A DNA stretch of 64,000 bases from Dyadobacter jejuensis (lineage in GTDB: Bacteria; Bacteroidota; Bacteroidia; Cytophagales; Spirosomataceae). The notes below the pieces were generated by a model, which saw only the letters and a program-made list of their open reading frames with translations, was not told the origin of the DNA and searched no databases. The position numbers were made by a program, and so were the translations under genes. Location: contig NZ_QGDT01000001.1 in the NCBI RefSeq assembly GCF_003149085.1, positions 248,001 to 312,000 of the forward strand, in the 5' to 3' direction. Positions 1 through 64,000 of this stretch are shown here, piece after piece; the stretch's first letter is position 1; every line of letters starts with the position of its first letter.

Positions 1-680
1 AGTTGGCTAAAATCGAGCATTCTTCCTTTATGCAGGTATTCCCAGGATTTCTCGGGATTGTCGAGGTTATAATGTAGCAAGGCTTGGTTATAATGCCCGA
101 GGGCATAGGTAGAATCCAGCTTTTCGGCATGGTTCAGCAGCAGTTGGGCCTCTTCTAGTTCTTCTTGGCTATTGGTAATTTCATATAGCTTTAGGTCGAC
201 GGTCGAGAGGTCCACTAATAAGGCCACGTTATTGGATTGCAAATTCACTCCTCTGCTCAGCATATCCTTGGCTTCTGCCCAGTGCTCACGTTGGTAGCTC
301 ACCACCCCTAGGCCCCAATAAGCCTCTACATTTTTATCATCGAGTAGGTTGGCTAGGTTAAATCGATAGCAGGCGGTATCTAAGGATCCCTCCTGCAAAT
401 ACTCCCAGGCACGGCTTACGAAGAAACTACTTGCCTCGGCTCTGGTGGCAAAGGACTTGTCACAATTACTTAGGAAGTGTATCTCTTCGTCGATTTGCTC
501 AGAGGTTTTGCTGGCATCACCAAAAAGAGGGAGCACACGTTTTTCTTGCAACGTTAATGAACGTTTTTGGGGTGCGTTCGTGTCGGAAGCCGGAGCGGTA
601 GCACTCGCCAAATGGTTTATTTGACAAACTCCCACTATAGGTACGACAAGGAACAACCAAAAAACAATAGATTTTTTCAT
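1..680 (-). CDS. TPR-repeat lipoprotein-like protein, truncated by the window edge
   Basis: The frame is open from an ATG at 680 to the left edge, giving about 226 codons, so the C-terminus is missing. The N-terminus is a short basic start followed by a hydrophobic stretch ending at Cys19 (IVGVCQ), a weak lipobox, so export and possibly lipidation are inferred. The rest is rich in helix-pair patterns typical of tetratricopeptide repeats, for example around AYWGLGVVSYQ and GHYNQALLHYN, with the usual small/aromatic spacing. TPR proteins act as protein-interaction scaffolds; no specific partner can be named. It is followed on the same strand by nothing visible, and its start faces the 3' end of the DEAD-box helicase gene. 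Confidence 0.75.
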   Translation of the reverse strand, partial: MKKSIVFWLFLVVPIVGVCQINHLASATAPASDTNAPQKRSLTLQEKRVLPLFGDASKTSEQIDEEIHFLSNCDKSFATRAEASSFFVSRAWEYLQEGSLDTACYRFNLANLLDDKNVEAYWGLGVVSYQREHWAEAKDMLSRGVNLQSNNVALLVDLSTVDLKLYEITNSQEELEEAQLLLNHAEKLDSTYALGHYNQALLHYNLDNPEKSWEYLHKGRMLDFSQ

Positions 681-749
681 GTTTTAGTATAAAGGCGATA
701 TGGGTTTTCTATTGTTCAAGATAAACGGAAATATTGATAATGTATTGTA

Positions 750-2087
750 TTATCTTCTTTTACTTCTGCCACCACTGCTTTTTCCTCCTCGCTGCTGCCG
801 TTTATCGGGCTTAGGTTTGGCATGGTATGTCTTCTTTTTGTCGTGAAAGGCTCCTTTAAAGGTAGGATCCTCTTTCTTCTTTTGTATATCGATCTCCCGA
901 AGCATTTGCTGTTGCTCTTCCTTGGGGGTGGTCAGGACTTCCAGATCGGTAGGGAGCTCCTTTTTGGGGATTTCCATCCGGATAATCTTTTCTATTTTCC
1001 TGATATGATAGCCGTCGGCCATGGTGGCAAAGGTGATGGCCTTACCTACATGATTGGCACGGCCCGTTCGCCCAATACGGTGTACATAATCCTCATAGAT
1101 GAGGGGGACGTCGAAATTGAACACATGACTCACCTCTGTGATATCGATACCCCGGGAGGCCACATCGGTAGCTACCAACACCCTCACAGCTCCTTCCTTA
1201 AAGGCTTCCATGGCATTGGTACGGGTATTTTGACCTTTGTTGGCATGTATTACCCTGATTTCCTCTTCCGGGACTACTTTTCGCAGCAAATATTTATAAA
1301 CAAACCCGGCAATCTCTCGGCTCCGGGTAAATATCAACACCCTGTTAAAGCTTTCGGAGCTTTGTAGCAGGTAGGTCAACAGGTTGATTTTTGTGCCAAA
1401 ATTGGGTACTTCATAGAGTACCTGCTCTACCATTTCGGCCGCAGTGGCCTGCGGGGTGACTTCTATACGGGTAGGGAACTCCAGGAACTCGTGCGAAAGA
1501 TGCTCCACCTTGTCGGCAAAGGTGGCTGAGAAAAGAAGATTTTGCCGCTTTCGGGGTACTATCTCCAGCATCCGGCGAATCTGGGGCATAAAACCCATGT
1601 CCATCATCTTATCGGCTTCGTCCAATACCAAAGTATTGAGGTGCTTTACAATGACGATTTCCTTAAGATAAAGGTCCATAAAGCGTCCTGGTGTAGCCAC
1701 AATAATGTCGACACCATTTTCGATGCCCTCTATCTGAGCCTTGGTTCCTACACCTCCAAACAGAGCTACGGTACGAATATCGGTGTACACGCTAAACTGT
1801 TTGATGGCCGCCGTAATCTGCATGACTAGCTCGCGGGTAGGGGCCAATATCAAGGCGCGGGCATGCGTGCCTTGAGCAAATTTTATTTTCATTAAGAGCG
1901 GCAAGGCATAGGCTGCCGTTTTGCCGGTGCCAGTTTGGGCGATACCGAGCACATCGTGCCCCGCCTGAATAATCGGAATGGCCTGCTCCTGTATAGGGGT
2001 AGGGTCGCTATAGCCTGCTTCTTCTATGGCGTTAAGAAGCTGGCGATTGAGCTTAAAAGATTCGAAAGTGGACTGCGTTGTCTGCAT
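750..2087 (-). CDS. DEAD-box ATP-dependent RNA helicase (RhlE-like)
   Basis: A 445-residue superfamily 2 RNA helicase. All core motifs are visible: the Q motif (PTPIQEQ, about 29-35), motif I AQTGTGKT (50-57), Ia PTREL (83-87), Ib TPGR (132-135), II DEAD (156-159), III SAT (187-189), V ATDVASRGID (306-315) and VI HRIGRTGR (336-343). The last 60 residues are very basic and Lys/Arg/Gly-rich, as in RhlE/CshA-type enzymes that remodel rRNA or mRNA in the cytoplasm. The family is certain; assignment to RhlE rather than another paralogue is inference. The start is unambiguous (the next in-frame Met is far inside the domain). A TACCTTTG element ends only four bases before the ATG, so the transcript may be almost or fully leaderless. 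Confidence 0.95.
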   Translation of the reverse strand: MQTTQSTFESFKLNRQLLNAIEEAGYSDPTPIQEQAIPIIQAGHDVLGIAQTGTGKTAAYALPLLMKIKFAQGTHARALILAPTRELVMQITAAIKQFSVYTDIRTVALFGGVGTKAQIEGIENGVDIIVATPGRFMDLYLKEIVIVKHLNTLVLDEADKMMDMGFMPQIRRMLEIVPRKRQNLLFSATFADKVEHLSHEFLEFPTRIEVTPQATAAEMVEQVLYEVPNFGTKINLLTYLLQSSESFNRVLIFTRSREIAGFVYKYLLRKVVPEEEIRVIHANKGQNTRTNAMEAFKEGAVRVLVATDVASRGIDITEVSHVFNFDVPLIYEDYVHRIGRTGRANHVGKAITFATMADGYHIRKIEKIIRMEIPKKELPTDLEVLTTPKEEQQQMLREIDIQKKKEDPTFKGAFHDKKKTYHAKPKPDKRQQRGGKSSGGRSKRR

Positions 2088-2091
2088 GGCA

Positions 2092-2099
2092 CAAAGGTA
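2092..2099 (-). promoter_or_regulatory. Bacteroidota -7 element for the DEAD-box gene
   Basis: On the minus strand the bases read TACCTTTG, an exact match to the Bacteroidota sigma-ABfrI -7 consensus TAnnTTTG. It lies four bases upstream of the helicase ATG. No clear TTTG -33 element is seen, so the call is moderate. Confidence 0.4.
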
Positions 2100-2306
2100 C
2101 GAAAAGTATTACAGCTAGCTTCTGTCATGTTTTTAGGAAGTCGACCTGAGCCTGTTTTAATGCATTTTTAGGCCGTTCTATCTATAAAGTTTTAGGGGGC
2201 TAAGGGTTAGAAGGGAGTTGGCCGGTGTGACCAATTTGTATTTTTACATCTAAACCATGTAAGTAATTGATAAATCAATTCAAAACCATACATAACACTT
2301 AAGAAA

Positions 2307-2822
2307 ATGAAAAAATCTGTTTTGAAGTTTGGAGTCTTAATGATGGCCGCTGCGATTACCTTGTCTTCTTGTTCGCAAAGCGCTCAGGACGAGTCCAAAG
2401 AAGCTGCCGAAGCCGTAGTAAGCGATGTGCAAGAGGCTGGGTCTGATGTAAAAGACGCTGCCATGGATGTAGCCTCCGATGTGAAAGAAACGACTGAAAA
2501 TGTGGCTGGTGATGTAAAAGATGCTTCTACCGGGCTAATATCCAATGTGAAAGATGCGGCTAGCAATGCGGCTACCAACGTAAAAGAGGTAGGTAGCAAT
2601 GTGGCAGGCAATGTGAAGGACGCGGCATCGGATGTTTCGCAGTCGGTGAAGGATAAGGTAGCCAAATTGGACAAGTCGGCCAAGTCGCAATACGACTCAT
2701 TCGATAAGGAGATCAAGCGATTGGATGGGGAGATATCCAATGCTTCGGCCATTCAAAAGGCTAAGCTCGTGAAAACCCGTGAGGCGATCATCAAAAAACG
2801 AAACCAATTGTTAGGCGAGTAA
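2307..2822 (+). CDS. small lipoprotein with six 11-residue LEA-like repeats
   Basis: A 171-residue secreted protein. A signal peptide ends in lipobox LSSC (Cys22), so it is probably a membrane lipoprotein. Residues 49-114 are six uninterrupted 11-residue units, each starting K-(D/E) and ending in Val (for example KDAAMDVASDV), with Ala and Val making one face of a predicted amphipathic helix. This pattern resembles group 3 LEA proteins and apolipoprotein-like helices, also seen in YtxH-like and other bacterial envelope-stress proteins. The C-terminal 50 residues are charged and probably coiled coil. No function is proven; desiccation or envelope protection, or membrane-surface binding, is inference. 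The gene stands alone and has its own strong terminator at 2851-2885. Confidence 0.85.
   Translation: MKKSVLKFGVLMMAAAITLSSCSQSAQDESKEAAEAVVSDVQEAGSDVKDAAMDVASDVKETTENVAGDVKDASTGLISNVKDAASNAATNVKEVGSNVAGNVKDAASDVSQSVKDKVAKLDKSAKSQYDSFDKEIKRLDGEISNASAIQKAKLVKTREAIIKKRNQLLGE
2451..2648 (+). repeat. six tandem 33-bp coding units (11-residue repeats)
   Basis: Codons 49-114 of the small lipoprotein form six in-register units of 33 bp. The DNA units have diverged while the K-(D/E)...V register is kept exactly, which suggests selection on the helix period. Confidence 0.75.
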
Positions 2823-2850
2823 GATTGCTTACCTTTCTTGTATAAAATAT

Positions 2851-2885
2851 AATGGCGCTGGAGGCTCTCCTGCGCCATTTTATTT
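2851..2885 (+). terminator. intrinsic terminator after the LEA-like lipoprotein
   Basis: An 8-bp perfect stem (AATGGCGC at 2851-2858 with GCGCCATT at 2872-2879) is extended inward by a T-T mismatch and a GGAG/CTCC stem closing on GCT. It is followed by TTTATTTTG. It lies 28 bases after the stop codon. Confidence 0.85.
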
Positions 2886-2994
2886 TGTAGCCCCTCGATC
2901 TTCTCTTCAGTTTTTTGATTTATTTTATATTTTCGCCAGTATATAACGATCATCCTTCCTGCTATTGGGAAGGAAGTATAAATCCTATCCCCTT

Positions 2995-4335
2995 ATGAAT
3001 TTCAAATACCTTTATTGCCTGTTATTGCTGATTTTTTGTAGCTGTACCCAAGCCAGCGAAGAAGGGACTCGCCCCACTGATAACGCCCAAAACGGGCGGG
3101 TTGTCGTTCCCTTGGGGGGAAACGCCTATATTGGAGGCGCTGTATCTGCCAAGCTAACGCCCCAAGGACTAGTAGGCTGGAGCAGTCCTGAGGAAACAAT
3201 CGATACTTATATTCGTTTTTCTAAAACAGGAAATGCGAAACTTTCACTCAGGGCCACGCTCTCTGGTGATATGCAAGTCAAGGTCAGCCTTGGCGGCGAC
3301 AGCCGAGTAGTGGATATGTCCAAAAACATGGATGGACTGTATGAGTTAGGAGAATGGGCCATTGCCGATACGGGGTATGTGAAGATTGGCCTACAAGGTA
3401 TGCGCAAAACGGGCAGTAGCTATGGGGAAGTCCAGGAATGGGTACTAGAGGGTGATGCCGTAGATGCCGACACCAAGTTTGTAGCGAATAATACCGATAA
3501 TTACTTTTATTGGGGTAGGAGGGGCCCTTCGGTGCATCTTAACTATCCCTTGCCTGCCGAGCTGGAGCCGGTGGAGTGGTTTTATAATGAAGTAACCGTT
3601 CCTCAGGGGCAGGACGTGATTGGGTCCTATTTTATGGCCAATGGCTTCGCCCAAGGGTACTTCGGCATGCAGGTCAATTCTGAGCAGGAGCGTAGAATTT
3701 TGTTTTCCGTTTGGAGCCCCTTCCAGACCGACGACCCCGCCTCTATCCCTGTAGACAAGCGGATTGTACTGCTGAGTAAAGGAGCTGACGTGTACGCTGG
3801 GGAGTTTGGTAATGAAGGTTCGGGAGGGCAAAGTTACCTCCGTTACAACTGGAAAGCGGGGAACACCTACCGGTTTTTGCTGAGGGGAGTCCCCGGACAG
3901 GACAGCACCACCACATTTACGGCCTATTTCTATGCTCCAGAGGTGGGCGAATGGGCGCTGATAGCGAGTTTTAAGCGACCCGATACCAAGAGTCACCTGA
4001 CCCGATTACACTCTTTTTTAGAGAATTTTGTACCCGATATGGGGGTGGTAGAAAGGCGTGTAAACTTTGGTAATCAATGGGTGCGCAGTACAACGGGTGA
4101 GTGGCGGGAGCTGACCACGGCGGGCTTCACGGCCGATGCCACGGCGCGTAAGGCCTTTCGTATGGACTATGCCGGGGGGCAGGATGCGCAGTATTTTTAT
4201 CTAAAAAACTGTGGGTTCTTCTCCGATTATACCCCCATCAACTCCAGCTTCGAGCGGAAAGGAGGAGGAACTCAGCCGGCTCCGGACTTCGAAAAACTTA
4301 AGAAACTGTATGAAGATGCTTTAATACGGCCCTGA
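2995..4335 (+). CDS. secreted DUF3472 lipoprotein
   Basis: A 446-residue lipoprotein from the ATG at 2995. An in-frame TTG at 2965 would place charged residues before the signal peptide and is rejected. The signal peptide ends in lipobox FCSC. The first 150 residues match the DUF5077-type beta-sandwich seen before DUF3472 (the YIGGAVS start and a GEWAIADTGYVKI segment), and the remainder matches DUF3472, with features such as the NYFYWGRRGPSVHL segment. Such proteins are common in Bacteroidota and near carbohydrate genes, but no activity is established. The end overlaps the convergent helicase gene by 38 bases. Confidence 0.85.
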   Translation: MNFKYLYCLLLLIFCSCTQASEEGTRPTDNAQNGRVVVPLGGNAYIGGAVSAKLTPQGLVGWSSPEETIDTYIRFSKTGNAKLSLRATLSGDMQVKVSLGGDSRVVDMSKNMDGLYELGEWAIADTGYVKIGLQGMRKTGSSYGEVQEWVLEGDAVDADTKFVANNTDNYFYWGRRGPSVHLNYPLPAELEPVEWFYNEVTVPQGQDVIGSYFMANGFAQGYFGMQVNSEQERRILFSVWSPFQTDDPASIPVDKRIVLLSKGADVYAGEFGNEGSGGQSYLRYNWKAGNTYRFLLRGVPGQDSTTTFTAYFYAPEVGEWALIASFKRPDTKSHLTRLHSFLENFVPDMGVVERRVNFGNQWVRSTTGEWRELTTAGFTADATARKAFRMDYAGGQDAQYFYLKNCGFFSDYTPINSSFERKGGGTQPAPDFEKLKKLYEDALIRP

Positions 4336-6748
4336 TTTCGTAATAGGAATAGGTATCACCCAGAGCCTGTCGGGCCTCCGTGGCCGACCGGCTCTGGCGT
4401 TCCATAAAATGATCGATGATAGGCTGGATTCTTTCGGCAGGGTAAAGTTGAAAGATATCGATGTCGCCAGTGGCGATATAGTCTAACAGATGCCCTTCTA
4501 CGGTGCCCTCGGTAAGTTTTCTCTCCGTGGCAATTTCTGCTATCGTTTTTCCCGACAGGAAGGCCTCATAGCTCACCTGCTTGGTGGGAACCTTGCCACT
4601 GGCTTTGTGTGTGCTTTTGGTGAGCGTTAAGGGGACTTCTTCACTAGGGCCCGTCACACGGGTTTCTTCGCAATATTCCTCAATAATTTGTAAAATAGCC
4701 TCTCCAAACTGTTTGATCTTCACCTTGCCGATCCCCTTGATGTCGGCCAGGGCCTTGCCGCTGCGTGGGAGCTTTTGTGCCAGTTCCGACAATGATTTTA
4801 CGGTCAATATCATATAGTCCTCTACATTGTTTTCGGCAGCCATTTCATTGCGCCAAGCTTTTAGGCGGGCATAGAGCTGTCCGTTGTGCTGTCCCTTCGG
4901 TATCTTAGTAGGTGGAGTTTCAGCTTTAAATTTGGCCTGATATTCAATGTCAGCGTCGGCTTTAGCTCGTAAGTAAGTTTGCGCTTTAAATCCTCCTAAA
5001 GTTGCCATAAGGCATTTTAGCTTGATATGAAGGCCCCTTTTGATCTGTTCTAAGGCATCGTTGGTGGTTTTCTTTAAGGCGGTATTATCGGTCTCTATGA
5101 CTAGGCCCTCTAGCTTAGGGCTTAGCTCCTGTTCTATCTGATCCAAAAAATAGCTACAGGCCTTTCCCACCCTTTCGGTTAAGGGAGGACTATCCACCGC
5201 TCCATCCGCCTCCTGGAAAAGGCGATAGAGCTGGGCCTTAAATTTGTCGGCTACGCGATACACCCCTTCATAGATGTTCTGGTTAAAGGCATATTGCTGG
5301 GTAGCCACGTCTGGAGGGAGGGAGGAGGCGTTCTCCTGGATGGTCTTATTCAGGGTAAAAGAAGCACCTTTTAGCCCATCAAAATCGAATAACTCGAGCA
5401 GTAGCAGTTGCTGAAATGCCAATTTCTCCTTTTCCAGCTGTTGGGCATCGGGCATGTTGTTGCTGGCTTCGGCACTATAGGCCGCCACCACCCCGTCGGT
5501 TTTGATGCTGGAAGCACCTATTTGGCTACTGAGTACGAGTCCTTCCAAGCTTTTGCAACGGCTCAGTGCTACGTATACCTGGCCGTGGGTGAAGGAACTG
5601 TTGGCGTCTATAATGGCCTTTTCGAAGGTTAGGCCTTGGCTTTTGTGTATGGTAATGGCCCAGGCTAGTTTCAAGGGAAATTGTACGAAGGTGCCGATGA
5701 TCTGCTCCCCTACGTCCTTGGTCTGTGGGTCGAGTACATATTTTACGTTTTGCCAGGTGGTTTTTTCAACGGCTATTTCGGCATATTCATCCTGGCATTT
5801 CACGAAGATGGTGTCGGTATTGAACCTGACCACCTTGCCAATTTTGCCATTATAGTACTGCTTCTCCCTGCTGGGGTCGTTTTTTACAAACATCACCTGT
5901 GCACCAATTTTTAGTTCTAAGGAAGCTTCGGTAGGGAAGTTCTGAACCGAAAAATCGCCCGTCTGTTCCGACTCAAAGGTTCGACTATAGCCCCCGAGTG
6001 CCTTAAGCTTATCGGTATTGATATGCTGAGCCTTGTCCTTATGAGTAGTGAGGGTAATAAAGCCCTCTTCCTCGTCGGGGGTGAAATTGGGGATATACCG
6101 GGCATTGAGGGTATTGAGCCCGTCAGTGGTCAGCCGATTGTCGCGTACCTGGTTGAGTAGGTCTACGAAGCGTTGATCGGTTTGGCGATAGATTTTCGTC
6201 AGTTCAATGCGTACTGGTGCCGTGAGCTCTAAGGCTTTGCTGCCAAAGAAGTAAGGGGTATGATAGTATTCTCGGAGCATCTGCCAGTCTGCGTCCTTTA
6301 CCACGGGAGGTAGCTGGTGAAGGTCCCCTATCATCAGCAATTGCAGCCCTCCAAAGGGCTTATGCCTGTCGCGGTATTTGCGAAGTACTTCATCGATGGC
6401 ATCAAGGGTGTCGGCTCGGACCATGCTGATCTCGTCGATCACCAGTAGATCCAGACTTTTGATCAGGCTAATTCTTTCTCGCTTGAATTTGTAGGTGCTT
6501 TGGCTGGAAATAGATTCGGGAATATGTGGTCCAAAGGGAAGCTGGAAAAAGGAATGGATGGTGACTCCCCCCGCATTGATAGCCGCCACACCTGTAGGAG
6601 CCACTATGGCCATCCTTTTGGGGAGGGTATCTTTGAGGTTCCTCAAAAATGTCGTTTTCCCTGTGCCCGCCTTTCCCGTCAAAAAAATATTTTTGTTGGT
6701 GAAGTGGACATATTCCTTAGCGAGCTGAAGCGTGGGGTTAGCCGACAT
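4298..6748 (-). CDS. Pif1-like helicase with C-terminal HRDC and HTH domains
   Basis: 816 residues from the ATG at 6748; an upstream in-frame TTG at 6784 is rejected because a promoter-like TACTTTTG sits at 6782-6789. The N-terminal half is a superfamily 1B (Pif1/RecD-like) helicase with Walker A GKAGTGKT, Walker B LLVIDEIS, and the late motif TIHKSQGLTFEKA. Residues from about 620 to 715 look like an HRDC domain (LYARLKAWRNEMA, then an LPRSGKALADIKGIG helix-hairpin-helix), followed by an HTH_40-type domain (YEAFLSGKTIAEIA). These C-terminal parts are typical of RecQ helicases, so this is a Pif1 motor with RecQ-like ends, an architecture found in Bacteroidota. Role in DNA repair or replication restart is inferred. 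Its 3' end overlaps the convergent DUF3472 gene. Confidence 0.9.
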   Translation of the reverse strand: MSANPTLQLAKEYVHFTNKNIFLTGKAGTGKTTFLRNLKDTLPKRMAIVAPTGVAAINAGGVTIHSFFQLPFGPHIPESISSQSTYKFKRERISLIKSLDLLVIDEISMVRADTLDAIDEVLRKYRDRHKPFGGLQLLMIGDLHQLPPVVKDADWQMLREYYHTPYFFGSKALELTAPVRIELTKIYRQTDQRFVDLLNQVRDNRLTTDGLNTLNARYIPNFTPDEEEGFITLTTHKDKAQHINTDKLKALGGYSRTFESEQTGDFSVQNFPTEASLELKIGAQVMFVKNDPSREKQYYNGKIGKVVRFNTDTIFVKCQDEYAEIAVEKTTWQNVKYVLDPQTKDVGEQIIGTFVQFPLKLAWAITIHKSQGLTFEKAIIDANSSFTHGQVYVALSRCKSLEGLVLSSQIGASSIKTDGVVAAYSAEASNNMPDAQQLEKEKLAFQQLLLLELFDFDGLKGASFTLNKTIQENASSLPPDVATQQYAFNQNIYEGVYRVADKFKAQLYRLFQEADGAVDSPPLTERVGKACSYFLDQIEQELSPKLEGLVIETDNTALKKTTNDALEQIKRGLHIKLKCLMATLGGFKAQTYLRAKADADIEYQAKFKAETPPTKIPKGQHNGQLYARLKAWRNEMAAENNVEDYMILTVKSLSELAQKLPRSGKALADIKGIGKVKIKQFGEAILQIIEEYCEETRVTGPSEEVPLTLTKSTHKASGKVPTKQVSYEAFLSGKTIAEIATERKLTEGTVEGHLLDYIATGDIDIFQLYPAERIQPIIDHFMERQSRSATEARQALGDTYSYYEIRAVLKHLHTVS

Positions 6749-6781
6749 ATTTCTGGGATTATAGCGGGTGAATAGGGAATA

Positions 6782-6789
6782 CAAAAGTA
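6782..6789 (-). promoter_or_regulatory. -7 element for the Pif1-like helicase gene
   Basis: TACTTTTG on the minus strand fits TAnnTTTG and lies 33 bases upstream of the ATG at 6748. It would give a leader of roughly 25-30 bases and decides against the upstream TTG start. Confidence 0.45.
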
Positions 6790-6892
6790 AGGATTTTGCT
6801 GGGAGGGACTAGCTTATTTTCCTGATTTTACTCCTCTGGGCTAGGGGTAGGTATAGGAATTTTCGAGCGATTTATTGATCTTGCCTAAAACC

Positions 6893-7636
6893 ATGTTTTC
6901 TTTTTTATATGCCATCCCTATGCTATATGTAACCGCTTTTATTTCTCTTGTATTTATTTCCTTGGGCTTTGGTTTAACGACTAAAAATGCGCGTTATTTA
7001 CTCTCAGGATATAACACCATGTCGGAAGAGCAAAGGGCTAAAGTAGACATACAGGCTCTGGTCCCCTATTTTAAGCGGTTCCATATTTTTTTGGGTATTT
7101 CATTATTCGTGGGTACTTCCTTGTTATGGCTGGTCGATTGGAACCTGGCATCTTTATTTATGACCACCTATCCCTTATTCGCTTATGGTTATTTCTTATG
7201 GAGGGCGGCGAAATTTTACCAGGATAGAACTCACGTGAAACGGAACTATTTTGTGACAGGCTTTATGCTCCTCTTGGCCTTAGTAATTGGTTTCTTTGAA
7301 ATAAAGGGTTTTAAGGGCAATGATTTGCTGATACAAGAGGATGCCCTGGTGATAGAGGGAAGCTATGGCATGGTCATTCCACGCCAGCAGGTGAAGGAAA
7401 TTAACATGGTCGAACGTATTCCTCCTATCTCCATTAAAGTGAATGGATTTGCCGCTGGATATATGGCCAAGGGAAGTTTTAAAACTCAGGATGGGAAGGT
7501 TGTTAAGCTTTTTGTTAATAAAAAATATCCCCAGGCCATCTATATCCGCACCGACCAACACGACGTATACTATAATGCTACCCCAGAGCAGATGAAATCC
7601 CTCTATGCTCAGCTTACGAATTGGGAGGGTAAATAG
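6893..7636 (+). CDS. DUF3784 / bacterial PH-like membrane protein
   Basis: 247 residues from the ATG at 6893 (an in-frame TTG at 6875 would only add six residues). The first half has about four hydrophobic segments: residues 3-25, 65-83, 87-103 and 121-138. The KNARYLLSGYNTMSEEQR stretch is the hallmark of DUF3784. From about residue 150 the protein looks soluble, with beta-strands resembling the bacterial PH domain found in such proteins. It is an inner-membrane protein of unknown role; in the family this combination is common and uncharacterised. It converges on the acyltransferase gene, 35 bases away. Confidence 0.7.
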   Translation: MFSFLYAIPMLYVTAFISLVFISLGFGLTTKNARYLLSGYNTMSEEQRAKVDIQALVPYFKRFHIFLGISLFVGTSLLWLVDWNLASLFMTTYPLFAYGYFLWRAAKFYQDRTHVKRNYFVTGFMLLLALVIGFFEIKGFKGNDLLIQEDALVIEGSYGMVIPRQQVKEINMVERIPPISIKVNGFAAGYMAKGSFKTQDGKVVKLFVNKKYPQAIYIRTDQHDVYYNATPEQMKSLYAQLTNWEGK

Positions 7637-7671
7637 GCTCTCTGAGCGTTGGCCTCCAAGCGGTCGGGCTG

Positions 7672-8715
7672 TTAGGCAAACTGCTTGACGGCTGGTGATT
7701 CGCGTTTGTACCATTTCAGCACGAGGGCCTTTCCTGGTACCTCGACGAGGTGATGGACCATCGCCGCCAATCCAATACAGACCGACAATACCGTTATGAT
7801 GGCCCACTCAATGGACCATGAGTAGGTTTCATTTAAGGTCCTGACGAGGTGCGTGCCAATGTATTGGTGTAGCAGATAGAGGGCGTAGGAGATATTGCCT
7901 AGATATACCAGGGGAGATTTAACTATAAAAATCAGTTTGTTGGAAACTACCAGAGCAAAAATTAAAAAGTAGACCAATAGAATGGAGATATGCTCCCAAA
8001 GGCTTACAAAAAACATACTTCTTCCTCCTTTGTCATGCAAATAACAAGCTACACCAAAGCAAAATAACAAATAGATGATATACTTTGTGTTGTATCCTTG
8101 GGTCCAGATATGATAAAAGACAATACCAGAAAAGAAAAGTGGGAAATGGTTGATAAGCTCAAGCTTTAATTGGATATACTGATATAGTGAGGGGTAGCTA
8201 TTCCTGAATAAATGAAACCCTACGATCAATAAGGTAAATATAGCTCCATGGTATAGGATAGAGCGCATCGACCTGCGGAAAAGCAGGATAAATATCCAAA
8301 TATAAAAACAGAGCTCTACCAGCAGGGTCCAATAGGAACCATCTAGGTTTTCGACCCCGAAGTAGATCGGAAACATGGTGAGGTTGGCCAGTATTTGGGC
8401 AAGGCTAAAATGTGCCGGTTCGTAAACGAGGATGAATATCGCAGTGAGGAGTACACACATCCAATAGGCGGGATAGAGCCTGGCGAAACGGAAAACTAAG
8501 AAATCGCCTGGCTTTTGGACTTTATTCAGGCTCATATATATGACAAAGCCACTAATCATAAAGAAGATATCCACTCCCGTTACGCCATATCGGAATTGCC
8601 ATCCCAGCTTTTCTGTGTTTTCATTGATGGTTAGATGAAACAGGGCCACCGCTAATGCAGCCATCCCTCTCAGAACATCTAGCTCGAAGAATCTATGGTG
8701 AATAGATCGATCCAT
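7672..8715 (-). CDS. acyltransferase 3 family membrane protein (OafA/YrhL-like)
   Basis: A 347-residue multi-pass membrane enzyme. It starts with the family pattern ELDVLRGMAALAVALFH, with the conserved His in the first membrane segment, then GVTGVDIFFMISGFV and the FRFARLYPAYW motif carrying the conserved Arg/Pro. About ten hydrophobic segments follow. The family transfers acetyl or other acyl groups to cell-surface sugars, such as O-antigen, exopolysaccharide or peptidoglycan. No glycan genes lie beside it, so the acceptor cannot be named. The gene is visibly more A+T-rich than its neighbours, as surface-glycan genes often are, possibly reflecting transfer. Confidence 0.92.
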   Translation of the reverse strand: MDRSIHHRFFELDVLRGMAALAVALFHLTINENTEKLGWQFRYGVTGVDIFFMISGFVIYMSLNKVQKPGDFLVFRFARLYPAYWMCVLLTAIFILVYEPAHFSLAQILANLTMFPIYFGVENLDGSYWTLLVELCFYIWIFILLFRRSMRSILYHGAIFTLLIVGFHLFRNSYPSLYQYIQLKLELINHFPLFFSGIVFYHIWTQGYNTKYIIYLLFCFGVACYLHDKGGRSMFFVSLWEHISILLVYFLIFALVVSNKLIFIVKSPLVYLGNISYALYLLHQYIGTHLVRTLNETYSWSIEWAIITVLSVCIGLAAMVHHLVEVPGKALVLKWYKRESPAVKQFA

Positions 8716-9057
8716 TGGGTCTAAGTGTGTGGTTTCCTAACTTATTCCTGCTAATTAATACAGTAAAAATAATTCATTTATATGAAATATGCCTATAAAA
8801 AACTACTCATTAGTAATAATTCTAGCTTGTTGTATGAGTACCATATACGTCTTGGTAATATTTAACGCTAATGCTCGTATTACTTTAGAGGTTTTCTAGA
8901 CTTGCTCGTAGAGTAGTCGGCTTTAAGGGGCGGCTTCCTAAAAACGATCTTTTAGCCATAGACTTGAGGATTAATGCCCATCGAGAAAATGCACATACCC
9001 TATCAATTATGATACGGTCTAATCGTATAATTTTAATATTTATTCCCTTATGGAGCG
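8716..9057. other. A+T-rich intergenic region of 342 bases
   Basis: It lies between the starts of the acyltransferase gene (leftward) and the 3' end of the GH2 gene. It contains one possible plus-strand mini-ORF at 8789-8899 (36 residues, mostly hydrophobic) without a convincing ribosome-binding site. A weak A+T-rich inverted repeat near 9008-9034 could end GH2 transcription. No TAnnTTTG element was found for the acyltransferase gene. Confidence 0.5.
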
Positions 9058-12438
<3,381 letters not shown>

Positions 12439-12508
12439 TCATTTGAACTGATAAATAGTGAAAATTTTACCTTTTAGATCTAATTTTCCAATCGAAGGCT
12501 ACTTTTAT

Positions 12509-12516
12509 TAGCTTTG
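12509..12516 (+). promoter_or_regulatory. possible -7 element for coaX
   Basis: TAGCTTTG fits TAnnTTTG on the plus strand, about 70 bases before the coaX ATG. A TTTT run about 21 bases upstream is a weak -33 match. Confidence 0.35.
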
Positions 12517-12586
12517 TTCGATTATTTGACTAATTCTAGGGACGAAATAAATCGATTACCTACTGTACTATTAAAACTGGAAACTT

Positions 12587-13357
12587 ATGCTACTCGCAGT
12601 AGATGTTGGGAATACCGATACAGTCTTTGGACTATATGAAGGGAGCGATTGTATCAGCATTTTGCGGCTTAGGACAGGGGTGTCGGAGGGTGCCTCCCAT
12701 TATGAATCCCAAATCAGGATGCATTTTATGGAATCGGGCTTATGGTTAGGAGATGTAGGCACTGTAGTATTAGGCAGTGTAGTTCCCGATGCCACCCCAG
12801 TATTGTCTAGGGTATTAAAAACGCTTTTCGTAGACGATATTATCATAGTAGGCCCCACTATCTATCCCGATCTTAATATCGCCATAGACCATCCCCACGA
12901 AATAGGGGCCGACCTGATTGCCAATTCTGTAGCCGCCATGCATCGTCATCAATCGAACTGTGTGGTGGTGGACTTCGGCACGGCACTTACCTTTACGACC
13001 GTCTCCGCCGACCGTCAGATACTCGGGGTTGCGATACTACCCGGGTTAAAAACGGCGGTAAAGGCCTTGTTTACCAATACGGCTCAGCTGCCGGAAGTGC
13101 CCCTAGTGCTGCCTCAGTCGGCTATTGGCAAAAACACCGTACACGCCATTCAAGCGGGTATTCTTTTGGGGTATGAAGGACTCGTCAAATCCTTGCTGAC
13201 CAGGATTCGGAAGGAGTTAAACGGCGACTGCATAGCCATTGCTACGGGTGGGCTGTCTTCCATCATAGAAACCCTAGAGGATGAGTTCGTCGAAATAGAT
13301 CCTAGCCTTACCCTGGATGGACTACGGCTGATTGGTGAGCGAGTAGGGGCGGTGTAG
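12587..13357 (+). CDS. coaX: type III pantothenate kinase
   Basis: A 256-residue cytoplasmic enzyme for the first committed step of coenzyme A synthesis, phosphorylating pantothenate with ATP. The ASKHA-fold signatures are visible: DVGNT at 6-10 for phosphate binding, the GADLIANSVAA segment, and VVDFGTALTFT near 125-135. The length is normal for the family, which replaces the type I (CoaA) enzyme in many bacteria and is not feedback-inhibited by CoA. It ends two bases from the convergent GGCT-like gene. Confidence 0.95.
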   Translation: MLLAVDVGNTDTVFGLYEGSDCISILRLRTGVSEGASHYESQIRMHFMESGLWLGDVGTVVLGSVVPDATPVLSRVLKTLFVDDIIIVGPTIYPDLNIAIDHPHEIGADLIANSVAAMHRHQSNCVVVDFGTALTFTTVSADRQILGVAILPGLKTAVKALFTNTAQLPEVPLVLPQSAIGKNTVHAIQAGILLGYEGLVKSLLTRIRKELNGDCIAIATGGLSSIIETLEDEFVEIDPSLTLDGLRLIGERVGAV

Positions 13358-13359
13358 GG

Positions 13360-13767
13360 CTAGCCACGGCGGAAATCGCCCCCATATATTCGTTGAAGCC
13401 CACTCACACGCTTATTGAAGAGGTATACCCAGCAGTCGACTCTTGAACCGTCGGGTGTATCGATGGGGACGATCCTGCGAATGTATTCACTTTGTGATTC
13501 GTTTGGTTGTAGGTCTTCGTATGCATCGAGGGCTTGCAATAATGGCCCAGCTTCATTTAGTTGATATATCTCACCGCGTACGGTGCTGCTACTGTCGGCC
13601 TGATATATAGCCCCCGGATACCAGTCGATCCGATACAAGGCGCCAGGCATATAGCCTTCGGCATAGTAGGTCGCCATCCGTTGTAATTGATGTGAAAATG
13701 GGTTGGTATGCCCACTCATCAGGGTGCCATATACGAAAAGATACTCGGATAGGGAGTGATTTTGCAT
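13360..13767 (-). CDS. gamma-glutamylcyclotransferase-like (AIG2/GGCT) protein
   Basis: 135 residues with the GGCT-fold signature: FVYGTLMSG at 12-20 (the YGTL anion-binding loop), and LDAYEDLQPNES, holding the candidate catalytic Glu. The fold is shared by gamma-glutamylcyclotransferases and gamma-glutamylamine cyclotransferases, so a role in glutathione-like or gamma-glutamyl amine turnover is possible but not proven for this subgroup. It is a single gene, tail to tail with coaX. Confidence 0.85.
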   Translation of the reverse strand: MQNHSLSEYLFVYGTLMSGHTNPFSHQLQRMATYYAEGYMPGALYRIDWYPGAIYQADSSSTVRGEIYQLNEAGPLLQALDAYEDLQPNESQSEYIRRIVPIDTPDGSRVDCWVYLFNKRVSGLQRIYGGDFRRG

Positions 13768-13903
13768 GATTCCGTCAAATAAAATCTTTTTAAAGTAATA
13801 CCTGGTCGTTTTTTTTTGTTTATCTGAAGAAGTCCTCGAAGGGAATCATACATGAAGGTAGTATTTTTCTTAAATTGCAGGTAAAGCTTCATCCATTTTA
13901 GTT

Positions 13904-15364
13904 ATGTACGAAAAAAATCTGGGAACCAAACAGAAGGCCTTACGCATTAATCTTGACCCCAGGATTTATGGTTCATTTGCCGAAATCGGTGCGGGACAGG
14001 AGACTGCCGCCATATTTTTTAAGGCAGGGGGAGCCTCCGGAACCGTCGCCAAGACGATGTCGGCCTACGATATGACCTTTAGCGATGCCATCTATGGTAC
14101 CGAAACTGGGGGGCGCTATGTAGTAGAGTCCCGTTTGATGAAAATGCTCAACAGGGAGTACGATTTGGTAGAGAAGCGTCTTTCCGAAAAAAGGGGAGTC
14201 GACAGCCAATTCTTCGCTTTCGCCAATACCGTTGTAGCCCTCAACTTCCAAAAAACCAATGAAGCGCATGGCTGGCTGGGTCTTCAGTTCCAGTTGACGC
14301 CCTTCGGCCCGAGCAATTATGTGGTGATCCATGTTCGGATGCGCGATAATGAAAATTTGTTGCAGCAACAAGCCCTTGGAATTATTGGGGTAAACTTACT
14401 ATATGGTTGTTTTTTCTATTACCGATCTCCCCAGACCCTGCTAAAATCGTTGATGGACGATCTGACGACCGATCGTATCGAAATAGATATGGTACGGTTC
14501 AGTGGACCCGACTTTGAAAAAGTCGATAACCGACTGATGAGCCTACGATTGGTTCGAAATGGATTTACCGATGCTGCCCTTTTTGGAGCGGACGGAGGGG
14601 TGTTACAACCATCGGAAGCCCTTTATAAAAAACATATTTTGATGATGAGAGGGCGGCTAAGGCCTATTACCAATGTTCATATCGATTTGATAGAAAATGG
14701 TAAAAAGCAATTTTTGGCCGAGCCCGACGTCGATGAGTCCAAAGTGGTGCTTATTTCGGAGTTGACTTTGCACAACCTCAAAGGCTCGTCGAGGGATATC
14801 GATGAAAAGGACTTTCTGGACCGCGTCGACATCCTTTGTTCCTTGGGACATATGGTGATGATCTCCAACTACCATGAATATTACAAATTAGCTTCTTTCT
14901 TATCGAGGCTTTCGAAACTGAAAGCGGGACTATTATTGGGGAGCCCCAATCTGCAGGATATTTTCGAAGAAAAGCATTACGAGTTCTTGCCCGGCGGTAT
15001 TTTGGAGTCGTTTGCCACCCTGTTTAGTAGGAAAGTCAAACTCTTTATTTACCCCACCTTACAGCCCGATGGATCGGTATATAGTTGTGAGAACTTCGTA
15101 GTTCCCGAGCATCTGCGTCCCCTTTTCCAATATCTTATCCTGAACGATAAAATTGAGGATATCCGTAATTACAATAAGGAACATATGCACATTACGACCG
15201 ACAGCGTGCTCGAGATGATTAAGCGGGGAGAACCGGGTTGGGATAAAATGGTTCCTGATAATGTAGCGGCCATGATCAAAGAGAAGTCGCTGTTCGGCTT
15301 ACCCAACGAGGACAATTATGTCGATGTAGTCAAACAAATACACCAGGCGGTGGGGAATCTGTAA
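13904..15364 (+). CDS. conserved protein of unknown function (often mislabelled TonB-dependent receptor)
   Basis: 486 residues with no signal peptide, no membrane segment, and no TonB box, plug or barrel. The N-terminus (QKALRINLDPRIYGSFAEIG, then GQETAAIFFKAGG and TMSAYDMTFSDAIYG) belongs to a highly conserved bacterial family whose database names (TonB-dependent receptor, nicotinate-nucleotide adenylyltransferase) I recall but which nothing here supports. It looks cytoplasmic. It is followed 57 bases later by the Nramp-like transporter gene on the same strand, so the two may be co-transcribed. I do not assign a function. Confidence 0.8.
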   Translation: MYEKNLGTKQKALRINLDPRIYGSFAEIGAGQETAAIFFKAGGASGTVAKTMSAYDMTFSDAIYGTETGGRYVVESRLMKMLNREYDLVEKRLSEKRGVDSQFFAFANTVVALNFQKTNEAHGWLGLQFQLTPFGPSNYVVIHVRMRDNENLLQQQALGIIGVNLLYGCFFYYRSPQTLLKSLMDDLTTDRIEIDMVRFSGPDFEKVDNRLMSLRLVRNGFTDAALFGADGGVLQPSEALYKKHILMMRGRLRPITNVHIDLIENGKKQFLAEPDVDESKVVLISELTLHNLKGSSRDIDEKDFLDRVDILCSLGHMVMISNYHEYYKLASFLSRLSKLKAGLLLGSPNLQDIFEEKHYEFLPGGILESFATLFSRKVKLFIYPTLQPDGSVYSCENFVVPEHLRPLFQYLILNDKIEDIRNYNKEHMHITTDSVLEMIKRGEPGWDKMVPDNVAAMIKEKSLFGLPNEDNYVDVVKQIHQAVGNL

Positions 15365-15421
15365 TAAATCCATTTATATCAGTATTTTACAATAGAAAAT
15401 GACTTTTGGATCAAAAAGTTT

Positions 15422-16747
15422 ATGCCAAAAGTCCTAAATCCTCCTACCACTTTCTTTGGAAGACTGAAATACCTGGGGCCAGGTTTTATCCTTTCGGCCG
15501 CTATAGTAGGCTCTGGCGAGCTTATTGCCACTACTGCCTTAGGAGCAAAGGCGGGTTTTATTACCTTTTGGGTAATACTCGTCAGCTGTTTGGTAAAGGT
15601 GGCCCTCCAACTGGAGTTCGGCAAAAATGCCATATACTCCGGCACCTTTATCATGCATAATTTTAACAGGTTGTCGGGGCCCCGACTGAAAGGGACCCAT
15701 TGGAGCATATGGCTCTGGCTTTCGCTGCAAGGCCTGAAGCTGCTTCAGGTAGGTGGAATCGTAGGCGGGGTAGCCATCGTTTTGCATATGGTAATGCCCA
15801 TAATACCGGTAGAAGCATGGGCACTAATCTCTGTGCTCCTCACTTCGCTCATCTTGTACCGGGGCAACTATGGCCCAGTAGAGAAGATTTCCCTCGTGTT
15901 GATCCTCCTCTTTACGTCGGTTATTCTGACTTCCTTGTACCTACTCCAATACACCCCCTATGCCATTACCTGGGAGCAAGTAAAGTCGGGCCTGACTTTC
16001 TCTTTGCCAACTGGGTTGGTGGCGATCGCTTTTGGGGCTTTCGGGATCACGGGAGTGGGCGGTGACGAGATCATGTACTATAATTATTGGTGCATCGAGA
16101 AAGGCTATGCCACCTACACTGGCCCCAACGATGGTTCTGAGGCATGGAACGATCGGGCCAAAGGCTGGATAAAAGTAATGTACCTGGATGCCATATTGTC
16201 GATGTGCGTTTATACGGTCGTTACAGCCGCCTTCTATCTGCTGGGGGCGGCAGTATTGCATAGCCAGGGCCAGGTGCCCGAAGGGTACCAGATGATAGAG
16301 GTCTTGTCCCAAATTTTTACGGCGACCTTAGGTCCTTGGGCCAAAATATTATTTTTGATAGGGGCTTTTGCTGCCCTCTATTCTACCTTGTTTACGGCCA
16401 CGGCGAGCTGGGCCAGGGTCTGGGGCGACGCTTTCGGACAGATAGGCTGGTTGCCTTTCGGCACGGTGTCAGAAAAAAAGCGTTCGATAGCTCTTTTTAC
16501 TTGGATATTGCCTTTGATATGGGCTGTATTGTACCTCTTTATGAAAGCCCCCGTGCTCATGGTGGTTTTAGGAGGTATAGCCACCTCGGTACTCTTGCTG
16601 CTGATCGTATATGTAGCCTATGAATTCCGGTATCGTCAATTGCCCAAAAGTTTATGGCCTTCCCGGTTTTATGATGTCTTCTTCTGGCTCAGTGTGGCCG
16701 CTATCCTCATGGTCAGCCTATATGGGGTATGGAAGGTGGTGCTTTAA
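15422..16747 (+). CDS. Nramp-family (SLC11-like) transporter lacking the canonical metal site
   Basis: A 441-residue membrane protein with about eleven hydrophobic segments and an Nramp-type first segment beginning LGPGFI. In true Nramp metal transporters this segment continues to DPGN, whose Asp and Asn bind Mn/Fe. Here the aligned residues are GSGE (30-33). The partly unwound sixth segment, normally MPH, reads ITGVGGDEIMYYNYW (about 208-222). It is therefore a distant Nramp relative; its substrate may be another cation such as Mg2+, as shown for some Nramp-related transporters, or something else. It follows the unknown-function gene at 13904-15364 and has its own ATG, with no overlapping alternatives. 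Confidence 0.88.
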   Translation: MPKVLNPPTTFFGRLKYLGPGFILSAAIVGSGELIATTALGAKAGFITFWVILVSCLVKVALQLEFGKNAIYSGTFIMHNFNRLSGPRLKGTHWSIWLWLSLQGLKLLQVGGIVGGVAIVLHMVMPIIPVEAWALISVLLTSLILYRGNYGPVEKISLVLILLFTSVILTSLYLLQYTPYAITWEQVKSGLTFSLPTGLVAIAFGAFGITGVGGDEIMYYNYWCIEKGYATYTGPNDGSEAWNDRAKGWIKVMYLDAILSMCVYTVVTAAFYLLGAAVLHSQGQVPEGYQMIEVLSQIFTATLGPWAKILFLIGAFAALYSTLFTATASWARVWGDAFGQIGWLPFGTVSEKKRSIALFTWILPLIWAVLYLFMKAPVLMVVLGGIATSVLLLLIVYVAYEFRYRQLPKSLWPSRFYDVFFWLSVAAILMVSLYGVWKVVL

Positions 16748-16886
16748 ATCCGCCTATCGGGGGGTATTATAAGTCATATTTGCTGTTTTTGTAGAAAAGT
16801 TTGCATTTTATATAGGGTTTTATGGCCTGTCTATCGTCCTTGATAGTAATCTGGTTAATTCACCATTCAAAAAAAAACAAAGGATC

Positions 16887-18194
16887 ATGGATGAAGTAAA
16901 TCAAGTGTCGAGACGGAAGTTTTTAAAAAATTCGACGGGTGCCGCCCTGGCGCTTTCCGTACCTTACTTTGTACCCCAAAGTGCCTTTGGTGCTAACGAT
17001 CGGGTACGTGTGGCCGTACTGGGCGTAAATGGCCGGGGTAAAAATCATATTAGTGGCTTCAGCGCCTTGAAAAACGTGGAGGTGGCCACTTTATGTGATC
17101 CTGACAATACGGTATTACAAACCAGAGCTAAGGAGTTTAAAGATAAAACAGGCAAGACGGTAAAGACTGAAATGGACCTCCGGAAGGTCTATGACGATAA
17201 GTCCATCGATGCCGTGAGCATAGCTACCCCAAACCATTGGCATGCCTTAGCCATGATATGGGCCTGCCAGGCGGGTAAAGACGTATATGTTGAAAAACCA
17301 GGCTCTCATCACTTTGAAGAGGGGCGGAAAATGATAGAAGCCCAGCAAAAGTATAAGCGGGTAGTACAGCATGGGGTTCAGCTGCGCAGCTCAGCCGCCA
17401 TGCAAGAGGCCGTAAAGCATTTGAGAGATGGCCTGATTGGCAAGGTCTATATGGCGCGCGGCCTAGTATATAAATGGAGACCCGATATCGGCGATAAGGG
17501 GGTGTCGAAGGTGCCTGCCGGACTAGACTATGATCTGTGGACGGGGCCGGCGGAAATGAAGCCTTTCTCCGAAAATTATGTTCATTACAACTGGCACTGG
17601 CACTGGAACTATGGAAATGGGGATATCGGTAATCAAGGAATTCACGAGACCGACCTTTGTATGTGGGGCCTTGGTGTGGACACCTTCCCCGAAAAAATAA
17701 CCTCTGCTGGCGGTAAGTTCCTTTGGGACGACGCCAAAGAGACTCCGGAGCTGCTATCGTCGACCTATATTTATCCTAAAGAAAAAAAGATTATAGAGTT
17801 TGAAGTACGTCCCTGGATGACCAACCTGGAAGACGGTGCCGGAATAGGCAATATATTCTATGGCTCTGAAGGCTATATGGTGATAAAGGGTTACGATTAT
17901 TATGAGACCTTCTTGGGGCGCGATCGTAAGCCGGGCCCCTCGCGCAAGGCTGGAGGCGACCATTATAAAAACTTTATAGATGCCGTTGTGGCCGGGGATC
18001 CGTCTATGGTCAATGGGCCCGTCGAAACCATCCATTTATCTTCTGGATTGGCTCATTTGGGCAATATAGCCTATAGAGTAGGGCGTTCACTGACTTTTGA
18101 TCCTGCCAAAGAGAAATTTGTAGGGGATACGGAAGCCGATGGATTATTGGCACGGAAGTATCGAAATCCGTTTAGTATTCCCGATAAGGTATAA
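16887..18194 (+). CDS. Tat-exported Gfo/Idh/MocA-family oxidoreductase
   Basis: 435 residues. The N-terminus carries a twin-arginine signal (SRRKFLK, Arg9-Arg10, then a hydrophobic stretch to QSAFG), so the protein is exported folded with its cofactor. The Rossmann start VRVAVLGVNGRGKNH and the EKPGSHHFEEG motif are typical for NAD(P)-dependent Gfo/Idh/MocA enzymes acting on sugars, inositols or related polyols. The substrate is unknown; many secreted Bacteroidota members act on glycans or glycosides, which is inference here. It is a single gene with its own terminator at 18226-18264. Confidence 0.93.
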   Translation: MDEVNQVSRRKFLKNSTGAALALSVPYFVPQSAFGANDRVRVAVLGVNGRGKNHISGFSALKNVEVATLCDPDNTVLQTRAKEFKDKTGKTVKTEMDLRKVYDDKSIDAVSIATPNHWHALAMIWACQAGKDVYVEKPGSHHFEEGRKMIEAQQKYKRVVQHGVQLRSSAAMQEAVKHLRDGLIGKVYMARGLVYKWRPDIGDKGVSKVPAGLDYDLWTGPAEMKPFSENYVHYNWHWHWNYGNGDIGNQGIHETDLCMWGLGVDTFPEKITSAGGKFLWDDAKETPELLSSTYIYPKEKKIIEFEVRPWMTNLEDGAGIGNIFYGSEGYMVIKGYDYYETFLGRDRKPGPSRKAGGDHYKNFIDAVVAGDPSMVNGPVETIHLSSGLAHLGNIAYRVGRSLTFDPAKEKFVGDTEADGLLARKYRNPFSIPDKV

Positions 18195-18225
18195 GTAGAT
18201 GTTAATTTGATGTGTGTAATTTCGA

Positions 18226-18264
18226 ATTGAGCCTGTCACTTTAGTACGGGCTCAATTTTTTTTG
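18226..18264 (+). terminator. intrinsic terminator after the Gfo/Idh/MocA gene
   Basis: An ATTGAGCC / GGCTCAAT stem (18226-18233 with 18249-18256) with a 15-base loop is followed by eight T residues. Confidence 0.88.
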
Positions 18265-18402
18265 ATGCCACATGCCCCTTATTTCTTCCCCCACTGTTCT
18301 GGCTTTTCGGCCAGCTGCCAAAATAAATCTTCGATAATTCGGTGACAAAGTGTAACATAGCAGGTCTGAAATGATAGCTATACACAAAAATATATTATCA
18401 CA

Positions 18403-18966
18403 ATGTCGAAGCATAACAGTTTATGGTGGATTCTACTCGTTGGGTGGATAGGCCTTGGTTCCTGGTGGCATTATTGTAAAATAAAAATGGGTTGTGGACA
18501 GTCGGTTATTGCCGCTGTAGGGCCATTGGAAATAGCCCCAACCCCTCTCGAAAAGGCAAACCGCACACCAGCGGAGGCCCCTACTGCCGATGTAGAAATA
18601 CTGGCGGAGAGACAAGCTTATAGGGGGCTATTTGAAGCACTTGATCTGTATTTTCCTTCTGGAGGCAGTACCTATATCCAAACCAGCGATAATGAGGCCT
18701 TCATCCGCGATGCTCAGGACTATCTGAAGCACCATCCCGACAAAAAACTTTATTTGACAGGACATACCGACAACACGGGGAGTCCATCGTACAATGTGGC
18801 CCTGTCCAAAAAGCGGGCTGAGTCGGTCAAGCGCATTTTAGTACGCCATGGCCTACCACCAGCCCAGCTGGTAGTGGAGGGAAGGGGACAGGCAGAGCCT
18901 AAAGCCGACAATGCAACCGTTGAGGGGCGTACGGCCAATCGTCGATGCACCGTCCGTATTCAGTAG
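18403..18966 (+). CDS. membrane-anchored OmpA-domain protein
   Basis: 187 residues. One N-terminal hydrophobic segment (about 7-25, Trp-rich) is followed by a short linker and a C-terminal OmpA-like peptidoglycan-binding domain (about 80-187). The domain shows LYFPSGG, LYLTGHTDNTG, ALSKKRAESVKRIL and the RTANRRCTVRI end. There is no outer-membrane barrel, so it is probably anchored in the inner membrane with the domain reaching peptidoglycan. It is first in an apparent three-gene unit with two helix-hairpin-helix proteins (29 bases to the next gene). Confidence 0.88.
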   Translation: MSKHNSLWWILLVGWIGLGSWWHYCKIKMGCGQSVIAAVGPLEIAPTPLEKANRTPAEAPTADVEILAERQAYRGLFEALDLYFPSGGSTYIQTSDNEAFIRDAQDYLKHHPDKKLYLTGHTDNTGSPSYNVALSKKRAESVKRILVRHGLPPAQLVVEGRGQAEPKADNATVEGRTANRRCTVRIQ

Positions 18967-18995
18967 TAATAGTTAAAAACTTAATCTAAAACACT

Positions 18996-19460
18996 ATGTT
19001 TCAATTGAATCCGCACGGACTAGCCGATGCCTGGTGGCAGCACCTACTCATGGTAGTGGTGGCAGTAGCATTGGGCTATATGATAGGGTATAGGTCGGGA
19101 GCGGCGCAGCTGCTCGAGAGTAGCAGGGAGCGCTTCCGCCTGAATAATATCCTTGATCATTGTAAAAAGACCCTCTCCAATACCATGACCCCGAAGCCAA
19201 TTGCAGAGGATTTGAAATTGATAGAGGGAATAGGGCCAAAGATTGAAGAGTTGCTTCAAGCGGAGGGGATCGTTACGTTTGCCGATTTGGCGGGTTATTC
19301 AGAGGATAAGCTCAAGGCTATTTTGGAAAATGCCGGATCCCGATTTCAGATGCACGACCCGCAAACCTGGCCACAACAGGCCCAGCTGGCGCACGATGGC
19401 AAATGGGAGGAATTGAAGGCTTGGCAGGATAGGCTGCTAGGAGGTAAAGAAATGAGTTAA
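18996..19460 (+). CDS. membrane-anchored helix-hairpin-helix protein, copy 1
   Basis: 154 residues: one N-terminal membrane segment (about 12-29) and a C-terminal domain starting LKLIEGIGPKIEELL (73-87), a helix-hairpin-helix-like motif, followed by a conserved TWPQQAQLAHDGKWEEL block. Such domains usually bind DNA or mediate protein contacts; in membrane-anchored form in Bacteroidota their role is unknown. Its neighbour at 19497-19982 is clearly a paralogue, and an OmpA-domain gene lies 29 bases upstream, so the three probably form one operon and complex. Confidence 0.82.
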   Translation: MFQLNPHGLADAWWQHLLMVVVAVALGYMIGYRSGAAQLLESSRERFRLNNILDHCKKTLSNTMTPKPIAEDLKLIEGIGPKIEELLQAEGIVTFADLAGYSEDKLKAILENAGSRFQMHDPQTWPQQAQLAHDGKWEELKAWQDRLLGGKEMS

Positions 19461-19496
19461 ACTGAATCAACAAGAAAATTTTTTGAATATAAAATC

Positions 19497-19982
19497 ATGA
19501 TATTACTTGAAATGAACCCTTTGAGTGGAACGGTAGCCATTTCGGAAATGGTGATCATTTTGGCGATCAGTGCCTTCGTAGGTTGGTGGATCGGAAGACG
19601 CCGGATTATGGGGCGGCTCCAACGATTGGAGGTAGAGGTGGCCAGCCTGGAGACCGAACTACAGGTATGCAAGGAAAAGGTGGTGCTTTCTAAGGTACGC
19701 TTATCTGAAAATGAGCCCGTGGAAACTCCCGATAATCTGAAGCTGATAGAGGGAATAGGGCCGATGATCGAGGCCCTGTTGACGAGCAAAGGAATACGAA
19801 CCTACTCCTCCTTGGCTAGTGTACCCTCCAGTGCTCTAAAAGCTATGCTGGACGAGGCGGGACATCAGTATCAGCTACATGATCCTACCTCCTGGCCTCA
19901 GCAGGCCGCCTTGGCTCGCGACGGCCGCTGGGACGACCTCGGTGCCTTACAGGACCGGCTCAATGGAGGCAAGCTCGCCTAG
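19497..19982 (+). CDS. membrane-anchored helix-hairpin-helix protein, copy 2
   Basis: 161 residues, a tandem paralogue of the preceding gene. It has a membrane segment at about 18-36, then a coiled-coil-like segment (GRLQRLEVEVASLETEL) absent from copy 1, and the shared C-terminal LKLIEGIGPMIEALL (about 81-95) and SWPQQAALARDGRWDDL blocks. The start is the ATG at 19497; the next Met codons are at 19512 and within the membrane segment. The function is not known. An inverted repeat follows at 20065-20096. Confidence 0.82.
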   Translation: MILLEMNPLSGTVAISEMVIILAISAFVGWWIGRRRIMGRLQRLEVEVASLETELQVCKEKVVLSKVRLSENEPVETPDNLKLIEGIGPMIEALLTSKGIRTYSSLASVPSSALKAMLDEAGHQYQLHDPTSWPQQAALARDGRWDDLGALQDRLNGGKLA

Positions 19983-20064
19983 TACCACTATTGATGCGCC
20001 AGGCAAAAGTGTGGCGAGGCGACTGGGGCCATAAAGATTGGCTCTTGGCCCGGTAATACGCAAA

Positions 20065-20096
20065 AGGCGAAGCATCAGAATCCCAATGCTTCGCCT
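20065..20096. terminator. hairpin between convergent HhH and accC genes
   Basis: AGGCGAAGCAT (20065-20075) pairs perfectly with ATGCTTCGCCT (20086-20096) around a 10-base loop. Tracts on either side are only partly T-rich, so it is a likely bidirectional terminator of modest strength. Confidence 0.6.
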
Positions 20097-20117
20097 TGTA
20101 TGCTAGGTAAAAGAACC

Positions 20118-21464
20118 TTATTTCAATGATTCAAAATCGAAAGACTCTAAATATTTGGTCGTAAATATCCCTGATTTGAAACCAGGATCGTCCATCAGCT
20201 TGATATGGAAAGGAATGGTCGTTTTGATACCTTCCAATACGAATTCCTGTAAGGCACGTTTCATCCTGGTGATCACTTCCTCCCTCGACTGTCCACTTAC
20301 GATAATCTTCGCAATCATGGAGTCATAATTTGGGGGGATGGTATATCCGCTATACACATGGCTGTCTATCCGAATGCCATGTCCACCGGGGAAGTGAAGG
20401 TTGGTTATTTTTCCTGGAGAGGGGCGGAAGCCATTGCCCGGATCCTCTGCATTGATGCGGCACTCCATAGCGAACAGGTGCGGGGTATAGTTTACCCCTG
20501 AAATAGGCTCGCCTGCGGCAACTTTAATTTGTTCCTTAATAAGGTCGAAGTTGGTCACCTCTTCGGTAATCGGGTGCTCTACCTGAATCCGGGTATTCAT
20601 TTCCATAAAGAAGAAGTCCCCGTGTTTGTCTACCAAAAATTCGACCGTACCTGCTCCTTCGTATCCAATGGCCTGGGCGCCTTTGATGGCGGCAGCACCC
20701 ATTCTTTCGCGAAGCTCAGGGGTTACAACTGGAGAGGGAGTTTCCTCTACTAGTTTTTGGTGGCGACGTTGTATAGAACAATCTCTTTCGGATAGGTGAC
20801 AAACTGTTCCAAATTGATCGCCAATGATTTGGATTTCAATATGGCGGGGCTCTTCAACAAATTTTTCTAGATAGAGGCCGTCGTTGCCAAAAGCGGCTGC
20901 CGATTCGGTACGGGCGTCGTTCCAGGCTTTTTCGAATTCCTCTGGTTTGTTGATGATACGCATCCCACGGCCACCACCACCGGCAGTAGCCTTCACGATG
21001 ACGGGGTATCCCATTCCTTCGGCGAGGCGTAAGCCCTCTTCTACAGACTCTAGGAGGCCTTCCGAACCGGGCACAACGGGTACTCCGGCCTTAATCATGG
21101 TCGCCTTGGCCGTGGCCTTGTCGCCCATTCCATTGATTTGCTCGGCGGTAGCTCCAATAAATTTAATGCCATAATCGGCACAAATTTGGGAGAACTCAGC
21201 ATTCTCCGACAGGAAGCCATAGCCAGGGTGGATGGCATCGGCACCCGTTACTTCGGCTGCCGAAATGATATTTTGAATGCTCAGGTAAGATAGCTTACTG
21301 ATTGGTGGGCCTATGCAGACGGCTTCATCGGCGAATCGCACATGAAGGCTGTCGCGGTCGGCGGTAGAGTAAACGGCCACCGTTTTAATGCCCATTTCAC
21401 GGCAGGTTCTGATGACGCGAAGGGCAATTTCACCCCGGTTGGCAATGAGTATTTTCTTGAACAT
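20118..21464 (-). CDS. accC: acetyl-CoA carboxylase, biotin carboxylase subunit
   Basis: 448 residues, the usual length for AccC. It carboxylates the biotin on AccB with bicarbonate and ATP, feeding malonyl-CoA into fatty-acid synthesis. Seen are the N-terminal [19 protein letters not shown], the Gly-rich ATP-grasp loop [12 protein letters not shown], and the [20 protein letters not shown] signature. It lies 40 bases downstream of accB, last in the seven-gene run from DUF177. AccA/AccD are not in the window. Confidence 0.97.
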
Positions 21465-21504
21465 GAATTGTCAATTTATGAATAGCCAATAACGTTCCTA
21501 GTGG

Positions 21505-21975
21505 TTAAGCTGGCTCAACAAGGAAAAGAGGTTGGTCAAATTCTACGGGAGTCGCATTTTCTACCAGTATTTTGACGATTTTTCCAGAGATCTCCGACTC
21601 TATTTCGTTAAATAATTTCATAGCTTCGATCACACATACCACCTGCCCTGGCTTAATATCGTCACCCACGTTGGCAAAGGCTGGGGATTCGGGGCTAGAG
21701 GCCCGGTAAAAAGTCCCGATCATCGGCGACTTGATGGTGATCAGGTTAGCCTCGTTGGCTGCTGGTGCAGGGGCTACGGGCTCGGCTGCTGCTGGAGCCG
21801 CTGCCACTACGGGTGCCGCTGCGGGCTGAGCTACGGGAGCAGGCTGCGCCACAGGAGCGGGGCCCATTCCATAACGTTTCACTTTTATTTTGAGGTCGTT
21901 GGTCTCGATGTTCACTTCATCTAAGCCCGATTGAGCAATGAAGTCTATTAGTTTTTGTATTTCCTTGGTTTCCAT
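21505..21975 (-). CDS. accB: acetyl-CoA carboxylase, biotin carboxyl carrier protein
   Basis: 156 residues. The C-terminal biotinyl domain has EAMKLFNEIE, with Lys120 the predicted biotinylation site (Phe replaces the common Met after Leu). An Ala/Pro/Val-rich flexible linker runs about 39-74, and a short helical N-terminal domain precedes it. It carries carboxybiotin between AccC and the carboxyltransferase. It sits between efp (86 bases away) and accC. Confidence 0.97.
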   Translation of the reverse strand: METKEIQKLIDFIAQSGLDEVNIETNDLKIKVKRYGMGPAPVAQPAPVAQPAAAPVVAAAPAAAEPVAPAPAANEANLITIKSPMIGTFYRASSPESPAFANVGDDIKPGQVVCVIEAMKLFNEIESEISGKIVKILVENATPVEFDQPLFLVEPA

Positions 21976-22061
21976 TTAGCGAAATTTTACGGTATAGAGA
22001 TGAGTGCCTTTGCTTGAATATATAAGCTTTTGGTATTCAGTATATAATAAGTAAAAGGGCC

Positions 22062-22628
22062 TTATGATTTTACTCTTTCTACGTAATCATACGTACGAGT
22101 ATCCACTTTTATTTTTTGGCCTTCATCTATGAATAATGGAACCATGATGCGCGCTCCGGTTTCCACCTCAATGGCTTTTTTAGGAGAGTTGGCGGTATCC
22201 CCTTTCAGGCCTGGCTCCGCATAGGTTACTTCCAGTTCCACAAAAGGGGGAAGTTCACATAGCAAGGGCGAATCATTTTCGGTGTTGATCAAAATCTCCA
22301 CTTCCTGGCCTTCTTTCATTAAATCGGCATTGGTAATCAGTTTTTCATCGATCAATACCTGGTCAAAAGTTTCGGCATTCATAAAGTTGAAGCCCATATC
22401 GTCCTTGTACAAGTACTGAAACTTGTGGCGTTCCACACGTACTGGAAAAATGGTAGCTCCAGATGAAAAAGTATTGTCTAATACTTTTCCAGTAGTGAGG
22501 CTCTTGATTTTGGTACGTACAAAGGCATTTCCTTTCCCAGGTTTCACATGTTGAAATTCTATCACCTGAAACAAGTCGTGGTTAAAGTTAATTACCAGTC
22601 CGTTACGTAAATCTGCGGTATTTGCCAT
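22062..22628 (-). CDS. efp: translation elongation factor P
   Basis: 188 residues, normal for EF-P, which relieves ribosome stalling at polyproline. The domain I loop reads KPGKGNAF (29-36), with Lys32 at the tip where other species modify the residue; no modification gene is visible here. The C-terminus has the conserved VDTRTYDYVERV end. The gene is 19 bases downstream of fabH, as in many Bacteroidota. Confidence 0.97.
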   Translation of the reverse strand: MANTADLRNGLVINFNHDLFQVIEFQHVKPGKGNAFVRTKIKSLTTGKVLDNTFSSGATIFPVRVERHKFQYLYKDDMGFNFMNAETFDQVLIDEKLITNADLMKEGQEVEILINTENDSPLLCELPPFVELEVTYAEPGLKGDTANSPKKAIEVETGARIMVPLFIDEGQKIKVDTRTYDYVERVKS

Positions 22629-22647
22629 AATAGTAATTGATTATAAA

Positions 22648-23637
22648 TTAGTATCCCCATTTGAGATACAGCGCTCCCCAGGTAAAGCCTCCACCAAAGG
22701 CGGCTAGTACCAGGTTATCACCTTTCTTAAGTTTAGATTCGAAATCCCATAAACACAATGGAATGGTGGCGGAAGTGGTATTGCCATAACGGTCAATATT
22801 CATCATTACCTTGTCCATGCCCACTCCCATACGGTTGGCGGTGGCCTCTATGATCCGGCGATTGGCCTGATGCGGCACCAGCCATGCGACGTTGTCGCCG
22901 GTAAGCTGGTTTTTTTCCATGATCTCGGCCGAAATATCGGCCATGTTCTTCACTGCAAATTTGAATACCTGCGCGCCGTCCTGATACACAGAGTGCCAGC
23001 GGTTATCGATGGTCTCGTGTGTGGGTGGATATCTACTCCCCCCTGCTTTCTGGTGAAGGTATGGATAGCCCGCGCCGTCCGAACGTATGATGGAGTCGAT
23101 CACGCCATTGCCTTCGGTGTCGGGCTCGAGCAATACTGCCCCGGCTCCGTCGCCAAAGAGGATACATGTTTTGCGGTCGGTATAGTCGACTATCGACGAC
23201 ATTTTGTCGGCACCTACTACGATCACTTTTTTGTATTTGCCCGTTTCAATGAACTGGGAAGCCATGGTCAGGGCGTAAACGAAGCCCGAGCAGGCCGCCT
23301 GTATGTCGAAGCTACCCACGTTGCGGATCCCTACCATATCACAGATCAGATTGGCAGTACAAGGAAATACGTAGTCAGGAGTGGTAGTGGCACAAATCAA
23401 TAGATCGATTTCTTCTGCCGAGGTGTTGGTTTTGGCTAGAAGGCCTTTTACGGCTTCGGCGCCCATATGGGAACTGCCAAGGCCTTCACCTTTTAGTATA
23501 TGTCTTTCTTTAATCCCGGTTCGGCTAACGATCCATTCATCGTTAGTGGCAACCATCTGTTCCAATTCTGCATTGGTGAGAATATAATCGGGTACATACC
23601 CTTGTACTCCCGTAATAGAGGCTCTGATGTGGGTCAT
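22648..23637 (-). CDS. fabH: beta-ketoacyl-ACP synthase III
   Basis: 329 residues. It condenses acetyl-CoA with malonyl-ACP to start fatty-acid synthesis. The catalytic triad is visible: Cys116 in QAACSGF, His256 in VPHQANRRI and Asn286 in [10 protein letters not shown]. The C-terminal [14 protein letters not shown] is characteristic. It lies 100 bases after plsX in the conserved rpmF-plsX-fabH order. Confidence 0.97.
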
Positions 23638-23737
23638 GATTTAATGGTAGCAGTCAAAATCACTGTGGATTTTGGTGAAGGACAAGATCGGATTTTGATA
23701 TGATCAGAGGTTGAGCCGTATAAATTCATTTTCATTA

Positions 23738-24676
23738 TTAATTCAAAGCCTGAGCAATATGCAAAAAAGCTTTGGATTTTACTTGTTTATAGGCCCAGCC
23801 AATCATATTCTGAATAGCTAGGGGGGTGGATACTCCGTGTGCGATCATGACGTTACCGTTGACGCCCACAATAGGACTTCCTCCAATGGCCTCATAGTTG
23901 GTCTGATCGATAAAATCGTCCTTAATCCCCCTTTTTTTGGCGATTTCATAGAGCGATTCCCCCATCTTAAACAGAATATTACCCGTAAATCCGTCGGTAA
24001 CAATCACATCTGCCTTATTGGTGAATAGATCCTTTCCTTCAATATTTCCTATAAAATTTATTTTCTTGTTTTGCTCTAGAAGTGGATAGGTGGCTTGTGC
24101 AGTGAGCGAACCTTTTTGTTCCTCTTCGCCAATATTCATGAGGGCCACTCTGGGCTTGGATAGCTGAAAGGTATATTGGGCAAACAAGGATCCCAGTTCG
24201 CCAAATTGTGCCAATACCTCAGGCTTGCAGTCGGCATTGGCTCCTATATCCATCATAATGGCATGGCCTCCACCTAGCTGAGGAACAAACCCCGCAATAG
24301 CCGGTCTTAACACGCCTTCTATGGCTTTGATGCTAAAAAGTGCCCCTACATGCATGGCTCCCGTGTTTCCGGCCCCACAAAAGATGTCTACTTCCTTTTC
24401 TTTAAGAAGCTTGAACCCTATGGCTATGCTGGAATTGGGTTTTTGAGAAAGCGCTTTCGTAGGATGCTCCCCCATCTTTATTACGTCTTCGGCATGCACT
24501 ATATCAATGCAGGAAGGTACGTCCCCGTAGCCTTTAAAAACATCTTTAATGATGTTCTCATTGCCGATTAATATAATTTTCGCATCCGAAGGTAGTTCAG
24601 TAGCTGCCTGAATGGCGCCTTCAATAATTGCCTGTGGAGCTAAATCTCCCCCCATAGCATCTACCGCAATTTTCAT
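23738..24676 (-). CDS. plsX: phosphate acyltransferase
   Basis: 312 residues. It converts acyl-ACP to acyl-phosphate for phospholipid synthesis by PlsY. MKIAVDAMGGDLAPQ at the start, DIGANADCKPE and the VTDGFTGNI segment are PlsX signatures. A hairpin with a T tract on this strand lies upstream, between rpmF and plsX, so the gene may depend partly on read-through or its own promoter. Confidence 0.97.
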   Translation of the reverse strand: MKIAVDAMGGDLAPQAIIEGAIQAATELPSDAKIILIGNENIIKDVFKGYGDVPSCIDIVHAEDVIKMGEHPTKALSQKPNSSIAIGFKLLKEKEVDIFCGAGNTGAMHVGALFSIKAIEGVLRPAIAGFVPQLGGGHAIMMDIGANADCKPEVLAQFGELGSLFAQYTFQLSKPRVALMNIGEEEQKGSLTAQATYPLLEQNKKINFIGNIEGKDLFTNKADVIVTDGFTGNILFKMGESLYEIAKKRGIKDDFIDQTNYEAIGGSPIVGVNGNVMIAHGVSTPLAIQNMIGWAYKQVKSKAFLHIAQALN

Positions 24677-24749
24677 TTACACGCAGTTTTTTTTACTGAT
24701 AAGTTTAGAAATCAAAGGTGTAAATTTAGCAGATGTGCTCAGTAAAAAA

Positions 24750-24788
24750 GAATTTCGTAACAACTTTTACAAGTATATTACGAAATTC
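24750..24788 (-). terminator. intrinsic terminator or attenuator between rpmF and plsX
   Basis: GAATTTCGTAA (24778-24788 read on the minus strand) pairs perfectly with TTACGAAATTC (24750-24760) over 11 bp with a 17-base loop. Six T residues follow on the minus strand. It separates the high-demand ribosomal protein gene from the lipid genes. Confidence 0.7.
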
Positions 24789-24807
24789 TCTTTTCATCTT
24801 CCGAAAT

Positions 24808-25002
24808 CTAAACCGTTTTGCTGTAGTTTTCTACCACTACTTTGCCTCTATACACCAAGTTTCCTTCGTGTACGTGAGCGCGGTGGAATTGGTGAATCTC
24901 ACCAGTAGTAGTGTCTACTCCCAATTGCTTTCCTGTAAGGAAGTCATGTGCTCTGCGCGTATCGCGACGGCGTGTAGAGATTTTCCGCTTAGGATGTGCC
25001 AT
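24808..25002 (-). CDS. rpmF: 50S ribosomal protein bL32
   Basis: 64 residues. The start MAHPKRKISTRRRDTRRAHD is the universal bL32 pattern. It has no cysteine, so it is the zinc-free form. It sits between DUF177 and plsX, the classical order in bacteria. Confidence 0.97.
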   Translation of the reverse strand: MAHPKRKISTRRRDTRRAHDFLTGKQLGVDTTTGEIHQFHRAHVHEGNLVYRGKVVVENYSKTV

Positions 25003-25079
25003 GATATTATGTTCTAATTGTTAACTTTCAATAATTATATACTTCAATATTTCCCTTTCTACAGGGGGCTATTCGATCT

Positions 25080-25637
25080 TTATTCGCCCTTCAGCTTCTT
25101 TAAGGCCTCCCATCGGGGGTCTACCGCTTCGGTGCTCTGAGTATCGGCTGCTGGCGATCCACCCTCTGAGGTGTATACCAGAACCGATTCTTGCGCCTCT
25201 TGTGTAAAGTCATCGTCGTCATCGTCTTTCCGATAATCGGGGTGGATTTTCTTTACAGGTAATGCCAGGGCTATAAATTCAAATATATAACCCGCTACAT
25301 TCACGCGGTTCGTATTCCGATTGATCAACACAATCTCATCGGACAACTCTTCATCCCGGTCGCCAAACTTAAGGATCAACCGATCTTCAGTCTTAAAGTG
25401 CTCCTCGTAAGGCTCCAAACTCCGGTCGCAAACCAGCTCCACCGAACCTTCAATCCGAAAGTTGAATTGAAGCATCGTCGACGACTTATCCATCACAATT
25501 TGCGATTTGAAATGACCACGCTCGATCAAATCCTGCTCTAATTCCGCAAAAAAGGGGTCTCCCGACTCCATTTCATAGTCATACCGTTTGTCTTCTAAAC
25601 CGTAAATGTCTATGTTATATTTACTTAGCTCTTTCAC
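25080..25637 (-). CDS. DUF177 (YceD-family) protein
   Basis: 185 residues. It matches the YceD/DUF177 family found upstream of rpmF across bacteria; in plants and E. coli it is linked to 23S rRNA and ribosome maturation. The sequence is acidic with a central DEELSDEIVLINRNTN block and an acidic C-terminus (DDDDDDF). It is the first gene of the operon and has a -7 element at 25658-25665. Confidence 0.88.
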   Translation of the reverse strand: MKELSKYNIDIYGLEDKRYDYEMESGDPFFAELEQDLIERGHFKSQIVMDKSSTMLQFNFRIEGSVELVCDRSLEPYEEHFKTEDRLILKFGDRDEELSDEIVLINRNTNRVNVAGYIFEFIALALPVKKIHPDYRKDDDDDDFTQEAQESVLVYTSEGGSPAADTQSTEAVDPRWEALKKLKGE

Positions 25638-25657
25638 TTGTGTCGATAAAAGGACTG

Positions 25658-25665
25658 CAAAGGTA
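25658..25665 (-). promoter_or_regulatory. -7 element for the DUF177-rpmF-plsX-fabH-efp-accBC cluster
   Basis: TACCTTTG on the minus strand matches TAnnTTTG exactly, 20 bases before the DUF177 ATG. A -33 TTTG is not clear. Confidence 0.5.
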
Positions 25666-25824
25666 GTACCTTTTTTATTTGAATGAAAACTATCTGTAAA
25701 ATTTTATTGGCCTTCCCGATACACTTTATTCCTTATGAGGGAAGTAGTAGGGGCCAGGCTCCCTTAAATTCCTTATTATTATGGGCTTAAGCCTATAAGA
25801 AGGGCGTTATTGCCAAGCCGCGAA

Positions 25825-26457
25825 CTATACTTTCCTAGCAGGATTACCAAAGTAGGTGGCATTGGCCGGTACATTTTCTACTACTACCGATCCGGCACCG
25901 ATTCGGGCCCCTTTTCCTATAGTAACTCCGGCGACGATAGTGGCCCCAGCGCCAATAAATACGCCTTCGCCCAGGCTCACGCGGTCGTTCAGGATGGCTC
26001 CTGCGCCGATGGTGCAAAAGTCGCCGACCTGTACCGAACCATCGATAATGGCTCCTGCCAGCACCAAACAATGTTGGCCTAATACACTTACTGGCCCTAT
26101 AATGGCCCTGGCCGCTATCAGATTGCCGTGCCCTACGGTGGCCGTATCCGAAATGCTCGCACTCTCGTGGATGGCGTTAACGGGCATCACCTTATAGTCC
26201 TTTACCAGCGTCTCCACCAGGCGTTCGCGTACCGAACGCTCTCCTATGGCCAAAAATACTTCGCATTTGCTGCCTAGTACGTCCAAATAGGCCTTGTCGT
26301 CGGTGTGGCTTAGGACACTCACATCGCCAAACTCCTTGCCCTGAAGCTCCTGGCGGTCGTCCAGAAAGCCATAGACCATTACATTGTTCTTCTTGAAAAT
26401 ATCGAGCGCCTTAAGTCCTAAGTCGCCCGCTCCAAATATTAATACGGGATTTTCCAT
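25825..26457 (-). CDS. NeuD/PglD-like sugar O- or N-acetyltransferase
   Basis: 210 residues from the ATG at 26457; a TTG at 26499 in the same frame adds an unlikely extension. The first part is a Rossmann-like PglD-N domain (VLIFGAGDLGLKALDIF, then GFLDD). Residues from about 95 form left-handed beta-helix hexapeptide repeats (GNLIAARAIIGPVSVLG through IGAGSVVVENVPANATYFGNPA). This architecture acetylates nucleotide sugars with acetyl-CoA in the cytoplasm (NeuD, PglD, PerB). No sugar-nucleotide genes are next to it, so the acceptor is unknown. Confidence 0.88.
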   Translation of the reverse strand: MENPVLIFGAGDLGLKALDIFKKNNVMVYGFLDDRQELQGKEFGDVSVLSHTDDKAYLDVLGSKCEVFLAIGERSVRERLVETLVKDYKVMPVNAIHESASISDTATVGHGNLIAARAIIGPVSVLGQHCLVLAGAIIDGSVQVGDFCTIGAGAILNDRVSLGEGVFIGAGATIVAGVTIGKGARIGAGSVVVENVPANATYFGNPARKV

Positions 26458-26542
26458 AGCATTGTTTTTGGCTCCTAAGGAGTGGCTTTCCCACCCCAAG
26501 CCGCATGTTAATTATTGATATCTCCTGCGCTAACAGTTAAAA

Positions 26543-27187
26543 TCATAAAAAGGTTACTCGAAAGACAAATGGACTACTATAGGGGGAAAGATTCTGTCCG
26601 CTATATTGATCGATTTGATTGTTATAATTGAAATTGTACAGGATGGTAAGATGAACCCCCTTGGTAAAGCGCCCTCCTAGGGGTTGGGTATAGGACGCAC
26701 CGAACATAGGAGACCCGAGCCATTGGCGTTTTTGGTAGGAGCCTTCCACATTCATGGCTTCATATTCCCCTATAAGGTTGACCATAGGAGCTATAGCATA
26801 CATCAAAAATCCTCGCCCGCCGTAGTAGGCTGTACTGATATTATAATACCTCGATTTAAAATACATAATCGTTCCACCCACACCACCAACGAGTTTTTCG
26901 GTCAGTTCATAACCAGCCATAGGCGATAGGTTGATGTTGGTAACCGTACCGAAGCTTAGCCCGAAGCTACCGCCCAGGCGGACGCGATCGATAGGGGCCC
27001 GAAGGCTGAATTCTGAGGGCGCCTCCTGGGGAGCTGGGATGGCCTTTCGCTCAGCAGGTTGGTATTCGACCGGTTTTTTGGTCCTCAGGGAGTCGGGACG
27101 GTAGTACTCGTCGTTTTGGGCCCAGGCTCCGCCTATACCCAGCATCGTGAAGGTGAACAGGAGTAGTAAGAAGGTTTTAATTTTCAT
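26543..27187 (-). CDS. predicted outer-membrane beta-barrel protein
   Basis: 214 residues. A signal peptide ends at AWAQ (about residue 24). The mature protein begins with a polar Pro-rich stretch and then alternating strands. The C-terminal residue pattern FVFRVTFL suits an outer-membrane barrel. No family is recognised; a small porin-like or structural protein is an inference. It faces the M61 peptidase gene head to head, with 98 bases between them. Confidence 0.7.
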   Translation of the reverse strand: MKIKTFLLLLFTFTMLGIGGAWAQNDEYYRPDSLRTKKPVEYQPAERKAIPAPQEAPSEFSLRAPIDRVRLGGSFGLSFGTVTNINLSPMAGYELTEKLVGGVGGTIMYFKSRYYNISTAYYGGRGFLMYAIAPMVNLIGEYEAMNVEGSYQKRQWLGSPMFGASYTQPLGGRFTKGVHLTILYNFNYNNQIDQYSGQNLSPYSSPFVFRVTFL

Positions 27188-27285
27188 TTAAAAGTCGTTT
27201 ATTTGGTCCGATTGATTCTTGTAACGATAAAGTTGGCTGTTTTGGTTTGTAGATTCCATAAGGCCAGCACCCCAGTATACTTACC

Positions 27286-28767
27286 ATGCATTACCATATC
27301 ACCGTTGCCGACCCGGCGTCTCATTTCCTAAATCTTACTTTTACCGTTTCTAAGGTAGATCAGGAATACCTAGAACTTCAGCTTCCGGCCTGGCGTCCTG
27401 GTCGATATGAAATTCAAAATTTTGCCAAAAATATTCAAAATATCGCTGCCTTTTCGCATCAAGGGGACAAACTATCGATAGAAAAGATAGGAAAAGATCG
27501 GTGGAGAGTAGCTACTCGGGGCCAGCAAGAAGTGCGCATAGCGTACAATTACTATGCCAATATCCTCAATGCCGGGACGAGCTATGTAGACGCCGAGCTA
27601 TGGTATCTTAACTTTATCAATTTTGCCCTGTATGTAGATGGGCGTATGACAGAACCTTATCGAATAAGCCTGGACATACCCACAGCTTATCAAGTGGCCA
27701 CCGGACTTAAAATGGAAGGCCCCGAGCTGTTTGCCCCCGATTTTTATACGCTGGTGGATAGCCCCGTCCTGGCTTCTGCTACCATTCAAGTGGGTACTTA
27801 CCAGCTAGAGGGGGTAGACTTTTCGGTGTGGATGCAAGGGAAGCAAAAGCCGAACTGGGAGCGTATCCTCGATCAATTCTCACGCTTTAGCGCCGAACAA
27901 TTGGCTACTATGGGCACGTTCCCCGAAAAGGACTACCATTTTATGAATCTGATACTCCCCACGGCCTACTACCATGGGGTGGAACATCGGAACTCTACCA
28001 TGGTGGTGCTCGGGCCCGATGACGAAGGCGAGGAGTTCTATGCCGATCTGCTGGGGGTAAGCTCGCATGAGCTTTTTCATGCCTGGAACATCATCAGGAT
28101 TCGTCCCGTCGAACTATTGCCCTACGACTTTACCCGTGAAAATTATTTTCAAACTTGTTTTGTGGCCGAGGGATGTACCACCTATTACGGCGATTTGTTT
28201 TTGGTGCGAGCCGGAGTTTTCGATCTTCAGGCCTATATCAAAGAGCTGGAAGTATATATGAAGCGCCATTTTGAAAACAGTGGAAATGCCTCCCAGTCCT
28301 TGCTAGAGTCGTCCTATGACCTCTGGCTCGACGGGTATGAGAAGGGCATCCCCGACAGAAAAGTGTCTGTTTACCATAAAGGAGCCCTCGTAGCCCTGAT
28401 TTTGGATTTGTATCTGCGCAAACACTCCAACCATAGCCGCTCCCTGGACGACGTCATGCGGATCCTATGGGAGCGTTTTGGGAAGCCTTTTATAGGATAT
28501 AGCCTACAGGACTATCAGCAAGTGGTAGAAGAAGTAGCCGGGGAGCCTCTGGACTGGTACTGGGAGCGTTGTATACGGGGAACGGAGCCGCTGGAAGGCT
28601 TGCTCAACGAGGCCTTGAAATTGGTAGGCCTGCAAATGTTGGTTTTAGAAAATGGACAGATAAGCCTTTCCCTGCAGGCGGATGAGGGCAGCGCCCAACA
28701 CCTTAGCCGTTGGCTGAGTAGCCGGCAGCCTGCTAGCCAGGGAGAAATGGGGGCAGGGGCTTTATGA
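27286..28767 (+). CDS. M61-family metallopeptidase (short form)
   Basis: 493 residues. The zinc site is visible: HELFH (His261, Glu262, His265) in SSHELFHAWNIIRIRP, with the third ligand Glu in FVAEGCTTYYG about 25 residues later. The N-terminal 170 residues match the family beta domain (LQLPAWRPGRYEIQNFAKN). M61 glycyl aminopeptidases are usually around 580-600 residues with a PDZ domain after the catalytic part; here the end is short and the PDZ domain is missing or vestigial. No signal peptide is evident. The last six bases overlap the convergent epimerase gene. Confidence 0.9.
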   Translation: MHYHITVADPASHFLNLTFTVSKVDQEYLELQLPAWRPGRYEIQNFAKNIQNIAAFSHQGDKLSIEKIGKDRWRVATRGQQEVRIAYNYYANILNAGTSYVDAELWYLNFINFALYVDGRMTEPYRISLDIPTAYQVATGLKMEGPELFAPDFYTLVDSPVLASATIQVGTYQLEGVDFSVWMQGKQKPNWERILDQFSRFSAEQLATMGTFPEKDYHFMNLILPTAYYHGVEHRNSTMVVLGPDDEGEEFYADLLGVSSHELFHAWNIIRIRPVELLPYDFTRENYFQTCFVAEGCTTYYGDLFLVRAGVFDLQAYIKELEVYMKRHFENSGNASQSLLESSYDLWLDGYEKGIPDRKVSVYHKGALVALILDLYLRKHSNHSRSLDDVMRILWERFGKPFIGYSLQDYQQVVEEVAGEPLDWYWERCIRGTEPLEGLLNEALKLVGLQMLVLENGQISLSLQADEGSAQHLSRWLSSRQPASQGEMGAGAL

Positions 28768-29676
28768 ATTGAAAATATTTTCTAAGGCTTCCTTTATTTC
28801 TGGAAATTCGTAAATAAAATTAGTCTCCGAAGTGATGCGGTGATTGAGTACATAGTTACTTCCCAATACCACGGTGGCCATCTGCCCGAACACCAGCCGT
28901 AAGGCAAAAGCCGGGACGTTGGGAAGGAACTGTGGCCGACCCAGCACCTTGCAAATATGCAGGGTTAGGGCCTTATTGGTAACGGGTGGGTGGGCTACGG
29001 CATTATAAGCCCCTTCCCAGTCGCTGTTTTCCATGGCTTCGATATACATCCGACAAAGATCGTCGATATGAATCCAGGACATCCACTGTTTTCCCGATCC
29101 CAAGGGGGCTCCAAGGCCAAACTTGGCCGGAAGGGCGATTTTGGGAATGGCACCTCCTTCTTTGCTCAATACCACCCCCGTGCGGAGCTTTACCGTTCGA
29201 ACGCCCAAATGGGCTAATTGATCCGCGGCCTTCTCCCATAATACCGTGACCGTGGCTAGGAAGTCCTTGCCGGCGGGAGCGTCTTCGGTATGCTGGGTGT
29301 CGCCGGTGTCTTGTCCATAATAACTGCTTCCAGAAGCAGAAATGCATGATTTTAGAGCTATATTTCGTTCTTTGACGGCCTTGGCGATTAGCCCTATGGT
29401 CTCGGTACGGCTGGCTATAATGGTCTTCTTCCTTTCTGTGGTCCATTTGCCATCGGCAACTCCCGCTCCTGCGAGGTGTATTAGATGTTCTACTCCGTCG
29501 AGGGCCCCATCTTCTATAAAGTTTGTAGCTACGTCGTAGCGAAACACCGTTACTCCAGGTATGTTTTCTTTTCTTCGGCTAAGATAGGCTACGGAATAGC
29601 CCCGTTCCTTTAGCAGGGTGGTGAGTCGGGTGCCTATGAGGCCGGTTCCTCCGGTGATCAGTACTTGATGTGCCAT
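28762..29676 (-). CDS. TIGR01777-family epimerase/NAD-dependent oxidoreductase
   Basis: 304 residues. A Rossmann fold begins at VLITGGTGLIGTRL (Gly9-Gly15), and LIHLAGAGVADGKW, SASGSSYYGQ and WMSWIHIDDLC are typical of the TIGR01777/SDR39U1 branch of extended short-chain dehydrogenases. Their substrate is unknown; some are linked to heme or cell division, which I do not claim here. It ends convergent with the M61 gene, overlapping six bases. Confidence 0.93.
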   Translation of the reverse strand: MAHQVLITGGTGLIGTRLTTLLKERGYSVAYLSRRKENIPGVTVFRYDVATNFIEDGALDGVEHLIHLAGAGVADGKWTTERKKTIIASRTETIGLIAKAVKERNIALKSCISASGSSYYGQDTGDTQHTEDAPAGKDFLATVTVLWEKAADQLAHLGVRTVKLRTGVVLSKEGGAIPKIALPAKFGLGAPLGSGKQWMSWIHIDDLCRMYIEAMENSDWEGAYNAVAHPPVTNKALTLHICKVLGRPQFLPNVPAFALRLVFGQMATVVLGSNYVLNHRITSETNFIYEFPEIKEALENIFNS

Positions 29677-29760
29677 AAAATTTGTCTTTAGAATACTTTA
29701 GACAGAAAGAAACGTGCCCGATGGGTACGTTTTGATGATCGCCAAGGGGAGCTACTGCTG

Positions 29761-30570
29761 CTAGGCCGTACCGAGATCGGCGGGAGGAACTTGCTCTATG
29801 GCCTCGGTGATCCTAGCCACAAGCTCGTCTATGGACGCATCGGGGGCCAGCTGCATGGGGGCCTTAAACTGTACGGTCAGCCTGGTATTTCGTTTTTTGA
29901 ACCGGAGCCCTTTTTTGTCGAAGGCCCTACGGAAGCCATTGATCACCACGGGCACCACTATGGGCGAATGGGCCTTAATAAGGTGTGCCGTGCCTTTCCG
30001 GATGGGCGCGAAGGGCTTGGTAGTACCTTGCGGAAAGCTTACTACCCAGCCATGCTGAAGCCCAAGTCCTATCTTATCCTGACCGCTGTTGTCGAGTTCC
30101 CTTTTTACGTTTTCACCATTCGCCCTCCAGGACCTGTCGACGGTGATGGCCCCACCTGTACTAAAAAGTTTTGGAAGTAGGCCGCCTTCTTTCATGGTTT
30201 CGGAAGCGGCCACATAATAGCAACGGGCCTTGGGCGAGAATAGATAGAAAGGCGGAGAAATCGTGTCCTTATATCCCCATTTTGTGGCACAAAAGATATG
30301 ATAAAAGGCGATGACGTCGGCGAAATAGGTTTGATGATTGGCCAGAAAGAGCACTCCGTGGTCGGGTAAGGTGAGCAAATGCTCAGTACCGGTAATCTCG
30401 ATCTTGTTAACGGCCGTATACCTGTAATAGGTAAACCAGCCTATTATGAAAATAAAGAATCGTTTTAAGAGCAGAAAGTTCCCAAATGGATCGCATTCTA
30501 ATAGCCCCAAAAAGTCAATTTTGGCCAATCTCTTGGGAAGCAGGCTATAAGTGGTTTTTTTTGAAGTCAT
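29761..30570 (-). CDS. PlsC-type 1-acyl-glycerol-3-phosphate acyltransferase-like protein
   Basis: 269 residues. An acyltransferase domain with ANHQTYFADVIAF, in which five residues separate His and Asp rather than the usual four (NHX4D), then SFPQGTTKPFAP (FPQGT is the FPEGT block) and VPVVINGF. A hydrophobic stretch near residues 36-50 would anchor it at the inner membrane. It probably acylates lysophosphatidic acid or a related lipid, but the altered motif spacing means the acceptor is uncertain. Confidence 0.85.
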   Translation of the reverse strand: MTSKKTTYSLLPKRLAKIDFLGLLECDPFGNFLLLKRFFIFIIGWFTYYRYTAVNKIEITGTEHLLTLPDHGVLFLANHQTYFADVIAFYHIFCATKWGYKDTISPPFYLFSPKARCYYVAASETMKEGGLLPKLFSTGGAITVDRSWRANGENVKRELDNSGQDKIGLGLQHGWVVSFPQGTTKPFAPIRKGTAHLIKAHSPIVVPVVINGFRRAFDKKGLRFKKRNTRLTVQFKAPMQLAPDASIDELVARITEAIEQVPPADLGTA

Positions 30571-30780
30571 GCTTAAATCGATGAGCCAGGAATGTTTTTA
30601 AATCGGGAAAAAACTCCGAAAATAGTTACTTTTGTAACAAATTGACGTAAATGATGCAATTAAATTAGGAATACCTTCAAGGGCCCTTTGAAAGATCTTA
30701 GGAGCACCTTTGGCATAGTCTTTTTGAAATATGCATTCAGGAAGTTTCTAGAGAACCACTATAATTAATAATCACAATAT

Positions 30781-32256
30781 ATGAAAATCAAGCTATTTAC
30801 CCATATTCTATTTGGTATGGGCACGATGTGGCTCCTGTCGGGGTGTTCGAAGAACCCAGTTACAGGAAAGAAGGAGCTGATATTTATGTCACAAGAAAAA
30901 GAGCTCGCCATTGGGGCGGAGTCGCACCCGTCGGTAGTAGCCACCATGGGAATATATGATGATAAGAATTTGCAGGCGTTTATCAATGAAAAAGGAAAGG
31001 CGATGGGTAGCATTTCGCACCGCCCCGATATCCCTTACCAGTTTTTTATTGTAGACTCTCCGGTGGTCAATGCCTTCGCCGTTCCGGGAGGTTACGTCTA
31101 TTTCACCCGAGGCATTATGGCACATTTCAATAATGAGGCGGAGTTCGCGGGTGTTTTGGGCCATGAAATTGGCCATATTACGGCCCGGCATTCGGCCCGT
31201 CAGCAAACCACCCAGATCCTTGGGCAAGTGGGCCTGATGGCGGGAATGGTGCTTTCTCCGCAAATCCGCGGCATGGCCGACCAAGCCCAGCAGGTAGTAG
31301 GGACGTTACTGCTGAGCTATAGCCGGGAACACGAAACGGAATCGGATGGTATAGGGGTACAGTATTCGAGCAAAATCGGGTATGATGCCCACGAAATGGC
31401 TCATTTTTTCGGTACATTAAAGAAACTTTCAGACAAGAGTGGACAGAGTATCCCTACTTTCCAGTCTACCCACCCCGATCCGGGCGACCGTATGACGAAG
31501 GTGGACGGCCTAGCCACTGCCTATCAGAAGGAGCACCCCGCCAATTATGAAGTAAATCGGAATCAATATTTACAACGGATAGAGGGGATCGTCTATGGAA
31601 ATGACCCCAAACAGGGCTTCGTAGAAAATGGACAGTTTTACCACCCGGAGCTACGATTTCAATTCCCGGTTCCTAGCGGCTGGCAGTATGAAAATAGCCC
31701 CATACAATTCCAAATGGCTTCTAAAGATGGTAAGGCCATGATGCTATTTACCTTGGCCGAAGGCAAATCCTTGGATGAGGCGGCCCAATCCGTCGTAAAG
31801 GGATATAACTTGCAGGTTTCTGAAAATAATAAAACGACCATCAATGGCAACCCCGCTTTGGTCATGGTGTCGACGATCGCTCAGCAGACTCAGGAAGGGC
31901 AACAACCTGCCGCCCAAACCGAGGCCAACACGACGAAGGTCGCTACCTGGCTTATTCAGTATGGAGGCAATATCTATGCCATTCATGGGGTAGCAGGCGG
32001 AGCCGATTTTAATGGCAATGTGGCGCAGTTTAAAAATGTAGCCCAGGGATTTAAAGCCGTAACCAATTCCAATATTTTAAATAGAAAGCCCGAACGCATC
32101 CGAATTAAGACGGTTCAGCGCTCAGGAACCTTGAAAGATGCCCTGAAGGCCTATAATATGCCCGAAAGCAAAATGGCCGACCTGTCGATCCTGAATGGCA
32201 TGGACCTAGACGCTAAAGTCGAAAAAGGGATGCTTTTTAAAACTTTAGGAGAGTAG
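30781..32256 (+). CDS. M48-family zinc metalloprotease lipoprotein (BepA/YfgC-like)
   Basis: 491 residues. A signal peptide ends in a LSGC lipobox (Cys22), so the protein is a lipoprotein. The metal site is GHEIGHITARHS (His128, Glu129, His132), with the third ligand in HETESDGIG near residue 184. In the family these proteases degrade misassembled outer-membrane proteins. The C-terminal part after the catalytic domain ends in a small LysM-like segment (TLKDALKAYNM...LNGMDLDAKVEKG), which may bind peptidoglycan; this is inference. A TACTTTTG element on the plus strand at 30627-30634 is too far for a short leader. A very strong palindromic terminator follows. Confidence 0.92.
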   Translation: MKIKLFTHILFGMGTMWLLSGCSKNPVTGKKELIFMSQEKELAIGAESHPSVVATMGIYDDKNLQAFINEKGKAMGSISHRPDIPYQFFIVDSPVVNAFAVPGGYVYFTRGIMAHFNNEAEFAGVLGHEIGHITARHSARQQTTQILGQVGLMAGMVLSPQIRGMADQAQQVVGTLLLSYSREHETESDGIGVQYSSKIGYDAHEMAHFFGTLKKLSDKSGQSIPTFQSTHPDPGDRMTKVDGLATAYQKEHPANYEVNRNQYLQRIEGIVYGNDPKQGFVENGQFYHPELRFQFPVPSGWQYENSPIQFQMASKDGKAMMLFTLAEGKSLDEAAQSVVKGYNLQVSENNKTTINGNPALVMVSTIAQQTQEGQQPAAQTEANTTKVATWLIQYGGNIYAIHGVAGGADFNGNVAQFKNVAQGFKAVTNSNILNRKPERIRIKTVQRSGTLKDALKAYNMPESKMADLSILNGMDLDAKVEKGMLFKTLGE

Positions 32257-32272
32257 GTACGCTTACATAGTC

Positions 32273-32317
32273 CAATCAAAAATCCCCCTCGGCAATGCCG
32301 AGGGGGATTTTTGATTG
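32273..32317. terminator. perfect 21-bp palindromic terminator
   Basis: A perfect inverted repeat of 21 bases on each side of a three-base AAT loop. The G+C-rich core CCCCCTCGGC is flanked by A and T runs on both sides, so it can stop transcription in either direction, here mainly of the M48 gene. Confidence 0.92.
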
Positions 32318-32691
32318 ATTAACTTGGTATTTGGCTATAATTGGTTGAAAGTCAAAGAGCCCTAGCGTTCGGTGCTGTTGTTAGCCAATGAATATATATC
32401 CCTGAATTTCTGCTCCCCAGCGGCGGGTACCGTTCCGAAGCTGACCCATTTTGTCCTCCTTGCTGCCTGCGACGTCGCAGTGTTACAGCGCCGATCAAGT
32501 ATTTTAGTTAAGCAAACTGCTTTATAGTCATAATGTTTCTTCTTGCATGGGAAGAACTATCTAAGACTTTAACCCGACTGGTTCGAAGTGCAATCGGCGG
32601 TCCGTCTTTTCCTGGAAACGATTTTTTAGCTAATGGCTCATTGCCAATGGTGAATATGCTTAGACAATATCATACGTTTTACGCGCTCTTA
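32318..32691. other. unexplained intergenic patch of 374 bases
   Basis: No conserved gene is recognised. A 14-bp palindrome CTGCGACGTCGCAG sits at 32467-32480. On the minus strand the bases read AAGGAGGACAAA directly before an ATG and a 22-codon frame ending in TAA near 32382, unusual in a genome with few strong Shine-Dalgarno sites. The upstream extension of the hydrolase reading frame to 32533 lacks a plausible signal peptide. It may be the remnant of a mobile or repeated element. Confidence 0.4.
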
Positions 32692-33975
32692 ATGAAGATG
32701 GATAATTTTAAATCGAAGTGTTTTGTCCCAATTTTTAGTTTTGTTCTGTTGCTATGCGGTTGTGCTGTGGACGGTACTGCCCAATCCAACGCTGTTCATG
32801 ATGCAAATCAAAATCGAGCTGGGAATAACGAAGGGTTTTGGGACTCAAAGGTTTTGTTTGGAAAACCTGATTCCAAATCGCTCCAAATAAGCAGTGGGGT
32901 ACAGTCATTATTATTCAAAAGTGTCGATTATAAGGGCAAGTCAACCGAAGTTTTTGCCTATTATTCTGATCCCGATATGCTGAATGGGAAAACTTCACAG
33001 AAGAAATTTCCAGGGGTCGTTCTCCTACACGGCGGAGGGGGAAAGGCTTTTCAGGAATGGGTGGAAAAATGGGCTGCTGAAGGATACGCCGCCATTGCTA
33101 TTGATTTTGGAGGCAAAGACGGTAATGGGAATCGGTTAGAAAATGCTGGACCTGCGCAAGGTGCCGAGGAAAAGTTTACCAATATAGCAAATGGTCCCCT
33201 CACAGATGTCTGGACGTATCATGCTGTAGCGAGCAGTATTCTGGCTCATTCCTGGTTGCGAGCACAGCCCAAGGTCGACTCCTCCATGACTTTTGTAACT
33301 GGTATTAGCTGGGGGGGCTACCTCACTTGCATCGTTGGGTCGGTCGACCACCGATTTAAGGCGGCAGTACCTGTATATGGCTGTGGTTATTATGGCGAAT
33401 CCGATGTCTTTAAGAAAGACCTCAACCAGTTATCTGGTGGGTTTAGAGAGAAGTGGCTTCAATATTTTGATCCCTCCGTTTATTTGCCTCATAGTCAGGT
33501 GAAATTTTTGTTTATTAATGGCAATAAGGATCGGTTTTATAACGTCATTCCCTATTCTAAAAGCTATTCGCTAGTCAGCGAGAAGAATCGGCGTGTTTGT
33601 ATAAAACCAGATATGCTCCATAGCCACCCTAGAGGCTGGGAGCCATTGGAGATTCGTTCATTTTTTGATCATTTAGCGTACGGTTATGCCGACTTACCCT
33701 CTTTGAATGACATTAGAATGGGAGAAGGGAGTATTTCTGCCTCCTATAACGCTCCGGTCACGCTAGCCAATGCCAGCTTTTATTATACTTCGGATACCTT
33801 GTCGACGAATGAAAATAGGAAATGGCAGTCCGTAAAGGCAGAAATCGATCCGGACAGTAAAAAAATTAGCTGCAAAATGCCAGAAGAAGGGTTTGCATAC
33901 GGTTTCTTTTCTATAAAAGACCACCGTAGTGTGTCTGCTTCCAGTGAATTTGTGATCAATGGTCGCGTGGAGTAG
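32692..33975 (+). CDS. secreted alpha/beta hydrolase (dienelactone-hydrolase/acetyl-xylan-esterase-like lipoprotein)
   Basis: 427 residues from the ATG at 32692 (another Met two codons later); a lipobox LCGC ends the signal peptide. A catalytic triad can be proposed: Ser206 in GISWGG, Asp280 in NGNKDRF and His310 or His312 in LHSHPRG. The oxyanion region is LLHGGGGKAFQEW. The domain resembles esterases of the dienelactone hydrolase and acetyl-xylan-esterase group, and a C-terminal beta segment of about 90 residues follows. Cleavage of acyl or ester groups from plant or algal sugars is plausible, not proven. Codon use is A+T-richer than that of the neighbours, and the gene lies next to the odd patch, so transfer is possible. 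Confidence 0.85.
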   Translation: MKMDNFKSKCFVPIFSFVLLLCGCAVDGTAQSNAVHDANQNRAGNNEGFWDSKVLFGKPDSKSLQISSGVQSLLFKSVDYKGKSTEVFAYYSDPDMLNGKTSQKKFPGVVLLHGGGGKAFQEWVEKWAAEGYAAIAIDFGGKDGNGNRLENAGPAQGAEEKFTNIANGPLTDVWTYHAVASSILAHSWLRAQPKVDSSMTFVTGISWGGYLTCIVGSVDHRFKAAVPVYGCGYYGESDVFKKDLNQLSGGFREKWLQYFDPSVYLPHSQVKFLFINGNKDRFYNVIPYSKSYSLVSEKNRRVCIKPDMLHSHPRGWEPLEIRSFFDHLAYGYADLPSLNDIRMGEGSISASYNAPVTLANASFYYTSDTLSTNENRKWQSVKAEIDPDSKKISCKMPEEGFAYGFFSIKDHRSVSASSEFVINGRVE

Positions 33976-34098
33976 TTATTGTCTACCAACTCAGCGTCTG
34001 CAACCAAATTAATAAATAGCGAAAAAGGGTATCCCCTTAAGCGAGCCCGATTTCGGAGTGAATGGTTTTGGGTGTGAAACGGGCCGGCTCGAAACTAG

Positions 34099-34132
34099 CT
34101 ACCCCTCTATCCCGGCAGGGTTAGAGGGGTAG
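34099..34132. terminator. hairpin between the hydrolase and dsbD genes
   Basis: CTACCCCTCTA (34099-34109) pairs perfectly with TAGAGGGGTAG (34122-34132) around a 12-base loop. No long T tract follows, so it may be a weak terminator or an RNA-stabilising hairpin for the convergent pair. Confidence 0.45.
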
Positions 34133-34219
34133 AACACTTCGGTTTATTTCCCTTCAAGAAGAACTTTTTTAGGTCGTTTATAGGTCGATCAGCAATGAAT
34201 CACCTCGCTAAAAAGCTTT

Positions 34220-36307
34220 TTATTTATTAAAAGCCGCCTTGCCACTATCGAGGAAATCAGCAAAGTTCTGGGGATTTAGATCATAATTGATAGGCTTTAC
34301 AAGCAAATTCCCCTCGTGGTCGACCAAGCAATAATGCGGCTGAGCATTATTATTATATTTTACGATTTGTAAATCGGCATTCTGCGCCCCTATCGATTTC
34401 TTTACCTTATTGTCGTACGTAGAGGTGTACCATTCCGCCTCCGGAAGTTCCGTTTTATCATCTACATAAAGGGCTACTATCACATAGTCGTTTCGCAGGC
34501 GTTGAAGTACCGCCGGGTCCGACCATACCCTGGCTTCCATTTCCCGGCAGTTGACGCAGCCATGGCCGGTGAAGTCGATAAATACGGGTTTGTTGACCGT
34601 TTTGGCATAGGCCAGGGCCTCCTTAAGGTCAAAGAATCCGTCGAGCTCATGGGGCAGGTGAAACAAATCGGCATATTTTTTATCCGTCACCGTGCTAGGG
34701 CTAGCGGACCCTATGGCTCTTTTATTGAGGTCAAAATCGAGCGTCGACTGGGGAGGTAGATAACCCGCCAGCGCCTTCAGTGGGGCTCCCCACATACCCG
34801 GTATCATATAGACCACGAAGGTGAAGGTGATGATAGACATCAACAGCCGGGGTACGCTCACCTTTTCCAGGGGAGAGTCGTGGGGGGTACGGATTTTGCC
34901 CAATAGGTAAAAACCCAAAAGACCAAAAATAACAATCCAAAAGGCCAGGTATACTTCACGATCGAGCAGGTGCCAGTGGTATACCTGATCGGCAATGCTG
35001 AGGAACTTTAAGGCTAAAGCCAGCTCCAAGAACCCTAAAACTACTTTGACAGTATTGAGCCAGCCCCCCGACTTGGGTAGAGACTTGAGCCACTGTGGAA
35101 ATAAGGCGAACAAAGTGAAGGGGATAGCGAAGGCCGACGAAAATGCCGCCATGCCTACTATCGGTTTCAGTACTTCCCCGCCGGCCGAGGCTACTAACAG
35201 ACTCCCCACTATGGGTCCGGTGCAAGAAAAGGATACCAATACGAGGGTGAAGGCCATAAAAAATACCCCTGCATAGCCCCCTTGGTCGGCCTTTTGGTCC
35301 ATCTTATTGACCAGGCTACTCGGCAATACGATCTCGAAAAGTCCTAGAAACGAGAGTCCAAAAATAAAGAAAACAGCAAAAAACAGTACATTAGGGATCC
35401 AGTGGGTGCTTAAGAAATTGGCGAAAGCGGGACCGTTGATCCGTGAAACGACGGTTCCGATCAGCGTGTAAATAACCACAATAGACACCCCGTAAAGCAA
35501 GGCCTTAAATTTGCCTTTTTCCTGGTTGGTAAAGAAACTCACCGTCATTGGGATAATTGGGAATACACAAGGGGTTAGCAAAGCCACCAGCCCCGATAAA
35601 AACGCGGCCAAGGCAAAGCCCCAAAGGGATCCGCTCATAACAGAGTCGGTTGTTTCGGTGGTGGTGATTTCGTCTGCACGGGCGTCTGCAGGTGCTATTG
35701 CCTCATCGGCAGCGGCTAGGCTGTCGGAAGACGCCGCGGCGGGTTGGTTGGGCGCTTCTGCGGTGAGGGCCTCTTCGGTTGCTACGGGTTGTGAGCTGGT
35801 GCTTGGGGCTGCCGCTTCTGCCGGGGCTGTTACTTTTAGCCCACTAAACTCAAAATCGTCGCTCCCCGCTATACATAGGCCCGTCACATTGCTACAAGTC
35901 TGAAACTCCGAAGTACCTTTGATAATGGGCTTGTCTGAGCGTATTTTAACCGTTTGTTTGAACACCGCCTTACCGGTAAAGTATTTGACATCACCTCCCC
36001 ATACTTCTTCAAACTTCGTTTTGGGGTTTTGTGGCTTAAGCTTGCCTACCAACTCGAAGCTATCATTTTTTTCGAAGCTGAAGCTGGTGAGCATAGGGCC
36101 CAAATCGGGATCAAAATCGGAAGAATATAAATACCAATCTTTGTCGATGGTAGCCGTGAATATTAAATCGACTGTGCCTCCTTTTTCAACTGTGTTTTCA
36201 GAAAATGTGTAGGTCCATTGGGCCTTTGCCTTGTGAATTTGGGCGCTTACGGGCCTGCCCAGTAAGGATATACCGATTAGGAGGAGTAGGAAGAAACTGC
36301 GATTCAT
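34220..36307 (-). CDS. dsbD: protein-disulfide reductase DsbD
   Basis: 695 residues. A signal peptide is followed by an N-terminal DsbD-alpha-like domain (about 25-155), a low-complexity Ala/Ser/Pro/Glu linker (about 155-220), about eight membrane segments from 225 to 510 including the family Cys pair (LLTPCVFPIIPM and SFSCTGPIVGS), and a C-terminal thioredoxin-like domain with active-site CVNC near 585. DsbD passes electrons from cytoplasmic thioredoxin to periplasmic reductases and cytochrome c maturation. That fits the cytochrome c domain encoded nearby. The gene is divergent from argB. Confidence 0.93.
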   Translation of the reverse strand: MNRSFFLLLLIGISLLGRPVSAQIHKAKAQWTYTFSENTVEKGGTVDLIFTATIDKDWYLYSSDFDPDLGPMLTSFSFEKNDSFELVGKLKPQNPKTKFEEVWGGDVKYFTGKAVFKQTVKIRSDKPIIKGTSEFQTCSNVTGLCIAGSDDFEFSGLKVTAPAEAAAPSTSSQPVATEEALTAEAPNQPAAASSDSLAAADEAIAPADARADEITTTETTDSVMSGSLWGFALAAFLSGLVALLTPCVFPIIPMTVSFFTNQEKGKFKALLYGVSIVVIYTLIGTVVSRINGPAFANFLSTHWIPNVLFFAVFFIFGLSFLGLFEIVLPSSLVNKMDQKADQGGYAGVFFMAFTLVLVSFSCTGPIVGSLLVASAGGEVLKPIVGMAAFSSAFAIPFTLFALFPQWLKSLPKSGGWLNTVKVVLGFLELALALKFLSIADQVYHWHLLDREVYLAFWIVIFGLLGFYLLGKIRTPHDSPLEKVSVPRLLMSIITFTFVVYMIPGMWGAPLKALAGYLPPQSTLDFDLNKRAIGSASPSTVTDKKYADLFHLPHELDGFFDLKEALAYAKTVNKPVFIDFTGHGCVNCREMEARVWSDPAVLQRLRNDYVIVALYVDDKTELPEAEWYTSTYDNKVKKSIGAQNADLQIVKYNNNAQPHYCLVDHEGNLLVKPINYDLNPQNFADFLDSGKAAFNK

Positions 36308-36594
36308 GTTTTTGAGTTATTATTTTTATTTTTCTTTAGGACTATAGACGTAGGAGTAACGGTATCCCTTACAACTGATACATAAATGAACGTAATTTTC
36401 TTAAAAAAATTCAGGAATAATGTCTTATCCCTAGTTTTGTGAGGCTTCATCGCCTGAACTCAAAGAATCGCTTAAAGCCCGTCTTGCCCCTTCTGGGAGC
36501 AGTATGCCCTCTTTTCCCAAATTGGGGAAGGGCCATAACCTTCCTATTTTTCTCGTAACTTTAGCCCTTAAAAATAAATTTGGAACAATTATTT
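36308..36594. other. divergent intergenic region between dsbD and argB
   Basis: Shared upstream space of 287 bases. No exact TAnnTTTG element was found on either strand; TAACTTTA shortly upstream of argB is one base off. No gene, RNA or repeat is recognised. Confidence 0.4.
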
Positions 36595-37389
36595 ATGACC
36601 ATGCGTACCCAATTAAGCGTAGTAAAGATAGGAGGCAATATCATCGACAATCCGGAGGCATGTAGCCGATTCCTGCAGGACTTTTCGAAAGTGAAAGGCC
36701 CCAAAATATTAATACATGGGGGCGGGAAGGTAGCGACGCAAGTGGCTGCATCCCTCCAGATTGAGACAAAAATGGTAGATGGCCGCAGAATCACCGATAA
36801 GCCCATGCTCGACGTGGTGACCATGGTATATGGTGGCTTGGTCAATAAGAATTTGGTCGCTCAGCTGCAGTCGTTAGGCACCAACGCCATAGGGCTTACA
36901 GGGGCCGACGGAGGTATTATTCGCTCCGTAAAGCGCCCCGTCAAAAGCCTCGACTATGGCTTCGTGGGGGATATTGTTGCCGTGGATGGGAAGCAAATTG
37001 AGCAGATGATTGCCAGTGGGCTCGTACCCGTTATCGCTCCATTGACGTATAGCAACGAAGGTTTGTTGCTGAATACCAATGCCGATACCATGGCCTCTGC
37101 AACGGCTGTGGCGCTGTCGACTTATTTTGATACTAATCTCCTATATTGTTTTGAGAAAAAAGGCGTATTGGCAGATCCTGACGACGACGATTCCGTACTG
37201 GAAAGCCTCACCCCACCTACCTATACAGCCTACAAAGCCAAGGGTAGCATTAATAAAGGGATGATTCCTAAGCTCGATAATGCCTTCGCCGCATTGACCG
37301 ATGGGGTGGGTAAAGTCACCATTTGTCACGCTAATGATTTGGCTCAGGCCGTTTTAGGAAATGCCGGTACGGTAGTGACTTTGGACTAA
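36595..37389 (+). CDS. argB: acetylglutamate kinase
   Basis: 264 residues from the ATG at 36595 (a second ATG at 36601 is equally possible; a TTG at 36580 is less likely). Motifs of the amino-acid kinase family are visible: SVVKIGGNII near the start, LIHGGGKVATQVA, and the LLNTNADTMAS region. It phosphorylates N-acetylglutamate, the second step of arginine synthesis. In many Bacteroidota the pathway uses N-succinyl intermediates, so the substrate could be N-succinylglutamate; this cannot be told from the sequence. No other arg gene is close. Confidence 0.9.
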   Translation: MTMRTQLSVVKIGGNIIDNPEACSRFLQDFSKVKGPKILIHGGGKVATQVAASLQIETKMVDGRRITDKPMLDVVTMVYGGLVNKNLVAQLQSLGTNAIGLTGADGGIIRSVKRPVKSLDYGFVGDIVAVDGKQIEQMIASGLVPVIAPLTYSNEGLLLNTNADTMASATAVALSTYFDTNLLYCFEKKGVLADPDDDDSVLESLTPPTYTAYKAKGSINKGMIPKLDNAFAALTDGVGKVTICHANDLAQAVLGNAGTVVTLD

Positions 37390-37494
37390 GAACCTCGACC
37401 AAGGAACGACAAGATTAGCAAGGATACTTTTTAATTTTTTTTTAAAATTAAAATACTATTAAGTATATTAGGGTTAAAATCTTCAGAAAACCCC

Positions 37495-38826
37495 ATGTCG
37501 AGTCGAAGTAGCCTTCTTTTCTTGTTGTTATTTTTATCGGGAAATGCGATGTCCCAAAAGGTCCCCGATTTCTATAAGGATGTACAGCCCATCATTCATG
37601 CCAATTGTGTGCCTTGCCATAGGGCAGGAGAGGCGGCGCCATTTCCGTTGGTGAGCTATGAAGATGTTCATAAGCGGACCAAATTTATCAAGAAGGTGGT
37701 CAGTTCGCGGTACATGCCGCCCTGGAAAGCCGACCAACATTATAATGAATTTGCCAACGACCGCTCCCTGACGGAGTCGGAGATCGGGACGCTGATGGCA
37801 TGGATAGACGGGGGCGCACCCAAGGGTAAGGTGGACCTTAAAGCAGAAAACGCTATTAGGGCCAGGGTCGATGCCGGCACGGCCTACAAGCGTAAGCCCG
37901 ATTTGACCCTACGAATGAAAGACGCTTTTGTAGTGAAAGGGGATGGGACAGAGCGCTTTGTGATGTTTAAGATCCCCTTCGATATTGCCTCGGAGGCCAA
38001 TGTAGAGGCCATAGAGTTTACTTCGAACAATAAGAAATTGGTGCATCATGCCAACTTCGCCATTCACCCCGTTAGCGATCCCGCTATCGACTTGCATGAT
38101 ACGGGCACGGTAGTGGACCTAAGCGGTCCCGACGCCGACCGGTATTATGAATGGGTGAAGTACAAAAAAGATATGACCTATTATGGGGGCTGGATCCCCG
38201 GGGCTACAGTAGAAACCTACCCTATAGACATGGGCTGGGTAATGCCTAAACGGGGGGTCATCCTGCTGACGGTCCATTTTGGGCCCTCTTCCCTCGATGC
38301 TGAAAGCTTGAATGGGATTAATGTTTTCTTTAAGGACAGCCCCATTAAGCGGAAGGTAAAAGTGATAAGCCTCGGGTCGGGAGGTATTGGTGAAAAGGAC
38401 ATAAGTCCTCCACTCATGATCTTTGCCAATGAGGTCATGTCGTTCCGACTGCGCATCGCCAACAACCAGCCCGACGTTTCTCTGTTGTACGCTTGGCCGC
38501 ATATGCACCAGTTGGGGAAGGAATTTAAGGCCTATGCTACCACCGCCGCCGGCGATACCATACGGTTGGTACATATCCCGGCTTGGGATTTTCGTTGGCA
38601 GGAAATCTATAAATATAAAAAGCCCCTTTTACTTCCTAAAGGCGCTGTGGTACATATAGAGGCGAGCTATGACAATACGACTGCCAACCCGATGAACCCC
38701 CATAGCCCTCCAGAGCTGGTGATGTCGACGGGCAATATGCGCAGCGACCAGGAGATGATGACCCTCATGCTGATGTATGTGGAGCGCGATCCTGACGACG
38801 ATAACCTGGTATTTCAGTGGCAATAA
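37495..38826 (+). CDS. cytochrome c fused to a PHM-like type II copper monooxygenase module
   Basis: 443 residues, signal peptide ending near MSQK. The first ~110 residues hold a heme c site, CVPCH at 38-42. The rest resembles the copper type II ascorbate-dependent monooxygenase fold (peptidylglycine alpha-hydroxylating monooxygenase, dopamine beta-monooxygenase). All six copper ligands have candidates: His184 and His185 in LVHHANF, His261 in TVHFGP, His336 and His338 in WPHMHQLG, and Met421 or Met422 in DQEMMTLM. An extracytoplasmic hydroxylase fed by its own cytochrome is inferred. It is first in a run with the FG-GAP protein (22 bases downstream) and a haloperoxidase-like gene. Confidence 0.82.
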   Translation: MSSRSSLLFLLLFLSGNAMSQKVPDFYKDVQPIIHANCVPCHRAGEAAPFPLVSYEDVHKRTKFIKKVVSSRYMPPWKADQHYNEFANDRSLTESEIGTLMAWIDGGAPKGKVDLKAENAIRARVDAGTAYKRKPDLTLRMKDAFVVKGDGTERFVMFKIPFDIASEANVEAIEFTSNNKKLVHHANFAIHPVSDPAIDLHDTGTVVDLSGPDADRYYEWVKYKKDMTYYGGWIPGATVETYPIDMGWVMPKRGVILLTVHFGPSSLDAESLNGINVFFKDSPIKRKVKVISLGSGGIGEKDISPPLMIFANEVMSFRLRIANNQPDVSLLYAWPHMHQLGKEFKAYATTAAGDTIRLVHIPAWDFRWQEIYKYKKPLLLPKGAVVHIEASYDNTTANPMNPHSPPELVMSTGNMRSDQEMMTLMLMYVERDPDDDNLVFQWQ

Positions 38827-38848
38827 TTTTAGGACTAAACCATCTTAT

Positions 38849-41800
38849 ATGAGAATACTTGTACTCTTTATTTTCCTTTTTTCTGTAGGTTACCGGCTTA
38901 AGTCCCAGCCGCTTTTTACTAAGCTGAGGACCGAAGCTACAGGCCTCGACTTCGTCAATAAGATCGAAGAATCCGATTCCCTGCATATATTTCTTTACGA
39001 ATATTTGTACAATGGGAATGGTATAGGCGTCGGCGATTTTAATAGCGACGGGAAGCCCGATGTCTTTTTGTCGGGCAATACCGTGGCTAGCAAATTGTTT
39101 TTGAACCAGTCAGAAAATGGGACAATAGCCTTTAAAGACGTAACCAAGAAGGCCAAGGTGGATGGGAATGGGCGCTGGGCCACAGGAGTGAGCGTGGCCG
39201 ATGTGAATGGGGATGGACTCCTGGATATCTATGTATGTCATTCGGGGTTTTATAAGAAACTCTCCGATAAGAATAACCTGCTCTATATCAATCAGGGATT
39301 GAAAAAGGGGGTCCCGGTATTTAAAGAAATGGCCGTGGAAGCGGGCCTTCAGGCCACCGGTTCCCAGTCCACCCAGGCCGCTTTTTTCGACTACGATCGA
39401 GATGGGGACCTAGATATGTTTTTACTCAACCATTCCAACCACAGTGTCAATCCTTTTCTGAATACCAAGGAGATGAGGAGTACGCCGAACCCCTATTTTG
39501 GCAACCGACTCTTCGAGAATATTAGTGCAGGCTCCAAGCTCCAGTTTAAGGATGTTACCGCACATTCGGGTATTGTCAATAATGCCCTCAATTTTGGACT
39601 AAGCGTCATAGTCGCCGACATTAATCAGGATGGTTGGCCCGACCTGTATACCACCAGCGACTATACGGAGGTGGATTGCTACTACGTCAACAACCGCGAT
39701 GGGACCTTTACGGAGTCGCTTAAGAAGTCGTTTTCGCATGTCTCAAAGTTTTCGATGGGGGCCGATGTGGGGGATTTTAATAATGATGGCCTCCCCGACG
39801 TGTTCACCTTGGACATGCTTCCGGAGGACAATCGACGCCAGAAACTCTTAAAGGGGCCCGATATGTACGATCAATATCATTTGTTGCTCGACAGCGGTTA
39901 TTACCACCAGAACATGCGGAATATGCTGCATCTGAACCAGGGAATGGATGCGCAAGGGCAGGTACGGTTTAGCGAAATAGGGCAGATGGTAGGTATCTCA
40001 AATACCGACTGGAGCTGGGCCGGTCTGATGGCCGACTTTGATAATGACGGCTGGAAAGACCTGTTGGTTACCAATGGATATTTAAGAGACTTTACCAATA
40101 TGGATTTTCTTAAATATACCGTTTCCGACGAGCAGTTAAAAGCCGTTGCCCAGGGCAATCTTAATTTTAAGACCTACGATTTGGTAAAAAAGATGCCTTC
40201 CAATAAGCTGAGGAGTTATTTGTATCATAATCGGCAAGGAGAGAACGGGGAGTTGTTATTCGAGGATGTCTCCCAGAAATGGGGTTTCGATACCGAACAG
40301 GTGTCTAATGCCGCAGCCTATGCCGATTTCGATGGGGATGGAGATCTAGACTTGCTCATTTCCAATATCAATGAGCTCGTGTCGGTCTATCAAAATAGCG
40401 CCACCCAGAAATCAATCGTTCTGACCCTACAAGGGGAGGGAGCCAATACCCAAGCCTATGGCACCAAGGCCTGGGTGTATGCCCATGGGGGAGCTCAATA
40501 TGCCGAACTCTATCCCGTAAGGGGCTATCAGTCGACAGTAACCAGTCATTTGCATTTTGGCTTAGGCACGGCTACCAAAGCCGACTCTATACGGATCCTT
40601 TGGCCCTCCCAAAAACAAACCCTGCTATATGATGTGAGCCAAACGCGGCTTACGTTAAGTGAAAAAGAAGGCAAATCCTTGCCCACTAACGCCAAGCCAG
40701 CCCCCGTGGCCTTGGTAAAGGAGCTTCAGCCACGAGAACTGGGTTTGGATTTTATCCATCAGGAAAACGACTTTGTAGATTTTAAAGTGGAAGTACTCTT
40801 GCCTTACCAACTTTCAAAATTCGGGCCTGCCCTGGCCAAAGCCGATGTAAACGGAGATGGGCTCGAAGATGTGTTCTTTGGAGGGGCTGCCCATCAGTTT
40901 GGCGTACTCTATTTGCAGCTATCAGATGGGCGGTTTATGGCTAACGAACAGCAGCCATGGCGTGCTCATGTGGGGGCTGAGGAGGTCGATGCCTTGTTTT
41001 TTGATGCCAACGGGGACGGCCGCCCCGACCTGTATGTGGTGAGTGGAGGAAGTGAGTACGAAGACCAGGCCGCCGAATATCGCGATCATCTGTATATTAA
41101 TAGGGGGCAGGGGAATTGGAAAGAGGAGATATTGGCCTTGCCTGCTATGAAAAGCCCCAAAGAATGTATCACCACCGCCGATATAGACGGGGATGGTGAC
41201 CTCGACCTCTTCGTAGGGGGGCGTGCTATTCCGGGGGCCTTCCCTATGGCGGCTAGGAGCTATATACTTCGCAACGACAGCGATGAAAGCCACATTCGCT
41301 TTACCGATGTTACGGAAGCTTGGAGCCCCGCCCTTATGACTCCGGGTATGGTGACAGGCGCACAGTTTGTAAGGCTCGACTCCGATACCCTCCCCGACCT
41401 GATTCTTAGCGGGGACTGGATGAAAATTAGGACTTTTAAAAATACGGGAACCGCCATGGAGGAAATAGAGGCTACAGCCCTCCATGATACCGAGGGGCTT
41501 TGGGCCATGCTGGAACCCGTAGACATCGACGGGGATGGAGACCTGGATTTTGTTGTAGGCAATCTGGGACGTAACAACCAGTTTGCGGCTAGCATCGAAA
41601 AACCCATGGTCCTTTATTACGACGATTTCGACTCCAATGGACTGGTGGACCCCATCATGACTTATTTTATAGGGGAAACGAGCTTTCCAATGCTCTCCAG
41701 AGACGAGCTGCTGGACCAGATACCCGCCCTAAAAAAGAAATATACTACCTACCAATCTTTTGCTGATGCTACTATCGATTCCATTTTTGGACGCCAAGCC

Positions 41801-42187
41801 GTAGCCGATGCCCCGCGATTGGTATGTAAGACGCTGTCGAGTATCATTATAGAAAATAAAGGCGATTTTAATTTTGAGATTCATCAGTTGCCAGCCATGG
41901 CCCAGCTTTCCCGAATTAGTGGAATAGTGCCCTATGATGTGGATGGAGACCAGCGCCTCGATTTGTTTTTGGCGGGGAATTTTATGCCGTTGAGGGTACA
42001 GCTAGGCCCTTGCGATGCTTCTGTAGGTAATGTGCTGAAGCAAATAGCCCCGTTCCAGTTCGAAGCCCTTCCTTCCTCCCAATCGGGCTTTTGGGCGGGG
42101 GGAGATGTCCGGAGCATGATCGGCCTGGGGAGGAGAATCCTTGTCGGAAGAAATGACGACCAACCACTATTATTTGAAATCAAATGA
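38849..42187 (+). CDS. FG-GAP/VCBS repeat protein with UnbV-ASPIC domain (CRTAC1 family)
   Basis: 1112 residues from the ATG at 38849, which begins the signal peptide; the longer frame to 38777 is rejected. At least thirteen calcium-binding loops of the form D-x-(N/D)-x-D-G-x-x-D are visible, for example DFNSDGKPD, DVNGDGLLD, DFDGDGDLD and DANGDGRPD, in two groups. An ASPIC/UnbV domain (about 520-610: LTLQGEGANTQAYGTKAWV, then FGLGTATKADSIRILWP) lies between them, so two propellers with a central domain are likely. Such proteins are secreted, calcium-stabilised and of unknown role; in this locus it may bind substrate or partner the enzymes. It overlaps the next gene by ATGA. Confidence 0.9.
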   Translation: MRILVLFIFLFSVGYRLKSQPLFTKLRTEATGLDFVNKIEESDSLHIFLYEYLYNGNGIGVGDFNSDGKPDVFLSGNTVASKLFLNQSENGTIAFKDVTKKAKVDGNGRWATGVSVADVNGDGLLDIYVCHSGFYKKLSDKNNLLYINQGLKKGVPVFKEMAVEAGLQATGSQSTQAAFFDYDRDGDLDMFLLNHSNHSVNPFLNTKEMRSTPNPYFGNRLFENISAGSKLQFKDVTAHSGIVNNALNFGLSVIVADINQDGWPDLYTTSDYTEVDCYYVNNRDGTFTESLKKSFSHVSKFSMGADVGDFNNDGLPDVFTLDMLPEDNRRQKLLKGPDMYDQYHLLLDSGYYHQNMRNMLHLNQGMDAQGQVRFSEIGQMVGISNTDWSWAGLMADFDNDGWKDLLVTNGYLRDFTNMDFLKYTVSDEQLKAVAQGNLNFKTYDLVKKMPSNKLRSYLYHNRQGENGELLFEDVSQKWGFDTEQVSNAAAYADFDGDGDLDLLISNINELVSVYQNSATQKSIVLTLQGEGANTQAYGTKAWVYAHGGAQYAELYPVRGYQSTVTSHLHFGLGTATKADSIRILWPSQKQTLLYDVSQTRLTLSEKEGKSLPTNAKPAPVALVKELQPRELGLDFIHQENDFVDFKVEVLLPYQLSKFGPALAKADVNGDGLEDVFFGGAAHQFGVLYLQLSDGRFMANEQQPWRAHVGAEEVDALFFDANGDGRPDLYVVSGGSEYEDQAAEYRDHLYINRGQGNWKEEILALPAMKSPKECITTADIDGDGDLDLFVGGRAIPGAFPMAARSYILRNDSDESHIRFTDVTEAWSPALMTPGMVTGAQFVRLDSDTLPDLILSGDWMKIRTFKNTGTAMEEIEATALHDTEGLWAMLEPVDIDGDGDLDFVVGNLGRNNQFAASIEKPMVLYYDDFDSNGLVDPIMTYFIGETSFPMLSRDELLDQIPALKKKYTTYQSFADATIDSIFGRQAVADAPRLVCKTLSSIIIENKGDFNFEIHQLPAMAQLSRISGIVPYDVDGDQRLDLFLAGNFMPLRVQLGPCDASVGNVLKQIAPFQFEALPSSQSGFWAGGDVRSMIGLGRRILVGRNDDQPLLFEIK

Positions 42188-43527
42188 CAAAACCATCTAT
42201 CAACTTAGGACTGCAGCTACCCCGTTGTATTGGCGTGATAGGGCTACTTTTGGCCTTCGTTACGGTGGGAAAGGCCCAGGGTCAAGGCGGTACCGCTCTG
42301 ATGCACCGGGCAGAGAAGAACTTGACAAGGACCATTGTGAGAGATATTTTTTCTCCTCCAGTGGCTAGTCGGGTTTATCTGTATGCCAATGTAGCCGCTT
42401 ATGAAGTGTTGGTGCTTGGAGATACATCCTACCATAGCCTGCAAGGGCAGATCGGCGGGTTTCCCGCCATAGAGCCTCCCGAGCAGACGGTCGACCTCCC
42501 TTTGGCCGCTTTATACGCTTTTTGGAAGACAGGGGCCGCCTTGGTTTTTTCAGAAAAGATACTCGATGATAGCCTCCAGGTAATCCTGAAGGAAAGGGTG
42601 GTACCCGACTCTGTTACCTATGCCCACTCTATACGATTCGGCGAGCGGGTGAGTCGGGCCATTTTGGAATGGGCCTCTAGCGATTTTTATGCCGAAACGC
42701 GTAAAAAAAGACGATACCGCTATGCCAAGCAGCCAGGGAAATGGACCCCCACTCCTCCGGCCTATATGGATGCTATAGAGCCTAACTGGAACATGATCAG
42801 GCCGGTGGCCCTCGATTCGGCTAGCCAGTTTAAGCCTGCGCCTCCTCCGGCCTTTAGCCTCGACACTACCAGCCGTTTTATGCAAGAGGTGTATGAGGTG
42901 TACCGGGTTACCCAGCGGTTGGACCCAGAGCAGGTAGCAGTGGCCAGCTTTTGGGATTGTAATCCATTTTTCCTAAATACCCAAGGGCATTTGAATTTTG
43001 CTACTAAAAAGCTTTCCCCTGGAGGACATTGGATGTCTATAGCTGGGCAGGTGGCCCAGTCCGCTCATTTGGGTTGGACGGCCACGAGCGCTACCTATTT
43101 GATGACCTCCATCGCCTTATTCGATGGTTTTATAAGCTGTTGGGACGAAAAATACCGGAGTCAGTTGATCAGGCCCGAAACCTTTATTAATGCGCATATC
43201 GACGAATCGTGGCGGCCTGCATTGCAAACGCCCCCTTTTCCTGAGTATACGAGTGGGCATAGTGTCATATCTACCGCGGCAGCCGTTGTGCTTACCGCCC
43301 TTATTGGCGACGACCATGCATTTGACGACCATACCGAAGTGGAGTATGGGCTACCCGTTAGGAGCTTTACCTCCTTCCGACATGCTTGCAATGAAGCGGC
43401 CATAAGTCGGCTGTATGGAGGTATTCATTACCGCTCGGCTATTGAGCAGGGGCAGTTGCAAGGGGATTTGGTAGGACGGCAAGTTTTAGAAAAAATTCGA
43501 CTAAAATCGAATATTTCTTTAAACTGA
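42184..43527 (+). CDS. vanadium-dependent haloperoxidase-like PAP2 enzyme
   Basis: 447 residues. A signal peptide ends near GKAQG. The vanadate/phosphate site residues of the PAP2-haloperoxidase superfamily are present: Lys and Arg in KYRSQLIRP (K-X6-RP, near 322-330), the His in YTSGHSV (near 358), and Arg and His in SRLYGGIHYRS (near 408-415). The Asp that usually follows (H-X3-D) is Ala. The helical N-terminal half also fits bacterial vanadium haloperoxidases. It could oxidise halides with peroxide, or be a phosphatase; the sequence cannot decide. The start overlaps the stop of the FG-GAP gene by four bases, indicating coupled translation. Confidence 0.85.
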   Translation: MTKPSINLGLQLPRCIGVIGLLLAFVTVGKAQGQGGTALMHRAEKNLTRTIVRDIFSPPVASRVYLYANVAAYEVLVLGDTSYHSLQGQIGGFPAIEPPEQTVDLPLAALYAFWKTGAALVFSEKILDDSLQVILKERVVPDSVTYAHSIRFGERVSRAILEWASSDFYAETRKKRRYRYAKQPGKWTPTPPAYMDAIEPNWNMIRPVALDSASQFKPAPPPAFSLDTTSRFMQEVYEVYRVTQRLDPEQVAVASFWDCNPFFLNTQGHLNFATKKLSPGGHWMSIAGQVAQSAHLGWTATSATYLMTSIALFDGFISCWDEKYRSQLIRPETFINAHIDESWRPALQTPPFPEYTSGHSVISTAAAVVLTALIGDDHAFDDHTEVEYGLPVRSFTSFRHACNEAAISRLYGGIHYRSAIEQGQLQGDLVGRQVLEKIRLKSNISLN

Positions 43528-43765
43528 AGGGGCGTAAAATGCCTTTATTTTGGTTTTTGGGCAGTTTTGCTTGGTGGGTTTCATCTTAAGAATAAATATT
43601 TATTAAGTTTTTTTAATAACTATTAAATCTATGTTAAATAAAATACATATATTTGGTACTTCATTATAATGAATGCCAAATATTGGGCAATCTGCCCCTA
43701 ATACCTTTTTAAATATTTGTATTCTAACTTTAAACACCCAATTTTTTTAACTAACCAGGATTACC
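43528..43765. other. A+T-rich leader and promoter region of the susCD-like pair
   Basis: 238 bases rich in A and T runs, with a single good -7 element at 43648-43655. Nothing else is recognised; no regulator, sigma/anti-sigma pair or riboswitch was seen. Confidence 0.5.
43648..43655 (+). promoter_or_regulatory. possible -7 element for the SusC/SusD operon
   Basis: TATATTTG matches TAnnTTTG on the plus strand, giving a leader of about 105 bases before the SusC ATG. The -33 region is not well conserved. Confidence 0.35.
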
Positions 43766-46700
43766 ATGAGACAAAAGTTTACAACTTTATTAGGTCTGGT
43801 ATCACTTTTTGTACTTCTATTAGGAAGTACCTGGAGTATGGCCCAAGACAAAAAGACCGTCAGTGGGACGGTGCTTGATGAGGAGCAAAATCCTCTACCC
43901 GGCGTGTCGTACCTCGTAAAGGGTACGAATAATGGCGGAGCTACGGATGTGAATGGTAAGTTCACTGTATCGATAGGTTCCAGCTCAGCCGTAATGGTAT
44001 TTTCGTCTATCGGATATGTTACCAAGGAGGTAGCAGTAGGAAATGCCAGTATACTCACCGTTAACTTGGCGGAAGATCTAAAAACCCTTAACGAAGTAGT
44101 AGTAACTGGTTTTGGTATGGCTACCGAAACTCGGAAATTGACGTATTCGGCCCAAACCGTAGAAGGGAAGGATCTGACCCGTACCAATAATGCCAACTTG
44201 GTGAATGCCCTACAAGGTAAAGTAGCCGGGGTGATGATCAACCAAGGTGCCAGCGGTCCTATGTCCTCTTCTCGGATTCGGATTCGTGGTAATGCTTCCT
44301 TGAGCTCTAATACTCAGCCTCTATTCGTGGTAGATGGAGTATTGATACGTCCTGGTACTACCGGGGCCGATTCTTGGGGTGGAGCGCAGGATTTCGGAAA
44401 TATTATGAAGAACATCAACCCCGATAATATCGAGTCGATGAGCGTATTGAAGGGTTCCGCTGCGAGTTCTTTGTATGGTTCTGAGGCTTTGAATGGGGTG
44501 GTGTTGATTCAGACCAAAAAAGGTCGTGAAACCAAAGGTTTGGGAGTTTCCTATAACCATTCCTCTTCTTTTGAAAAGGCTTATCGGATCGTCGACTTAC
44601 AGAACCAATTTGGTGCTGGTTTGAGTCCTACATTTGAAAAAGACGCCAATGGTGTGGATATGGTAGACGCCAATAACTGGTTCTACTCTTATGGTCCTGA
44701 GTTCAATGGGCAGCAAGTGAAAGATTTGGATGGACGTATGATAGAATGGAAGGCCAATGACCCTATTAGCTTTTTCAACACGGGTAAGTACATCAACCAT
44801 AATATTGCTGTAGATGGTGGTAACGAGCGCTCGAGCTTCCGGGTATCTTACTCCAATCTGTTCAATTCGTCGGTGATGCCCTCAGGGACGGAAATGAAAA
44901 GGAATAACTTTAACATTCGTGCGACCCAGAAAATTGGTAAAATTATCGATTTGGATGTAAGCGCCGATTATACCAGCAACAATTTGCTGAATCCTACTAA
45001 CCAAGGTAGTAGCTATAACCCGGTTTTCAAATTTGTGTATTATCGTCCCCGTAGTTTGGATATCGACTATTGGATGAATAATTACATAGATCCTAACGTA
45101 GGAGGCCGTAGAAGGGGTGCGAATGATCCCTATAGCCTCACCGACTTTATGTGGGAGATCAATGAAAGGAAGAGAATGCGTAACGAGAAAATTTTCCGTG
45201 GTAACATCGACCTTAAAGCTCAGATCACTCCTTGGCTGACGGGTTTACTTCGTAGTAACTTGCAGAACGAGATCTATACGGGTGAATATCTGAAACGTGG
45301 TGATAACGCACTTTTCTCGGGCAATGATGAATACAGTACGTATGCAACCAACAATAACCAATACCGGGTACAAGGGTTGTTTACTGCCAACAAGAGCTTC
45401 GGTTCCGACTTTGAGACGAGCTTGACCGTGGGGGGAGAGACCAACAAAATCAATGGTGGACGTCAGTTTACCAATGGAACTAGTGGTGGCCTTAGAATTC
45501 CTGAAGTCTATTCTCTTTCCAATTCTATCAACGTAGCTTCTTCTAGTGCTAGCTTAATACCTTCCAAAAGAACGGATGCAGTGTACGCTTATGGAGATGT
45601 TACCTACAAAGGCTTGCTTACTTTGAATGCCAGCTACAGGAGAGACTGGACTTCTACCTTGACTTATAAAAATGGAACTGGCGATTGGTCTTACGATTAC
45701 CCTTCTGTGGGTCTGTCATGGATCGCCACAGAGTCCTTTAAGGATACACCCAATTGGTTAAGCTTCGGTAAGGTTCGTGCCAGCTTTGGTTATACAGGTG
45801 GTGATACCGACGCATGGTCTACCAACAGAACGGGTATATACAATCCTTCAGGAAATTATACCTTGCCAGATGGTTCAGTACTTCCATCCTACGGTTTCCG
45901 CGACAGAACTTTGCCAAATGCTAATTTGAAAAACCGTTTGGCACGTGAGATAGAATTTGGTACCGATATTCGGTTCTTCAAAAACCGTTTAGGTATTGAC
46001 TTTACTTTCTACAATAAATTGACGACTAATGAGATCTTGACGGTAAGTGTACCTTCGGAGTCGGGCTTAACGGGTCGTATTATCAATGCGGGTAAGATTA
46101 GAAACCGGGGTATAGAGATATTATTGACGGCTAATCCTATCAAAACGGATAAGTTTAACTGGAATACTACTTTCAACTTCTCTAGAAATAGAAACAAGAT
46201 TCTTGAATTGGTAGACGGAGTGGATAGCTATGAGCTAAGCTTGGCCTTTGGTGCGGATGTACGCTCGATTGCCCGAGTGGGTGGCGACTACGGTACCATT
46301 TCCTCATCGTATGCCTATGCCTTATACCAAGCCAAAGATGCAAGCGGAGCCGAAATTAGCAGCCCATCCAATGGACAGCGGGTAATTGGGGCGTCTAGTA
46401 ATGCTACCGACGGCTACCCTACTTACTTACGGAGCGGTTCTTATGGACAGGGTTCAAGAGACCTAGGAACCATGCTTGAGAAATTCTTATTGAGTAACTC
46501 TAACTCGGTTTCTTATGGCGATTTCAATCTGTCGGTACAGGTAGATGCGAAAATTGGTGGTTTGATGGCCTCTGGTACGCACCAATATGGCTCGAGCAAC
46601 GGTAGCTTGAAAAACAGCTTACCGGGTAGAAATGCAGCCCTTGGTGGAGTTACCTTTACCGATGCCGCCGGAAATACCCGCGATGATGGTATTATCCCCG

Positions 46701-47122
46701 AAGGTGTGTTGGCCGACGGATATAAAGTGAATGTGGACGGAACGGATATCGACCTAGGAGGCATGCAGTATTCTGAGGCCGTAGCCAACGGATACCTTAC
46801 TCCGATACCAGCCTATGCCTATTATGAAAACTTGACCCAATGGGGATCAGGAATTCGTGAGTACTCTGTTTTTGAAAACTCATGGGTTTCTCTACGCGAA
46901 GTTTCTGTAGGGTATACGGTTCCTGCCAATATCATCAACAAGTACAAAATTCAATCGCTACGTGTAGGATTGGTAGGACGTAACCTGACTTACCTCTATA
47001 TGACTGCCAAGGACGGTATAAACCCGGAAGGTCTTAAGAGTAACCGTGCCGGTGAATTTGCTGAATACGGAGGGGCGCCTTTCACAAGAAACCTTGGTTT
47101 TTCTATTAACGTAGGCTTCTGA
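43766..47122 (+). CDS. SusC/RagA-family TonB-dependent outer-membrane transporter
   Basis: 1118 residues. A signal peptide ends near SMAQD. It is followed by the CarboxypepD-like regulatory domain (VSGTVLDEEQNPLPGVSYLV, about 33-110), the SusC-type hinge NEVVVTGFGM, the plug (residues about 140-240: LVNALQGKVAGVMINQ, RIRIRGNASLSS) and a 22-stranded barrel with a C-terminal NLGFSINVGF. SusC transports bulky ligands held by its SusD lid, driven by TonB-ExbBD. No glycoside hydrolase, sulfatase or regulator is adjacent. The preceding oxidative genes suggest a non-standard substrate, which is inference. Confidence 0.95.
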   Translation: MRQKFTTLLGLVSLFVLLLGSTWSMAQDKKTVSGTVLDEEQNPLPGVSYLVKGTNNGGATDVNGKFTVSIGSSSAVMVFSSIGYVTKEVAVGNASILTVNLAEDLKTLNEVVVTGFGMATETRKLTYSAQTVEGKDLTRTNNANLVNALQGKVAGVMINQGASGPMSSSRIRIRGNASLSSNTQPLFVVDGVLIRPGTTGADSWGGAQDFGNIMKNINPDNIESMSVLKGSAASSLYGSEALNGVVLIQTKKGRETKGLGVSYNHSSSFEKAYRIVDLQNQFGAGLSPTFEKDANGVDMVDANNWFYSYGPEFNGQQVKDLDGRMIEWKANDPISFFNTGKYINHNIAVDGGNERSSFRVSYSNLFNSSVMPSGTEMKRNNFNIRATQKIGKIIDLDVSADYTSNNLLNPTNQGSSYNPVFKFVYYRPRSLDIDYWMNNYIDPNVGGRRRGANDPYSLTDFMWEINERKRMRNEKIFRGNIDLKAQITPWLTGLLRSNLQNEIYTGEYLKRGDNALFSGNDEYSTYATNNNQYRVQGLFTANKSFGSDFETSLTVGGETNKINGGRQFTNGTSGGLRIPEVYSLSNSINVASSSASLIPSKRTDAVYAYGDVTYKGLLTLNASYRRDWTSTLTYKNGTGDWSYDYPSVGLSWIATESFKDTPNWLSFGKVRASFGYTGGDTDAWSTNRTGIYNPSGNYTLPDGSVLPSYGFRDRTLPNANLKNRLAREIEFGTDIRFFKNRLGIDFTFYNKLTTNEILTVSVPSESGLTGRIINAGKIRNRGIEILLTANPIKTDKFNWNTTFNFSRNRNKILELVDGVDSYELSLAFGADVRSIARVGGDYGTISSSYAYALYQAKDASGAEISSPSNGQRVIGASSNATDGYPTYLRSGSYGQGSRDLGTMLEKFLLSNSNSVSYGDFNLSVQVDAKIGGLMASGTHQYGSSNGSLKNSLPGRNAALGGVTFTDAAGNTRDDGIIPEGVLADGYKVNVDGTDIDLGGMQYSEAVANGYLTPIPAYAYYENLTQWGSGIREYSVFENSWVSLREVSVGYTVPANIINKYKIQSLRVGLVGRNLTYLYMTAKDGINPEGLKSNRAGEFAEYGGAPFTRNLGFSINVGF

Positions 47123-47157
47123 TTTGTGCAATCCATAATATTTGAAAGAAAATTCAT

Positions 47158-48855
47158 ATGAAAACATTTAATAAAATAATATTTTCAACTTCCCTACTCT
47201 TGTTAGGGGGGCTGACGGCTTGTGACAAACAAGACTTTGTGGACATTAACGTGGATCCCGATGCCTTGTCGAGCATACCACCCGAAAACCAGTTTTTGAA
47301 TGCTTCCCGTGGAATTCATGGTCAAGATTTTGAGGCGTTCTACGACTTCTATACCCGAATTATGCCTTGGATGCAATATGCCACCGGTGTTAACGGGAAC
47401 CAAGGTGCTTTCACCACCAACATGTCGAATTTTTCGTCGCGGTATGGTGCCTTGTATAGCAACGGAGCCCAGCTTTACGATATAGAGAAACTGGTAGAAA
47501 GAATGGAGGCCGACGTGCAGCCACGCTACGTACATATGATTCGCATTGCTAGAATCTTAAAGGCCTATTATGCCTTTTATGTATCGGATATCTATGGCAG
47601 CATTCCCTATTCAGAGGCCTTTCAGGCACGTTACGGAGGCACCTTAACCCCAGCATATGATACCCAGCAGGCGTTATTTGCTAGGCTCGACGCTGAGATC
47701 AAGGAAGCCGTTTCGGTATTGAAACAGACTCAATCGGCTCCTCAGGTAACCCTAGGAGACTATGATGGCTATTATAACGGTAGCAGCACGCAATGGGTGA
47801 AAGCAGGAAATGCCCTTCGACTAAAAATCGCCCTAAGACAGATCAAGGTCGATCCTTCTACGGCTACTAGCATCATCAATGAGATCGTGGCCATGCCCGA
47901 AACCGACCTGATGACTACCCAAGCCGATGGATGGGTGTTTACTGCCAACCAGTCGTTTACTTCTGGAGGTAACTGGAACCCAGCTAGCCTCAGGGCCACT
48001 AAGCCTATGGTCGATTTTATGTATGAAAATAAAGATCCACGACTCGACGCTTTCGTGGCTCCCAATACTTATACTCAGGCCAATATCGATTTGCTGATTG
48101 CCGACAACCAACTGCCCGCGGGTACTACCGAAGCTTCACGCCGGTACCTAGGGAGCTTCACCAGCCCCGATCAGGCGAGTAGTCCAGCCATTAAGGCGCA
48201 ATACTATGCAACCAGAACGGTACGCTCCGGCGACCTTTCTATCGTGGTCGATACCTTGAGCTATTTGCAGCCTCGCTTATTCCGCCCATCGGAAACGGAC
48301 GCAAATGGTGTTGTGGGTAGCGGGCTGGTATTTATACCCGTTATTACCTATTCTGAGTATTGCTTTATGCGTGCCGAGATCGCGGCTCGTGGAATAGGCT
48401 CAGGAACCAAAGATTGGTACGAAAAAGGTGTGAAAAGCTCTATTGACTGGTATGATATGATCGGAATCGATTCGAAACTGACCAACTATACTCCAGTGAA
48501 AGAAGCGGAGGTAGAGGCTTATATGCAGATGCCGGCAGTAGCCTTCGACGCATCCAAGGCCTTGGATCAGATAGCCTCACAAGCCTATCTGCATTTCTTA
48601 AAGCAACCTGCTGAAGGTTGGGCACTTTGGAAACGTACCGGATTCCCCAATGCCACCTCGTCGGTAATGTTGCCTGTACTTACCAATAATAACGCCGTAT
48701 TGACCCTGCCACGCAGAGCTCCCTTGTCGTTATTGAACGAAAATGACCAGAACTATACCAACCAAAAGGCGGCTTACGATGCCATGGCTACTTTGCCAGG
48801 CTTCGGTAAGGATCCTCAGGATGCGACTGGTAGAGTATGGTGGGATAAACCATAA
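47158..48855 (+). CDS. SusD/RagB-family outer-membrane lipoprotein
   Basis: 565 residues. The signal peptide ends at LTAC (Cys22), the lipidation site. The protein is of the SusD-like_2 type: helical TPR-like core, with DVNVDPDALSSI-like N-terminal block, IRIARILKAYYAFYVSDIYGSIPYSEA and the late ITYSEYCFMRAEIAARG segment. It forms the substrate-binding lid of the SusC partner encoded 35 bases upstream. The ligand is not predictable from sequence. A hairpin terminator follows at 48891-48923, overlapping the end of nuoN. Confidence 0.94.
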   Translation: MKTFNKIIFSTSLLLLGGLTACDKQDFVDINVDPDALSSIPPENQFLNASRGIHGQDFEAFYDFYTRIMPWMQYATGVNGNQGAFTTNMSNFSSRYGALYSNGAQLYDIEKLVERMEADVQPRYVHMIRIARILKAYYAFYVSDIYGSIPYSEAFQARYGGTLTPAYDTQQALFARLDAEIKEAVSVLKQTQSAPQVTLGDYDGYYNGSSTQWVKAGNALRLKIALRQIKVDPSTATSIINEIVAMPETDLMTTQADGWVFTANQSFTSGGNWNPASLRATKPMVDFMYENKDPRLDAFVAPNTYTQANIDLLIADNQLPAGTTEASRRYLGSFTSPDQASSPAIKAQYYATRTVRSGDLSIVVDTLSYLQPRLFRPSETDANGVVGSGLVFIPVITYSEYCFMRAEIAARGIGSGTKDWYEKGVKSSIDWYDMIGIDSKLTNYTPVKEAEVEAYMQMPAVAFDASKALDQIASQAYLHFLKQPAEGWALWKRTGFPNATSSVMLPVLTNNNAVLTLPRRAPLSLLNENDQNYTNQKAAYDAMATLPGFGKDPQDATGRVWWDKP

Positions 48856-48890
48856 GGAAATAGACTTTCATAATTTGTCTTAATTATCTT

Positions 48891-48923
48891 AAAGAGGCAG
48901 GCCAGTTGGTCTGTCTCTTTTTT
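48891..48923 (+). terminator. intrinsic terminator after the SusC/SusD pair
   Basis: AAAGAGGCAGGC (48891-48902) pairs with GTCTGTCTCTTT (48909-48920), with two G-U pairs. It is followed by three more T residues, giving a six-T run that includes the stem's last bases. Confidence 0.75.
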
Positions 48924-50379
48924 AATATACGCTGGTTGTACCGCCCATTTGTAAGTCTTTCAAATAGCCTATCAAAGACTCGGGAAAAACTCCCAATCCT
49001 AAGATAAACAGTGCCAACAAGGATAGCATGACCAGGCTGAGGACCAAGAAATAAGGGAAGGCGGTCTTTGGTAATGCCCCCGTGGTAGTCCCCCCTTTCA
49101 ATAAGCTGTTGATGACCCGTAAATAATAGTAAATACCCAGAATGCTACCTAGTACGAGTACCAAAGCCAGGGCCCAATAATTATTTTGAATGGCGGCAGC
49201 CAATAGATAAAATTTGCCAGTGAAGCCTACCGTGAGGGGGATACCGGCCAGCGATAGCATGGCCAGTCCAAGGATGCTAGCTTGTAAGGGGCTTTGCCAA
49301 AAAAGTGAGGTGTAAGAGGCCAATTCTTCCGCCTCTTCGGTGCCATCGGAGCGTACGGCCATAATGCCGAATGCAGCCAAAGTGCTGATCAGATACGCCG
49401 ACAAATAAAAACTCATGGCAGGGAGTGAAAGAGGACTATTGGGGACAAAGGCAACGAGCAGGTACCCAAAATGGGCAATAGAGGAATAAGCGAGTAAGCG
49501 TTTCAAATTCTTTTGTTGAAGCGCCAAAATATTCCCTAGCAGAATAGATACCATCGCCAGAACGACCAAGCTGGCACTCAGTACATGGAACCGAAGTCCA
49601 TCAATACTAGTCAGGAACCGAAAGGTAACGGCCAGCACTCCGCCCTTCGAGGCCGTGGCTATGAAGGCGGTAACAGGCAGCGGTGCTCCTTGGTATACAT
49701 CGGCCGCCCACATATGAAAGGGTACTATGGCGAGTTTGAAGCCTATGCCTACCATCATCATGCCTATTCCGAGTAGGAATAGTGCCGGTAGGTCGGTTTC
49801 TAATGCTAAGGAATGGGCGATAAGCGAAAAGGACATGGAGCCAGTTTGGACATATATAAGGGCCATACCGAATAATAGAAAGGCAGAAGAAAAGGCGGCT
49901 AAAATAAGGTACTTAATGCCTGCTTCAATGGCTCGCTGCCGGGATCTCAAGTAGGCGATGAGCGCATAAAGTCCTATTGTAAGAATCTCCAGACCTAGGA
50001 ATAGAGACACGAAGTGCTGGCTAACGGCGAGTATACAGGCTCCCAACGTGCAAAGAAATAGGAGGACATAATACTCCTTTGGTCCTTCTTCTTTGCCTTC
50101 GAAATATACATAAGAAATAATATTGACGACTAAGGCGGAGAAGACGATAAGCGCCATCATATAAACCCCAAAGGAGTCTATCAGAAGGAGCGGAGCTATG
50201 GCATAGGGTAAGGTTACTGGGATTAAGAAAAGGGAAAGGAAAGAGGTAAGGAACAGGAATAAGCTTGCCATTTGGATGACTCTATGGCTTTGGTTGGCCA
50301 CAATGAGCATCATGACCAGCACGGCAGCGATGGAGAGAATCAGCAGGGGAAGCAAAGCAAGGAAATCATTAGGGGCCAT
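48922..50379 (-). CDS. nuoN: NADH-quinone oxidoreductase subunit N
   Basis: 485 residues, about 14 membrane segments; antiporter-like proton-pumping subunit. The conserved charged residues in the core lie in GLEILTIGLYALIAYLRS and the FKLAIVPFHMWAADVYQGAP segment. It is the last gene of the operon; its start overlaps nuoM by 11 bases. Confidence 0.96.
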   Translation of the reverse strand: MAPNDFLALLPLLILSIAAVLVMMLIVANQSHRVIQMASLFLFLTSFLSLFLIPVTLPYAIAPLLLIDSFGVYMMALIVFSALVVNIISYVYFEGKEEGPKEYYVLLFLCTLGACILAVSQHFVSLFLGLEILTIGLYALIAYLRSRQRAIEAGIKYLILAAFSSAFLLFGMALIYVQTGSMSFSLIAHSLALETDLPALFLLGIGMMMVGIGFKLAIVPFHMWAADVYQGAPLPVTAFIATASKGGVLAVTFRFLTSIDGLRFHVLSASLVVLAMVSILLGNILALQQKNLKRLLAYSSIAHFGYLLVAFVPNSPLSLPAMSFYLSAYLISTLAAFGIMAVRSDGTEEAEELASYTSLFWQSPLQASILGLAMLSLAGIPLTVGFTGKFYLLAAAIQNNYWALALVLVLGSILGIYYYLRVINSLLKGGTTTGALPKTAFPYFLVLSLVMLSLLALFILGLGVFPESLIGYLKDLQMGGTTSVY

Positions 50380-51886
50380 AATGGTGCTGGGATGTGGTGT
50401 CAGGCTTGATATCCATAAGCTTCACCAGTTGGACAATGGCCGGTTTGGCCGTATTAATAATGGGTTGAGGGTATATGCCAAGCCATAGAATGGAGAGCGC
50501 CAAAGCAGCCATCATCCATCTTTCTCTGACCGTAAAATCGGGCAGCTCCCCATACCGCTCTTGAGGTCCAAGAAATATTTTCTGTACGATTCGTAGGGAA
50601 TAGAGCGCCGAAAAAATTAGTCCCAATGCAGCCACGACGGTAAGCCAACGACTTTCTTCGAAGGCGCCCATTAAGATCAGGAATTCGGCAATAAAATTAC
50701 CAAAGCCTGGCAAGCCTAAGGAGGCGAGGGCAAATACCAACCCTAAGGTTCCGAGCTGTGGCATACGGGACCATAGCCCACCCATTTGGTCGATATTGCG
50801 GGTATGGAGCCGCTCTTTGAGCATTCCTGCCAATATAAACAAGGCGCCAGTACTTATGGCATGGGTCACCAGCTGCATCACCACACCTTGAAGGGCCAGC
50901 TCGTTAAAGGCGAATATTCCTAACACTACAAATCCCATATGGCTGACGCTCGTATAGGCTACCAGTCGTTTAAGGTCCGTTTGGGCGAAGGCCAAAAAGG
51001 CTCCGTACAAGATGCCTATAACTCCTAAAACCATGGCAGGCTCAGCCATGGCCTGGGCTTGATCGGGGAACAGGGGTATTACAAATCGGAGTAGACCATA
51101 AGCGCCGGTTTTGAGCAGGAGGCCCGCCAAAAGCAAGCTTCCCGCAGTAGGGGCCTCTCCATGGGCATCGGGGAGCCAAGAGTGAAAAGGAAACAAGGGG
51201 AGCTTCACCGAAAAGGCTATGGCAAATCCCAACATAAGCCAAAATGCCAGGGAAGGAGGTAGGGTGCTGCCCAACAAATCGAAATAATCGAAGGAATAGA
51301 CACCGGTATTTTGACCATGGATATAATAAAGGCCCAATATGGCCAGAAACATGAGCAACCCACTGGCTTGGGTAAAGATAAAAAATTTGATGGCGGCGTA
51401 CTCTCTTTTCTCACTTCCCCAAAGGCTGATTAGGAAATACATGGGGATGAGCATCACCTCCCAAAAGAAGTAGAACATAAACAAGTCCATGGCCATAAAT
51501 ACCCCCGCTACCCCAGCGAGAACCCACAGGAGGTTGAAGTAGTAGAATCCTGTCTTCTCCTGGATCTCATTCCATGAACAGCCTACGGCCAAAATTCCCA
51601 TAAAGCTTGTGAGAGTGAGCAGGATCAGGCTGAGGCCGTCTATGGCCAAGTGAAAACTAATACCAAATGACGGGATCCAGCTCACCTGAAAGCGTTCTAG
51701 CCAGTGGTCGGCTGGAGACTGGATGATCTGTGGATAATGCTGAATCCAAAACAGGAGTCCTACTACGAGGCTGGCACAGGTGGTGATCAGCGCTACCCAT
51801 CGAGGAGCATGGGGAGAGCGTCTTTCTGCCAAGAGGCTAAGAAGGCCTCCTGCTAGGAGTATAACGATGAGGTATATGAGTGTCAT
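50369..51886 (-). CDS. nuoM: NADH-quinone oxidoreductase subunit M
   Basis: 505 residues from the ATG at 51886, which overlaps the nuoL stop as ATGA; a longer frame to 51946 is rejected for this reason. Antiporter-like subunit with FWEVMLIPMYFLISLWG, LPLFPFHSWLPDAHGEAP and LVAYTSVSHMGFVVLG signatures. It pumps protons in the membrane arm. Confidence 0.96.
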   Translation of the reverse strand: MTLIYLIVILLAGGLLSLLAERRSPHAPRWVALITTCASLVVGLLFWIQHYPQIIQSPADHWLERFQVSWIPSFGISFHLAIDGLSLILLTLTSFMGILAVGCSWNEIQEKTGFYYFNLLWVLAGVAGVFMAMDLFMFYFFWEVMLIPMYFLISLWGSEKREYAAIKFFIFTQASGLLMFLAILGLYYIHGQNTGVYSFDYFDLLGSTLPPSLAFWLMLGFAIAFSVKLPLFPFHSWLPDAHGEAPTAGSLLLAGLLLKTGAYGLLRFVIPLFPDQAQAMAEPAMVLGVIGILYGAFLAFAQTDLKRLVAYTSVSHMGFVVLGIFAFNELALQGVVMQLVTHAISTGALFILAGMLKERLHTRNIDQMGGLWSRMPQLGTLGLVFALASLGLPGFGNFIAEFLILMGAFEESRWLTVVAALGLIFSALYSLRIVQKIFLGPQERYGELPDFTVRERWMMAALALSILWLGIYPQPIINTAKPAIVQLVKLMDIKPDTTSQHHYGP

Positions 51887-53766
51887 AATAATAGTTGTAA
51901 ACCGAATAAAATGATGGCTCCCAGTACCATGCCCATGATATACCACCGCAGCGACCCACTCTGTAGGGCCGCCATTCGCTGGTTGAGGGATGTTGTAATA
52001 TTGGCCATGGCCGAGTAAAGTTGGTCGACTCCATCGGCTTTATTGGCCTTGGTGACCCATAGAAACGGCCTGCTGATGAAGGTTTGGTAAAGCTTGTCGA
52101 AGCCCCATCCCGCCAGCCAGAGTCGATGCAGCCGTCTGAACAAAGGTTGATTGGCTAGGTGTCGTAATCGCTTGTTATGGATATAATAATAGGAATAGGC
52201 CAGCAAGAGCCCACCAACGGTGGCTACCGTGGCCAATATCTGAAACATCCATTCGGTAGTGGGGTCGGCGCGGAGCTCAGTAAGAGGTAGGGTATGATGT
52301 AGAAAATCGGAGAATGGAGTGAAATGGCCAAAATTATGCGGCAGGTCCACAAATCCGATCCAGGTAGAACATACGGCCAGGGCGATGAGCGGGAAGGTGA
52401 TGGACCACCGGGGGCGGCTGGTTACCTCGGTCTTGAGCGGGCCCCAAAATACCAGTAGTACCATACGGGCGCTATAGGCTGCAGTGATGAATGCCCCCAC
52501 CCAGGCCATAGACCAAAGCCAGGCTTGGCCATGCCTAGCTCCCCAGGCATACCAGAGGATCTGGTCTTTGCTATAGAAACCGGCAGTGACCAGTGGAATG
52601 GCGGCTAGGGACGCCGTGCCAACCATAAAGGTCCAAAATATAATGGGCAGCTTCTTACGGAGTCCGCCCATTCGAAACATGCTGTGTTCATGGTTTACCG
52701 ACTCAATAATGGCCCCCGCGCCAAGGAAGAGCAGGGCCTTGAAGAAGGCATGGACCATAAAATGAAAAATAGCTGCCGTCCAGGCTCCCACGCCCAGGGC
52801 TAGGAACATATAGCCGATCTGGCTGATGGTGGAGTAGGCGAGTACCCTTTTAATATCGTATTGGGTAAGCGCACTGAGGCCAGCCACGAGCAAGGTGATG
52901 GCGCCTATCACAGCTATCAACCCTTGAACCGCCGGAGCTAGTTCGAAGAAAACGTACATCCGGGCGATGAGGTATACCCCGGCCGTAACCATGGTGGCGG
53001 CATGAATGAGCGCACTAACGGGCGATGGTCCCGCCATAGCGTCGGGCAGCCAGGTTTGTAAGGGGAGCTGTGCCGATTTTCCCAAGGCCCCACCCAGCAG
53101 CAGAAATGCTATGAGGGTGGCTTCTTGAGGGTTCTGCTGAAAGATCAGTGGTGCTGCAGTAGATATGTCGACGATATTCAGGCTCTTGCATGCATAGTAG
53201 ATACAAAAAAGCCCTATGGCCAAGGCGGTATCACCTATTCTTGTCATGGTAAAGGCCTTCCGGGCCGCATGGCCATTTGCGGGGTTTTCATACCAAAAGC
53301 CTATTAACAGGTAACTACACAGGCCTACCCCTTCCCAGCCTAAGTAGAGCAACAGGAGGTTGTCGGCCAGGACCAAGACGAGCATAGCAAAAACAAACAG
53401 ATTCATACATGCGAAGAAACGGCTGTAATCGGGGTCCTTTTCCATAAACTCGGCCGAATAGAGGTGAATGAGGGCGCCGATCAGGGTGATTACAAAAACG
53501 AATACCGCAGCTAGGGCATCCATTCGCAGGGCTATGGCGGGGTGGAAATCGCCTATGTCGATCCAGGTCCAAAGCGTTACCTCATACACCAGGCTAGGAT
53601 GCAACAGCAACTGTCCCCCAGCATATAGGCCTGCACAAGCCGAAAGTAGTACACTACCAACCCCTATGGCCGCAGTTTGTCTTCGTGACAAACGGGAGCC
53701 ATAGGATATCAATAGCAGAAATCCGAGTAGGGGCAAGGCCGGTATGATCCAGAGCATCGTTTGCAT
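51883..53766 (-). CDS. nuoL: NADH-quinone oxidoreductase subunit L
   Basis: 627 residues, the largest antiporter-like subunit, with the C-terminal long lateral helix that ties the proton channels. Conserved parts include LGWEGVGLCSYLLIGFWY, LPLQTWLPDAMAGPSPVSAL and RVLAYSTISQIGYMFLALG. It is 21 bases after nuoK and overlaps nuoM by four. Confidence 0.97.
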   Translation of the reverse strand: MQTMLWIIPALPLLGFLLLISYGSRLSRRQTAAIGVGSVLLSACAGLYAGGQLLLHPSLVYEVTLWTWIDIGDFHPAIALRMDALAAVFVFVITLIGALIHLYSAEFMEKDPDYSRFFACMNLFVFAMLVLVLADNLLLLYLGWEGVGLCSYLLIGFWYENPANGHAARKAFTMTRIGDTALAIGLFCIYYACKSLNIVDISTAAPLIFQQNPQEATLIAFLLLGGALGKSAQLPLQTWLPDAMAGPSPVSALIHAATMVTAGVYLIARMYVFFELAPAVQGLIAVIGAITLLVAGLSALTQYDIKRVLAYSTISQIGYMFLALGVGAWTAAIFHFMVHAFFKALLFLGAGAIIESVNHEHSMFRMGGLRKKLPIIFWTFMVGTASLAAIPLVTAGFYSKDQILWYAWGARHGQAWLWSMAWVGAFITAAYSARMVLLVFWGPLKTEVTSRPRWSITFPLIALAVCSTWIGFVDLPHNFGHFTPFSDFLHHTLPLTELRADPTTEWMFQILATVATVGGLLLAYSYYYIHNKRLRHLANQPLFRRLHRLWLAGWGFDKLYQTFISRPFLWVTKANKADGVDQLYSAMANITTSLNQRMAALQSGSLRWYIMGMVLGAIILFGLQLLL

Positions 53767-53787
53767 TGGTTTTTTGTTTAGGTATTG

Positions 53788-54096
53788 CTAGCCGTTCATC
53801 TCTTTTAGATTGTCGATATCCAGCGACTTGTGTAAATGGTAAATCTGAAGGATAAGCGATAACCCAATGGAGACTTCAGCTGCTGCCATGGCCAGTATAA
53901 AAATAAACATGACTTGGCCGTCGGGTTGCCCCCAATGGGAGCCTGCGGCTATAAAGGCTAGGCCGGCAGCATTGAGCATGATCTCCACCGACAGGAGCAT
54001 AAAGAAGATGTTTTTGCGCATCATCACTCCAGCTACTCCTATCGTAAAGAGCAGGCCTGCTAACAAGAGTACGTTATCTATGGAGGCGGTTGTCAT
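53788..54096 (-). CDS. nuoK: NADH-quinone oxidoreductase subunit K
   Basis: 102 residues, three membrane helices. MLLSVEIMLNAAGLAFIA holds the conserved buried Glu (corresponding to Glu36 in E. coli), and MAAAEVSIGLSLILQI the second (Glu72). It overlaps nuoJ by four bases. Confidence 0.97.
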   Translation of the reverse strand: MTTASIDNVLLLAGLLFTIGVAGVMMRKNIFFMLLSVEIMLNAAGLAFIAAGSHWGQPDGQVMFIFILAMAAAEVSIGLSLILQIYHLHKSLDIDNLKEMNG

Positions 54097-54626
54097 GATT
54101 CATCGGGTTTATGTTGAAGAAATCGATGGACATTCGTCCTTTTGTGCCTGCCTATATGAGCGGCACCTACCACCGCAGCCATCAGCAGTAAAGCCGCCAG
54201 CTGGACGCCTATCATATAGGATTGAAATAGGGATAGGGCTACTGCCTTGGGCTCCACCACGTTATTGATATAGGTTTCCCCTTTAGAAAGGCTTAATGAA
54301 TATGTGAACTGGACCAGCAAGATCAGGGCCAGTAGACAAGGGCCTATCCATACCTTGGGTTTCAGCCATCGTTTTTCTTGGGTGGCGGTCTCTTGGCCCA
54401 AGTTGAGGAGCATAATCACGAAGATGAAAAGCACCATGATGGCCCCGGCATAGATGATGATCTGCAATAGAGCAGCAAAATGAGCGCCCATCAGATAAAA
54501 GAGCAAGGCCAAAGAGATAAGCGATACGTTGAGATACAACAGGGCATGAACCGGATAATGCCGGGTAATGACCATCAATGTCGATACCAAGGTAATGGCT
54601 GCGGTGATATACCAGGCTGTTGTCAT
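54093..54626 (-). CDS. nuoJ: NADH-quinone oxidoreductase subunit J
   Basis: 177 residues, five membrane helices, with the conserved pi-bulge helix YAGAIMVLFIFVIMLLNLG. It links the E-channel in the membrane arm. Two bases separate it from nuoI. Confidence 0.96.
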   Translation of the reverse strand: MTTAWYITAAITLVSTLMVITRHYPVHALLYLNVSLISLALLFYLMGAHFAALLQIIIYAGAIMVLFIFVIMLLNLGQETATQEKRWLKPKVWIGPCLLALILLVQFTYSLSLSKGETYINNVVEPKAVALSLFQSYMIGVQLAALLLMAAVVGAAHIGRHKRTNVHRFLQHKPDES

Positions 54627-54628
54627 GA

Positions 54629-55144
54629 TTAAGGCAATATTTGATGAATATCTACAGGAGGATTTTCGTTAGTTCCTCCACCTTTGGGTTTGATTCCGGA
54701 GTCCACTCCAGCAACTTTATAATAATTATAGCCCGGGTATTTTCCTTGGCTGTCGATGAGCAGGTCTTCTTTTTCATACACCAGGTTCTGACGGTTGTAC
54801 TCCGCCATCTCGAAGTCGGGGAGTAGCTGAATGGCGTAAGTGGGGCAGGCCTCCTCGCAATACCCGCAGAAGATGCATCTGGAAAAATTGATTCGGAAAA
54901 ATTCGGGGTAGCGTCGTCCCTGCTCGTCTTCGGTGGCCTGCAAAGAGATGCAGTCTACAGGGCAGGCTGCCGCACATAAGTAGCAGCCGACACAGCGCTC
55001 ACCCATGTCGGGGTCGCGGGTGAGCACAATGCGCCCCCTCCATCGGGGATGCAAAGGAACCCGCTCCTCGGGGTATTGGATCGTTTCCCTTTTGCTAAAT
55101 AAATGCAGAAATGTGATGGCCATACTTCTCAATAGACTAAACAT
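54629..55144 (-). CDS. nuoI: NADH-quinone oxidoreductase subunit I
   Basis: 171 residues. Two [4Fe-4S] ferredoxin motifs carry clusters N6a and N6b: Cys51, 54, 57, 61 ([12 protein letters not shown]) and Cys90, 93, 96, 100 ([12 protein letters not shown]). It passes electrons towards N2. It is 12 bases after nuoH. Confidence 0.97.
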
Positions 55145-55156
55145 AACGATTGTGTT

Positions 55157-56110
55157 TTAACTGGTGAGTAAGGAAATAGCCCCTGTGACCAGTAAGTTGA
55201 TCAGGGAGAGGGGTAGCAGGATTTTCCAGCCATATTCTAAGAGTTGGTCGTAACGTGGGCGGGGTAAGGAGGCCCTTAGGAGGATAAAAAGGACGATGAA
55301 TGCGCTGGTCTTAAGTATGAACCACAGGATAGGAGGGAGTACAGGGCCGAGCCAGCCACCCAAAAATAGCGTGGTGAGCATGGCCGAGATGAGGGTGATG
55401 CCTAGGTATTCGCCAATAAAAAACATTCCGAACTTCATTCCCGAATACTCGGCATGAAAACCGGCTACGAGCTCACTCTCGGCTTCGGGGATATCGAAAG
55501 GTAGGCGGTGGGTTTCGGCGACTCCAGCAATGAGAAAGATGATAAAACCCAAGGGTTGTGTAAAAATAAACCAATAGTCCTGTTGCGCCAGGACGATGTC
55601 GGTCAGGCGGAACGAGCCGGAAAGCATAACGACCCCCATGAGCGATAGGCCCATAAAAACCTCGTAACTGATCATTTGGGCGGCTCCTCGCAGCGCTCCC
55701 AATAATGAATACTTGTTGTTAGACGCCCAGCCACCCAACACGATACTGTAAACCCCCATCGACGACATGGCTAGGAAGAATAGCAAGCCTATGTGCAAAT
55801 CGGCTATGAGTAGGTTAGGCGCAAAGGGTACTACCACAAAGCTAAGCAATACCGTAGCGGCCACAATGGCTGGGGCTACCACGAAGATTCGCTTGTCGGC
55901 AAAGGGAGGGATCCAGTCTTCTTTGAAGAATAGCTTGAGGGTGTCGGCCGCTACAATGAATAGGCCCAACGGGCCAGCACGATTAGGGCCACATCGGTCC
56001 TGCCATAAGGCCAACAGGCGTCGCTCTACCCAAATGAGTAAGGCGGCTACGCTGGTAAGGGTGAACAATACCAGCACGATCATCAGCAGATAATGGTAGG
56101 GCTCGGTCAT
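55157..56110 (-). CDS. nuoH: NADH-quinone oxidoreductase subunit H
   Basis: 317 residues from the ATG at 56110, which overlaps the nuoG stop as ATGA; the longer frame to 56146 is rejected. Eight membrane helices form the quinone-site entrance. Conserved parts are [31 protein letters not shown] and [17 protein letters not shown]. Confidence 0.97.
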
Positions 56111-58803
56111 GGCGTAGTAGGGATTAGGGTACCTTGGGCAGGCCAAGTAATACCGGTAAGTGGGGGGATGTTATAGGGTATGGCGGCACATCCCGCTGGA
56201 AGTTCCTGGCCAATTTGTACCGTTAAGGGGTAAGTCTGCTTCCCTATTCGTAAATGAATGTCGACACCGGGTTGGAGGCTTAGTCGTGATGCCTCCTGCT
56301 TATTAATAGCAAAATAGGGGGCTGGTGCCAGTTTCGAAATGGCGTCACCGTAGCCGCTGAGCTCCTCCGACCCAAATATATGGGTGATCGGCAGGAGTTC
56401 GAAAGTATGGGTTGTCGCATTCTGAATGACAGATTGGCTCTGGTTCACCCCTCCCTTTTTGGTGGGATAAGGAATGGTGCTGGCCATGGCAAATAGATTG
56501 ACCTCGGCATGTCGGCCTGCTAGGGCACCTCCCACCTCGATTTGGTATTTGTTGAGGGCTTGGTTGGAGTTCCAGCCGGGCGACCAGTAATAAGGGGTCA
56601 GGGGAGGTGGTGGGAACCCTCTGGATCCTTCCATAGTAAAGCTAAAAGGGGACAACTCGTCTTGATCGGGGCGGGGTTCACTGACTGCAATATGGGCGAG
56701 CATAGCGGTACGGCCACTATACCGATGTGGCTCCCGAGGGATTTTCTGCCCATTCAGCCCAAAGGTAGGAGCATGGGCTCCTATGCCTGCAAACTGTGGT
56801 AGGGATGCGGCTAGTTCTTCTAGCAGTGGCGTGGAAGGATAAAGCAGGTCGGGCGTCAGGCCGATTTTGATCTGATAGAGTTCCGTTAACCACTGCCAGG
56901 ATGGGCGAATGTCCTCATTTTTTGGCATATATACCTGATAAAAAGATTGGACTCTCCCCTCGTTATTGACGAGTGTACCACTGGTTTCGGCAAAGGTGGC
57001 TGCCGGTAGGGTAACCGTAGCTTGAGCCGTGGTGGGCTGCTCCAGATGGTCCAATACGATGATATCCTCTAAACTTTCGAAGAACTGGTCGAGTTCTAAC
57101 GCATCATAATGGCGGTATAGATCATTTTCGAGGACGATGGCCCCACTTATACCGTTTTGTTTCGCCGACTTCATAAGGACTTCCAAGGGCTCGGCCTCCA
57201 TATAGGCCAGCCCAGCGGAGTTGCAGCTGGGGAGTATAAAGGATAGGCTGGCGTTTTTGTTCTGATGCTTTAGGGCCATCGCAATGGCCCAGGCCGCTTC
57301 CAGGATATTATGGCTAATGAGACTGGTTCCCGTCACGATCAGCGGTCTTTCGGCCTTTAAAAGTGCCTCGGCTATATTTCTTAACAGGGTAGGCTCATTT
57401 TGGTCGCCTAGCGGGTCGTCGCCAATAGCCTGTGCAAGGTCGAAGCCAAACGCTGCTAGGACATCGGGGTGGTCGTGAAGGGTATAGCTGGCCAATTCGT
57501 CTAGTTTGCTGGCGACTGGATAGGCTATATACAAGGGGCCTTTGGTGTCCTGGATGTATTCGCGTTGGGCTACGTCGTGCCAGGCGGGTATATGGGTAGA
57601 GGCCGTCTGCTGCAGCGGGATATTCCGAACGGCCTGTCGTATCGACAAGGCCATTCGGGGAGCCGAATGGGTAGGGTCTTCTCCTAGGATCAATACCAGG
57701 TCGGCCTGCTCTATTTCTTGCAAAGAAGGTTGATGAATCTGCCCCGAATGAGTCATATGAAGGATCCGTTGGAGGAGGTCGGCTTCTACCTTACTGACCC
57801 CTTGGTAGAAGTTTTGATCGCCTACCAGTTTGCGGAGGGCGAAATTGGCCTCTAAGGAGGCCCTTGGCGATCCCACTCCTATCCAGTTTTTTGAAGTCAA
57901 AAGGTCCTGTAGGGTCGTGTAAAGTTCTTTACCGCTTACCTGCCTTCCTCTTACATTGGGGTGTTGGATGCGCGAGGGGTGGTTCACAAATTCGTATCCA
58001 TACCGTCCCCTGTCGCAAAGGAAATAGCCATTTACCGCTTCGTGGTAGCGGTTGGTGATGCTTCGCAGACTACCATATCGTTCTCCGGCAATGATGTTGC
58101 ACCCTAAGCTGCAATGCTGACAGACAGAAGGCGCCATGGTGAGGTCCCATTTGCGTGTATAATGGGTATGTAAGGTTTTATCCGTAAAAACTCCGGTCGG
58201 GCATACCTCCGCCAGGTTACCGCTGAATTCGCTCTCTAAAATTCCTTCTTTGGCCCTGCCAAAATATACGTGGTCGTGGGCTGCAAACACGTCGAGATCT
58301 TTGCCGCCGGCATAGTCCTTATAAAAACGCACACAACGGTAGCACTGGATGCAACGGTTCATTTCGTGGTGCACCAGCGGGCCTAAGTATTGGTTGTGGT
58401 GGGTGCGCTTGGGGTATTGAAAACGACGGTAGGCATGGCCAGTCATGACGGTCATGTCTTGCAAATGGCAGGATCCTCCTTCATCGCACACGGCACAGTC
58501 GTGGGGGTGGTTGGTCATGAGCCATTCTATGTTTTGGGAGCGAAAAGCGCTGGCTTCTGGGTCGGCTACCGATAGGTGCAGACCGTCGCTGACGGGTTCT
58601 ACGCAGGCCATCACGATCCGACCCCGGGTATCCTTTTCATCTTTAAATACTTTTATGGCGCATTGTCGACAGGCTCCCACGGAGTTGAGGGCCGGGTGCC
58701 AGCAAAAATAGGGTAGCTGATAGCCTAAAGACAAACAGGTTTCCAATAGGTTCTTCCCATTTTTTACATCATAAGATTCCTTGTCGATATGTATCTGTGC
58801 CAT
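56107..58803 (-). CDS. nuoG: NADH-quinone oxidoreductase subunit G (E. coli type, with N7)
   Basis: 898 residues. Iron-sulfur ligands are visible in order: N1b Cys34, 45, 48, 67; N5 His99, Cys103, 106, 112; N4 Cys151, 154, 157, 201; and the extra N7 Cys228, 231, 235, 263 (CQHCSLGC and FLCDRGRYG). N7 is absent from mitochondrial and many bacterial enzymes but present in E. coli at, as I recall, the same residue numbers. The remainder is the inactive molybdopterin-oxidoreductase-like domain. It is six bases after nuoF and overlaps nuoH. Confidence 0.97.
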
Positions 58804-58809
58804 GATTGA

Positions 58810-60078
58810 TTACCTCCACGGGCATTTTTTCTGGGAAATATGACTTTCAAAATCTTCTCTAAAGTACTTGAGGGCACTTTGCAAGGGCTCCATAGCGCCC
58901 GGTGCCAGAGCACAAAAGGTACGCCCCGGCCCAAGCTGAATGGTATGCTGTTCGAGGATCTCTAGGTCCTGTATCGTTCCTCGTCCGTCTTCTATGGACC
59001 GCAGTATCTTTTCGGTCCATGGTAGGCCTTCTCGGCAGGGGCTACACCACCCACAGGATTCCTGGGCGAAGAAATGTTCCAAGTTATGTACGAAGCCAAC
59101 GGGACAGGTGCGGTCGTCGAGGACGACCATGGTGCCCGTTCCCAAGCGGCTACCTGCCGAGGCTACAGACTTATAGTCTAAATTGATTTTTAGGTGTTCG
59201 GTCACCAGAAAATCGGTGGAGGCTCCGCCTGGTAAGGCCCCTCTGAACCGGTAGCCATCTTGCATGCCCCCTGCGTGATCCTCGAGGAGTTGGTCCATGG
59301 GAGTTCCCAGGGGCAGCTCCCAAATCCCGGGTGTCTTTACTCGTCCACTCACTCCATAGAGCTTGGTGCCGGCATCGCCGCTATTGCTCAAGGCCTTAAA
59401 CCAGTCGGGGCCGTTGTTGACGATATGCGGGACATTGCATAGCGTCTCCACATTATTGACGATAGTAGGCCTGCCAAAGAGTCCGCTAATCTGTGGGAAT
59501 GGAGGCTTAAGGCGAGGAGTGGCCCTTTTGCCTTCGAGGGCGTTGAGCAAAGCCGTTTCTTCTCCACAGATATAACGCCCCACACCGGTGTGTAGGTGCA
59601 GGTGCAGCTGGTAGCCAGTGCTGCCCATGGGGCGTCCCAGATAGCCCGCGTCATAAGCCTCGGCGATGGCTTGCTCTAGCAATCGGGCCGCTTTTTTGTA
59701 GGCCCATCGCAGGAAGATAAAGGATACGTTGGCTTGTATGGCATAGGCCGCAATAATCATCCCCTCTATCAGTTGATGGGGGTTCCCTTCCATCAGTAGC
59801 CGATCTTTGAAAGTTCCGGGCTCCATTTCGTCGGCGTTGGCGATGAGGTACTTAGTTCCTATATCGGGGTCCATAGGGACGAAACTCCACTTCATCCCGG
59901 TGTTAAATCCCGCCCCGCCCCGGCCTTTCAGGTCCGCCTCTTGCACCATGTTGGTAATGTCCTTAGGAGCCATTGTCAGCGCTTTGCGCAGGGCCGAATA
60001 CCCCCCTACCCGTTCATATTCCTTCAGGTGAAGGGCCGGCCGATTGGGATTGATATATTGGGTAAGGGGCTTTTCCAT
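58810..60078 (-). CDS. nuoF: NADH-quinone oxidoreductase subunit F
   Basis: 422 residues. It binds NADH and FMN (KGRGGAGFNTGMKWSF near 51-66; a second nucleotide segment GRYICGEETALLNALEG) and cluster N3 (Cys342, 345, 348 in SCGWCSPCREG, and Cys389 in TFCALAPGA). It takes electrons from NADH. Four bases follow nuoE. Confidence 0.97.
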   Translation of the reverse strand: MEKPLTQYINPNRPALHLKEYERVGGYSALRKALTMAPKDITNMVQEADLKGRGGAGFNTGMKWSFVPMDPDIGTKYLIANADEMEPGTFKDRLLMEGNPHQLIEGMIIAAYAIQANVSFIFLRWAYKKAARLLEQAIAEAYDAGYLGRPMGSTGYQLHLHLHTGVGRYICGEETALLNALEGKRATPRLKPPFPQISGLFGRPTIVNNVETLCNVPHIVNNGPDWFKALSNSGDAGTKLYGVSGRVKTPGIWELPLGTPMDQLLEDHAGGMQDGYRFRGALPGGASTDFLVTEHLKINLDYKSVASAGSRLGTGTMVVLDDRTCPVGFVHNLEHFFAQESCGWCSPCREGLPWTEKILRSIEDGRGTIQDLEILEQHTIQLGPGRTFCALAPGAMEPLQSALKYFREDFESHISQKKCPWR

Positions 60079-60082
60079 GGCT

Positions 60083-60562
60083 TTAGGGGTAGGTGTTGAG
60101 GATGGCTTCCAATTGTTCTGGTTTCAAATCGGGATAAGTATCCTGGTCTATCATCAGGGCGGGAGCGTGGTCGCAGGTTCCCAGGCAAGCGTTGGGGAGC
60201 AGGGTGAACCGCCCGTCGGGGCTGGTCTCTCCAAATCCTATTTGTAGTTGTCGTTGTAGGCCTTCGTATATTTTTTCGTAACCCATCACATAGCAGCTAA
60301 TGCTATCGCAAAGTAAGATGACGTGCCGGCCAACAGGCTTTCTGAAGATAAGATTATAAAAGGTCGCTACGCTGTCTAGCTCGGCGGTCGACATCTGTAA
60401 GTGCTGCGCTATCAGTTGCAGGCTGTCGTCGGATACCCATCCTCGGTGCTGTTGCACAATTTTGAGCGCTTCTATGCAGGCCGCTTTGGGCATAGGGAGT
60501 TTGGCGACTTCCTTTTCGATAGCGGCAATTTCCTGTTCCGATAGTATTGAGTCTATGTGCAT
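60083..60562 (-). CDS. nuoE: NADH-quinone oxidoreductase subunit E
   Basis: 159 residues from the ATG at 60562, 19 bases after nuoCD; the longer frame to 60607 would overlap nuoCD and is rejected. A thioredoxin-like [2Fe-2S] protein with the N1a ligands in CDSISC and CLGTC. It sits beside NuoF and the FMN. Confidence 0.95.
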   Translation of the reverse strand: MHIDSILSEQEIAAIEKEVAKLPMPKAACIEALKIVQQHRGWVSDDSLQLIAQHLQMSTAELDSVATFYNLIFRKPVGRHVILLCDSISCYVMGYEKIYEGLQRQLQIGFGETSPDGRFTLLPNACLGTCDHAPALMIDQDTYPDLKPEQLEAILNTYP

Positions 60563-60581
60563 CGTTTCCGTGTTTGGTGGT

Positions 60582-62339
60582 TTATCGGTCAATATCGGCC
60601 AATACATAGTCCATACCGCCTAGGATGGACAGTAAGTCGGCCACCGTATAGCCCTGGCTGATATACGGCAGCATTTGCATATGTGGGAAGGAAGGGGTGC
60701 GTATCCTTACCCGGTAGGGCATGGTACTTCCATCGCTGATTAGGTAGTAGCTATTGGCACCCTTAGTAGCCTCTATGCAGCTGATGGCCTCCCCCGCCGG
60801 GATGACGGGCCCCCAGCTAACATTCAGAAAATGGGTGATCAGGGTTTCAATGTCCTCCATGGTGTTTTTTTTGAGGGGGGGCGTGGTAAGGGGGTGGTCC
60901 GATTTGTAGGGTCCTTCAGGCATATTATACAAGCATTGTTCTATAATTCGCAGGCTCTGCCGCATCTCCTCCACCCGTACCAGGGCACGGTCGTAGCAGT
61001 CGCCATTGGTGGCGGTGGGGATGTCAAAATCGAAGTTTTCGTAGCCAGAATAGGGCCTTTTCTTCCTAAAGTCCCACTCCATACCACAGGCACGAAGTCC
61101 GGGCCCTGTTACCCCCCATTCAATGGCTTCTTGGCGGGTGTAGATCCCTATGCCTACCGTTCGGGCCTTAAAGAGCGCATTACGCATCACCAGTTGATCG
61201 TATTCTTTGAGGCGTTTGGGGAAATAGGAGAGGAAATCGCTGATTAAAATATTCCATCCTAGGGGCAAATCCTGAGCTACGCCACCTATCCGAAACCAGT
61301 TGGGGTGCATACGGGCTCCGCAAATGGCCTCTATGATGTCGAAGATCTTTTCCCTGTCGGTAAACATGTAAAAAACCGGCGAGAGCTGACCCAGGTCTTG
61401 GGCAAAGGTTCCATACCATACCAGGTGGCTGGCGATCCGGAATAGCTCACAGAGCATCACCCTGATGACGGCCACCCGCTGGGGGACCTCTATGCCTGCA
61501 AGTTCTTCTACGGCCAACAAATAAGCGAGGTTGTTCATCACGCCCCCCAGATAGTCGACCCTGTCGGTATAGGGAATGTAGGTATGCCATGATTGCCGTT
61601 CTCCCATTTTTTCGGCCCCACGGTGGTGAAATCCTATATCGGGAATGGCGTCTACAATCTCTTCGCCCTCCAGCTGAAGGATAATACGCAACACACCATG
61701 GGTGCCAGGGTGCTGTGGGCCTAGGTTCAAAAACATGAAGTCGGCATCTTCCCCTCGTTTTTTCATTCCCCATTCTTCGGGGATAAACTGTAGGGCTTCT
61801 TGCTCCCGGTCTTGTTTTTCGTCCCATAGCCTGAAGGGGCCCATTTCGGTGGCTCGAGCGGGATGTTCCTTTCGCAAAGGATGTCCCTCCCAGGTAAGGG
61901 GCATTAGCAGGCGACGTAGATGGGGATGGCCTTCGAAGCGAATGCCGAAAAGATCGTACACTTCCCTTTCGTACCAATTGGCATTTTCCCAAAGAGAGGT
62001 GATAGAAGGCATCTGGGGGAAATCTCCCTGCAAAGCCACTTTGATGCGTACAAACGCGTTGCGGCTGTAGGAGAAAAGGTGGTAAACGAGGGTGAAATCG
62101 GCGTGTGTTGTTCGGTGGGCTACGAAGGCACCCCGGCTGCGCTCGTCTATGGCCGTCAGGTCATAGAGGAAATGGAAGGGCTGCCTGATGGTATGCTTTA
62201 GGTGACTGAGTACCTGCTGTAGGAGTTCTTTTTTTACCCAAAATGTTGGGCAAGACTTGGGCCTATTGGACGGAGCGGCCTGGACCCCTTCTCCAAATAG
62301 GGTGCTAAGTGATAATTCCAAGTCCGAATCTGTTTCCAT
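60582..62339 (-). CDS. nuoCD: NADH-quinone oxidoreductase fused subunit C/D
   Basis: 585 residues joining the 30-kDa (NuoC) and 49-kDa (NuoD) subunits, as in E. coli. NuoC occupies about 1-170 ([22 protein letters not shown]), followed by a linker, and NuoD begins about 200 ([28 protein letters not shown]). NuoD shapes the quinone site near cluster N2. The fusion is continuous with no stop or frameshift. It is 41 bases after nuoB. Confidence 0.97.
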
Positions 62340-62380
62340 GGCTGTGTGGAGGTTAGGTCTCCTTATAGGGCTGTGGGGCC

Positions 62381-63019
62381 TTAGATGGAGTCGGGTGTGC
62401 GTATGTCGGTCCAGTTTTTCCGCTCTGCTCTTTTCTCCTCTTTCATGTTTCGCTGTTCCGGTTTTATGATTCCCTGAGGGCCAATGGCCCAGCTCAAGGG
62501 GCGTTGTTCTTTTCCTACGGTGTCGGCCAGGAGCATAAGCCCTTGTAAGAAGGCGTCGGGTCGGGGAGGGCAGCCCGGTACGTACAGGTCCACAGGCAGA
62601 AATTTATCCACTCCCTGTACCACACTGTATATATCGTACATGCCCCCAGAGTTAGCGCAGGAACCCATAGAAATAACCCATTTAGGTTCCATCATTTGTT
62701 CATGCAATCTTTTGATGATAGGGGCCATTTTGACGAATACAGTCCCTGCCACGACCATCACGTCGGACTCGCGCGGTGTACCGCGTATAACCTCCGCGCC
62801 AAAGCGGGCTACGTCGTATTTGCTGGTAAGGCTGGTGGCCATCTCTACAAAGCAGCAAGATAGCCCGAAATGAAAGGGCCATATCGAGTTCTTCCGGCCC
62901 CAGGCTACCAGATCCTGTACGGTTGTCAGCAGGATACTTTGCTCGAGTGAATCGACTGTCGATCCCGTCCCACCGATGGTTTTGGCGGGTTCGGTAGGTT
63001 GGGTTAGCCACCAGTTCAT
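62381..63019 (-). CDS. nuoB: NADH-quinone oxidoreductase subunit B
   Basis: 212 residues. Cluster N2, the last electron carrier before quinone, is bound by Cys55-Cys56 (SCCFVEM), Cys121 (GSCANSGG) and Cys150 (PGCPPRPDA). The C-terminal tail of about 40 residues is charged. It overlaps nuoA by four bases. Confidence 0.97.
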
Positions 63020-63450
63020 AGCTCAGGTTGGTTAAGGATTCGTTTCTTATAGGCTTTCAATATCCGTTTTCCATTAGGGCCAAAGTCGAGGGCTCCTATG
63101 CGCCATTCGTAGAGTAAAACGGCGAAAAGCAGACCTATAAATACGGAGATTCCCACATAGCCTGCCCATCCAAGCTCCTTAAAAGCAAGGGCCCATAACA
63201 CTATAAAAACCACTTCAAGGTCGAAAATGACGAAGAGCATCGCCACTAGGTAAAACTGGGCAGAAAACCGCAACCGGGCTGTGCCCGTGGGCAGAATGCC
63301 CGACTCATATGGCTGGCCCACGGCTCGGCTACGGTTCTGTTGTCCCAGGAAGTAGGATAACGTGAGTATGAATGTCAATAATACGCCCACTAATAGGGCA
63401 TAAATCCAGAAGCTCCAGTCGGGAGTTAAGGCAGTGTGTGTATAGGGCAT
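63016..63450 (-). CDS. nuoA: NADH-quinone oxidoreductase subunit A
   Basis: 144 residues, three membrane helices. The quinone-channel loop carries [20 protein letters not shown] and the helix start FDLEVVFI, both standard for NuoA. It is first in the operon; a hairpin with T tract for the upstream CBS gene lies between them. Confidence 0.96.
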
Positions 63451-63470
63451 AGCTTTCCGTATTTAAAAAA

Positions 63471-63516
63471 TAAAACCCCTCATGAAACGGTCTTTTTTAA
63501 ACGGCACCGCTTCATG
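63471..63516 (-). terminator. hairpin with T tract between the CBS-domain gene and nuoA
   Basis: On the minus strand CATGAAGCGGT pairs with ACCGTTTCATG (63481-63516, one G-U pair) and is followed by AGGGGTTTTATTTTTT. It should separate CBS-gene transcription from the nuo operon. Confidence 0.6.
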
Positions 63517-63543
63517 CGAGCGTTGCTTCACTGCTACTAGCTA

Positions 63544-63975
63544 TTAGATACCTGTAATGTAATGCTTAAGATTACCGATGATGTATTCCTGATCCTCTAT
63601 GATATACTTCACCACATCACCAATGGAGATGATGCCGATCAGCACTTCGTCGTCAATAACGGGCAGGTGTCTGATGAATTTTTGAGTCATATACTCCATA
63701 CATTCTTCTATGGAGGTGTCAGACGTTACAGTGGCCGAATTGACCGTCATAATGGTGCCTACCGGCACGCTTTTGGACGAGAGTCCTTTTAAGATGACCT
63801 TACGCGCATAATCACGCTCTGTTAGGATGCCTACATACTTCTCCTGTTCCATCACAAGGAGCGCACCGATGTTCTTCTCCAACATCAGCTCTAAGGCTTC
63901 ATAAACAGTCGTTTCGGGGCCAACCGAAATGGGGACTGTTTTCTTTTGTTCTAAAATATTCCTCACTTTTCCCAT
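63544..63975 (-). CDS. two-CBS-domain regulatory protein
   Basis: 143 residues made almost wholly of a Bateman pair: first CBS about 8-66 (YEALELMLEKNIGALLVM, GILTERDYARKVI), second about 74-136 (IEECMEYMTQKFIRHLPVID, GIISIGDVVKYII). Such proteins sense adenine nucleotides or similar ligands. A purine-rich, Shine-Dalgarno-like stretch precedes the ATG at 63975. The partner is unknown; the position before nuo suggests, but does not prove, a link with energy status. Confidence 0.93.
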   Translation of the reverse strand: MGKVRNILEQKKTVPISVGPETTVYEALELMLEKNIGALLVMEQEKYVGILTERDYARKVILKGLSSKSVPVGTIMTVNSATVTSDTSIEECMEYMTQKFIRHLPVIDDEVLIGIISIGDVVKYIIEDQEYIIGNLKHYITGI

Positions 63976-64000
63976 AATTCTCTCCTTTCTCTCTACAAAT

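Follow-up and report, generated by a model that had tools for sequence, protein, structure and literature searches.

The window, which is the whole stretch of 64,000 nucleotides from Dyadobacter jejuensis that was analysed, encodes a protein of 443 residues in which a probable signal peptide is followed by a heme c domain and by a copper core of the type found in PHM and DBH. On the same strand this gene is followed by genes for a CRTAC1-like protein, a haloperoxidase-like protein and a SusC/SusD pair. The features, all on the plus strand, are as follows.

37495..38826, +, coding sequence of the 443-residue protein: signal peptide, heme c domain and two-lobed PHM/DBH-type copper core (AF2 model, Foldseek and VIA)
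37495..37557, +, probable signal peptide for periplasmic export, residues 1-21, MSSRSSLLFLLLFLSGNAMSQ, read by eye; a helix of lower pLDDT covers residues 5-15
37606..37620, +, CVPCH motif for attachment of heme c, residues 38-42, invariant in the alignments of 20 and 80 sequences
37714..37716, +, M74 of the invariant MPP motif (80 of 80 sequences), candidate sixth heme ligand
38044..38049, +, H184-H185, equivalent to the first two CuH ligands (DBH H262, H263; PHM H107, H108); invariant, in HMM register with DBH
38275..38277, +, H261, equivalent to the third CuH ligand (DBH H333; PHM H172); invariant, in HMM register with DBH
38500..38508, +, H336-M-H338, equivalent to the CuM histidines (DBH H412, H414; PHM H242, H244); invariant, in HMM register with DBH
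38755..38757, +, M421, equivalent to the CuM thioether ligand (PHM M314, DBH M487), from the VIA end points and a common EM motif
38849..42187, +, CRTAC1-like protein with FG-GAP repeats and UnbV/ASPIC (Pfam FG-GAP_3 6.6e-71, UnbV_ASPIC 6.9e-18)
42184..43527, +, PAP2 / vanadium-haloperoxidase-like protein (Pfam PAP2 3.1e-11, VCPO_2nd weak)
43528..43546, +, terminator-like hairpin, from a consensus scan only, in which chance alone would account for about 8 sites of this kind in the region
43766..47122, +, SusC-type TonB-dependent outer-membrane transporter (Pfam Plug, TonB barrel)
47158..48855, +, SusD-type surface lipoprotein (Pfam SusD-like_2 2e-53)

The residues named in the original prediction (CVPCH, H184-H185, H261, H336-x-H338 and M421) are at the claimed positions of the protein, whose open reading frame spans exactly 37495-38826 (+). 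H261 occurs in the context TVHFG and M421 in QEMM, and the only cysteines are residues 38 and 41, both in CVPCH. The CRTAC1-like open reading frame is listed from 38777, which gives a 50-base overlap with the preceding gene; its start is likely the in-frame ATG at 38849, 22 bases past the stop of that gene. The start of the haloperoxidase-like gene overlaps the CRTAC1-like stop by 4 bases, and the hairpin at 43528..43546 would end a three-gene operon of the heme-copper protein, the CRTAC1-like protein and the haloperoxidase-like protein. The genes at 48922-63019 (minus strand), recognised from their sequences, form an ordinary operon for NADH-quinone oxidoreductase (complex I).

Fold and copper ligands of the core

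A single-sequence phmmer search of the PDB with the 443-residue protein gives no match, and DBH is reached by profiles only. The matches to Pfam are weak, with 14.5 bits for Cu2_monoox_C (cut-off 23, residues 331-398) and 15.8 bits, also below the cut-off of 27, for Cytochrome_CBB3 (residues 31-80), and NCBIfam gives weak cytochrome-type matches only. Two alignments were used as profiles: A1, with 20 sequences, where the relatives are 24-58% identical to the 443-residue protein, and A2, with the best 80 of at least 584 related stretches, which were obtained and confirmed in a scan of genome contigs. In hmmsearch both profiles find human dopamine beta-hydroxylase (DBH, PDB entry: 4zel), with E 2.1e-9 for A1 and E 2.9e-5 for A2, and in both alignments the VHH, VHY and HxH motifs, which hold five of the ligands, are in register. 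The copper ligands of DBH are H262/H263, H333 and H412/H414 (PMC4846438), the ligand numbers used here being the printed chain count with an offset of 39.

The AF2 model of the protein, calculated with A2 as input, has a pLDDT of 93.6 and a pTM of 0.88. When this model is used as the query in Foldseek, every one of the first 31 hits is a PHM or DBH structure, with PHM as the best match (E 1.5e-13). In VIA, DBH is matched with Z 23.2 (282 residues, 3.0 Å) and PHM with Z 16.9-21.5, the next, unrelated fold is PNGase F with Z 7.5, and the aligned region of the full model is mainly 133-435. Both searches therefore give only PHM and DBH, followed by a gap, as matches for the two-lobed PHM catalytic core fold. 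The sixth ligand is located from the ends of the VIA superpositions, where model residues 430, 431, 433, 434 and 435 are paired with PHM residues 323, 324, 326, 327 and 328, and model residue 430 is paired with DBH residue 496. As these offsets are constant, M421 falls on Met314 of PHM and on Met487 of DBH (the PHM numbering was checked on chain 5wm0; SSDEM of PHM is 310-314).

In the original prediction, the PHM fold was guessed from the spacing of motifs, and the residues were taken as the ligands of the two copper centres of PHM. The guess is borne out by the profile, AF2, Foldseek and VIA results, the predicted structure matching DBH and PHM and not an unrelated fold, and all six residues align onto copper ligands. 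The histidine pair and single histidine of CuH and the HxH and methionine of CuM are at equivalent positions when considering the HMM register, the VIA superpositions and the invariance described below. It is very probable that the PHM/DBH fold and the six-ligand set are present.

Conservation of the family and its heme c domain

In A1, 32 columns are invariant, including the six putative copper ligands, the heme cysteine pair with its histidine, and M74. The six copper ligands, CxxCH and M74 are also invariant in A2 (the best 80 of at least 584), where M421 is missing once, in a sequence that runs off the contig end (L109). This invariance across 20 and then 80 sequences shows that the residue pattern is not due to chance. 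Within A1, each of the 20 sequences matches PF03712 with an E value of at most 0.1 (best 1e-9), and nine match PF01082.

Cytochrome_CBB3 is matched by 15 of the 20 A1 members, and when the A1 profile is searched against the PDB, the heme region of hydrazine synthase alpha is matched at E 0.016. In the heme c domains of both the Cytochrome_CBB3 family and hydrazine synthase alpha there is likewise a CxxCH, followed by an MPP motif and helices. The pattern of an exported mono-heme cytochrome, i.e. CxxCH with a downstream methionine, a signal peptide and assembly genes, is also seen here: cytochrome c assembly proteins are encoded in the D. jejuensis genome, and M74 would form the bond to the heme iron. 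It had also been claimed that CVPCH precedes the copper ligands, and in all relatives inspected the heme motif is indeed ahead of the core. A heme c motif is found in every PHM-type sequence inspected, save one (L021) whose N-terminus is lost at a contig end, and the heme c domain is, as judged from these sequences, a constant part of the family, being present in all members of A1 and A2. Divergent, lipoprotein-like relatives of the PHM type (L116, L119 and L126) have a CX4CH motif (CATSGCH or CAISGCH) instead of CxxCH.

The best 80 of the at least 584 related stretches have Bacteroidota-type titles throughout, and the closest among the matches listed is from Dyadobacter bucti (79%). A Pfam match to PF01082/PF03712 over the cut-off is found in 17 of 198 sampled Bacteroidota genomes, and in a search of the phylum 39 of 296 genomes are matched, many of these via the heme region only. 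At E 1e-30 or better, 48 of 291 genomes of the order of D. jejuensis have a match, as do eight of the 14 genomes of the genus (its own counted). From this patchy presence the gene is seen to be accessory; a tblastn search of plasmids gave no match to it. Half of the A1 members (L009, L011-L020) have a C-terminal tail for type IX secretion, and from these tails it is likely that in some relatives the heme-copper protein is sent to the surface. Three Chitinophaga-type loci (L044, L047 and L051) have two copies each (e.g. at 6667 and 7980 of L044); the copies are adjacent in L044 and L051, which suggests duplication and possible specialisation. The family is large, bacterial and apparently unstudied.

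Gene neighbourhood and the redoxin partner

In the loci of the best 80 of at least 584 matches, SusC is found near the gene in 37, SusD in 34, the CRTAC1-like gene in 12 and the haloperoxidase-like gene in nine. The SusC protein of the window is 50-69% identical to the SusC proteins linked to the heme-copper protein in Dyadobacter, Runella, Siphonobacter, Ohtaekwangia and Pedobacter, whereas among the many SusC-like matches within its own genome none is closer than 38%. When considering 35 loci, the identities to the window of the heme-copper protein and of SusC rise together (Spearman 0.93), to which species relatedness contributes. From these sequence comparisons, the nearest relatives are seen to share an orthologous SusC/SusD pair beside the gene, and some of them also have the CRTAC1-like and haloperoxidase-like genes.

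In Pedobacter- and Chitinophaga-type loci, 16 of the 99 proteins encoded near the gene are ROK regulators and 13 are GH29 fucosidases, which hints at a sugar-bearing substrate. Neither a GH29 nor a ROK gene was found beside the gene in the window, the 12 GH29 matches of the genome all being elsewhere, and a glycan substrate therefore stays a lead. Genes for alpha/beta-hydrolase-like proteins (esterase or S9 type) are also seen near the gene, at 11261-13804 of L038, at 1472-3946 of L059 and at 32533-33975 of the window. These genes, of which the one in L038 lies between GH29 fucosidases, may point to a substrate that is esterified or glycosylated.

A protein of about 195 residues of the AhpC-TSA/Redoxin families is encoded near the gene in 54 of the 80 loci (the best 80 of at least 584). 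In 39 of the 41 same-strand pairs that were measured, the spacing between the two genes is -56 to +28 bases, mostly with the redoxin upstream, and this spacing suggests translational coupling. In two loci (L104 and L022) a single chain is encoded, in which the redoxin is an N-terminal fusion ahead of the heme c and PHM parts. Among 53 redoxin sequences, C66 of the CPxC/S motif and the C-terminal GC (C192) are invariant, and the second cysteine of CPxC is a cysteine in 41 of the 53 only. The model of the redoxin (pLDDT 91.9) is similar to thioredoxin-like proteins and to those of the ResA type. A copper chaperone of the Sco type is less likely, no Sco being among the top 50 model matches listed.

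Most likely, the redoxin helps the maturation of its partner, either by keeping the CxxCH thiols reduced for heme attachment or by delivering copper. Since the 443-residue protein has no thiols other than those of CxxCH, it is simplest to assume a role in heme attachment, and on the basis of the model thiol chemistry is preferred over copper delivery. The redoxin homologue of D. jejuensis itself is encoded at C1:312144-312584 (L115:2142-2738, minus strand), 26 kb downstream of the heme-copper gene and just past the window; it has CPIT in place of CPxC and keeps the C-terminal GC. It adjoins an argH-like gene, and the heme-copper gene adjoins an amino-acid kinase gene (argB-like). A DsbD-type thiol:disulfide interchange protein is encoded nearby at 34220-36307 (minus strand), as is also the case in D. 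bucti (L032); it might act on the redoxin or in the attachment of heme, or its presence could be due to chance.

Electron source and comparison with known systems

In the established chemistry of PHM and DBH, electrons are received at CuH, and both O2 activation and hydrogen abstraction take place at CuM. For the protein of the window, a corresponding sequence of events can be proposed. The chain would be exported by its signal peptide, heme would be attached at CVPCH, with M74 as the probable sixth ligand, and copper would be bound at CuH (H184, H185 and H261) and at CuM (H336, H338 and M421). Electrons of the respiratory chain would then pass via periplasmic carriers to the heme and, one at a time, to CuH, and would move on to CuM once O2 and substrate are bound, where a copper-oxygen species would hydroxylate a C-H bond of the substrate. 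In the nearer relatives the substrate might enter through the dedicated SusC/SusD pair. A monooxygenase function, with hydroxylation as the presumed reaction, is probable. That the heme c serves as electron donor in place of ascorbate, with electrons flowing towards copper within the chain, is fairly likely. The combined reading, in which the protein is an exported monooxygenase with two coppers and the PHM/DBH fold, carries its metals and heme and is reduced through the heme c of its own chain, is the one that we favour with some confidence.

The invariant heme c motif suggests the cytochrome route instead of ascorbate. The proposal of an in-chain cytochrome that replaces ascorbate meets no contradiction and is plausible, as cytochrome c assembly genes are present and no ALO-type gene for ascorbate synthesis was found in the D. 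jejuensis genome. PHM is an ascorbate-dependent enzyme. DBH is ascorbate-dependent as well (PMC4846438). Given this precedent in both enzymes and a copper core that is complete by itself, it is conceivable that the monooxygenase uses ascorbate or another diffusible reductant and that the heme c is there for docking, redox sensing or structure, and even if ALO is lacking, ascorbate from an external source, or some other small reductant, could serve a bacterium as the donor. However, the invariance of CxxCH and M74 equals that of the copper ligands (best 80 of at least 584) and a CX4CH motif is retained in the divergent relatives, both of which point to a need for the heme; together with the missing ALO gene this makes the ascorbate-type reading unlikely.

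Mono-copper LPMOs can work as peroxygenases, driven by H2O2 after a priming electron, and the operon neighbour of the vanadium-haloperoxidase type might draw on a common H2O2 pool if the heme of the present protein gave only the electron that primes copper to Cu(I) and its oxidant were H2O2 in place of O2. This is improbable, since the second copper site, the source of the second electron in the O2-driven chemistry of PHM and DBH, is fully conserved, and since the haloperoxidase-like gene, whose halide chemistry is itself putative, is found in only nine of the 80 loci (best 80 of at least 584). In many periplasmic heme c fusions, such as the quinohemoprotein dehydrogenases, the heme is the electron exit. 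By analogy, the copper core could act as an oxidase or dehydrogenase of a metal ion, thiol or phenol, from which the heme exports electrons to the respiratory chain; no enzyme of the PHM/DBH fold is known to us to work in this way, however, and the His2Met site of CuM, which binds O2 in PHM, is intact, so that this reverse flow is very improbable. Finally, the substrate-binding residues of PHM are not conserved, as would fit a fold relative with a binding or structural function, or with other metals in its sites; yet exactly the six copper ligands are invariant among relatives that are 24-58% identical, which argues for a working two-copper site and makes this reading very improbable.

Some observations speak against the favoured reading of a heme-reduced monooxygenase: SusC/SusD is present at part of the family only (SusC in 37 of the best 80 of at least 584 loci), the redoxin of D. 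jejuensis is 26 kb off, not beside the gene, and the scores of the 443-residue protein are below the Pfam cut-offs. When extended to the family, this reading would describe a widespread bacterial class of ascorbate-independent hydroxylases of the PHM fold, in which heme c is the obligatory entry to CuH, maturation is by a redoxin that is often coupled or fused, and one large branch imports its own substrate through SusC/SusD; this is put forward tentatively, at somewhat less than even probability. The fold and the copper set are already known, and in the open-access literature no description was found of the constant fusion to heme c, of the redoxin as a partner or of the link to SusC/SusD. 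Neither a bacterial fusion of heme c and PHM nor its gene neighbourhood was found reported there; subscription papers and preprints were outside this scope, so the absence proves little. PHM and DBH are textbook two-copper enzymes in which the supply of electrons by ascorbate and the long-range transfer from CuH to CuM are hard to time. A heme in the same chain would be both an optical probe and a defined donor, by which each electron step could be followed directly. PHM-type proteins would be shown to be common in bacteria (at least 584 related stretches), the link to nutrient uptake would offer a route to the reaction, and there would be a bearing on the origin of animal hormone and neurotransmitter enzymes.

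Among the known systems, human DBH (4zel) is the best match in both the profile searches and VIA, with the ligands of CuH and CuM in register, and in both proteins an extra N-terminal domain is ahead of the catalytic core. In DBH this is a DOMON domain, in which no heme is seen; DBH also has disulfides and, at its C-terminus, a domain for dimerisation, and its donor is ascorbate (PMC4846438). The 443-residue protein, in contrast, has a heme c domain and is without a dimerisation domain and without cysteines for disulfides: its N-terminus is short, helical and bears CxxCH, and the chain ends just past the core, so that it is not a DBH in the strict sense.

Rat PHM (6ala, 1phm, 1sdw) has the same fold and the same six ligands, with M421 on Met314. 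The residues R240, N316 and Y318 of PHM, which are the anchors of the peptide-glycine (substrate carboxylate), are replaced by W334, T423 and M425, and an arginine at position 334 occurs in no sequence of A1 (20) or A2 (best 80 of at least 584). Q170 of PHM is replaced by T259, glutamine being found here in about half of A1. The core disulfides of PHM are absent too, and 42 of the 80 family members (best 80 of at least 584) have no cysteine beyond the heme pair. When compared in this way the protein has neither the peptide anchors nor the core disulfides and, judging from its residues, is not a PHM in the strict sense; its substrate need not be a peptide. Peptide amidation as the reaction is set aside, because the anchors are missing.

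In Pfam, PF01082/PF03712 are the copper type II, ascorbate-dependent monooxygenases. The 443-residue protein is below the curated cut-off of this family, and the ascorbate implied by the family name is putative for the protein and its relatives. The pair of cellobiose dehydrogenase (CDH) and LPMO is a precedent for an extracytoplasmic copper centre that activates oxygen and is supplied with electrons by a cytochrome. The LPMOs differ in being mono-copper enzymes of an unrelated fold, and the heme of CDH is b-type and on a separate protein. In its fold, the DOMON domain of DBH is itself related to the CDH cytochrome (PMC4846438).
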